Assembly (NCBI GenBank): GCA_007128135.1 | Contig: SKYA01000029.1 | Coordinates: 1-38,606 of the forward strand | Source: Paracoccaceae bacterium | Lineage (GTDB): Bacteria; Pseudomonadota; Alphaproteobacteria; Rhodobacterales; Rhodobacteraceae | Direction: 5' to 3' | DNA: 38,606 nt | Shown: positions 1 through 38,606 of the stretch, in pieces | Position numbering within the stretch: the first letter of the stretch is position 1 | Layout of the letters: every line of letters begins with the position of its first letter | Notes under the pieces: model-generated | What the model was told of the DNA's origin: nothing | Seen by the model: only the letters and a program-made list of their open reading frames with translations | Database searches by the model: none | Program-made: the position numbers and the translations under genes

Positions 1-1131
1 ATCGCGCACGCAATCGGCGGTTTCGGGGACGTTCGACAGCACCGTGGGCGGGTAGAAATAGCCCTTGCCCTCGGGAACCACCCCACCGCATTCCAGCACA
101 GCGCCCTTGGCAATCGCATCGGCCACGAACTCGGCCACCTTGTCACGCGTTGCGGCATTGACCAGCGGGCCGACATCGACGCTTGGGTCGGTGCCATCCC
201 CGACCTTCAAGGCCGACATGGCAGCAGTCAGGCGGCGGGTAAACTCTGCGGCCACAGACTCATGGACATAGATGCGGTTGGCGGCTGTGCAGGCCTCGCC
301 CAGATTGCGCATCTTGGCCAGCATTGTGCCTACAATTGCCACGTCCATATCGGCATCGTCGAACACGATCACGGGCGCATTGCCGCCCAGCTCCATCGCG
401 GGTTTGAGAACCTGATCGGCAGCCCCCTTCAGAAGCGTGCGTCCGACACCCGTCGATCCGGTAAAGCTGACCACCCGCACGCGGGGGTCATGCAGCATGT
501 GATCGACCAGCGCGCCGGTGCGCCGCGAGGGCAGCACGTTCACCAGCCCCGGCGGCACGCCCGCCTCGGTCAGCAATGGCATGAGCGCCAGCATGGTCAG
601 CGGCGTTTCCGAGGCGGGCTTGATGATCACCCCGCACCCGGCGGCCAGCGCGGGCGCGATCTTGCGCGTGCCCATCGCCGCCGGATAATTCCAGGGCGTG
701 ATCAGCACCGCCAGCCCTGCGGGCTTGTGCTGCACGATGATCCGCGCGCCAGAGCTGGGCGCATGGGTGATCAGCCCGTCAGCGCGCACCGCCTCTTCCG
801 CAAACCAGCGGAAGAATTCAGCGGCATAGGTGGCCTCGCCCATGGCATCCGCGCGCGCCTTGCCGTTTTCCAGCGTGATCAGGCGGGCGAAATGATCCAG
901 CTGCGCGGTCATCAGCTCCCAAGCCTTGCGCAACACTTCGGACCGCTGGCGCGGCGTGCGCGCGGCCCATTCGGCCATGGCGGCTTCGGCGGCATCAAGG
1001 GCCCCGTCGGCATCGGTGATCTCTGCCGAGGCGACCGAGGCCAGCACCTCCTCGGTGGCGGGGTTGATCACGTCGAACCGCTCTGCCGTCTTGTGCCATG
1101 TGCCGTTGATGTAGAGATCGGTGTAATCCAT
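1..1131 (-). CDS. NAD(P)-dependent aldehyde dehydrogenase (succinate-semialdehyde type), 3' end cut by window edge
   Basis: The visible 377 residues start at ATG 1129-1131 and run off the window, so about 70-110 C-terminal residues are missing compared with a usual 450-490. Seen: TPWNYP with the oxyanion Asn148, FTGSTGVG at 223-230 (nucleotide binding), general-base Glu247 in MELGG, and nucleophile Cys281 in NLGEACTAANR. The family oxidises an aldehyde to a carboxylate with NAD(P)+ in the cytoplasm; the overall pattern is closest to GabD-like semialdehyde dehydrogenases, but the substrate cannot be read from sequence. The start has a GAGG about 5 nt upstream and lies 17 nt after the E2 stop, so it is the last visible gene of the operon. 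An aldehyde released by the upstream E1/E2 system is the obvious candidate substrate (inference). Confidence 0.92.
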   Translation of the reverse strand, partial: MDYTDLYINGTWHKTAERFDVINPATEEVLASVASAEITDADGALDAAEAAMAEWAARTPRQRSEVLRKAWELMTAQLDHFARLITLENGKARADAMGEATYAAEFFRWFAEEAVRADGLITHAPSSGARIIVQHKPAGLAVLITPWNYPAAMGTRKIAPALAAGCGVIIKPASETPLTMLALMPLLTEAGVPPGLVNVLPSRRTGALVDHMLHDPRVRVVSFTGSTGVGRTLLKGAADQVLKPAMELGGNAPVIVFDDADMDVAIVGTMLAKMRNLGEACTAANRIYVHESVAAEFTRRLTAAMSALKVGDGTDPSVDVGPLVNAATRDKVAEFVADAIAKGAVLECGGVVPEGKGYFYPPTVLSNVPETADCVRD

Positions 1132-1148
1132 GGGTGCCTCGCGGGGGG

Positions 1149-2441
1149 TTAAAGCAGGTGACGCAGCGGGTCGTGCATCCGCCCTGCGAATTCGGAAAGA
1201 AGGGCGATTGCCTGATCCGGTGCGATCCCTGCAGATGTGCATTCCAGAATCAGCGACAGACCGTCGCCCTTCTTGAGAAGCGTCAGCACCGGCACATCTT
1301 CTGCGCCCATGCAGACTCCAGTCAGCGCGCTCATGCGCAGATCGCGCAACAGCAGATCGGGCGCGGCGTCGGAGGCTGTGACAGCCGACAGGCTGCGCCC
1401 GGTCGGCACATCATACGCGCGCCTGTTGCCAAAGCGGTCAACAGCCACGGTCGCAGTGCGGCCAAGGCAGGCCCCGGCAAGACCTGCCAGCAGGGCATCA
1501 GCATCGCTCAGCCCCTTTGCGTCGGCAGCCCATGTGGCGAAGGCGCCAAAGCCGTCCTGCGCGCAAGCGGCTTGCAGCCGCATTGCCCGCACAGCCGTTC
1601 CAGTCTGAGTCTCGGGTCTGGCGGCTGGCAGGTTTTCCAGAATTTCAAGATCGCGCATGTGATAGGGCTGCGGATGGCCCGCCTGCACCAGACGCGCCAG
1701 ATCCAGCCCCTTTTCCATCGCCACGCGGCGCAGTCTGGGCGAGGCAAGGATACGATCAGACGCTTGGGGCGCGAGGGCTGGTGTCGCGGGCCCGGGCCTT
1801 GGCGCAGGGTCAGGTGTCGCCTCCGGTTCCGGGGCCGGCGCTGGCGTGACTTTCGGCGCGGGCGCCTTTTCGGCCACCCCGCGCGCTACTGGTCTTTCGG
1901 GCTTCTCGGTCGAGATCACCGCCACAGCCTGCCCCACGGGCACCTCATCCCCCGGCTGCGCCAGCGTCGCGGCCAGATAGCCGCTGGCCCCTGCGGGCAC
2001 TTCCATCGTGGCCTTGTCGGTTTCCACCTCGAACAGGGACTCATCGGCGCCGACCTGGGCGCCAAGGTCCACCAGCCAGCCGACCAGCACGCCGCTATCC
2101 TGCGCCATGCCCAGTTGCGGCATGCTGATCTGTTTTCCTTCGGGCAGTGCATCAGCGTTATCCGCCTGTGCTCGGAGTGCGGCGGGCGGCGCGTCAACCT
2201 CTGCACTCTCCGAAATCCGCGCGATCGTCTTGCCGACAGGCACATCCTCGCCCTCGGCCGCTGTCACATGGGTCAGATAGCCGCTGGCCTGTGCCTCGAC
2301 CTCCATCGTGGCCTTGTCGGTTTCGACCTCGAACAGCGCGTCGCCCCTGGCAACCTTGTCGCCTGGCGCCTTCAGCCAGGACACGATCTTGCCTGCATCC
2401 TGTGCCATGCCAAGCTGTGGCATTGTCACCTCATGCGGCAT
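1149..2441 (-). CDS. Dihydrolipoamide acyltransferase-like E2 with two lipoyl domains and a degenerate catalytic domain
   Basis: 430 aa. Two tandem lipoyl domains (about 3-77 and 105-177) each carry the lipoylation motif ETDKATMEV, with Lys43 and Lys143 as attachment sites. A Pro/Ala-rich swinging linker (about 180-228) leads to an E3/E1-binding domain (about 229-268, ASPRLRR). The C-terminal 155 residues align loosely with the 2-oxoacid acyltransferase domain, including the terminal HDPLRHLL that resembles EDPxxLL, but that domain is normally about 230 residues. The catalytic HxxxDG motif is absent: the equivalent stretch near residues 399-406 reads LECTSAGI. It is translationally coupled to E1-beta (11-nt overlap, GGGGAG ribosome site inside the upstream gene). 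It should still carry and present lipoyl groups to E1; acyl transfer to CoA may depend on another E2 core (inference). No E3 gene is in the window. Confidence 0.85.
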   Translation of the reverse strand: MPHEVTMPQLGMAQDAGKIVSWLKAPGDKVARGDALFEVETDKATMEVEAQASGYLTHVTAAEGEDVPVGKTIARISESAEVDAPPAALRAQADNADALPEGKQISMPQLGMAQDSGVLVGWLVDLGAQVGADESLFEVETDKATMEVPAGASGYLAATLAQPGDEVPVGQAVAVISTEKPERPVARGVAEKAPAPKVTPAPAPEPEATPDPAPRPGPATPALAPQASDRILASPRLRRVAMEKGLDLARLVQAGHPQPYHMRDLEILENLPAARPETQTGTAVRAMRLQAACAQDGFGAFATWAADAKGLSDADALLAGLAGACLGRTATVAVDRFGNRRAYDVPTGRSLSAVTASDAAPDLLLRDLRMSALTGVCMGAEDVPVLTLLKKGDGLSLILECTSAGIAPDQAIALLSEFAGRMHDPLRHLL

Positions 2442-3426
2442 GGATCATCTCCCCGGCGCAGAGCCTGCGGGCATTGGCGGCAACCCCCTCGGGCGTGGGC
2501 ACGGTCAGGTCCTCCAGCGCGGGGCTGAAGGGCACGGGCACATCCATCGCGCCCATGCGCAGCACGGGTGCATCCAGATGGTAGAAGGCTTTCTCGTTCA
2601 GGCGGCTCGCGATCTCTGCGGTCACGCCATAGCTCTGATGGCCTTCATCAATGACAATCGCGCGGCTGGTCTTCTTCACGCTCTCAACCAGCGTGGCCTC
2701 GTCCAGCGGCACGATGGTTCGCGGGTCGATCACTTCGGCGCTGATCCCCTCTGCGGCCAGAATTTCGGCGGCTTTCTCGGCCACCTGCACCATCGAGGAT
2801 GTGCCGATCAGCGTGATGTCGCGCCCCTCGCGCTTCACATTGGCCACGCCGAAAGGAATGAGATACTCCTCTTCCTGGACAGGGGCCTTGTCCTGATACA
2901 TCAGCTTGTCTTCAAAGATCACCACCGGGTTGTTGTCGCGGATCGCGGTCTTCATCAGGCCCTTCGCCTCATAGGCCGAAGACGGCATCGCTACCTTCAG
3001 CCCCGGAATATGCGCCACGATGGCCTGCAGCGACTGGCTGTGCTGCGCGGCGGACCGGCGCGTGGCCCCCAGATTGGTGCGCAGGACCAGCGGCACGGTC
3101 AGCTTGCCGCCCGACATGTAATGCGTCTTGGCGGCCTGGTTACACAGCTGGTCCATGATCAGGAAGATGAAATCCCCGAACATCAGATCCACGATGGGGC
3201 GGGCACCGGTCATGGCCGCGCCCACGGCCATGCCCATGAAGCCCGGCTCGGAAATCGGCGTGTCGATCACGCGCGCGGTGCCGAATTCCTCGACAAGGCC
3301 AGACAGCACCTTGAACGGGGTTCCCGCCTCGGCCACGTCCTCGCCCATCAGGAACACGGTCGGGTCGCGGCGCATTTCCTCGGCAATGGCCTCGTTCACG
3401 GCCTGGGACAGGGTAATCTCGCGCAT
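2431..3426 (-). CDS. 2-oxoacid/acetoin dehydrogenase E1 component, beta subunit
   Basis: 331 aa, the usual length for the beta chain of heterotetrameric E1 (AcoB/PdhB/BkdB families). The N-terminal pyrimidine-binding domain has the thiamine-activating Glu in TPISEPGF (about residue 60), and the transketolase C-terminal domain covers roughly 200-325. With the alpha subunit it binds thiamine diphosphate, decarboxylates a 2-oxo acid or cleaves an alpha-hydroxyketone, and reductively acylates the lipoyl group of E2. The start at 3426 has a strong GAGGAG about 5 nt upstream and lies 11 nt after the alpha gene. Family size and SDR/ALDH neighbours favour an acetoin-dehydrogenase-like role over housekeeping pyruvate dehydrogenase, but sequence alone does not settle the substrate. 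Confidence 0.9.
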   Translation of the reverse strand: MREITLSQAVNEAIAEEMRRDPTVFLMGEDVAEAGTPFKVLSGLVEEFGTARVIDTPISEPGFMGMAVGAAMTGARPIVDLMFGDFIFLIMDQLCNQAAKTHYMSGGKLTVPLVLRTNLGATRRSAAQHSQSLQAIVAHIPGLKVAMPSSAYEAKGLMKTAIRDNNPVVIFEDKLMYQDKAPVQEEEYLIPFGVANVKREGRDITLIGTSSMVQVAEKAAEILAAEGISAEVIDPRTIVPLDEATLVESVKKTSRAIVIDEGHQSYGVTAEIASRLNEKAFYHLDAPVLRMGAMDVPVPFSPALEDLTVPTPEGVAANARRLCAGEMIHAA

Positions 3427-3437
3427 TCTCTCTCTCC

Positions 3438-4415
3438 TCAGGCCGCGTATACATGCATGTCGACTTCGGACGCATCCGGATAGGCGGCCTCCAGCGCATA
3501 GGCGACGGCCTCGGCGGCGTCCTTCTCGATCTGCGCATTCAGCGCATCAAGCTCGTCCTCGCTGGCGATCCCCTCGCTGACCAGATGCGCGCGGAAGCGG
3601 ATGATCGGGTCGCGATTGTCGCGCCAGTCCTTCTCCTCGGCCTTCGAGCGGTAGTATTCGCGGTTGATGTCGCCGACATGGTGACCGTGATAGCGGTAGG
3701 TCATCAGTTCCATGAAGAACGGTCCTTCACCTTTGCGGGCGCGCGCGACCAGCTTGCGGGTCAGGTCATTGACCGCCAGCACATCCTGCCCGTCCACCTG
3801 ATGCGCCTCGATCCCGAAGGCCTCAGCCCGCGCGGTGATCGAGCCGGCGGCGATTTCCTCGGTCTTCGTATACTCGGAATAGCCGTTGTTCTCGCAGGCG
3901 TAGATTACCGGAAGCTTCCAGAGGGCGGCCATGTTCATGACCTCGTACATCAGACCCTGCGCGGTCGCCCCGTCACCGAAGAAACAGACCGTCACATCGT
4001 CGCTGCCCTGCAATTTCGCACGCAGCGCAGAGCCAGTGGCAATCCCCATCGAGCCGCCAACGATGGCATTCGCGCCCAGATTGCCGTGGCTCTGGTCCGC
4101 GATATGCATCGAGCCGCCCTTGCCCCGGCAATACCCCTCGGCCTTGCCCAAGAGCTCGCAGAACATCTGCTTGAAATCGGCGCCCTTGGCCACGCAATGC
4201 CCATGCCCGCGATGGGTCGAGGTGATGCGGTCGTCATCGGTCAGCGCTTCGCAGATGCCCACGGCCACGGCCTCTTCGCCCGAATACATATGCGTCAGAC
4301 CGGGCATCTTCGCCGACAGGTAAAGCTGGTTGGCATTATCCTCGAAGGTGCGAATACGCACCATCTGGGTATACATGCGCAGATAGTCTTCGGTATTCGA
4401 CTTGGCCTTGGCCAT
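3438..4415 (-). CDS. 2-oxoacid/acetoin dehydrogenase E1 component, alpha subunit
   Basis: 325 aa, matching AcoA/PdhA-type alpha subunits. The thiamine-diphosphate motif starts at GDGATAQG (147-154) and ends at CENNGYS (174-180); the THRGHGH stretch at 67-73 is also typical. The reading frame is open 34 codons further upstream to 4517, but the start at 4415 (MAKAKSNTED) has a GAGAGGA ribosome site about 7 nt before it and matches where the family begins. The longer form would also run into the stop region of the M24 gene and through an intergenic hairpin. It forms an alpha2-beta2 tetramer with the product of the next gene. Catalytic roles are known for the family; the substrate is not determined here. 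Confidence 0.92.
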   Translation of the reverse strand: MAKAKSNTEDYLRMYTQMVRIRTFEDNANQLYLSAKMPGLTHMYSGEEAVAVGICEALTDDDRITSTHRGHGHCVAKGADFKQMFCELLGKAEGYCRGKGGSMHIADQSHGNLGANAIVGGSMGIATGSALRAKLQGSDDVTVCFFGDGATAQGLMYEVMNMAALWKLPVIYACENNGYSEYTKTEEIAAGSITARAEAFGIEAHQVDGQDVLAVNDLTRKLVARARKGEGPFFMELMTYRYHGHHVGDINREYYRSKAEEKDWRDNRDPIIRFRAHLVSEGIASEDELDALNAQIEKDAAEAVAYALEAAYPDASEVDMHVYAA

Positions 4416-4500
4416 GGCAGCGTCCTCTCGAAGGGGCCTCGGCCCCCATTTCATCTTGCCGGAAATACTCCCGCCGGAGGCCACGCCCCGACAGGGGCGT
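4416..4500 (-). other. Intercistronic region with hairpins and a Rhodobacterales-style GC-rich element
   Basis: The 85 nt between the M24 gene and E1-alpha hold a perfect 7-bp hairpin right after the M24 stop: arms ACGCCCC (4483-4489) and GGGGCGT (4494-4500), loop GACA on the plus strand (UGUC in the transcript). A second hairpin is formed by GGGGCC (4433-4438) and GGCCCC (4441-4446). Between them, 4463-4480 read on the minus strand gives CCTCCGGCGGGAGTATTT, followed by a GCAAGATGAAA-like tail. From memory, this type of sequence recurs between genes of Rhodobacterales. No U-tract follows, so processing or stabilisation within the operon seems more likely than termination (inference). Confidence 0.6.
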
Positions 4501-5799
4501 TCAGTAGCGGTTGGCAATGGGCAGGTCTTCTGCAGGGAACAGGCTGATCACTTCGCAGCCTGTTTCAGTAACCACCACTTCCTCCTCGATCCGCGCGGCC
4601 GAGTAGCCATCCGTGGCGGGGCAATAGGTTTCCAGCGCGAAAACCATCCCGGTCTTGATCTCCATCGGGTGATCCAGACTGATCGCCCGGCTGATGATCG
4701 GGCGCTCATGCAGCGCCAGTCCCAGTCCATGGCCGAATTGCAGGCCAAAGGCCGTCTGCTCGTCAGGAAAGCCAATTTCCTGCGCGGTGGGCCAGACCTC
4801 AGCCACCTTGTCGGTGCTGACCCCCGGCTTGATCATCGCGATAGACGCATCGATCCACTCGCGCGCCTTCACATAGGCATCGTTCTGCGCAGGCGTCGCG
4901 CGGCCGATGTTGAAGGTCCGGTAGTAGCAGGTCCGATAGCCCTGATAGCTTTGCAGGATGTCGAAGAAGGCCTGATCACCGGGCCGGAAATAGCGGTCGG
5001 TGAAATTGTGCGGATGCGGGTTGCAGCGCTCGCCCGAGATGGCGTTGATCGCCTCGACATCATCCGAGCCCATCTCGTAGAGCATCTTGTTGGACAGCGC
5101 GACAATGTCATTCTCGCGGATGCCGGGTTTCAGTTCCTCATAGATCATATGATAGACACCATCGACCATCGCGGCGGCCTGCGTCAGAAGCTGGATCTCG
5201 TCCCAGTTCTTGATCTCGCGCGCGGCCAGCATGATCTGCTGGCCATCGACCACGTTCAGCCCCTCTTCCTGCAGCGCGTGGAACATCGCGGTTTCGGCGT
5301 AATCCACGCCCACCTGCATGTCGCCCATGCCCGCATCGCGGATCAGCCCCGCGATTTCCTTCGCATACTGACGCATCAGCCCGAATTCTGGCGGGATTGT
5401 TCCGCGCATGCCCACCACGCCCGCGCGGCAATGATCCGGCACAAGCCAGTCCGAGAACTTCTTGTGGTGCATCGCCGCCGAGCCGAAGTCCCACACATAG
5501 GGCGCATCATCGCCCGTCAGCAAGCAGAAGCGACACATCTTGTCGCGTTCCCACTCGCCGATCTTGGTGGCCGAAACATAGCGGATATTGTTCACATCGA
5601 ACAACAACAGCGTGCCCGCCTGCGACGCCTGCAACGCCTGCCGCGTCCGCGCCAGCCGGTAGCGGCGCAGCCGGTCATGGTCGATCCGGCGCTCGAAATC
5701 GACCGAGGTATGACCCCAGGCGGGCAACCGCCCCTCCCAGCGCCAGTTGGGTTCCAGGTCCTGCGGGGTCAGCAGGTTCGGCATCAGGGCTCGTGACAT
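4501..5799 (-). CDS. M24-family (creatinase/Xaa-Pro dipeptidase fold) protein with one altered metal ligand
   Basis: 432 aa: an N-terminal creatinase-like domain (about 40-190) and a C-terminal pita-bread domain (about 200-425). The family signature aligns as Asp280, then Cys291 where the second metal-binding Asp is expected (spacing of 11 kept, followed by RTF), His357 in FGHGLG, Glu390 in FALET and Glu405 in ARIEE. Four of five ligands remain. Creatinase, a C-N hydrolase of this fold, has also lost metal ligands, so a non-peptidase hydrolase or lyase is plausible. The DMSP lyase DddP and the ectoine hydrolase DoeA share the fold, so peptidase activity should not be assumed. It has no signal peptide and is probably cytoplasmic. 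A GAGAGGA lies about 10 nt before the start. It sits between an SDR and the E1 genes in one operon, so it likely acts on a pathway intermediate (inference). Confidence 0.85.
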   Translation of the reverse strand: MSRALMPNLLTPQDLEPNWRWEGRLPAWGHTSVDFERRIDHDRLRRYRLARTRQALQASQAGTLLLFDVNNIRYVSATKIGEWERDKMCRFCLLTGDDAPYVWDFGSAAMHHKKFSDWLVPDHCRAGVVGMRGTIPPEFGLMRQYAKEIAGLIRDAGMGDMQVGVDYAETAMFHALQEEGLNVVDGQQIMLAAREIKNWDEIQLLTQAAAMVDGVYHMIYEELKPGIRENDIVALSNKMLYEMGSDDVEAINAISGERCNPHPHNFTDRYFRPGDQAFFDILQSYQGYRTCYYRTFNIGRATPAQNDAYVKAREWIDASIAMIKPGVSTDKVAEVWPTAQEIGFPDEQTAFGLQFGHGLGLALHERPIISRAISLDHPMEIKTGMVFALETYCPATDGYSAARIEEEVVVTETGCEVISLFPAEDLPIANRY

Positions 5800-5881
5800 G
5801 AGAAAAATCCTCTCGGGCGACGGGGCCGGCCCGCCGTTGAACTGTGCGATGTTGTGCGAAAGTTTGCGTGCGGGGCTGGCG

Positions 5882-6691
5882 TTACTGCATGATCATGCCG
5901 CCATCGATCATGATCAGCTGGCCGGTCATGTAATCACTGTCATCCGAGCACAGGAAGGCAGCGGTGCCCTGCACGTCCTCGGGGTAGCTGTAGCGTTTCA
6001 TGGTGATCATGGTCTTGGCCAGATGGTCCATCGACTGGCCTTCCTTCTCGAACATCCCGATCTTGACCAGATCCTTGTCAAGCTGTTCCCAGAGTTCGGT
6101 GCGCACGACGCCGGGGCCATAGCCGTTCACGGTGATCTTGTGGTCCCAAAGGGCTTTTGCACCGCCAATGATCATGGCGAGAACCGCATATTTGGAACAG
6201 GAATAGGGGATCACGTCCAGAAACGCCGTGCGTGAGACGATCGAGCCCACGGGAATGATCTTGTAGGGGTGATCTTCCATGGGACCCTGAGCGATCATCT
6301 GGCGCGCGGCCTCCTGCATGCCCAGAAGCACACCCTTGGCGTTGATGTTCATGATCATGTCCCAATTGTCTTCGTCAATGTCCATGAACATGCGCGGCTT
6401 GTTCACACCTGCGTTCAGCAGCGCCACATTGATCGACCCGAAGGCATCGACACAGGCCGCAACCGCTGCCGCGTTGTCCTCGCGCGAGGTGACATTCAGC
6501 TTTACGGCAACAGCCTTGCCATTGCCTGCCGCATTGATCTCGGCGGCCACCTCGTTGACGCCGTCCGCATTGACATCGCCAAGGCAGACATTGGCCCCTT
6601 GCGCGGCGAAATGGCGGGCATTCTGCGCGCCCATCCCCTGCGCGGCCCCGGTGATCAGGATGTTCTTGCCCTTCAGGCGTGTGGTGTCCAT
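5882..6691 (-). CDS. Short-chain dehydrogenase/reductase (diol or polyol dehydrogenase-like)
   Basis: 269 aa classical SDR. Seen: cofactor motif TGAAQGMG (14-21), an Asp at 39 after the second strand that favours NAD(H), NAG at 93-95, and the catalytic Ser150, Tyr163 and Lys167 (YSCSK). The C-terminus ends in the usual TGQLIMIDGG-type stretch. An in-frame ATG 18 nt upstream exists, but AAGGAGGA lies just before 6691, which decides that start. Such enzymes interconvert secondary alcohols and ketones with NAD(P). With the E1/E2 genes downstream it could make the ketone or hydroxyketone that the complex cleaves (inference). It is 21 nt downstream of the regulator gene and in the same operon. Confidence 0.9.
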   Translation of the reverse strand: MDTTRLKGKNILITGAAQGMGAQNARHFAAQGANVCLGDVNADGVNEVAAEINAAGNGKAVAVKLNVTSREDNAAAVAACVDAFGSINVALLNAGVNKPRMFMDIDEDNWDMIMNINAKGVLLGMQEAARQMIAQGPMEDHPYKIIPVGSIVSRTAFLDVIPYSCSKYAVLAMIIGGAKALWDHKITVNGYGPGVVRTELWEQLDKDLVKIGMFEKEGQSMDHLAKTMITMKRYSYPEDVQGTAAFLCSDDSDYMTGQLIMIDGGMIMQ

Positions 6692-6712
6692 GGCGTCCTC
6701 CTTGCGCATTGG

Positions 6713-8524
6713 TTATGTCAGGGCGCGCTCGGCCCGTGACTGGGCGCGCCTCAGGGCGTCGCGGGGGCTTTGAACCCCGCGCAGCATGTCGTGGATTTCC
6801 TGACCGCAGATCTCGAAGATGTCGGTGATCCGGGGAATCGGAGGGCGGGGCCAGTATTGCAATTCGTCGCGCAGCGACATTGCGTCCACGGCCTCGAAAA
6901 TGGGCGACAGACGGCGCACCTCGGGGTCGGCGCCAACCGAGTAGCGCGGTGCTGTGCGACTGCCGTTCAGGATATAGAGTTTCTGCGCCTCGGGCGAGGT
7001 GAAGGCGATCAGCGCCTCGGCGGCCGCGTCGCGCCGTTCTGCCGCGAGATTGGCCGGGATGCCCAGCACATAGCCGCCCACAGGGGCAAGCGGGCGCCCA
7101 CGGGGCCCTGCCGGATGCGGCAGGTAGCCTGTGTTGCCATTGGCAGGCGAGTCCGGGTCGCGCTCGAAATACGGGGCCAGAAGTGTGTAGCCATAGGCCA
7201 TCGCGATCTTCCCCGATGCGTAGGGGCGCACGCGCTCGTACCAGGACATCGACAGGATATCGGGCGGTGAATAGTCCAGCAGGGTCAGAAGGTAGTCGCA
7301 GGCCTCCAGCGCCAGTGGTGTGTCGATCGTCGGCACGATGTCGCGGCGGCGGGCAGTATCGGCGGCGAATCCGCCCGCGATCGGCTCGAGGTTGACGATC
7401 GGCTGGCCAAAATCGGCACAGGTCATCAGGAACTGATGCCCGAGCGCCGTGCCGCGCGCGGCGTTCCAGGCAATGCCATAGCGCCCGCGCTGCGGGTCAT
7501 GGAAATGGCGCGCGGCTGCGATCAGCTTTTCTGTCGTGTCCGGGGGTTGAAGCCCCGCTTCGGCAAACAGATCCTTGCGATAGAACAGCAGTTCAGGCGT
7601 GGTCTGGCTGGGCACCCCATAAGGTCGTCCGCCCCAATGGGCGGCCATCCAGCCTGCGGTATGGAAATCCGGCGGGTCCAGCCGGTCGATGTCAAGACAC
7701 TGGTCAAGCGCCATCAAAACGCCCTTTTCGGCAAATTCCCCGATCCAGGGCAGATCCACGGCGATGATGTCATACTTGCTGAAACGCCGTTCGGCATTGC
7801 GCAACGCCTCGGTGCGCAGCCGGTCGATCGAGAAGGCGCGCTGGCTGATATTGGCCCCGATGATCTGCTCGAACTGGCGCTTGAGGTTCTCCATGACCAT
7901 GAAGGTCGGATCACCATGCACCAGCACACGCACCCCGCCGGCAATCTGAAGCGGTTCGGGCAGCACTTGCGGGGGGGCAATCGACTGGCTGGCAGGCAGA
8001 TAGGACGCGCCGAAATAGTATTCGCGTTCGTTTATCACGGCGCTGGTCGTCGCTTCCGCCCCCAGACGCATGATCCGGTCGGCAAACTGGCGCCAGTTTG
8101 CCATCAGCCGGTCCGTCGGATGCAGCGAGAAGGACCGGCCCGAGCGGGTTCTGACCCGCTGTTCGACCATGCCGCTTTCCAGCATTTTCTGCAATTTGCG
8201 CCGTGCCGTGGCATAGGGCACTTCGGAGGCTGAGATCAGCATCGTCGCCGTGACGACCTTTCCGCCCAGATGCGCGCGCAGCAGAGCCATGACCATGTTG
8301 AGATACGGATTTGGATCTGCAATCTCGAGCGCGGTGTCCAGTTCTGCAGTCACGGACTCAAGAAAGGCCAGCGCGGCGGGCAGTGCCGAGCCTTCGGACG
8401 CGCTGGCGACCGGGCTGCTGTACGGGACCCGGGAGAAACCTTCGTTTTGAACATTTCCCATCCGCACTTCTATTGTCTTTCCCTGGTTGCCGAGCATTGT
8501 TCCGGGCCTGCGTGTTGTAGCCAT
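6713..8524 (-). CDS. Winged helix-turn-helix regulator fused to an ABC-type solute-binding domain
   Basis: 603 aa with an unusual architecture. Residues 1-70 are polar with no signal peptide or membrane segment. Residues about 75-145 look like a winged helix: helix around NMVMALLRAHL, recognition helix PYATARRKLQKMLESG (103-118), then a basic wing. Residues about 197-560 resemble a complete family-1 extracellular solute-binding protein (MalE type): YDIIAVDLPWIGEFA at 251-265, YGVPSQTTPELLFYRKDLF in mid-protein, and a GYVLGIPANL-type strand. The expected role is a cytoplasmic transcription factor whose sensor is a periplasmic-binding-protein fold, comparable in principle to LacI or LysR regulators but built from a different binding protein. 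The start at 8524 has a GAGGGGG about 8 nt upstream. It heads the minus operon and is divergent from the ABC importer, which it probably regulates (inference). I know of no characterised member. Confidence 0.82.
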   Translation of the reverse strand: MATTRRPGTMLGNQGKTIEVRMGNVQNEGFSRVPYSSPVASASEGSALPAALAFLESVTAELDTALEIADPNPYLNMVMALLRAHLGGKVVTATMLISASEVPYATARRKLQKMLESGMVEQRVRTRSGRSFSLHPTDRLMANWRQFADRIMRLGAEATTSAVINEREYYFGASYLPASQSIAPPQVLPEPLQIAGGVRVLVHGDPTFMVMENLKRQFEQIIGANISQRAFSIDRLRTEALRNAERRFSKYDIIAVDLPWIGEFAEKGVLMALDQCLDIDRLDPPDFHTAGWMAAHWGGRPYGVPSQTTPELLFYRKDLFAEAGLQPPDTTEKLIAAARHFHDPQRGRYGIAWNAARGTALGHQFLMTCADFGQPIVNLEPIAGGFAADTARRRDIVPTIDTPLALEACDYLLTLLDYSPPDILSMSWYERVRPYASGKIAMAYGYTLLAPYFERDPDSPANGNTGYLPHPAGPRGRPLAPVGGYVLGIPANLAAERRDAAAEALIAFTSPEAQKLYILNGSRTAPRYSVGADPEVRRLSPIFEAVDAMSLRDELQYWPRPPIPRITDIFEICGQEIHDMLRGVQSPRDALRRAQSRAERALT

Positions 8525-8736
8525 TGGCCTGTCCCCCTCACGATGTTCAAAACAGAAAGGTGATCATATCGTAAGTATATCCAAAATGAACATCATGATG
8601 TCCAAATCGGCCAAATCTCTGGTATTGTCCCGGGGAATAGGCGGCAAGGATGCAGATGTTGTCATGCATGCCGGACGAGCTATGGGTTCGGCTCGAAAGG
8701 CAGGGCAGCACGGAACACACCTATGGGAGGAAGACC
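8525..8736. promoter_or_regulatory. Divergent promoter region with palindromic operator candidate
   Basis: These 212 nt separate the regulator gene (minus) from the ABC importer (plus) and must hold both promoters. At 8587-8604 lies TGAACATCATGATGTCCA: a perfect 12-bp palindrome ACATCATGATGT flanked by TG/CA pairs with one mismatched pair. It lies in the most AT-rich part of the region (about 8560-8625). It is the best candidate binding site for the adjacent regulator, but nothing in the sequence proves the pairing. I could not assign -35/-10 boxes with confidence. Confidence 0.5.
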
Positions 8737-9678
8737 ATGACCAGAACCAAGAAGATTCTGCTTGCCAGCTGTGGCACCATCGCCCTGGCGGGCGCGGCTT
8801 CGGCCGACACGGTCCGTATCGGCATCACGCAGAACAATGTCGGGATCGACAGTTACCAGACAACCTACGAGCAGGCCTTCATCGCGGCGGCCGAGGCGAA
8901 CCCGAATGTAGAGGTCATCGTGCTGGACGCAGGCGGTGACGTTGCCCGCCAGATCAGCCAGATGCAGGACCTGATCCAGCAGCGGGTCGATGCGATCATC
9001 ATCTGGCCGACCGATGGCCAGGCGCTGGTGCCCGCCGTGCGCAATGCCCACCGCGAGGGAATTCCGGTCGTCGTGACCAATTCGAACATCGCCGAGGCGG
9101 GCATGGACTTCATCGCTGCCTTCTCTGGGCCGAACAACATCCAGCAGGGCATCTACTCGGCCGAGATGATGTGCGAGGCTCTGGGCGGCGAAGGGCAGAT
9201 CGTCCAGATCACCGGCATGCCGGGCTATACGACAGCGATTGAACGCCAGAAGGGGTTTGACGACCGTCTGGCCGAGCTCTGCCCCGGTGTGACGCAGATG
9301 GACATCCAGCCCGGCGACTGGAACCGCGAGCGCGCGCAGCGCACGATGGAGACGTTCCTGACGAGGTTCGACCAGATCGATGGCGTCTATTCGGGCGATG
9401 ACAACATGGGCGTCGGCGCGCTGAACGCGGCCCTGGCCGCTGGCCGAGCCGAGGGCATGGTTTTCATTGGCGCGACCAATTTCGCGGTGGGCTATGATGC
9501 CATGGCGCGCGGCGAATACTGGGGGTCGGTCTATCAGTCTCCGGTGGACGATGCCCGCGCCGCGTTGCAGACGGCACTTGATGTGCTGGCGGGAGAGGAT
9601 GTGCCGAAGCTGAACTACTTCGACACTCCCAAGATCACGCAGGACAACATGCACGAGTTCGACCGCCCGGTCTTCTGA
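8737..9678 (+). CDS. Sugar ABC transporter periplasmic substrate-binding protein (RbsB-like)
   Basis: 313 aa. The N-terminus MTRTKKILLASCGTIALAG followed by AASA is a Sec signal peptide with likely cleavage after Ala23. The mature part is a type I periplasmic-binding-protein fold: strand TVRIGITQNN, LIQQRVDAIIIWP (about 87-99), a GIPVVVTNSN hinge strand and DGVYSGDDNMGVGAL in the second lobe. It binds a sugar, polyol or related small molecule in the periplasm and delivers it to the permeases downstream. The frame is open 29 codons further upstream, but GGGAGGAAG stands directly before ATG 8737 and the signal peptide begins there. First gene of a four-gene importer operon; ligand unknown. Confidence 0.93.
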   Translation: MTRTKKILLASCGTIALAGAASADTVRIGITQNNVGIDSYQTTYEQAFIAAAEANPNVEVIVLDAGGDVARQISQMQDLIQQRVDAIIIWPTDGQALVPAVRNAHREGIPVVVTNSNIAEAGMDFIAAFSGPNNIQQGIYSAEMMCEALGGEGQIVQITGMPGYTTAIERQKGFDDRLAELCPGVTQMDIQPGDWNRERAQRTMETFLTRFDQIDGVYSGDDNMGVGALNAALAAGRAEGMVFIGATNFAVGYDAMARGEYWGSVYQSPVDDARAALQTALDVLAGEDVPKLNYFDTPKITQDNMHEFDRPVF

Positions 9679-9695
9679 TCGGACGAGATGAAGGG

Positions 9696-9720
9696 TCGGG
9701 GCGGGTTTGACCCGCCCCGA
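9696..9720 (+). terminator. Intercistronic hairpin after the RbsB-like gene
   Basis: Perfect 10-bp arms TCGGGGCGGG (9696-9705) and CCCGCCCCGA (9711-9720) enclose the 5-nt loop TTTGA, 17 nt after the binding-protein stop. There is no U-run, and the permease gene begins 75 nt later. It most likely protects the upstream mRNA from 3' decay or terminates partially, giving more binding protein than permease, as is known for many binding-protein operons (function inferred). Confidence 0.7.
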
Positions 9721-9794
9721 TTCCGATGGCACGCTTGCCGTGTCGTCATGCACGCCGAGGGGAGCGTGCGAAGCGACTTTCCGGGAGGAGCCAG

Positions 9795-10769
9795 ATGCTG
9801 ATGACCCGTCTCAAGGCCGGGGGCCCCGCGATTGCAAAGCAGGGCATCCTTGTTGCCTTCATCGTGTTCATGATTGCGTTTTCACTGATGTCGGACAGGT
9901 TCCTGTCGGCCGACAACATCATGTCGGTGTTCCGGCAATCCGCCATCATCGGGGTGATGGCCATCGGGGTCACGATTGTCGTGATCGGTGGCAATCTGGA
10001 CCTGTCGGTGGGCTCGATGCTGTCATTCGCTACCGTGCTGGTGGTCGATCTGCACGACAAGATCGGTCCCGAGCTTGCCATTCCGGTAATGGTGCTGGCC
10101 ACGCTGTGCCTGGGGGCGATCAACGGTTTTCTGATCGGGATATTGCGGCTCAATTCGCTGATCGTGACGCTGGGGATGCTGTCGGCCATTCAGGGGCTGG
10201 TCCTGATCTATAGCGGCGGGCAGAATGTCGATATCGTGGATCAGCGCGGCACCTGGTTTGCCATATTCGGGCGGGGCGCAGTGTTCGGCATCGCGACACC
10301 CATCATCATTTTCGGTGCGCTGGCGCTCATATTCCATGTCATCATGACGACCATGCCTTTCGGGCGGCGCGTTCATGCCGTGGGGGGGAATCCGACAGCG
10401 TCTGTCTTCTCGGGCATCCCGCGCTCGCGCGTGGTGTTCATGACCTATCTGATCTCGGCGCTCTGCGTTGCCATCGCGGCGATCATCCTGGGCAGCCGCG
10501 TGATGGGCTCGCAGAACAATGTCGGACAAGGTTATGAGCTGCAGGTTCTGGCCGCAGTCATCCTTGGCGGTACCTCGCTTCTGGGCGGGTCTGGCAGCAT
10601 CCTGCGAACGGTGCTGGGCGTGCTGATGCTGGCCTTCATCCAGAACGGCCTGATCCTGATGGGACAGCCCTACTACACCCAATGGCTGGTAACCTGGGCG
10701 GTCATCATCGTCGCGGTCTGGCTGGACGTAGCCGCCAAGCGCGGCCGCCTGTTCTCTCCCATAGCATGA
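9795..10769 (+). CDS. Sugar ABC transporter permease (RbsC family), first of two
   Basis: 324 aa, highly hydrophobic, with about 8-10 predicted membrane segments. The BPD_transp_2 hallmarks are present: VIGGNLDLSVGSML (about 85-98), LGAINGFLIG, LNSLIVTLGM and VGQGYELQVLAAVILGGTSL near the C-terminus. It forms the inner-membrane channel with the second permease. The frame extends 23 codons upstream, but GGGAGGAG lies just before ATG 9795; a second ATG at 9801 is an alternative start. The stop is overlapped by or adjacent to the next gene, so the two permeases are translationally coupled. Two different permeases with one double ATPase is an arrangement also seen in Lsr- and rhamnose-type importers. 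Confidence 0.93.
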   Translation: MLMTRLKAGGPAIAKQGILVAFIVFMIAFSLMSDRFLSADNIMSVFRQSAIIGVMAIGVTIVVIGGNLDLSVGSMLSFATVLVVDLHDKIGPELAIPVMVLATLCLGAINGFLIGILRLNSLIVTLGMLSAIQGLVLIYSGGQNVDIVDQRGTWFAIFGRGAVFGIATPIIIFGALALIFHVIMTTMPFGRRVHAVGGNPTASVFSGIPRSRVVFMTYLISALCVAIAAIILGSRVMGSQNNVGQGYELQVLAAVILGGTSLLGGSGSILRTVLGVLMLAFIQNGLILMGQPYYTQWLVTWAVIIVAVWLDVAAKRGRLFSPIA

Positions 10770-10777
10770 GGTCCGCC

Positions 10778-11767
10778 ATGAGACACCTCTTTCAGAACCC
10801 TGTCCTGCGCTGGCTGATGCGCAACCCGATCTGGGGCTTCGTGCTGATCGTCTTCATCTTCTTCAGCCTGTCATCCGATCATTTCTTCGATGCCCGCAAC
10901 TTCCAGAACATCCTGGTCCAGACATCCACCATCGGGCTGATCGCGCTGGGCATGACGCTGGTCATGATCAACGGCAATATCGACCTGTCGGTGGGCGCGA
11001 CACTGGCGCTGGCCGCCGCCTTTGCCGTCGATGTGCAATCCTGGGCCATGTTCGCCACCTGGGGCAACTGGCAGATCCTGCCGGCAGTGTGCCTGGCGCT
11101 ACTGGTCGGGATCGCGATGGGGGCGATCAACGGCTTCATCGTCTGGAAAACCGGTGTCGATGCGTTCATCGTCACGCTGGGCGCCATGCTGGGCATTCGC
11201 GGACTGGTCTTTGTCTATACGGGCGAGCAGTCCTTCTACGCAATGAATTTCGCCTATTCGGATTTCAGCGCGTTCTCGGTCGGCCCGCTGCCGGTGCTTG
11301 CGCTGATCTTTCTGCTCTGCGTGCTGGCTGTTCATTGGCTGCTCTCGCGCACTGTGCACGGGCGCAACACCTATGCCGTGGGTGGCAACCGCGAGGCGGC
11401 AGTGAATGCAGGCATCCGGGTTGGCCCGCACATGATGATCAATTTCATGATTATCGGCTTTCTGGCGGCGCTTTCGGGCGTGCTTCTGTCCACGCAGATG
11501 GGGGCCGCGACGCCCAATCTGGGCCGCGATTACGAACTGTGGGTGATCACGGCCGTCGTCCTGGGCGGCACCAAGCTGACGGGGGGCAAGGGCGACATCA
11601 TCGGCACGCTGGGCGGCGTTCTGGCCATCGGGATTCTGCGCAACGGCATGAACCTGATGCAGGTGCCTGCCTTCTATGTCTATGTGATCCTTGGCAGCAT
11701 CCTGATCGCCGTCCTGTTCCTCGACAAGCGTTTCAACACCTCGACCGATGGAGGGCTGCGCCTATGA
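10778..11767 (+). CDS. Sugar ABC transporter permease (RbsC family), second of two
   Basis: 329 aa integral membrane protein homologous to the preceding gene: MINGNIDLSVGATLAL, GAINGFIVWKTGVDAFIVT and LGRDYELWVITAVVLGGTKL match its counterparts. Two starts are possible. ATG 10778 has GAGG about 7 nt upstream; ATG 10766 forms an ATGA overlap with the previous stop but has no clear ribosome site. I chose 10778 and cannot exclude 10766 (four residues longer). It pairs with the first permease as a likely heterodimer (inference). The next gene overlaps it by ATGA. Confidence 0.9.
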   Translation: MRHLFQNPVLRWLMRNPIWGFVLIVFIFFSLSSDHFFDARNFQNILVQTSTIGLIALGMTLVMINGNIDLSVGATLALAAAFAVDVQSWAMFATWGNWQILPAVCLALLVGIAMGAINGFIVWKTGVDAFIVTLGAMLGIRGLVFVYTGEQSFYAMNFAYSDFSAFSVGPLPVLALIFLLCVLAVHWLLSRTVHGRNTYAVGGNREAAVNAGIRVGPHMMINFMIIGFLAALSGVLLSTQMGAATPNLGRDYELWVITAVVLGGTKLTGGKGDIIGTLGGVLAIGILRNGMNLMQVPAFYVYVILGSILIAVLFLDKRFNTSTDGGLRL

Positions 11768-13278
11768 GTGACGCGCAACAACCGGCCCTGCGCCTGCAGG
11801 GCATCGTCAAGACCTTCCCCGGGGTGCGCGCCCTTGATGGCGTGGATTTCGAGGTCATGCCCGGTGAAGTCCATGCGCTGCTTGGCGAAAACGGGGCGGG
11901 CAAATCCACGCTGATGAAAGTGCTTGCGGGGATGTATCAGCCCGATGACGGCAAGATCATCATCGCAGGCCGGCCGGTGCGTATGACCACACCCATCGAG
12001 GCCAAGGCCGAAGGGGTGGTCCTGATCCACCAGGAACTCAGCCTTGTGCCGGAAATGTCGGCGGCCGAGAATATCTATCTTGGCGAATTGCCGCGCAGAT
12101 CCTTCGGGCGGGTGGACTGGAAGACACTCGAGGAACGCTCGAACACGATTCTGAAACGTCTGAAATGCAGTTTCCGGTCGGAAGTGACTGTTGCGAACCT
12201 GTCCATTGCCAACCAGCAGATGGTCGAGATCGCCCGGGCGCTGACGGTCGATGCACGCGTGGTCGTGTTCGACGAACCCACCGCTTCGCTGACAGATGCC
12301 GAAAAGGTGGTGCTGTTCGACATCATCAATGACCTGAAGGCGCAGGGCGTAGGCATTGTCTATATCTCGCACCGCATGGACGAGATCTTTACACTGTCGG
12401 ACCGTATCACCGTGTTGCGCGATGGGGCCTATCGCGGAACCCTGACCACGGCGCACACGAATGAGGACGAGGTCACGCGCCTGATGATCGGGCGCAGTCT
12501 GGACCTGTCGCGCGACGAGGCCGCCCCGACATTCGGCAAGACCATGCTGGAGGTGCGCAACATGGGCTGTCCCGGCCTGTACAAGGATATCAGCTTTTCG
12601 GTGCGCGAGGGCGAAGTGGTGGGCTTCTACGGGCTTGTCGGCGCGGGCCGGACCGAGATCGCCGAGACCCTGTTCGGTCTGCGCAAGCCCGCCTCGGGGG
12701 AGATCCGGGTCGATGGCGAGCCGGTCGAGATCGCCTCGCCACGCGACGCGATCGCGCTTGGCATCTCGCTGGTACCCGAAAACCGCAAGGAACAGGGTCT
12801 CGTGTTGCAGATGAACTGCCGCGACAACATGACCCTGCCTCAGGTGCAGGACCTGACGGCGGGACCGTTCGTGTCACAGGGCGCGGAGCTTGCCATCTTC
12901 GATCAGTATCGCGACAGGCTCGCCATCAAGACGCCGAGCTGGAAGCAACCTGTCGGCGTCCTTTCGGGCGGCAATCAGCAGAAGATCGTCATCGGCAAAT
13001 GGCTGTCGATGCAGCCGCGCGTGCTGATCGTGGACGAGCCGACGCGCGGCATCGATGTGGGCTCGAAATCAGAGATTCACCAGTTGCTGCGCGAACTGGC
13101 GGGGCAGGGGTATGCGGTGATCGTGATCAGTTCGGAAATGCCCGAGGTGCTGCGCGTCTCTGACCGGATCGTGGCCATGTATCACGGGCGGATCATGCGC
13201 GAATTCGGGATTCACGAGGTCACGGAGGATTCTCTGGTGCAGGCGATCTCGGGCATAAGGGTCGATGAGCCGGCCTGA
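11764..13278 (+). CDS. Sugar ABC transporter ATP-binding protein, duplicated (RbsA/MglA-like)
   Basis: 504 aa with two ABC domains, the usual length for this family. First half: Walker A GENGAGKST, Q-loop LIHQELSLVP, a weak signature LSIANQQM and Walker B VVFDEPTASL. Second half: degenerate Walker A GLVGAGRTE, signature LSGGNQQK, Walker B VLIVDEPTRGID. The reading frame is open far upstream, but ATG 11764 overlaps the permease stop as ATGA and the protein begins there as family members do. It powers uptake from the cytoplasmic face of the membrane. The degenerate second ATP site is normal in RbsA-type proteins. Last gene of the importer operon; a MetE-like gene converges from the other side after 57 nt. 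Confidence 0.95.
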   Translation: MSDAQQPALRLQGIVKTFPGVRALDGVDFEVMPGEVHALLGENGAGKSTLMKVLAGMYQPDDGKIIIAGRPVRMTTPIEAKAEGVVLIHQELSLVPEMSAAENIYLGELPRRSFGRVDWKTLEERSNTILKRLKCSFRSEVTVANLSIANQQMVEIARALTVDARVVVFDEPTASLTDAEKVVLFDIINDLKAQGVGIVYISHRMDEIFTLSDRITVLRDGAYRGTLTTAHTNEDEVTRLMIGRSLDLSRDEAAPTFGKTMLEVRNMGCPGLYKDISFSVREGEVVGFYGLVGAGRTEIAETLFGLRKPASGEIRVDGEPVEIASPRDAIALGISLVPENRKEQGLVLQMNCRDNMTLPQVQDLTAGPFVSQGAELAIFDQYRDRLAIKTPSWKQPVGVLSGGNQQKIVIGKWLSMQPRVLIVDEPTRGIDVGSKSEIHQLLRELAGQGYAVIVISSEMPEVLRVSDRIVAMYHGRIMREFGIHEVTEDSLVQAISGIRVDEPA

Positions 13279-13335
13279 CGTCTTCATGACCAGAGCCTCG
13301 CGATTGTTCACGGACAGGGGAGTCTTTCAGCGCGA

Positions 13336-14358
13336 TCACGCCAGTTCTGTCCGAACGATGGCGGCGCCGTCGGCCATGGCCTTCATCTTGCCGAAGGCAA
13401 CGTCATGGGGCAGGTATTTCAGCCCGCAGTCCGGAGCCACCACCACCTTGTCGGCATCGACATGCGGCAGCGCCCGTCGGATGCGGTGGGCGATGATCTC
13501 TGGCGTTTCCACTGTCATGTCGGACAGATCCAGCACGCCGAGGATGATCGTCTTGCCGCGCAGGCTTTCCAGAACCCCGGTGTCAAGGTTGGACTGTGCG
13601 GTCTCGATGCTGATCTGGTCGCACAGACAGTCCGCCAACTGCGGAAGGAAGGAGTAACCCTCGGGGCGGTTCCTGGTCAAAGCCGCATAGCCGAAACAGA
13701 TATGCACCGCCGTTGTGCCCGCCGCGCCTTCGAGCGCGGCATTGAGCGCCGCGAGCCCGTATTCGGCGGCCAGCCCGGGCTTGGCCTGCATCCAGGGCTC
13801 ATCCAGTTGCACCACATCGGCACCGGCCGCGAACAGGTCCGCGATTTCCTCGCGCACCGCCGCAGCATAGGCCATCGCCGTTTCGGCCGTCGAGGGGTAA
13901 TGGTCGTTGACTACCTGCTGGCTCATGGTGAAGGGACCCGGCAGGGTGATCTTGACCTTGCGGCTGGTGTGCGCGCGCAGGAAACGCAGGTCCTCCAGTT
14001 CGACGGGTCGTGTGCGCCGGATCGGTCCCACGATGCGTGGCACAGGCACCGGCACGCCCGAGCGCGTCAGGATCTCGCCATAGCGGTCCAGATCCAGCCC
14101 ATCCAGCGCCGTGGCGAAGCGGTTGGAATAGCTTTCGCGCCGGATTTCGCCATCGGTGATGATGTCGAGCCCGGCACGCTCCTGGTCCAGGATGGCCAGC
14201 CGGGTGGCGTCGTCCTGGGCCTGTTTCAGAAGGGGTTCGGGGATGCGCCAGAGTTCGCGCGCACGGGTGCGGGGTGGGAACTGGCCCTTGAGCTTCTCGC
14301 GGTCGATAAGCCAGTCGGGCTGGGCATAAGAGCCCACGAGCGAGGTGGGAAACAACAT
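13336..14358 (-). CDS. Core MetE-like zinc methyltransferase (cobalamin-independent methionine synthase C-terminal domain only)
   Basis: 340 aa, under half of full MetE (about 750 aa): a single (beta/alpha)8 domain. All four zinc ligands seen in MetE have counterparts: His219 and Cys221 (VHICFG), Glu252 (ISIETAQS) and Cys311 (PDCGLK). A QLDEPWM stretch (184-190) matches the substrate-binding loop. Family members move methyl groups between thiols and folate or other methyl donors; relatives also handle coenzyme-M thioethers. Here it ends a catabolic operon with a dioxygenase, an IclR regulator and an amidohydrolase, so demethylation of a growth substrate or handling of a released methyl or thiol group is more likely than methionine synthesis (inference). 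GGGAGTG precedes the start. Confidence 0.85.
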   Translation of the reverse strand: MLFPTSLVGSYAQPDWLIDREKLKGQFPPRTRARELWRIPEPLLKQAQDDATRLAILDQERAGLDIITDGEIRRESYSNRFATALDGLDLDRYGEILTRSGVPVPVPRIVGPIRRTRPVELEDLRFLRAHTSRKVKITLPGPFTMSQQVVNDHYPSTAETAMAYAAAVREEIADLFAAGADVVQLDEPWMQAKPGLAAEYGLAALNAALEGAAGTTAVHICFGYAALTRNRPEGYSFLPQLADCLCDQISIETAQSNLDTGVLESLRGKTIILGVLDLSDMTVETPEIIAHRIRRALPHVDADKVVVAPDCGLKYLPHDVAFGKMKAMADGAAIVRTELA

Positions 14359-14386
14359 GGCGACACTCCCGGTGTTGTGAGCGGTG

Positions 14387-14404
14387 GCGGGCCGACAGGC
14401 CCGC
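14387..14404 (-). other. Intercistronic hairpin between amidohydrolase and MetE-like genes
   Basis: Perfect 7-bp arms GCGGGCC (14387-14393) and GGCCCGC (14398-14404) with a GACA loop on the plus strand (UGUC in the transcript), 8 nt beyond the amidohydrolase stop. It has the same stem length and loop as the hairpin after the M24 gene (4483-4500). No U-tract follows, so a role in mRNA processing or stability is more likely than termination. Confidence 0.55.
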
Positions 14405-14412
14405 GCGGATAT

Positions 14413-15915
14413 TCAGGCGAACAGGTCGTGCTTCACGCCGGCCTTCTCGAAGATGTAGTCGCGGCTGGCCTCGAGGTCGCGCTTCATCCTGGTCATGTCA
14501 TGGCCCAGAAGCTGGCCCTGCCACTTGCGGATCCTGCCCGCCACCATGACCGTGTCTACATTCGAGCGGTCCATCAGCGTCACAACCGCGCCCGGGGCGT
14601 TGTTGAGGGGGGCAACATTGATGGCCTCTGCATCCAGCAGGATGATGTCGGCCGCCTTGCCCGGGGTCAGGCTGCCGGTCTTGTGGTCAAGCCGCAGGCC
14701 TTTCGCCCCCTCGATGGTCGCGTGGCGGATCGCGTCGGCGCAGCGCATCAGAGCGGGAAAATCCTCGGCCCCGGACAGCGCGCTCTCGTTGGCATGCATC
14801 CGTTGCAGTGTGATAAGCCCGCGCATCTGGGTGAAGAAATCCGCCGACATCGTGCATTCCACATCCGAAGAGAGCGACATCGACATGCCCAGATCGAGCG
14901 CCTTCTGCACGGGTGGCATGCCATGGCGCATGTGCATCTCGATCGGCACCGACAGGGACACATGCGCGCCTGCATCGGCGGCGGCCTTCCAGGCGTCATC
15001 GGTCATGCCGGTCATGTGGATGAAGATGTTGTCGGGCCCGAAGACACCCTTTTTTGCCAGGGCGTCGAAGGTCGGGGTCATGCCGAAGGTGGTGACGACG
15101 TGCAGCGCGATCTGAAGGTCCAGGTCGCGGCCGATCTTCCAGGCTTCCTCATACCCCTCGATGTAGATCTCGCCGCCCATCACCATGGTCAGCAGACCGT
15201 CGTTGGAGTTGAAGTAGCGCTCGCGGATCCGCCGTGCGCCCGAGGGGTATTCCTTGCCCTCCCACCAGCCTTCGAAATACCCGAAGACGCCCCGGCGGCC
15301 AGCGTCACGCAGCCCCTCGATGGCAGCGTCGGAATGTTCGGCCGAGTGGTGGATCTGGCTGACGTCCATGACCGTCGTCACACCGGCATCAAGCTGCGCG
15401 AGCCCGCCGTAGAGTTCATTGATATAGACATCCTCGGGGCGGTAGTGCTGAGAAAAACCCAGCAGCATCGCCTCGTAATAGTTGCGGGCATTCTCGGGCC
15501 GACCGTCATTGACCACGATCGCATCCGACAGGGTCGAGCGCAGGCCGGTCTCGAACTGGTGGTGGTGAGTGTCGATGAAGCCGGGCATCACGATCTTGCC
15601 CGAGGCATCGATCACATGCGCGTCCGAGGCGTCGATATTCGCGCCGACCGCTACAATCCGGTCTTCCTCGATCAGGACATCGCCACGCGCGAAGTTGCCC
15701 ACTTCGGGATCGACCGACATGACCACCCCGCCCTTGATCAGGATCCTCACGCCCTTCTGGCCCGACAGCATCGGCAGGCTTCTGGAAGTGACATTGGTGG
15801 TTGCCGCAGCGGCCGCCTGGTTGGCGCTACCGGTCTCGCCGGCCGGGCTGCGCAGCAGGTGGCCGAATGCCGGGCAGCGGGCTGCGGGGGTGGCGGGGCT
15901 GCACAATCTGCACAT
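14413..15915 (-). CDS. Amidohydrolase-superfamily protein (cytosine deaminase/chlorohydrolase-like) with Cys-containing N-terminal extension
   Basis: 500 aa. The TIM-barrel metallohydrolase core begins near residue 56. Seen: the metal-binding DTHHHQF (His117, His119), a following His in IALHVVTTFG, a His in IFIHMTGMT and the late Asp in LSSDVECTM. The general-acid Glu usually found three residues after the second-strand His in deaminases (HxxE) is replaced by Thr (HVVT), so deamination is not assured. Ahead of the core is a 50-residue extension starting MCRLC, with Cys2, Cys5, Cys14 and His19. The start at 15915 is supported by GGGAGGAG about 8 nt upstream; a start at residue 50 would remove the extension. 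Likely cytoplasmic hydrolase of a C-N, C-Cl or cyclic amide/ester bond in the substrate of this operon. It lies 34 nt after the IclR gene. Confidence 0.85.
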   Translation of the reverse strand: MCRLCSPATPAARCPAFGHLLRSPAGETGSANQAAAAATTNVTSRSLPMLSGQKGVRILIKGGVVMSVDPEVGNFARGDVLIEEDRIVAVGANIDASDAHVIDASGKIVMPGFIDTHHHQFETGLRSTLSDAIVVNDGRPENARNYYEAMLLGFSQHYRPEDVYINELYGGLAQLDAGVTTVMDVSQIHHSAEHSDAAIEGLRDAGRRGVFGYFEGWWEGKEYPSGARRIRERYFNSNDGLLTMVMGGEIYIEGYEEAWKIGRDLDLQIALHVVTTFGMTPTFDALAKKGVFGPDNIFIHMTGMTDDAWKAAADAGAHVSLSVPIEMHMRHGMPPVQKALDLGMSMSLSSDVECTMSADFFTQMRGLITLQRMHANESALSGAEDFPALMRCADAIRHATIEGAKGLRLDHKTGSLTPGKAADIILLDAEAINVAPLNNAPGAVVTLMDRSNVDTVMVAGRIRKWQGQLLGHDMTRMKRDLEASRDYIFEKAGVKHDLFA

Positions 15916-15949
15916 GTTCGGGTCTCCTCCCTTGGTTTACTGTCTTTGT

Positions 15950-16747
15950 TCAGCCGCCCAGCACCGAAGCCAGCACCGGGAAGCGGTTGATTTGATGCGC
16001 GATATGAGATGCGGCCTCGCGCAGGGCGGGCAGCCGCTCGGCGATCAGGCCATCGGGCGTGACCATTCCGGTGTAGCCCGAGGTGTTCAGCGCCGCGATG
16101 GTCCGGCCCTCGGTATCGCGGATCGGGACGGCCAGCGCCGTGATCCCGTAATCCAGCTGGTCGACGGTGGTCGCGAAGCCCTGGGCGCGCACGCTCATCA
16201 GTTCGTCGCGCAATGCGTCAAGATCCGTCAGCGTCTTGGCTGTCAGCGGCTCCATCCGCGCGCAGGACAGCCGTAGCTCGAGTTCGGCATCGGGCAGGGC
16301 GGCCAGCAGGACCCGGCCCATCGAGGTGACATGCGCCGGATAGCGCGCGCCCACCATTGCCGCCGCGCGCCGCGCCCGCTGGACCGAGACATGGGCGACA
16401 TAGATCACATCCGTCCCGTCCAGTGTTCCGACCGAGGAGGCATCGCCATAGCGATTGACCAGTTCCCGCAGATCCGGGTGCAGGAGTTCGTCGATCCGGG
16501 ACGCGAAGTAGAAGGCCGATCCCAGCGCCATGACGCGCGGCTTCAGATGAAAGCGCTTGTCGCGGCTGCCCACATAGCCAAGCTCGGTCAGTGTGATCAG
16601 CGCCCGCCGCGCCGCTGCCGGGGACAGGTTCACCCGGCGGGCAACTTCGGACAGCGTCATCTCTGGTTGCGCTGCATCGAAGCATTCGAGGATCGCCAGG
16701 CCCTTGGCCAGGGCCTCGACAAACTCGGCGGGGCGGCGCTCGGGCAT
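15950..16747 (-). CDS. IclR-family transcriptional regulator (PcaR/PcaU/PobR-like)
   Basis: 265 aa. The N-terminal winged helix (about 8-75) includes LSEVARRVNLSPAAARRAL as the helix-turn-helix. The C-terminal effector domain (about 80-250) has the typical TSMGRVLLAALP and GITALAVPIRD motifs. Its opening FVEALAKGLAILECFD is characteristic of the branch that controls protocatechuate and 4-hydroxybenzoate genes. It follows the dioxygenase gene by 2 nt, so it is co-transcribed with its likely targets and autoregulated. The palindrome at 17693-17711 is the obvious binding site, serving both divergent operons (inference). The effector is probably an aromatic acid or ring-cleavage product. Confidence 0.92.
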   Translation of the reverse strand: MPERRPAEFVEALAKGLAILECFDAAQPEMTLSEVARRVNLSPAAARRALITLTELGYVGSRDKRFHLKPRVMALGSAFYFASRIDELLHPDLRELVNRYGDASSVGTLDGTDVIYVAHVSVQRARRAAAMVGARYPAHVTSMGRVLLAALPDAELELRLSCARMEPLTAKTLTDLDALRDELMSVRAQGFATTVDQLDYGITALAVPIRDTEGRTIAALNTSGYTGMVTPDGLIAERLPALREAASHIAHQINRFPVLASVLGG

Positions 16748-16749
16748 GC

Positions 16750-17610
16750 TCAGCCCTCGGGTGCCAGAACGAAGTCGAATTCGACCACAGCATCGGGCCT
16801 CACCTCGACCGGCAGGCCCGGGATATCCTCCTTCATCGGGTTCAGCCGGGCGATCAGCGACCTGCGGACCCCGAAGACCGCGTCATTGTCCAGATACTCC
16901 ATGTTCTCGAAGAAGATTTCGGTGGTGATCGACGCCATGCCGGGCGCGCGGACGATGAAGTGCAGATGCGCGGGCCGCCAGGCGTGGCGATTGCCGGCGC
17001 GCAGCAACTCACCCACCGGGCCGTCATAGGGCACGGTGTAGGGTTTGGGCAGAACCGTGGTATACCAGTAGCGACCCTTGTCATCGGCCTCGAATACGCC
17101 ACGGAGGTCGAACTTGTCCTGTCCCTTGTTCTGTTCCTGAATCGGATATGTGCCTGCACCATCGGCCTGCCATGTATCGAGTATGGCGCCTGGCAGGGGG
17201 TTGTGCAGCGAATCGGTGACCTTGCCATGCACCAGCACGCTTACGCCGTCGCGCCCGTCGGCCAGATGGGCGCCCAGAGCCTTGCGCGGGGCATCGTCCA
17301 GATAGAAGGGTCCAAGATTTGAGCCTTCGGTGGAACCGCCTCTGGTGTTGATCATGTCCACTAGTGCCGAGAAGCCCAGAACGTCACTCAGCAGGATGAA
17401 TTCATGCCGTTCGGGCGTGGAAATCTTGCCGCAGTCATAGAGGAACATCAGAACCCGCATCCACTCCTGATGCGTCAGCTGATGCTCGCGCGTGTAGTCG
17501 TGCAGATGCTCGATGAGTCCGTGCAGCAGTTTCTCGAACCGGCTGTCCGGCTCTGTCCGAAACGAGGCCTTCACCGCCTCTGTGATGGTGAACTGGTTGA
17601 TATCGCGCAT
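16750..17610 (-). CDS. Intradiol ring-cleavage dioxygenase (hydroxyquinol 1,2-dioxygenase-like)
   Basis: 286 aa, the length of hydroxyquinol 1,2-dioxygenases. An N-terminal helical dimerisation domain (about 1-100) is followed by the catalytic beta-sandwich. Expected non-haem Fe(III) ligands are present: Tyr155 (AGTYPIQ), Tyr191 (PKPYTVP), His215 and His217 (RPAHLHF). The GRYWYTTV and PYDGPVGELLRA stretches match the hydroxyquinol branch better than catechol enzymes. The family opens a hydroxylated ring between the ortho hydroxyls; hydroxyquinol would give maleylacetate, but no maleylacetate reductase is in the window, so the true substrate may differ. The start at 17610 has GGGGGAG upstream; longer in-frame extensions lack a ribosome site and cross the divergent gene. 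First gene of the minus operon. Confidence 0.93.
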   Translation of the reverse strand: MRDINQFTITEAVKASFRTEPDSRFEKLLHGLIEHLHDYTREHQLTHQEWMRVLMFLYDCGKISTPERHEFILLSDVLGFSALVDMINTRGGSTEGSNLGPFYLDDAPRKALGAHLADGRDGVSVLVHGKVTDSLHNPLPGAILDTWQADGAGTYPIQEQNKGQDKFDLRGVFEADDKGRYWYTTVLPKPYTVPYDGPVGELLRAGNRHAWRPAHLHFIVRAPGMASITTEIFFENMEYLDNDAVFGVRRSLIARLNPMKEDIPGLPVEVRPDAVVEFDFVLAPEG

Positions 17611-17721
17611 TTTCTCCCCCGTTATCAGGCCGCGCCACATTTGCCGCTTGACCTGACGGTAATTCGCGGCGATATTTTCGGCAAGTGAAAAATTTTTCGA
17701 TATGCGAAAAAAGGGGAATCC
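17611..17721. promoter_or_regulatory. Divergent promoter with IclR-type operator candidate
   Basis: This 111-nt region separates the dioxygenase operon (minus) from the citrate-synthase-like operon (plus). At 17693-17711 lies TTTTTCGATATGCGAAAAA: perfect 7-bp arms TTTTTCG and CGAAAAA around ATATG. IclR-family sites are commonly short palindromes of this style. It ends only 10 nt before the plus-strand start and abuts its AAGGGG ribosome site, so binding would block the plus-strand operon directly. The adjacent IclR gene is the natural partner (inference). Confidence 0.65.
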
Positions 17722-18534
17722 ATGCGGATCGGAAAGCAGGACCACGCCAGCACCGCAATCGCTACCTCGGACGCAGAGAGTGTCACCGTGCGCGGACATG
17801 ACCTGTGTGACGAGTTGATCGGCAGGATCGATTTCACCGATTATTTCTGGCTTCTGGTGATGGGGGAGAAGCCCACGCCTCCGCAGCGTGCAATGATGGA
17901 TGCCTGCCTTGTCGCGATTGCCGAGCACGGACTCGTGCCTTCGGTTCAGGCCGCGCGGATGACACTGGCGGCGGGGCCGGATGCCTGGCAGGGCGCCATG
18001 GCCGCCGGGCTGCTGGGGATGGGCAGCGTGGTGGCCGGAAGCTCCGAACAGGCCGGTCGCTATCTGGCGGAGTTGCTGGCCCGCGCCGAGGTGGAAGGCT
18101 GCGATATCGAGGCCGCGGTGATTGCCAGCCTGCAGGAGCACAAGGCCCAGCGCAAGAAGGTCGCCGGTCTTGGCCATCCGCAGCACAGCGATGGTGATCC
18201 ACGCTCCGACAGGCTGATCGCCATCGCGGAAGAACTGGGCGTGTCCGGTAGGCATGTCGCGACGCTGCGCGCGCTGGGCAAGCATGCCGGCCGGATCATC
18301 GAACGGCCCTTGCCGATAAATGTCTCGGGCGCGATCCCGGCCTGTATTCTGGATGCGGGCTGGCCGCTGGATGCGCTGAAGGCGGTGCCGCTCCTGGCGC
18401 GCACCGCCGGGCTTTCCGCGCATCTCTATGAGGAATCGCAGCGCCCGATCGGTTTCATCATGTCCCACAGGGCCGATCAGGCCATCGCGTATGATGGCAG
18501 GCCATCGGTTCGCCACAGCCAGGCAACGGAGTGA
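17722..18534 (+). CDS. Short citrate-synthase-like protein (citryl-CoA lyase-type annotation), lacking two catalytic residues
   Basis: 270 aa, against about 380-430 for citrate synthase; it resembles short proteins often labelled citryl-CoA lyase. The second active-site His is visible as His152 in AGLGHPQHSDGDPRSD (compare GFGHRVY..DPRA). The first active-site His, normally in HGGA, is missing: the matching place reads VVAGSSEQA (103-111). The catalytic Asp after NV is Ser202 (PINVSGAIP). Citrate synthesis is therefore unlikely. Condensation or cleavage of another acyl-CoA, or a non-catalytic role, is possible. AAGGGG precedes the start. It is 4 nt from a CoA-transferase gene, so the pair may activate an acid as its CoA ester and then split it (inference). 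Confidence 0.75.
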   Translation: MRIGKQDHASTAIATSDAESVTVRGHDLCDELIGRIDFTDYFWLLVMGEKPTPPQRAMMDACLVAIAEHGLVPSVQAARMTLAAGPDAWQGAMAAGLLGMGSVVAGSSEQAGRYLAELLARAEVEGCDIEAAVIASLQEHKAQRKKVAGLGHPQHSDGDPRSDRLIAIAEELGVSGRHVATLRALGKHAGRIIERPLPINVSGAIPACILDAGWPLDALKAVPLLARTAGLSAHLYEESQRPIGFIMSHRADQAIAYDGRPSVRHSQATE

Positions 18535-18538
18535 ATCC

Positions 18539-19684
18539 ATGGTCAGGATCCTGAAGGACATCCGCGTTGTCGAGCTTGGCACCTACATCACCGGCCCGGC
18601 CGCAGGCATGCATCTGGCCGATCTGGGCGCCGATGTCATCAAGGTGGAGCGTCCCGGAACTGGCGACCCGTTCCGGGCCTTCAAGGGCGGGCTCTACAGC
18701 CCGCATTACCAAACCTACAACCGCAACAAGCGGTCCATCGCGTTGGATACCAAGGACCCCGAAGATCTTGCGGTTTTCCATGACCTTATCGCCTCGGCCG
18801 ATGTGTTCATCCAGAATTTCCGCCCCGGCGTGGCCGAAAAGCTGGGCGCGGGAGAGGCCGATCTTCGCCGCATCCGTGCCGACCTCATCTATTGCGCGAT
18901 CTCGGGTTTCGGCACCTCCGGCCCGGCGCGCGACCGGCCGGCCTATGATACGGTGGCACAGGCGGCCTCGGGCTATCTGAGGCTCCTGACGCCGCCCACC
19001 AATCCGCGCGTGATCGGACCGGCCATCGCCGATGCCGTGACCGGGCAGTATGCCGCGATGGCTTGCCTGGCGGCGCTGCTGGAGCGGGGCAAGACAGGCA
19101 AGGGCCGGCGCATCGACATCTCGATGCTGGAGGCCATGGCGCATTTCAACCTCGACAGTTTCACCCATTACTATTCGGTGGGTGAGGTGATGGGGCCGTT
19201 GTCGCGCCCCGTGGTGTCGCAAAGCTACACCTTCGAATGCGCCGACAGGAAATGGGTCGCCATCCACATGTCCTCGCCTGCCAAGTTCTGGGAAGGGATG
19301 CTGGCTGCGACCGGCCAGAAGCATCTGGCCACCGACCCCCGCTTTGCCGAACGGCTGGAGCGGATCAGGCATCAGGATGACCTGATCGAAACCCTGACGC
19401 CGGTGTTCCGCGAGAGGACGCGTGATGATTGGTGCGCCCTGCTGCTTGAACACGAAGTGCCCCATTCGCCGGCCTATGACAGCGACGAGGCGCTCGAGGA
19501 CCCGCAGGCCGTGCATCTGAAGATCAGGACCTCCGCTCCCTCGACCGTGCTGGGTACCTTCACGACAGTGCGTGCGCCCTACAATTTCGATGGCGCGCCC
19601 GAGATGCGGGTCACTGCGCCGCCCGTCCTTGATGAACATGGTGCGGAGATCCGCGCCGAACTGCGGCGCCGCAAGGCGAGTTGA
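18539..19684 (+). CDS. CaiB/BaiF family (class III) CoA-transferase
   Basis: 381 aa. The N-terminal nucleotide-fold part has VVELGTYITGPAAGMHLADL (10-29), ADVIKVERPGTGD (31-43) and VFIQNFRPGV (89-98). The catalytic Asp that forms the acyl anhydride in formyl-CoA transferase corresponds to Asp165 in AIADAVTG. Family enzymes move CoA between carboxylic acids without free intermediates. The reading frame is open 37 codons upstream, overlapping the previous gene, but the family begins at ATG 18539, with GGAG about 9 nt upstream. Presumably it makes the CoA ester used by the citrate-synthase-like neighbour. Donor and acceptor are unknown. Confidence 0.92.
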   Translation: MVRILKDIRVVELGTYITGPAAGMHLADLGADVIKVERPGTGDPFRAFKGGLYSPHYQTYNRNKRSIALDTKDPEDLAVFHDLIASADVFIQNFRPGVAEKLGAGEADLRRIRADLIYCAISGFGTSGPARDRPAYDTVAQAASGYLRLLTPPTNPRVIGPAIADAVTGQYAAMACLAALLERGKTGKGRRIDISMLEAMAHFNLDSFTHYYSVGEVMGPLSRPVVSQSYTFECADRKWVAIHMSSPAKFWEGMLAATGQKHLATDPRFAERLERIRHQDDLIETLTPVFRERTRDDWCALLLEHEVPHSPAYDSDEALEDPQAVHLKIRTSAPSTVLGTFTTVRAPYNFDGAPEMRVTAPPVLDEHGAEIRAELRRRKAS

Positions 19685-19711
19685 GACAGCGAGCAGAGGG
19701 ACAGACTTGCA

Positions 19712-20239
19712 ATGACAGAACTCCTTTTCCTTCCGGGCAGCCTGCGCGCGGCGTCGTCCTCGCGGGCAACCATCGCGGCGCTGATCGACCGGCTTGACGG
19801 GCGCGCGCGCGCAGTGGTGGCAGACCCCGGCGCGTTGCCCCTGTACAATGCCGATGTAACGGACAATCCGGAAGTGGCGGCCTTCATTGCGCAGTTGCGC
19901 GCGGCAGACGGGCTCGTGTTCGTCACGCCGGAATACAACTACTCGGTTCCCGGAATGCTGAAGAACGCCATCGACTGGGCCTCGCGCCCGGCCTTCGAGT
20001 CGGCGTTCAAGGGCAAGAAATGCCTGGTGATCTCGACCTCGGGCGGAGCTTTGGGAGGGGTCAGGGCACAGGGGCATCTGAAATACATCCTTCACGGGAT
20101 GTTGGCCGAGGTCTTCCCGGCGCGTGAGGTCGTGGTGCCCTTTGCCAATGCCAAGGTCGAGGACGGCAAACTGAACGATCAGGCCATTCTGGATTTCGCT
20201 GGCGCAACGCTTGCGCAATTCATCGACTGGCTGGGGTGA
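19712..20239 (+). CDS. NAD(P)H-dependent FMN reductase / quinone reductase (ChrR-like flavodoxin fold)
   Basis: 175 aa. FMN phosphate loop GSLRAASSSRAT (9-20) and the family signature TPEYNYSVPGMLKNAIDWAS (about 70-89), then SGGALGGVRAQGHL. Such enzymes reduce FMN, quinones or azo compounds with NAD(P)H. No flavin-dependent monooxygenase lies in the window, so direct reduction of a quinone-type intermediate or protection from hydroxyquinol autoxidation is the simpler reading (inference). It lies 27 nt after the CoA-transferase gene; the ribosome site AGAGGGA is rather distant (about 12 nt). Confidence 0.92.
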   Translation: MTELLFLPGSLRAASSSRATIAALIDRLDGRARAVVADPGALPLYNADVTDNPEVAAFIAQLRAADGLVFVTPEYNYSVPGMLKNAIDWASRPAFESAFKGKKCLVISTSGGALGGVRAQGHLKYILHGMLAEVFPAREVVVPFANAKVEDGKLNDQAILDFAGATLAQFIDWLG

Positions 20240-20249
20240 GGGGGACGCG

Positions 20250-21092
20250 ATGCGACTGGTTTCCTTTCTGCGCGACGATGGTTCGGCGTCCTGGGGCATC
20301 ACGGATGGCATTGTGATCCATGACACCGGTGCAGTTCCTGGCGCTCCGGCCGATCTGGCCGCGGCACTGGCCGGCGGCGATATGGCCCGGCTCCGGGCAA
20401 GCGGCCCCGGGTTCGCTCTGGCCGGGGTCCGCCTGCTGCCGCCGATACCGGCTCCGGGAAAGATCCTGTGTATCGGGCTGAACTACCTGCCTCATATCCT
20501 CGAGACCGGCCGCGCGAAACCGGAAAAACCCTCGATCTTCACCCGCTATCCGGAGTCTCTGGTGGGTCATGGCAGCTTGCTGGTCAGGCCCGCTGCCAGC
20601 ACGAGATTCGACTATGAGGGCGAACTTGCAGTGGTGATCGGCAAACCCGGCCGCCACATCGCGCCCGCCGATGCCTGGGAGCATATCGCCGGTTACGCCT
20701 GCTTCAACGACGGCTCGATCCGCGATTACCAGAACCACACGACGCAGTTCTGGCCGGGCAAGAATTTCGAGCGCTCGGGCGCCTTTGGCCCCTGGATCGT
20801 CACTCCGGACGAGGTCGGCGACATCATGGCGCAGACCCTCACCACCCGCATAAACGGCAATGTCGAACAGCACACACCGATCAGCGACCTGGCCATCGGG
20901 ATCCCCGAACTGATCGCCTATGCCTCGACCGTCGCCACGCTGCGTCCTGGTGACGTGATCGCCACCGGCACGCCCGGCGGGGTGGGCAACCACCGCAAGC
21001 CGCAACTGTTCCTGGAGCCCGGCATGACTGTCGAGGTCGAGATCACCGGTATCGGCACCCTGGCGAACGGGGTGATCGACGAAGACCCCTGA
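20250..21092 (+). CDS. Fumarylacetoacetate hydrolase-family protein
   Basis: 280 aa, typical of the FAH/2-keto-4-pentenoate hydratase superfamily. The core begins at GKILCIGLNYLPHI. Metal ligands are visible: Glu-x-Glu in FDYEGELAVVIGK and the Asp in GYACFNDGSIRD; a C-terminal PGDVIATGTPGGVG loop completes the site. Family reactions are hydrolysis of acylpyruvate-like C-C bonds, hydration or decarboxylation in aromatic catabolism. It probably acts on a product downstream of the ring-cleavage dioxygenase. GAGGGGG precedes ATG 20250; a 13-codon longer in-frame start would overlap the FMN reductase gene and is not favoured. Confidence 0.92.
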   Translation: MRLVSFLRDDGSASWGITDGIVIHDTGAVPGAPADLAAALAGGDMARLRASGPGFALAGVRLLPPIPAPGKILCIGLNYLPHILETGRAKPEKPSIFTRYPESLVGHGSLLVRPAASTRFDYEGELAVVIGKPGRHIAPADAWEHIAGYACFNDGSIRDYQNHTTQFWPGKNFERSGAFGPWIVTPDEVGDIMAQTLTTRINGNVEQHTPISDLAIGIPELIAYASTVATLRPGDVIATGTPGGVGNHRKPQLFLEPGMTVEVEITGIGTLANGVIDEDP

Positions 21093-21097
21093 CAGAT

Positions 21098-21130
21098 CCG
21101 CCGTCCTGCCCCTTGGAGGGGGGCCGGCGG
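21098..21130 (+). other. Hairpin between FAH-family gene and dctP
   Basis: Imperfect stem: outer arms CCGCCG (21098-21103) and CGGCGG (21125-21130), inner arms CCCCT (21109-21113) and AGGGG (21117-21121), loop TGG. It lies 5 nt after the FAH stop and 48 nt before the dctP start. It may delimit the enzyme part of the transcript from the transporter part; no U-tract follows. Confidence 0.5.
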
Positions 21131-21178
21131 TGGCAAGAAGCACCGCAGACGCACCGTAACCCAAGGGAGGACCCAACC

Positions 21179-22249
21179 ATGAAAAGACTGCTCGGACTGG
21201 CACTTGCCGGTGCCGTTGCCCTGCCTGTTCCCGCTCTGGCGCAACAGGCGATCCAGCTGACCATCGCTTCGAGCCATCCGACGGCAATCCCGTGGGTGGG
21301 CATGATCCAGACCCATTTCATGGCGCGCACTGACGAGTTACTCGCTCAGGGAGGGAATTACAGCATCGACTGGCAGGAAGCCTTTGGCGGCACGCTCTAC
21401 CGCGCCAACGCCACGCTCAGCTCGGTCGAGGACGGGATCACCGATATCGGCTGGGTATTCTCGATGCTTGAAGGCGGTCAGCTTCCGCTCAGCCAGGTGT
21501 CCAGTTTTTCGCCCTTTGCAACCAACAACCCGCCCGTGCAGCTGGAGGTGATGTGGGATCTGCTGGAAAACAACAACGACTTCGCCAATGAATGGTCGCA
21601 GTACGGGCTGGTCGTGCTTGGACTGACCGCGACCGACAGCTACGACATCTACACGACCCGTCCGGTCAATGCCCTTGCCGATCTGCAAGGAATGCGGATC
21701 TCGGCGCCCGGGGCGCTGGCCAACTGGCTGCGTGGCACCGGGGCCTCGGCCGTGGATGGGGCACTGACGACCTATTACACCGACATCCAGACCGGGGTAT
21801 CGGATGGCACGCTCTCGCTGGCTCTGGGGATCCTGCCGACCCGCGTGTACGAGGTCGCGCCCTATATCACCCGCGTTGACATGGGAACAGCATTCTCCGG
21901 CGCCATCGCCATCAACCGCGATGTCTGGGAGACCCTGCCCGTAGAAGTGCAGGAGGCGATGCGCGAGGCCGGGCGTTACTATACCGAATCCCATGGGCTT
22001 GACCTTATCGAGCGGCGCGAATTCGCACTTAACCGGATGGTAGAACTTGGCGCGGACCAGAGTACGCCGGTGACCATCACTGTCCTGCCCGAATCCGAGC
22101 GCGAAGCATGGGTGGCGGGTCTGCCCGATGTGGCCGGTGAATGGGCCACTGCGCGAGGACCGGCGGCTGCGGCCTTCCTGCAGGCCTATATGGACGGTCT
22201 GCGCGCGGCAGGCGAAGTGCCGCTGCGCGACTGGGCCACGGGCAACTGA
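21179..22249 (+). CDS. TRAP transporter solute-binding protein (DctP family)
   Basis: 356 aa. Signal peptide MKRLLGLALAGAVALPVPA followed by LAQQ, with cleavage probably after ALA near residue 21. The mature DctP fold includes LTIASSHPTAIPWVG and the LQGMRISAPGAL segment, whose Arg (in MRISAPG) normally pairs with a substrate carboxylate. It captures an organic acid in the periplasm for the DctQM permease. The start at 21179 has GGGAGG about 7 nt upstream; the 22-codon in-frame extension lacks one. A carboxylate ligand fits an aromatic or ring-derived acid for this operon (inference). Confidence 0.93.
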   Translation: MKRLLGLALAGAVALPVPALAQQAIQLTIASSHPTAIPWVGMIQTHFMARTDELLAQGGNYSIDWQEAFGGTLYRANATLSSVEDGITDIGWVFSMLEGGQLPLSQVSSFSPFATNNPPVQLEVMWDLLENNNDFANEWSQYGLVVLGLTATDSYDIYTTRPVNALADLQGMRISAPGALANWLRGTGASAVDGALTTYYTDIQTGVSDGTLSLALGILPTRVYEVAPYITRVDMGTAFSGAIAINRDVWETLPVEVQEAMREAGRYYTESHGLDLIERREFALNRMVELGADQSTPVTITVLPESEREAWVAGLPDVAGEWATARGPAAAAFLQAYMDGLRAAGEVPLRDWATGN

Positions 22250-22264
22250 TCCGGCGGGCAGGCA

Positions 22265-22846
22265 GTGCCGACCCCATCCCCTGAAACCCCTTCCGGCGCG
22301 CCCGAGGCGGCGCGCCGGGGCTGGCCCGACCGGATTACAGGGGCATGGAATCTGCTGGTCGATGGTCTGGGTGCGCTGGGAACGGTGCTGATCCTGGGGC
22401 TCATGGGCCTGATCTGCGCAGATGTGCTGGCTCGCAACGTGACCGGGGCCTCGCTGCCGATGGTGGCCGAGGCGGGCGCACTGACCGTGGTGATGATCGT
22501 CTACCTGCAACTGGCCACGACCATCCGCCACGACAGGCTTGCCCGCACCGACCTGTTCCTCGGGGGCCTACGGCGGCTGTTTCCGCGCGCCGGGGCGCTG
22601 CTGGTGGCAGTCTATCACGCGGTCGCCTGCGGGACGCTCGGGTTCATCGCCTGGTCAACCGTGACAATCGTCGAGCGCAATTTCATGCGCGGCGAATATA
22701 TCGGGGTGCCGGGAATCGTTACCGTGCCGACATGGCCATTCCGGGCGCTGATTCTGGTTGGAATGACAGTGGCCGCGGTGCAATGCGCCATCCAGCTTGT
22801 CCAGGCCATGCGCCAGGTCGTTCACCCGCAGGAGCAGCCGCGATGA
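22265..22846 (+). CDS. TRAP transporter small permease (DctQ family)
   Basis: 193 aa starting with GTG at 22265; no nearby ATG fits as well, and the ribosome site (GGCGGGCAGG) is weak. Four predicted membrane segments: LGTVLILGLMGLICADV, LTVVMIVYLQLATTI, a segment around VYHAVACGTLGFIAWSTV and FRALILVGMTVAAVQCA. The family forms a complex with DctM in the inner membrane. It lies 15 nt after dctP and overlaps dctM by ATGA. Confidence 0.88.
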   Translation: MPTPSPETPSGAPEAARRGWPDRITGAWNLLVDGLGALGTVLILGLMGLICADVLARNVTGASLPMVAEAGALTVVMIVYLQLATTIRHDRLARTDLFLGGLRRLFPRAGALLVAVYHAVACGTLGFIAWSTVTIVERNFMRGEYIGVPGIVTVPTWPFRALILVGMTVAAVQCAIQLVQAMRQVVHPQEQPR

Positions 22847-24156
22847 CCGGAATAGAGATCGGTATCCTTGCCATTGTCGTGCTGATCGCGCTGATCTGGC
22901 TGGGCATGCCCATCGGCATAGCCATGCTGGTGGTCAGCTTCGGTGGGGTGATGATGATCCGGAACGAGACCGTGGCAATCCGCATGGCGGGGGCCGTGGC
23001 CAATGACAGCCTGCGGCAGTATCTGTTCGCGGTGGTCCCGCTCTTCGTTCTGATGGGGCTGCTGGTCACTGTCTCGGGGGTGGGCAAGGACACTTTCGAT
23101 GTGTTCCAGAAACTGTTGCGCCGGGTCCGCGCCGGGCTGGGTGTCGCGACGGTCTTTGCCAATGCCGTTTTCGCCTCGATCACCGGGATTTCCATCGCTT
23201 CGGCCACGGTGTTTTCGCGCGTGGCGGTGCCCGAGATGACGCGCCACGGCTATTCGAAGAGCTTTTCCACCGGTGTTGTCGCGGGCTCGTCGGTTCTGGG
23301 CATGCTGATCCCGCCCTCGCTGCTGATGATCGTCTATGCGGTCTTGGCTGAGGAATCGGTGGGCCGGATGTTCCTGGCCGGGGTAGGGCCGGGGTTGCTG
23401 CTGTCGATCATGTTTTCGCTCACCATCATCGCAATGGCCCGCTTCCGCCCCGAGTTGGTCTTTGAGCGCCAGCCCGATATGGTCGAGACCGAGGACATCT
23501 CCACGCTTGATGTTCTGCGCAAGGGTATGCCGATCGTCTCGCTTATCGTGCTGGTTCTTGGCGGGCTGTATTCCGGCTTTCTCAACCCGACCGAGGCGGG
23601 AGCGGTCGGTGCGCTCGGTGCGCTCGTCATCGCGCTCGCCCGTCGCTCGCTGGACCGCCGCAGCTTCTGGGGGCTGCTGGTGGAAAGCGGGCAGATCACC
23701 GTTTCCGTGCTGTTCCTGATAATGGCGGCGACGTTCTTTTCGCGGATGCTGGCCATGTCCGGACTGCCAGCGATGCTGGCCGACATGATCCTGGGCGGCC
23801 CGATCGGGCCCTGGGGTTTCCTGATCATGTATCTTGCGCTGGTCATCGTCCTTGGCTGCCTGATCGACTCGATATCAATCATGCTGATCGTGCTGCCGAT
23901 CGCGCTGCCGGTAGCACAGGCGGCGCAGTTCGACATGATCTGGTTCGGGGTGATGACCGTCATCGCCGTCGAGATCGGGCTGCTGACCCCGCCTTTCGGC
24001 CTGTCCGTCTACACCATCCGTGCGGCGATTTCGGATCCGGAACTGTCGACGGGTGCCATATTCCGAGGGGCGTTTCCCTTCGTTCTGACGATGATGCTGT
24101 CGCTTGCCGTCATCGCCGCGTTTCCGGGAATCGCTGTCTGGCTCGCCCGCCTGTAG
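22843..24156 (+). CDS. TRAP transporter large permease (DctM family)
   Basis: 437 aa, about 12 membrane segments, typical DctM length. Conserved features include WLGMPIGIAMLVV near the N-terminus, AVFASITGISIASATVF, GVVAGSSVLGMLIPPSLLMI and the late IGLLTPPFGLSVY. It is the sodium-coupled transport subunit that takes substrate from the DctP binding protein. The frame extends far upstream through dctQ, but ATG 22843 overlaps the dctQ stop and starts the first membrane helix. Last gene of the plus-strand operon. Confidence 0.95.
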   Translation: MTGIEIGILAIVVLIALIWLGMPIGIAMLVVSFGGVMMIRNETVAIRMAGAVANDSLRQYLFAVVPLFVLMGLLVTVSGVGKDTFDVFQKLLRRVRAGLGVATVFANAVFASITGISIASATVFSRVAVPEMTRHGYSKSFSTGVVAGSSVLGMLIPPSLLMIVYAVLAEESVGRMFLAGVGPGLLLSIMFSLTIIAMARFRPELVFERQPDMVETEDISTLDVLRKGMPIVSLIVLVLGGLYSGFLNPTEAGAVGALGALVIALARRSLDRRSFWGLLVESGQITVSVLFLIMAATFFSRMLAMSGLPAMLADMILGGPIGPWGFLIMYLALVIVLGCLIDSISIMLIVLPIALPVAQAAQFDMIWFGVMTVIAVEIGLLTPPFGLSVYTIRAAISDPELSTGAIFRGAFPFVLTMMLSLAVIAAFPGIAVWLARL

Positions 24157-24538
24157 GGCCCCAAGCGGGAACGGAGCACCCGGCGTGTCCAGACGTGGCA
24201 GCGGCGCCGAGGCGATCATGGAGTGAACGAAGTAACGTTCATCAAGGGAATCGATCACCTAATGCCGGGTATGCTGTCCCGCAGTCGCTGATGCGGGAAC
24301 AGTTGCGCAATCTCGTCCGGAAACCGGCAGCAAATATGCTTTCCGGAACCACTTCTGTCGCCAGAGGCGCATGCGAAGTGGCCATCATGTCGGACCTGCG
24401 CCGCAGCCTGTGGCGCCGGGGTCCCGACGCGGCGAGGCCGCGTTTCTGATCGAGCAGCACTGATACAGGCGAGCAGAGCGGCGAAAGTGTGACCCTGACC
24501 TCAGCCCCGGGCCGGTCGGCTGCACTGCTGCCCTTTGC
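24157..24538. other. 382-bp convergent gap with four inverted repeats and no convincing gene
   Basis: Between dctM (plus) and the lactonase-type amidohydrolase (minus). Inverted repeats: TGAACG/CGTTCA around AAGTAA at 24224-24241; TCCCGCA (24277-24283)/TGCGGGA (24292-24298), extended by CTG/CAG with a one-base bulge; TCCGGAAA (24316-24323)/TTTCCGGA (24340-24347); and ACGCGGC (24427-24433)/GCCGCGT (24437-24443). Composition is less GC-rich than the flanks in the middle. An 84-codon open frame on the plus strand (24195-24449) has no ribosome site and no recognisable family. It could be a bidirectional termination zone, a structured RNA or the remnant of a small mobile element. Confidence 0.6.
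24427..24443 (+). terminator. Candidate terminator hairpin downstream of dctM
   Basis: Perfect 7-bp arms ACGCGGC and GCCGCGT around GAG, followed on the plus strand by TTCT. The stem is strong but the T-run is short, and it lies about 270 nt after the dctM stop. On the minus strand no T-run follows. Confidence 0.4.
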
Positions 24539-25390
24539 TCAGTCCGGCAGGGTCACACGGTAGATGCGCTGTGCCGTGCGATGCGAAATGTCGGCGGCTT
24601 CGTCGGGTGACAGGCCGGTAAGGATGTCCCGGGTCATGTCCAGCCAGCCCGGCAAGCCGCTTCCCAGATCGACTACCGGCCAGTCGCTTCCCCAGACCAT
24701 GCGGGCAGGGCCAAAAGCCGACAGGACATGATCGACATACGGGCGGATCGCTTCGGCGCGGTCCTGATCGGGCCCGGCATAGGCGGTCAGGCCGGACAGC
24801 TTGCAACTGACATGTGGCAGGGCGGCCAGCGCGTCGATATCCGCCGCCCATGTCTCGAATGCGCCACCGGCGATATCGGGCACGCCGCAATGGTCCAGCA
24901 CCAGCGTCATGTCCGGGCAGGCGCTGGCCAGTTCCAGCGCGACGGGCAACTGCCGTGCCAGAAAGCACATGTCGAAGGACATACCCCGCGACCCGATGCG
25001 GCGGATATTCTCGCGAAAGACGCTTGCGCGGGACATCTCGTCATCCACGACATGCAGCACCCGCCGGAACCCGACGACGCCCATGCCGGCGCATTCGTCA
25101 AGCCATGCCTCGAACCCTGCCTCGGTTTCGGGACGGCACGAGGCGATCAGCCCCAGGATGCTGCTTGCGCTGTCGTGGGCGATGGAGGCGATCAGGCGCG
25201 CCTCCTGTTGGTAATCCGCGTCATCGACGGCGGCCTCCATGAACAGCGCGCCTGCCACCTGTCCGCCGGCAAGCTCGTTATAGGTTTCGACCGTGAAATC
25301 GCCGCTTGCAAGCGGCGGGATGCCTTCGGCCCAGGCATAGCCCAGCCTGTCGCGATAGATCAGATGCTGATGGGTATCGAGCAGTTTCAT
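24539..25390 (-). CDS. Amidohydrolase-family lactonase (L-fucono-/L-rhamnono-lactonase or LigI-like)
   Basis: 283 aa, COG3618-type TIM barrel. N-terminal metal/substrate motif DTHQHL (residues 5-10, His7 and His9), a His in VLDHCGVPD, and the catalytic Asp in WGSDWPV. Known members hydrolyse sugar lactones (L-fuconolactone, L-rhamnonolactone) or 2-pyrone-4,6-dicarboxylate. With mutarotase, dehydratases, SDR and diketo-acid hydrolase in the same operon, a sugar-acid lactonase is the best guess. The start at 25390 has GGAGGA upstream; 16 extra in-frame codons would overlap the preceding gene. Last gene of the long minus operon. Confidence 0.9.
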   Translation of the reverse strand: MKLLDTHQHLIYRDRLGYAWAEGIPPLASGDFTVETYNELAGGQVAGALFMEAAVDDADYQQEARLIASIAHDSASSILGLIASCRPETEAGFEAWLDECAGMGVVGFRRVLHVVDDEMSRASVFRENIRRIGSRGMSFDMCFLARQLPVALELASACPDMTLVLDHCGVPDIAGGAFETWAADIDALAALPHVSCKLSGLTAYAGPDQDRAEAIRPYVDHVLSAFGPARMVWGSDWPVVDLGSGLPGWLDMTRDILTGLSPDEAADISHRTAQRIYRVTLPD

Positions 25391-25421
25391 CGGTCGTCCT
25401 CCGCTGTTGTTGCATCGCGCG

Positions 25422-26270
25422 TTATTCCGGGTCGGCAATCACGTCCTGCCGCTGCTGACCCAGTCCGGCGATGCCCAGTTCGACCACGTCACCCGGCACC
25501 AGATAACGTTGCGGTTTCAAGCCCATGCCCACGCCCGGCGGGGTGCCGGTCGAGATCACGTCGCCGGGCATCAGGCTCATGAACTGGCTCAGATAGCTGA
25601 CCAGATAGGCCACATCGTAGACCATGGTCCGGGTCGAGCCGTCCTGCATTCGCTGACCATTCACGGTCAGCCACATGTCCAGTTCCTGCGGGTCAGACAC
25701 TTCGTCGCGTGTGACCAGCCACGGGCCGATCTGGCCGAAATTGTCGCAGCTCTTGCCCTTGGTCCATTGGCCCGAGCGTTCGATCTGGAAGCCGCGCTCC
25801 GAGACATCATTGGTGATGCTGTAGCCCGCGACATGGCGCATCGCCTGCCCGGGGCTGACATATTTGGCGCGCGTGCCGATGATGACCGCCAGTTCCACCT
25901 CCCAGTCGGTCTTGACCGAGTCACGGGGGATAATGATCGGATCATTGGGGCCACAGATGGCGCTGGTGGCCTTCATGAAGATGATCGGTTCGGGCGGGAC
26001 TTCCGCCCCGGTTTCGGCGGCATGGTCCGAGTAGTTCAGCCCGATGCAGATGAACTTGCCCGTTCCCGCCACGCAGGCACCGAGGCGGGCAGAGGGCTCC
26101 ACCAGCGGCAGGCCCGCGGGATCGATTGCGCGCAACTGCTCCAGCCCGGCATCGGACAGGACCTCTGCGCCGATATCCGCGACCACTCCCGAAAGATCGC
26201 GGATATTGCCATCCGCGTCCAGCATTCCCGGCTTCTCGGCCCCGCGCGGACCGTGGCGCAACAGTTTCAT
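25422..26270 (-). CDS. FAH-family hydrolase, probable 2,4-diketo-3-deoxy-sugar-acid hydrolase
   Basis: 282 aa. Seen: GKFICIGLNYSDHA, metal ligands Glu-x-Glu in DWEVELAVIIG and Asp in GYSITNDVSERG, and the C-terminal DVISTGTPPGVGMG. The length and the KPQRYLVPGDVVELGI ending match the branch that cleaves 2,4-diketo-3-deoxy-L-fuconate or -rhamnonate into pyruvate and lactate; automatic labels for this branch often say ureidoglycolate lyase. Its place after an SDR in a deoxy-sugar operon supports the diketo-acid role. It differs clearly from the FAH-family protein at 20250-21092 of module 2. It lies 15 nt after the SDR gene. Confidence 0.88.
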   Translation of the reverse strand: MKLLRHGPRGAEKPGMLDADGNIRDLSGVVADIGAEVLSDAGLEQLRAIDPAGLPLVEPSARLGACVAGTGKFICIGLNYSDHAAETGAEVPPEPIIFMKATSAICGPNDPIIIPRDSVKTDWEVELAVIIGTRAKYVSPGQAMRHVAGYSITNDVSERGFQIERSGQWTKGKSCDNFGQIGPWLVTRDEVSDPQELDMWLTVNGQRMQDGSTRTMVYDVAYLVSYLSQFMSLMPGDVISTGTPPGVGMGLKPQRYLVPGDVVELGIAGLGQQRQDVIADPE

Positions 26271-26285
26271 GTAGCTTCCTTTCCT

Positions 26286-28227
<1,942 letters not shown>

Positions 28228-28231
<4 letters not shown>

Positions 28232-28563
28232 GCCTTGTTCCCTGTTGCCGCGTCATGATCTGTCCGGGACCCGGCCAGCGAATGGGTGGGCGTATAGTCG
28301 CTTGCCAGATTGTGCAGATGGACATGCGCGCCGGGGGCGATATCGCAGACGGCCGAGCCGATCGGCGCGCCATACTTGATGACCTTCTCGCCCGCGGCAA
28401 TGAACCGCGCCGCGATCTTGTGTCCGAGCCCAAGGCGCCGGGAAAACTGGACCTCGGTGCCTGCGACGACCACGGTCTCGCCCCCGTCGATGGCACCGCG
28501 CAGCACGAAGACATTGTCGCGCGGCGACAGGAGCAATAGGCGCGGATCGGTCTGGCTGCTCAT
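28228..28563 (-). CDS. UxaA-family dehydratase, small (SAF domain) subunit
   Basis: 111 aa. A complete SAF domain as at the N-terminus of UxaA or in SuyA: VFVLRGAIDGGETV, GLGHKIAAR, KYGAPIGSA and a final AHVHLHNLAS that carries family-typical His residues. It forms the second half of the split dehydratase with the next gene, which it overlaps by 1-4 nt. The frame is open 44 codons upstream into the enolase-superfamily gene, but GAGG stands about 7 nt before ATG 28563 and the domain starts there. Confidence 0.9.
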
Positions 28564-28570
28564 CTTTGCC

Positions 28571-29683
28571 TCATAACTTTGCGATGGTTGCAATGTCGAT
28601 GAAATCCCAGTCCAGTTCCATGCCAAGACCCGGACCTTCGGGCATGATTGCCATTCCGCCACGGATCGGCAATTCACCCTGCAGACCGAAGGCAAAGGCG
28701 GACATCGGCCAGAGCACCTCGAACCAGTCCGAATTGGTCACCGCCCCGTTCAGATGTAGCGCGACCATTTCGAGAGGGTGAAAAATGGTCGTGTGGATTT
28801 CGCAGGGCATCAGGAAAGCCTCGGCCAGTCGCGCAACCTTGAGAGTGCCTGTCACCCCACCCGACCAGGAGGGGTCGGCGCGCACCCCGTCCACAACCCG
28901 GCTGGAAATATGTTCGGACAATGACAGGGGCGGTTTGGCCAGGACCTCGCCGCCGATCACCGGAATATCCAGTTGCCGGGTCAGTTCGCGCAGTGCGGGT
29001 ATGGCCTCGTCGGGCAAGGGCTCTTCCAGCCACAGATAACCCAACCGCTCCGCCTCGCGGCCAAGGCGCAGCGCCTCATCAAAGGTATAGGGCTGCACCG
29101 GGTCCGACATCAGGGCGAAATCGGGGCCGACAGCGGCGCGTACCGCGCGGTGGATCTCGATATCCTCTTCCAGCGTGCGACCGGGCGGGTGGATCTTGTA
29201 GCCCTTCAATCCGGCGGCCTGCACGATCTGCGCTTCGGCCCCATAGGCTTCCGGTCCGTCCAGTACCAGAGACGAGGCATAGACCGGCACCTGCCGTCGC
29301 GCGCCCCCGATATAGCGCCAAAGCGGCTGCCCCGCCGCCTGCGCGCCCAGCAACCACAGGCAGCAATCGAGCGGGCCATAAGCATGGATCGGCAGATGGT
29401 GCCACCAGCGGTCGGCGCGCCGCCAGTCATGCCAATGTGCCTCGCGGTCCAGCGCATTGCGTCCCACGAAGAATGGCCGAAACGAGGCTGTCGCCGTATG
29501 CCCCGCTCCCAGCGCCGAGCGCCCGGCAAAGCCGAACATGCTGGCCTTTTGCCCGCAATCGGTGTGCATGGTATATACCAGAAACTCCAGCCCTTTGTCC
29601 GGTGCGCCGCCCCGCAGCGCACCTGCGGTGCTGACCGGACCGGGAGTGCGGCAGCAGCGGATATCAAGAGCGGAAATGCGCAT
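28571..29683 (-). CDS. Enolase-superfamily sugar-acid dehydratase (mandelate racemase group), KxH type
   Basis: 370 aa: capping domain (about 1-125) plus barrel. The second-strand motif is KIH (in GYKIHPPGR) rather than KxK. Metal ligands appear as Asp in MSDPVQPY, Glu in WLEEPLPD and Glu in IGGEVLA; the barrel-end base pair fits Asp in VRADPSW and His in EIHTTIF. The N-terminal half is rich in Trp and His (HWHDWRRADRWWHH). The group dehydrates or racemises sugar acids. The substrate is not identifiable, and it differs strongly from the second family member at 30679-31800. It lies 3 nt after the RraA-family gene. Confidence 0.87.
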   Translation of the reverse strand: MRISALDIRCCRTPGPVSTAGALRGGAPDKGLEFLVYTMHTDCGQKASMFGFAGRSALGAGHTATASFRPFFVGRNALDREAHWHDWRRADRWWHHLPIHAYGPLDCCLWLLGAQAAGQPLWRYIGGARRQVPVYASSLVLDGPEAYGAEAQIVQAAGLKGYKIHPPGRTLEEDIEIHRAVRAAVGPDFALMSDPVQPYTFDEALRLGREAERLGYLWLEEPLPDEAIPALRELTRQLDIPVIGGEVLAKPPLSLSEHISSRVVDGVRADPSWSGGVTGTLKVARLAEAFLMPCEIHTTIFHPLEMVALHLNGAVTNSDWFEVLWPMSAFAFGLQGELPIRGGMAIMPEGPGLGMELDWDFIDIATIAKL

Positions 29684-29686
29684 GAT

Positions 29687-30355
29687 TCAGAACTTGCCGA
29701 ATTGAAGATAGGCGTCCTGCGGGTCCATCCCGCTCAGGATGGCGCTGCGGACCTTGTTTTCCGTCTGCATGGCCGCGACCGAGGCCTCGATCACCTCGTC
29801 CAGAGCCGCGCCCGGAATCCTCACCATGCCATCAGCATCCCCGTGCAGCCAGTCGCCCGGCGCGATCAGTACATCGTCGATATGGATCGGCACATCTGTC
29901 CCGGTGGGCAACCATGCGCCGACCACATCGCGCGGGGTGTGGAACACGCGCCAGCATGGCAGGCCAAGCCGCAGGATGAAGCCTGCATCGCGCAGGCCAC
30001 CATCCATCACGCAGCCCAGCACCCCCTTGCGGTGCAGGGTCTCGGCCGACAATTCGCCCATCTGGGCGACGGTGTGGTTGTGCGGCTGGCTGATCCAGAC
30101 ATGGCCTGGACGCGCGCGCGAAAGCAGGCCCGTCCATTCCAGCAGCGTGGAATGGGCATCGGCGCTTTCGTCCATCCGGCCCTCGATGGTGAATGCCGGG
30201 CCGCAGAGGACCTTTTCGGGCTGAAGCGGCCGGATGCGCGGGGGCAGGGTGAAGTTGCGCAGACCCCGCGCGCGCATCACGTCATGGATGACGCTGGTAT
30301 AGCAGGACTCCAGCACCTCGATGCGGGGGTCAGGCGCGGGCTTGGCATCAGTCAT
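29687..30355 (-). CDS. RraA/HMG-aldolase-family protein
   Basis: 222 aa. The RraA fold is visible: SVIHDVMRARG near the N-terminus, LCGPAFTIEG, GELSAETLHRKGVLG and the metal/substrate motif DGGLRDAGF, with Arg and Asp as in 4-hydroxy-4-methyl-2-oxoglutarate (HMG) aldolase; GDWLHGDADGMVRIP follows. Members with this RD motif cleave 4-hydroxy-2-oxo acids with a divalent metal. In this operon it may split a 2-keto-3-deoxy acid or act on an alternative branch (inference). It overlaps the mutarotase gene by 8 nt. Confidence 0.87.
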   Translation of the reverse strand: MTDAKPAPDPRIEVLESCYTSVIHDVMRARGLRNFTLPPRIRPLQPEKVLCGPAFTIEGRMDESADAHSTLLEWTGLLSRARPGHVWISQPHNHTVAQMGELSAETLHRKGVLGCVMDGGLRDAGFILRLGLPCWRVFHTPRDVVGAWLPTGTDVPIHIDDVLIAPGDWLHGDADGMVRIPGAALDEVIEASVAAMQTENKVRSAILSGMDPQDAYLQFGKF

Positions 30356-30677
30356 GGTGAAACACCTCTTCCATCATGGCCCACCATTCCCCCTCGGCCC
30401 GGCTGTCGAGCGGGATCTGGCAGGGCATGCAGACATCCCACCATTCCTGTGTCTTCGGGTCCGCCGCCATCTTCGCGGCATCGGCGGCAAAATCCTCGCC
30501 GACATATTCCCAATACCCGAACAGCAGGTTTTCCGGCTCGCGCAGGAAGATGCTGTAATTGGTGATGTTGCATTCGCTGATCCTGGCCAGGATTTCGGGC
30601 CAGGTATCGGCGTGCAGGCGTTTGTAGGTTTCAATCCGGTCGGGTTTCAGTCCGATGACCATTCCCATGCGTTGCAT
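30348..30677 (-). CDS. L-rhamnose/L-fucose mutarotase (RhaM family)
   Basis: 109 aa, the size of RhaM. Tyr18 and His22 (ETYKRLH) occupy the positions of the catalytic Tyr and His in E. coli RhaM; WPEIL, NYSIFLREPENLLFGYWEY and the WW pair at 79-80 are also typical. It interconverts alpha and beta anomers of a deoxy sugar in the cytoplasm, so the operon probably takes up a free reducing sugar. AAGGAGGG lies 5 nt before ATG 30677, which decides the start over longer frames. One nucleotide separates it from the preceding gene. Confidence 0.92.
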   Translation of the reverse strand: MQRMGMVIGLKPDRIETYKRLHADTWPEILARISECNITNYSIFLREPENLLFGYWEYVGEDFAADAAKMAADPKTQEWWDVCMPCQIPLDSRAEGEWWAMMEEVFHHD

Positions 30678-30678
30678 T

Positions 30679-31800
30679 TCATCCCTCCTTGCCAGTGATC
30701 CGGTGATGGCTGCCCTCGACAGTCTGTGCCGTGATCGCCTGCATGTCCCAGTCGATCCCCAGCCCCGGAGTGTTGGGTGGATGTGCGCGACCCGCGCGCA
30801 GATCAAGGCGCGAGGTCGTGATCGCATCAAGCTGCGGGATATATTCCAGCATCCAGGCATTGGGCACGGCGCAGGCAAGGCTGACATGCAGCTCCATCAG
30901 GAAATGCGGGCAGATCGACAGGTTGTGGCACTCGGCCATATGGGCGACCTTGAGCCACGGCGTGATCCCGCCCACACGCGCGGCATCGACCTGCACCACG
31001 CTTGCCGCGCCCTGCATCAGGTAATCCTTGAACTGGCCGGGTGAATAGAGGCTCTCGCCCACGGCAATCGGTACGCGGCTTTGCCGGGCGAGGGTGGCAT
31101 GGCCCGACAGGTCGTCCGCTGGCAGCGGTTCCTCGAACCATGTGATGCCATGATCGGCCAGCATATCGGCGCGCAACAGCGCCTCGGACAGTGTGAAGGC
31201 CTGATTTGCATCGACCATCAGGCGGAAGTCATCGCCAACGGCGGCACGCACGGCTGACAGGCGGCGGGCATCCTCGGCGGATGAAGGCTTGCCGATCTTG
31301 ACCTTGGCCCCGGCAAAGCCTGCCGCGCTGACGGCGCTGGCATCCTCGACCAGTGCGGGCGTGTCGATATGCAGCCAGCCGCCTTCGGTCGAATAGACCG
31401 CGATATCGGATCGCGCCCCTCCGGCCATGCGCCAGAGCGGCAGACCGGCACGCCTGCAGCGCAGGTCCCACAGCGCCGTGTCGATGGCTGCGAGCGCCAG
31501 CGAGGTGATTGCCCCGACTGCCGTGGCATGGGTGACAAACAGCAGGTCGCGCCAGATGCCCTCGATCTCTTCGGCCTCGCGCCCGATCAGCCGTGGCACG
31601 AGCGTCTGCGTCAGCAGGCTGATCACGGCGGGCCCGCCCGTGCCGATCGTGTAGCTGTAGCCGATCCCGCTGGCGCCCTCGCTGTCGGTGATGACCACCA
31701 GCGGTGTCTCCTGACTGACAAAGGACTGGATCGCATCGGTCCGGCGCACCTTGGGTGCCAGATCGACCATGCGGATCTCGACATGCGCGATGCGGGCCAT
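30679..31800 (-). CDS. Enolase-superfamily sugar-acid dehydratase/racemase (mandelate racemase group), KxK type
   Basis: 373 aa. Canonical mandelate racemase-group residues: KVK (GAKVKIGK) on strand 2, metal ligands in MVDANQAF, FEEPLPAD and AVGESLYS, the Asp in QVDAARVGG and the His in CPHFLMELH as the Asp-His base, and a final Glu in MLEYIP. Such enzymes abstract the alpha proton of a carboxylate and dehydrate or racemise it. Start and MalK stop share one base (TGATG), indicating translational coupling to the transporter genes. Substrate probably a deoxy-sugar acid such as fuconate or rhamnonate (inference). Confidence 0.9.
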   Translation of the reverse strand: MARIAHVEIRMVDLAPKVRRTDAIQSFVSQETPLVVITDSEGASGIGYSYTIGTGGPAVISLLTQTLVPRLIGREAEEIEGIWRDLLFVTHATAVGAITSLALAAIDTALWDLRCRRAGLPLWRMAGGARSDIAVYSTEGGWLHIDTPALVEDASAVSAAGFAGAKVKIGKPSSAEDARRLSAVRAAVGDDFRLMVDANQAFTLSEALLRADMLADHGITWFEEPLPADDLSGHATLARQSRVPIAVGESLYSPGQFKDYLMQGAASVVQVDAARVGGITPWLKVAHMAECHNLSICPHFLMELHVSLACAVPNAWMLEYIPQLDAITTSRLDLRAGRAHPPNTPGLGIDWDMQAITAQTVEGSHHRITGKEG

Positions 31801-32903
31801 CAGAGCACCTCCAGCGAGCGCGTCGTTTCAGCGTCAAACAGATGCGCCCGCGCCAGTGCGACCTGAAAGGTCAGCACCTCGCCGGGTTGCACGATGCGCG
31901 GACCATAGAGCTTGGCCTGCACTTCCTGCCCGGCAATGGTGGTATAGATCAGGCTTTCCATGCCCAGAGGCTCCGCCAGCGCGATCCGCAGGTCGAGCGT
32001 GGCCACCTGTGCCGCATCCTCGGGCATGCCAAGGCCATGGCCCTGCGGGCTGATGTCATCGGGGCGGATGCCCAGAATGACCTTTTGCCCCTCGCGCACC
32101 TTGCCTGCCAGTCGGGGCGGCACCGGGACCCGGCTCTGGTCGGCCAGAACCACCTGACCGGCCTCGATATGTCCGGGCAGCTGGTTCATCGGGGGCGAGC
32201 CGATGAAGCCTGCGACAAAGGTGTTCACCGGATGGTTGAAGACCTGCATCGGCGTTCCGACCTGTTCGATATGGCCACCGCGCATGACCACTATCCGGTC
32301 GGCCAGGGTCATGGCCTCGATCTGGTCATGAGTGACATATACGATCGTGGTGCGCACGGTCTGGTGCAGTTTCTTGATCTCGGCGCGCATCTGACCGCGC
32401 AGCTTTGCGTCCAGGTTCGACAAGGGCTCGTCAAACAGGAAGGCATCGGGGTGGCGCACGATGGCGCGGCCCATGGCCACGCGCTGGCGCTGGCCACCCG
32501 AAAGCTCGGCAGGGGTGCGATCCAGCAATTCCGACAGTCCCAGGATGTCGGCGGCCTCGGCAACGCGCTCTGCAATCACCTTGGGTTTCTGACCGGCGAT
32601 CTTCAGCCCGAAGCCCAGGTTGTCGCGCACGCTCATATGCGGATAGAGCGCGTAGTTCTGGAACACCATCGAGATGTTGCGCTTGCGCGGGGGCAGGTCG
32701 TTCACGATCCGGTCCCCGATCAGAACTTCCCCGCCCGAGATATCTTCCAGTCCTGCGATCATGCGCAGCGTGGTGGACTTGCCGCAGCCCGACGGCCCGA
32801 CCAGCACGACGAATTCGTTATGCCCGATCTCGAGGTTGATGCCATGCACGGCACGTACCTTGCCATAGGACTTGACGACGTCTTTCAGCATTATGCTCGC
32901 CAT
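31800..32903 (-). CDS. Sugar ABC transporter ATP-binding protein (MalK/UgpC family)
   Basis: 367 aa. The ABC domain has Walker A GPSGCGKST (36-44), signature LSGGQRQR, Walker B FLFDEPLSNLD and the switch His in VTHDQIEA. The C-terminal TOBE/OB regulatory region (about 235-367) is typical of CUT1 ATPases. It energises the importer formed by the two permeases immediately upstream and starts 4 nt from the MalG-type stop. Cytoplasmic, peripheral membrane. Confidence 0.95.
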   Translation of the reverse strand: MASIMLKDVVKSYGKVRAVHGINLEIGHNEFVVLVGPSGCGKSTTLRMIAGLEDISGGEVLIGDRIVNDLPPRKRNISMVFQNYALYPHMSVRDNLGFGLKIAGQKPKVIAERVAEAADILGLSELLDRTPAELSGGQRQRVAMGRAIVRHPDAFLFDEPLSNLDAKLRGQMRAEIKKLHQTVRTTIVYVTHDQIEAMTLADRIVVMRGGHIEQVGTPMQVFNHPVNTFVAGFIGSPPMNQLPGHIEAGQVVLADQSRVPVPPRLAGKVREGQKVILGIRPDDISPQGHGLGMPEDAAQVATLDLRIALAEPLGMESLIYTTIAGQEVQAKLYGPRIVQPGEVLTFQVALARAHLFDAETTRSLEVL

Positions 32904-32906
32904 GGA

Positions 32907-33779
32907 TTATCCCTTTACGCCGCCGAATGTCAGACCCGAGATCAGGTGCTTCTGCACCAGGAATGTCAGGATCAGGGCGGGCACGATGATGATGACGGCC
33001 ATGGCACACATGCCGGCCCAGTCGATGGTGAATTGCGCGGTGAAATCCATCAGCCCCACTGGCAGCGTCTTGGAATCGGTCGTCCGGGTCAGCTGGCTGG
33101 CCAGCGCGAATTCGTTCCAGCTGGTGAGGAAGGCGAACACCCCTGCCGCCGCGATGCCGGATCGGGCCAGCGGGAACTCGATCTTCCAGAAGGCCTGCCA
33201 GCGGGTGCAGCCATCCACCTGTGCGGCCTCGGACAGGCTGATCGGGATCTGGCGAAAGAAGCCGTCGATCAGCCAGATGGTGAAGGGCACGTTCAGCGAG
33301 ACATAGACGATGATGAGACCCAGTTGCGCATCGATCAGGCCAATGCGGCTCCACAGCATGAAGATCGGCAGGCTGAGCGCGATGCCCGGCACGGCGCGAA
33401 ACAGCATCAGCCCCAGGAAGAGCCCGTTCTTGAAGCGGAAGCGGAAACGGGCAAAGGCATAGCCTCCTCCAACCCCGATCACCAGAGCGATGACAGTCGA
33501 AGTCATCGCAATGACCATGGAATTGGTGAAATAGGCCAGAACCGGAATGCCGACCTGATCGGACCCGAAACCGAATATCTTGGCGAAATTGTTCAGGGTC
33601 AGTTGCTGTGGCACCCAGATGGGCGGTTTGGCCAGGATTTCGCGGTTGGGCCGGAAGGCTGCAAGCACCACCCACAGGCCGGGCAGGCACATGATCACCA
33701 TTAGCAGGAATGTCGCCAGCCACAGGCCCACGGCCTGAATCCGCCGGCGAATCGCGGCGCGTTCGGCAATCGTGCTCAT
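32907..33779 (-). CDS. Sugar ABC transporter permease (MalG type)
   Basis: 290 aa with six predicted membrane segments, starting with WLATFLLMVIMCLPGLWVVL. The EAA loop that docks to the ATPase reads SEAAQVDGCTRWQAFWKIEF. CUT1-family inner-membrane subunit, partner of the MalF-type gene, whose stop it overlaps by 4 nt. Confidence 0.95.
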   Translation of the reverse strand: MSTIAERAAIRRRIQAVGLWLATFLLMVIMCLPGLWVVLAAFRPNREILAKPPIWVPQQLTLNNFAKIFGFGSDQVGIPVLAYFTNSMVIAMTSTVIALVIGVGGGYAFARFRFRFKNGLFLGLMLFRAVPGIALSLPIFMLWSRIGLIDAQLGLIIVYVSLNVPFTIWLIDGFFRQIPISLSEAAQVDGCTRWQAFWKIEFPLARSGIAAAGVFAFLTSWNEFALASQLTRTTDSKTLPVGLMDFTAQFTIDWAGMCAMAVIIIVPALILTFLVQKHLISGLTFGGVKG

Positions 33780-34687
33780 TCCGCACCCCCCATGTAGCGC
33801 CGTGCGGCGACGAGCTTGGTGTAGAAGTAATAGGTGAAGGCGATGGACAGGATCGTGGACAGATAGGCCATGGCATTGGCCTGCCCCATGCGGGCATTGT
33901 CATAACCCACGCGCGCGATCATGGTCCACAGAAGTTCTGTCCGCCCTGCCGGGCCGCCACCGGTCATGATGGCCACGATGTCATAGGCCCGCGCCACATC
34001 CAGCGACCGGATCGTCATGGCGATGAATACGAAGGGCATCAGGAAGGGCAGCGTTATGTGACGGAATACCTGCCAGGAATTGCAGCCATCGACCTTGGCG
34101 GCCTCGATCGGGTCGCGCGGCATGGCGAACAGGCCCGCCAGCAGCAGGATGGCGAAGACCGATGTGCTCATCCAGACTTCGGCGAAGATGATCGAGAACA
34201 TGGCGAGTTTCGCATCGACCAGCCAGGGTATCGCCTGTGTGGTCAGCCCCAGCGATTGCAGGGCATTGTTCAGGATCCCGATATTGTCATTGAAGATGAA
34301 CTTGAACTGGAAGCCCACCAGAATGGGCGAGAACATCATCGGAAACATCATGATCGTGCGCAGGGTGCGCTGGCCCCAGGTGATCTTGTTGATCAGGAGC
34401 GCGATCCCGAGGCCGAGCAGCAACTCGGCATTCAGCGCGATGGCCAGAAAGACGATCGTGCGCAGGAATGCCCTCCAGAAATCCGGATTCTCGAACAGAC
34501 GGATATAGTTGCGGAACCAGATGAAATCCTCGATCGTCTCGGGCCGGGTCAGGCGATAGGAGGTCATCGAGGTATAGAACGAGAAGATCAGCGGTAATGC
34601 GACCACGAACAGCATGGTCAGGATTGCCGGCAACAACAGCAGGAACGGCGTCATTGCCTGTCGCCTGGTTCGTAGGAATCGGATCAT
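33776..34687 (-). CDS. Sugar ABC transporter permease (MalF type)
   Basis: 303 aa with six predicted membrane segments, the first in FLLLLPAILTMLFVVALPL. EAA loop IEAAKVDGCNSWQVFRHITL. Family and context are clear (CUT1 importer of a mono- or oligosaccharide). It follows the binding-protein gene after a 163-nt gap that holds a strong hairpin. The N-terminal MIRFLRTRRQ is a short cytoplasmic tail. Confidence 0.95.
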   Translation of the reverse strand: MIRFLRTRRQAMTPFLLLLPAILTMLFVVALPLIFSFYTSMTSYRLTRPETIEDFIWFRNYIRLFENPDFWRAFLRTIVFLAIALNAELLLGLGIALLINKITWGQRTLRTIMMFPMMFSPILVGFQFKFIFNDNIGILNNALQSLGLTTQAIPWLVDAKLAMFSIIFAEVWMSTSVFAILLLAGLFAMPRDPIEAAKVDGCNSWQVFRHITLPFLMPFVFIAMTIRSLDVARAYDIVAIMTGGGPAGRTELLWTMIARVGYDNARMGQANAMAYLSTILSIAFTYYFYTKLVAARRYMGGAE

Positions 34688-34805
34688 GTGCGTATCTTTC
34701 GGGGGGTCGGAGCGGCCGTGTCTGCCGCGCCGACAGAATGCTCGTCAGTGGTGGCCCCTGCGGTGGGCCGGACCGTCTGGTGGCGTTCCGCGTCAAGTCG
34801 GTGGC

Positions 34806-34840
34806 CCGGGCGGGCGAGGGTTGACGTCCCGCCCGCCCGG
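34806..34840 (-). terminator. Intercistronic hairpin after the sugar-binding-protein gene
   Basis: Perfect 10-bp arms CCGGGCGGGC (34806-34815) and GCCCGCCCGG (34831-34840) with a 15-nt loop that can pair three further bases (GGG/CCC). It stands 10 nt after the binding-protein stop and before the MalF-type gene. There is no U-tract, so partial termination or protection of the binding-protein mRNA is the likely effect (inference). It is the counterpart of the hairpin at 9696-9720. Confidence 0.7.
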
Positions 34841-34850
34841 ACCTGCCGGA

Positions 34851-36173
34851 TCACAGGTGGCCGGCATCCTCCATGATCTCGCGCGCATCGCGGGCGGCGG
34901 CATCAAGGGCCTGTTGCGCGGTCATGTCACCGACCATCGCGGCCTGCAGACGCGGCCATAGCGCGTTCGACACCTCGATCCATTCCGCGATCAGAGGGGG
35001 TGTGAAGGCGTCTTCGGCCATGGACGTGCGGAAGGTCGAGAACACCTCGACCATGAAATCATCCCCCGCAGCCGCAAATTCTGCCAGGGCGTCATCCCAG
35101 ACCGCCGTCCGGGTGGGCAGAATCCCCATGCGCGCCTCGATCATCTGCCGGTCATGGTCGGTCAGGAAGGTGATGAAGGAGGCGGCCGCCTCGGGGTTGT
35201 CGCAGGTGGTCGTGATCGAGAAACTATGCGAGCCGGACCAGCCGGTGCGCAGGCCGGCATCCCCCTTGGGCGCGCGTACAACGCCGACATTGCCAGCGAC
35301 AGACGAGTTTTCCGCATCATTGAAGAAGGCCGACCAGCCGCCCCAGTCGAGGTTCAGCGCAACCGTGCCGCTGGCAAAGCCAAGCCCGGTGTCATCCCAC
35401 AGATAGTTGGGCACGCCGACAGGCACCGCGCCCGCATTGTAGAGGTCCACGAACCATTGCAGCGCCGCCACGCCTTCGGGCGAGTTGAAGGTCGGGTTCC
35501 AGTCCTCGTCGAACATGGCGCCACCGTTGGACACCAGCCGCTCGTAGAAGCGCCCGGTGATGGCTTCGTCCTTGCCCACGAACTGCGTGCCGAAGAAATC
35601 GGGCGGATTGGCGAAGAACAAGGCCTGATCGCGCACCTGGTCCCAGGTTTCGGGCGGGGCCAGGTCATAGCCATATTCGGCCGCAAAGGCGGCCTGGTTC
35701 TCGGCATCCTCATAGAGCGACTTGATGTAGAACAGGTTCGAGACATCGGAATGGCGCGGCAGTTGCACAAGGCGGCCATCGACCGTCGAGTGCTCCAGCA
35801 GCAGCGGTGTGAAGCCTGCCAGTGTCTCGGGCGCGATCAGGTCGTTCAGATCGGCATAGATATTGCCGTATTGGGGGGCGAAACTGGTATGGTTCGAGCC
35901 CACGCACCAGTTCAGGGTGCCTGCCGCGATATCCTGCTTGATCTCGCGATCCAGCTCGAAATGGTTCTTGCGGCTGAGAATCTGGACAGTTGCGCCCGTC
36001 GCCGCTTCCCATTCGGAAATCGTGGCATAGAGCGGCTCGTACTGCGCGCCGCCGATCAGCTTGACGCGCAGGGTGTAGCCATCGAAATTGCCGTAATCCT
36101 GCGCGAAGGCCGACCCCGCCAGCAAGGCGGGCATGGCGGCACAGGCAAGCAGTCTTTTCAGTGAGGTCTTCAT
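34851..36173 (-). CDS. Sugar ABC transporter substrate-binding protein (MalE-like, family 1)
   Basis: 440 aa. Signal peptide MKTSLKRLLACAAMPALLAG then SAFA|QD, cleavage likely after residue 24. The mature type II binding fold contains RVKLIGGAQYEPL, QLPRHSDVSNLFYIKSLYED, GTVALNLDWGGWSAFF and a GILPTRTAVWDD-type C-terminal lobe. It binds the sugar imported by the permeases downstream. GGGAGGAAG precedes ATG 36173; a 31-codon in-frame extension has no signal-peptide logic. The ligand may be a deoxy sugar or a glycoside of one, judged from the enzymes in the operon (inference). Confidence 0.93.
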   Translation of the reverse strand: MKTSLKRLLACAAMPALLAGSAFAQDYGNFDGYTLRVKLIGGAQYEPLYATISEWEAATGATVQILSRKNHFELDREIKQDIAAGTLNWCVGSNHTSFAPQYGNIYADLNDLIAPETLAGFTPLLLEHSTVDGRLVQLPRHSDVSNLFYIKSLYEDAENQAAFAAEYGYDLAPPETWDQVRDQALFFANPPDFFGTQFVGKDEAITGRFYERLVSNGGAMFDEDWNPTFNSPEGVAALQWFVDLYNAGAVPVGVPNYLWDDTGLGFASGTVALNLDWGGWSAFFNDAENSSVAGNVGVVRAPKGDAGLRTGWSGSHSFSITTTCDNPEAAASFITFLTDHDRQMIEARMGILPTRTAVWDDALAEFAAAGDDFMVEVFSTFRTSMAEDAFTPPLIAEWIEVSNALWPRLQAAMVGDMTAQQALDAAARDAREIMEDAGHL

Positions 36174-36228
36174 GTCTTCCTCCCGGTTTGTCGATTTTCC
36201 GGGGCACCCTCCCGGCACCCCATCAGGC

Positions 36229-37449
36229 TCATGGCGCGGCCTGCCGCGACACGATCTCGTCTGCACTGGTGTCCATGACGTCCAGCGCGAATTCCGTCAC
36301 GATCCGGTCCGTGTCCTGCCCCAGGCCGGGGGCTGCACGAGCGGATTTCAGCACCTGCCCGTCAACGCGCAGCGGGCCGCGCAGCGCTGACAGCGAAAGA
36401 CCGCAATCACGGCCTATCTGCTGCAGGAAGTCCATTCTGGCAAAGGCGTCACTGCCCATCAGTGCGGGCCAGTCCAGCACCTCTGCGCACCAGATATCCG
36501 CCGGTTGCAGGATCGTCAGCCACTCGGCGGTGCGGCGGTGCACCACATGTTTCCCGATCACCGTCTTGATGGCGTCGCGATGGATCATTGCGGCACGCGG
36601 ATCATCCAGCCACTCTTCCAGACCGGTGATCTCCATCAACTCGGACAGGGTGCGCAGTGATGGAGTCATGGCGATGGCGAGCCAGCCATCGCGCGTGCGA
36701 TAGACGCCATAGGGGGCACCCAGATAGGCATGGGCACCATCCACGGCGGGACGTTCGGGCAAGCGCCCACCATCGTTGAGATGGGTGGTGAGCACCTCGA
36801 ACTGAAAATCGATCATCGCCTCCAGAAGGCTCGTCTGCACATGCGCGCCGCGCCCGTGAAAGCCACGCCCGACCAGTGCCGCCAGCAGCCCCTGCACCAG
36901 CGTGTTGCCTGCCATCATGTCGGCCACTGCCAGCCCCATCGGCATGGGCGGGTCATCGCGGCTGCCGGTCAGCCAGAGCAGCCCCGAGCGCGCCTGCGCC
37001 AGCAGGTCCTGCCCGGGCAGGCCTGCCCATGGACCGTCCTCTCCATAACCCGAGATGCTGCCATAGACGATGCGCGGATTGATCGCGCGCACGTCCTCAT
37101 AGCCGAAGCCCTGCCGCTCGATCACGCCGGGGCGGAAATTCTGGATCACCACATCGGCACGCCGCAACAGGGCGCGCAGCCGCGCGCGGTCCGACTCGTT
37201 GCGCAGATCGGCGGTCATGCTTTCCTTGTTGCGGTTGATAGCATGGAACAGCGAATTGTCCCCGCCGATCTCGGTATCGGACAGATACAGGCTGCGGCAC
37301 AGATCGCCGGTGCCGGGTCGCTCGATCTTGATGACCCGCGCGCCAAGATCCGCCAGTTTCAACCCCGCAAGCGGGCCGGAAAGGAACTGGCTGAAATCCA
37401 CCGCCAGAATACCGGCAAGGGGGCGGTCCTGCTGTGGCATCGTCTTCAT
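36229..37449 (-). CDS. CaiB/BaiF family (class III) CoA-transferase
   Basis: 406 aa. ILAVDFSQFLSGPLAGLKLA (14-33), ARVIKIERPGTGD (37-49) and VIQNFRPGVIE (101-111) mark the family; the catalytic Asp corresponds to Asp177 in AVADMMAG. Known relatives transfer CoA between carboxylic acids. It overlaps the stop of the solute-binding-like gene by 4 nt, so the two proteins are made together. A CoA-transferase is unexpected in a deoxy-sugar operon, and the pair may be a separate unit inserted upstream of the importer. The next gene starts 55 nt downstream on the same strand. Donor and acceptor acids are unknown. Confidence 0.92.
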   Translation of the reverse strand: MKTMPQQDRPLAGILAVDFSQFLSGPLAGLKLADLGARVIKIERPGTGDLCRSLYLSDTEIGGDNSLFHAINRNKESMTADLRNESDRARLRALLRRADVVIQNFRPGVIERQGFGYEDVRAINPRIVYGSISGYGEDGPWAGLPGQDLLAQARSGLLWLTGSRDDPPMPMGLAVADMMAGNTLVQGLLAALVGRGFHGRGAHVQTSLLEAMIDFQFEVLTTHLNDGGRLPERPAVDGAHAYLGAPYGVYRTRDGWLAIAMTPSLRTLSELMEITGLEEWLDDPRAAMIHRDAIKTVIGKHVVHRRTAEWLTILQPADIWCAEVLDWPALMGSDAFARMDFLQQIGRDCGLSLSALRGPLRVDGQVLKSARAAPGLGQDTDRIVTEFALDVMDTSADEIVSRQAAP

Positions 37450-38585
37450 GTCAGGCTGTCCCGATAGGCCGCATTCAGGCGCTCCAGTGTTGTTGCCATA
37501 TCAGCCTCGCGTCGAAGGAAGGCATGGACGATATCGCCCCCGGCATCCTGCAGGCGCATGTAGCCATCATATCGCGGCCGCAGCCATGCGCTTTCGAGTG
37601 TGGCGCGGGTGTTGCGGAAGAAGTTGCGGCAGGCCGCGTTGCAGGCGCCGCTCTCCCAGGCCGCGGCATTGCCCGGCTGCCCACCGGCAGTGAAGTAGAG
37701 CCCCGACTGGCAGTCGGCCCCGGCCACGAAGTAGGCATAATCCAGCGCCAGATCAGCGTGCCGCGTCTGTGCCGAAACGGCAATCCCCGTGCCGCCCAGA
37801 ACCGTGCCGCGCGGCCCATTACCCGCCACGCCCGGCGCATCGGCAAAGACCAGCGGATAGGGGCAATACCCGTCACGGCTGTAATTGGTGTAGCCATAGC
37901 CGAAAGGCGAATAGGCGGGCGCGTCGCGCGTGCGGCCCATCCACTCGTAGATGCCGATCGGGTCCAGCGTCAGGCAGCGCGGATCGATCAGCGCGACAAT
38001 TTCGGCCAACAGGGACAGGACATGGCGGCCATGGTCGGGAGCGATCAGATGACCGGCGTCCTCTGCTACCGGATAGCCCATATTCCGCGCCAGCCCGAAG
38101 AAGGTCATCAGCGCATTTATCGGGATCAGCGCGAAACCCACCTTGCCCGCCCGCGCGAGTTCGAGCACATGTTCCCAGTCATCCGGGGGCGAGCCCAGCA
38201 GGTCGGGACGATAGGCCGCAACAGGTGTCGCTGCGTCGATGGCCAGCGCCCATTGCCGCCCGTCAAACGCATAGGACGGATGAGACAGCCCCACCGATTG
38301 CGCTGCGAGTGCGGCCAGATCATCCGCGCGCCCGGGCACATCCAGCGCCAGAAGCGTGCCTTGCCGCGCAGCCTCGCCGACATGTGGGTGGTCGATCACC
38401 ATGAGGTCGAACTCGCTTGCCATGGCCCCGATCGGCCTGTCGGCAAAAGCCTGAAGCGACCGCTTTTCCCAGATGACGGACACGCCGGGATACGTCTTTG
38501 CCCATGCCGCCGAAGTCGCAACCATCGGGTCGAAGCCGCGTGAGTGGTCCCAGGTCATCCCGCGAAGGGTAATCGCGTCAGGCAT
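37446..38585 (-). CDS. Solute-binding-protein-like protein without visible signal peptide, coupled to a CoA-transferase
   Basis: 379 aa from ATG 38585. The type II solute-binding fold appears complete: it opens directly with a strand (AITLRGMTWDHS), has FDLMVIDHPHVGEAARQG at 59-76, and later SPFGYGYTNYSRDGY and the GGTGIAVSAQT strand of the second lobe. There is no N-terminal hydrophobic stretch. The frame remains open through the seven codons to the window edge (PERQNRA), so a longer N-terminus cannot be excluded, though those residues do not look like a signal-peptide end. If complete, it is a cytoplasmic binding protein. The 59-82 motif parallels residues 251-274 of the regulator at 6713-8524. 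It overlaps the CoA-transferase gene by 4 nt; its function may be to sense or present the ligand to that enzyme (speculative). Confidence 0.75.
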   Translation of the reverse strand: MPDAITLRGMTWDHSRGFDPMVATSAAWAKTYPGVSVIWEKRSLQAFADRPIGAMASEFDLMVIDHPHVGEAARQGTLLALDVPGRADDLAALAAQSVGLSHPSYAFDGRQWALAIDAATPVAAYRPDLLGSPPDDWEHVLELARAGKVGFALIPINALMTFFGLARNMGYPVAEDAGHLIAPDHGRHVLSLLAEIVALIDPRCLTLDPIGIYEWMGRTRDAPAYSPFGYGYTNYSRDGYCPYPLVFADAPGVAGNGPRGTVLGGTGIAVSAQTRHADLALDYAYFVAGADCQSGLYFTAGGQPGNAAAWESGACNAACRNFFRNTRATLESAWLRPRYDGYMRLQDAGGDIVHAFLRREADMATTLERLNAAYRDSLT

Positions 38586-38606
38586 TGCTCTGTTCTGCCT
38601 TTCGGG

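Follow-up and report, generated by a model that had tools for sequence, protein, structure and literature searches.

A winged helix joined to a complete MalE-type solute-binding domain: a probable cytoplasmic transcription regulator between divergent catabolic and importer operons

The one-component regulators of the LacI/GalR family combine a LacI-type helix-turn-helix (HTH) with a sensor from the periplasmic-binding-protein fold of type I (RbsB-like). In the TrmB family, a winged helix is joined to a sugar sensor and these proteins regulate sugar ABC importers with an effector domain that is not known to be a solute-binding protein (SBP). Btr of Bacillus consists of an AraC part and a Peripla_BP_2 domain, and here a complete SBP domain works as cytosolic sensor beside an importer. 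The HTH of SgrR has a Pfam family of its own (SgrR_N). In SgrR/DsvR, an HTH joined to an SBP_bac_5 domain works as transcription factor (PMC13060122), and the protein described here is similar to SgrR/DsvR of E. coli and V. cholerae in that an N-terminal HTH and a solute-binding domain would be united in one transcription factor. According to a table of PMC13293324, 229 Peripla_BP_2 genes have a second domain, which is HTH_18 in 98.7% of them; in the gene set of that paper, none of the 148 SBP_bac_1 genes has a second domain. It is also stated in an SBP survey that SBP profiles pick up the sensor domains of transcription regulators (PMC9602780).

The stretch of DNA that was analyzed (the window, 38,606 nucleotides) carries a regulator gene with the following parts:

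6713 to 8524, minus strand: regulator gene, 603 amino acids if M1 is the start, 582 amino acids if M22 (ATG at 8459-8461) is the start
8114 to 8311, minus strand: winged helix-turn-helix (residues 72-137)
8048 to 8113, minus strand: long helix after the wing (residues 138-159), ahead of a poorly predicted linker
6719 to 7933, minus strand: complete family-1 solute-binding protein domain (residues 198-602)

Structure prediction yielded a winged-helix fold with a recognition helix (residues 104-116) and wing strands (residues 120-124 and 132-136), and in 65 aligned sequences the residues P103, A105, T106, R109, R123, G129, and H135 were invariant. The winged-helix profiles of Pfam stayed below their cut-offs (MarR_2, 12.3 bits vs. 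27; IclR, 15.0 vs. 22; TrmB, 15.4 vs. 25.6), and when the winged helix was searched in isolation the best Pfam match was the TrmB winged-helix model (E 0.0023, below Pfam's cut-off). Residues 159-176 between the two domains were predicted with low confidence. For the C-terminal part, the SBP_bac_1 profile scored 88.2 bits (cut-off 26) over profile positions 50-307 of 307, and structure comparison indicated a MalE-type fold for residues 193-603. Here, a match was found to 5iai (Arad_9887 of Agrobacterium, an ABC transporter solute-binding protein), but this is a transport protein and only the SBP part is matched. We found no hydrophobic segment in the regulator that could serve as export signal; its N-terminus consists of a disordered tail followed by the winged helix. 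Thus, the possibility of a secreted SBP with a mis-called start was rejected, as there is no signal peptide and a winged helix is predicted at the N-terminus.

These data bear out a preliminary description of the gene, which had placed a winged helix near residues 75-145 and a MalE-type domain at about residues 197-560 of a cytoplasmic protein without signal peptide; the binding domain turned out to be complete and secretion is not supported. The same description had called the sensor design uncommon. No description of a regulator made of a winged helix and SBP_bac_1 was found in the open-access literature searched; the design has precedents in other SBP families and the regulator has relatives in several paralogous branches. 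Hence, the principle is known from SgrR/DsvR, and as far as we searched, no regulator that combines a winged helix of MarR type and an SBP of MalE type has been described, nor has its palindrome.

Membership in the known families was rejected in each case. Among the seven Pfam matches of the regulator protein up to E 1, both SBP_bac_5 and SgrR_N are absent (SgrR), and so are HTH_18 and Peripla_BP_2 (Btr type). Neither LacI nor Peripla_BP profiles were matched up to E 1, and the type I sensor fold of LacI/GalR differs from the MalE-type fold of the sensor found here. For TrmB, the model remained at 15.4 bits (25.6 needed), and no effector-domain match was obtained up to E 1.

We compared 14 close orthologues, each of which has a methionine at the positions of both M1 and M22; 12 of them stay in register throughout. 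In these 12 orthologues, the differences within residues 1-47 are spread over the three codon positions, with the third slightly ahead, and from residue 48 onward they fall mostly on the third position. This third-position bias (12 of the 14 close orthologues) rejects a chance open reading frame. Family members of other branches start near residue 47. From the codon-position pattern and these starts, it can be concluded that residues 1-47 form a tail without constraint, or that part of this stretch is not translated.

The regulator gene heads an operon on the same strand and faces an importer operon:

5882 to 6709, minus strand: SDR oxidoreductase, next in the operon of the regulator
4501 to 5799, minus strand: M24 metallopeptidase-family protein
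3438 to 4517, minus strand: 2-oxoacid dehydrogenase E1 alpha
2431 to 3426, minus strand: 2-oxoacid dehydrogenase E1 beta
1149 to 2441, minus strand: lipoyl carrier protein; two lipoyl domains, and an E3-binding match that is short and below threshold
8737 to 9678, plus strand: RbsB-type (Peripla_BP_4) SBP that belongs to the facing importer; its N-terminus resembles a signal peptide
9726 to 13278, plus strand: importer genes (permeases 9726-10769 and 10682-11767, ATPase 11764-13278)

That the regulator heads a catabolic operon and faces an RbsB-type importer had been claimed from the window. The genes for SDR, M24 protein, RbsB, both permeases, and ATPase accompany the regulator in 59 of the 59 orthologous loci with full flanks; 54 of these loci also have E1 alpha and beta, and 53 have the lipoyl protein. 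The divergent gene order of the window is kept in the orthologous loci listed, save for additional gaps on the importer side and one locus (L053), in which the E1 genes lie on the importer side. In Phaeobacter gallaeciensis, genes for an aldehyde dehydrogenase and a separate E2 follow in the operon, as does lpdA; its importer side includes an SDR, an oxidoreductase, and a ThuA protein. Pfam did not detect a catalytic 2-oxoacid dehydrogenase acyltransferase domain in the lipoyl protein (1149-2441), and since Phaeobacter carries a separate E2 gene, the E2 looks split.

Two further parts of the window were recorded. A 296-residue open reading frame without Pfam match (262-1152, plus strand) is convergent to the lipoyl gene and is present in 53 of the 59 full loci. 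Beside the importer lies a cluster for a MetE-like protein, an amidohydrolase, an IclR regulator, and an intradiol dioxygenase (13336-18582, minus strand), for which no match was obtained in the fetched flanks of 80 orthologous loci.

The region between the regulator and the importer contains palindromes, and one more lies in the 5' end of the annotated regulator gene:

8575 to 8595, no strand: operator-like palindrome, 21.6 bits
8596 to 8616, no strand: operator-like palindrome, 16.6 bits, its centre exactly 21 bp from that of the preceding site
8436 to 8456, no strand: remote operator-like palindrome of 19.1 bits, separated by 139 bp from the closer of the two tandem sites
8646 to 8651, plus strand: conserved -10-like position pattern of the importer operon (A at 8647, T at 8651)

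The core of the strongest site (8578-8592) is the sole exact TRTYCAWNWTGRAYA in the 3.3 Mb genome. The remote palindrome is located just downstream of the ATG of M22 and falls within the codons of residues 1-47. When two mismatches were allowed, TRTYCAAAATGRAYA was matched in 16 of 100 shuffles of the window, too. No sigma-70 consensus promoter was found across 8330-8800; if the -10-like pattern is real, positions of about -52 and -73 relative to the importer promoter would follow for the tandem sites. A fourth site (5586-5606, 15.0 bits) is located inside the M24 gene and may be due to chance.

Divergent regions were obtained from 106 loci and an EM motif search was carried out on 105 of them, with the copy of the window excluded. 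The motif found in the divergent promoter regions of the orthologues is TATCCA-N3-TGGATA. Starting from the seed, EM yielded aaaTaTCCAaatTGGAtAttt, the perfect symmetry of which is partly built in because both strands were read, with a log-likelihood of 4949; three single-base shuffles with the same seed gave 42-94. Out of 12 random EM starts, 9 arrived at the palindrome or at a shifted or partial version of it, 2 at a form with the halves one base closer, and 1 at a GC-rich pattern with a much lower score. Exact TRTYCA-N3-TGRAYA was present in 52 of the 106 regions and in 0 of 20 shuffled sets. In 60 long loci, 137 sites scoring 16 bits or more were counted within the 33 kb of divergent region vs. 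10 in the remaining 1,029 kb, a comparison that gives a contrast and not a discovery since the matrix was trained on these same regions.

When regions with a common exact 80-mer were merged, 94 distinct regions remained, and 89 of these carry a pair of sites that each reach 10 bits and are spaced by exactly 21 bp; site counts are not independent, as the orthologues and the paralogous branches have common ancestry. A further site beyond the 21-bp pair is present in 82 of the 89 regions. The distances of the 119 further sites to the nearer pair member cluster at 34-35 bp (27 sites), 82-86 bp (36 sites), and 135-139 bp (35 sites). Spacings of 21, 84, and 137 bp correspond to about whole helical turns, but 34 bp does not. 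The IclR gene of the window (15950-16747) was rejected as owner of the palindromes, because it is absent from the fetched flanks of the 80 orthologous loci (tracing threshold E <= 1e-15, 35% identity or more) and the palindromes persist.

The motif had been learned on orthologues only, so that the paralogues were outside the training set. For the regions directly upstream of the regulator, we used a set of 25 (24 paralogues and one orthologue, L115). Here, sites of at least 16 bits were found for 8 of the 25 members vs. 14 of the 909 remaining 480-bp windows, with 2 among the 70 that are AT-rich; at 14 bits the corresponding counts were 11 of 25, 22 of 909, and 2 of 70. When L115 was left out, 10 of the 24 paralogues reached 14 bits. 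Judged with a crude ORF caller, some of the matches in these remaining windows are promoters of the same clusters (e.g., L119 at 8789 and L116 at 11707). L138, L139, L128, and L116 are among the paralogues with no site directly upstream of the regulator, and in some of these a different promoter of the cluster has one. When whole loci were considered, 21 of the 27 paralogous loci contained a site that reached 16 bits (0.071 vs. 0.010 per kb), including two loci with three sites each that come from AT-rich genomes, in which such sites are more to be expected; six loci had none at this score. The 21-bp pair recurs in a family member from another class.

Taken together, the predicted winged helix, the unsupported secretion, and the conserved palindromes of the divergent region make a DNA-binding regulator of both operons the best reading. 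We consider it very probable that the protein is a cytoplasmic one-component transcription regulator, which binds the palindromes via its winged helix, senses with its SBP domain, and controls both divergent operons. Databases list it as an exported sugar-binding protein; most likely, it is an intracellular gene switch.

It is unlikely that the protein binds DNA as a regulator while its SBP domain has lost ligand binding and now works as oligomerization or protein-protein module. Against such a loss, the SBP part (residues 198-603) is the better conserved one, with 72-76% identity in the nine orthologues of the family search vs. 41-57% for residues 52-196 in most orthologues; it retains near-invariant runs including PSQTTPE, WNAARGTALGH, and SMSWYER, and the paralogues keep the whole domain while the surrounding pathway differs. 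Very improbable is a transport component, that is, an SBP kept inside or unusually exported, with an N-terminal domain for protein contact and palindromes owned by another regulator: the complete SBP domain, the database name, and a free SBP in another genome (L145; CUT1-type permeases beside it, an N-terminus that resembles a signal peptide, and 42% identity to the sensor domain) would suit this explanation, but a signal peptide is lacking, the winged helix keeps R109, R123, and R125, the cluster already has an RbsB-type SBP, no second conserved regulator was found among the window genes traced in orthologous loci and none other is annotated in the Phaeobacter cluster from ThuA to lpdA, and similar palindromes accompany the regulator gene in clusters with other enzymes.

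For the regulator, we propose the following mechanism. The N-terminal MarR-type winged helix would bind the TATCCA-N3-TGGATA palindromes, probably as a dimer, and helix 138-159 is a possible dimerization helix. The C-terminal CUT1/MalE-type domain would be the sensor: its closure on the compound taken up, or on an early metabolite, would be passed on to the DNA-binding part. Since the sensor has the fold of sugar and polyol binders and belongs to a catabolic cluster, we regard the compound taken up, or an early product, as the most likely ligand and infer that it is a sugar, polyol, or cyclitol. The importer SBP is of another family, which means that sensor and importer evolved their recognition separately. 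With tandem sites 21 bp (two helical turns) apart and a remote site, two dimers would sit on one DNA face and probably form a loop. In the absence of ligand, the regulator would most likely repress its own promoter and hence the catabolic operon it heads, which is suited by the sites crowding its own start. When ligand is bound, the facing importer promoter would be allowed or activated, a direction suggested by site position. If the -10-like pattern is real, the tandem pair near -52 and -73 lies in a location that is usual for activators.

Sequence relationships indicate that the regulator is not a single case and belongs to a family with several paralogous branches. In its taxonomic family, 38 of 198 genomes gave a match at E up to 1e-40, several of them with two or three. 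For the class (7 of 337 genomes at 1e-35) and the phylum (6 of 349 at 1e-30), the counts are rough, since scoring was limited to three candidates per genome and a number of matches are confined to the SBP part. The same genome has a second member (44% identical), which lies opposite a Peripla_BP_4-type importer, an SDR, and a Gfo/Idh/MocA oxidoreductase. Other paralogue clusters variously hold intradiol dioxygenases, maleylacetate reductases, sugar isomerases, and Gfo/Idh/MocA oxidoreductases. A plasmid collection contained 36 matching records, 28 of which are annotated as 'extracellular solute-binding protein'; in two Shinella records (H35 and H36) the match is restricted to the SBP part, and H35 is located in an ordinary transporter operon. 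Because 28 of the 36 records call members exported SBPs, the regulator class seems to be hidden under a transport name. The palindrome permits a sequence-based reading of candidate regulons, and ordinary binding assays on the sensor domain should reveal ligands and thereby help to name the substrates of uncharacterized importers and catabolic clusters. If our reading is true, the MalE-type fold joins the binding-protein folds that serve as cytosolic sensors.

The origin of the fusion was approached with a tree that comprises 46 rows and has several long branches; L005 had been removed because of its short length. The 37 fused rows and L145 form one group (support 81/92), and the fused label needs two changes; the fused rows alone were one clade in 16% of 200 bootstrap trees. 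The free SBP of L145 (8742-10091, minus strand, genome G014), which also adjoins an ATPase, is nearer to the sensor domain than many fused members. It may be close to the domain donor or may have lost its winged helix later, and the tree fits either. One ancient fusion would be the simplest reading, not a proven one. We are evenly divided over the wider proposal of an unnamed, mainly alphaproteobacterial regulator family, in which a MarR-type winged helix and a CUT1 SBP were joined once in ancient times and spread through sugar, polyol, and cyclitol pathways (with importers that are often CUT2), combining cytosolic Venus-flytrap sensing with looping between a two-turn tandem and remote operators.

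Further clusters came from two AT-rich alphaproteobacterial genomes of 1.4 Mb (L141 and L142), the members of which (L141 8306-9991, L142 8200-9957) are about 33% identical and face an ABC importer, in L141 with a Peripla_BP_4 SBP. Sites of 26.6 and 25.9 bits are located at the boundary between regulator and importer; that of L142 lies inside the longest reading of the regulator ORF and upstream of the next ATG. In these loci, strong palindromes were seen both at the importer boundary and ahead of an SDR gene. By eye and with no statistics, site variants track variants of the predicted recognition helix; for example, TGTCCA-N3-TGGAAT goes with ARGTAHR and TRTCAG-N3-TGGAC with VPYGTAMRR. In one branch (L118, L133, and L135), a related yet different palindrome-like element, ATTTCTTCGCNTTGGTGAAAT, is located about 120 bp upstream of the residue-55 codon. 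It scores 9.1 bits with the orthologue matrix and could be this branch's own operator.
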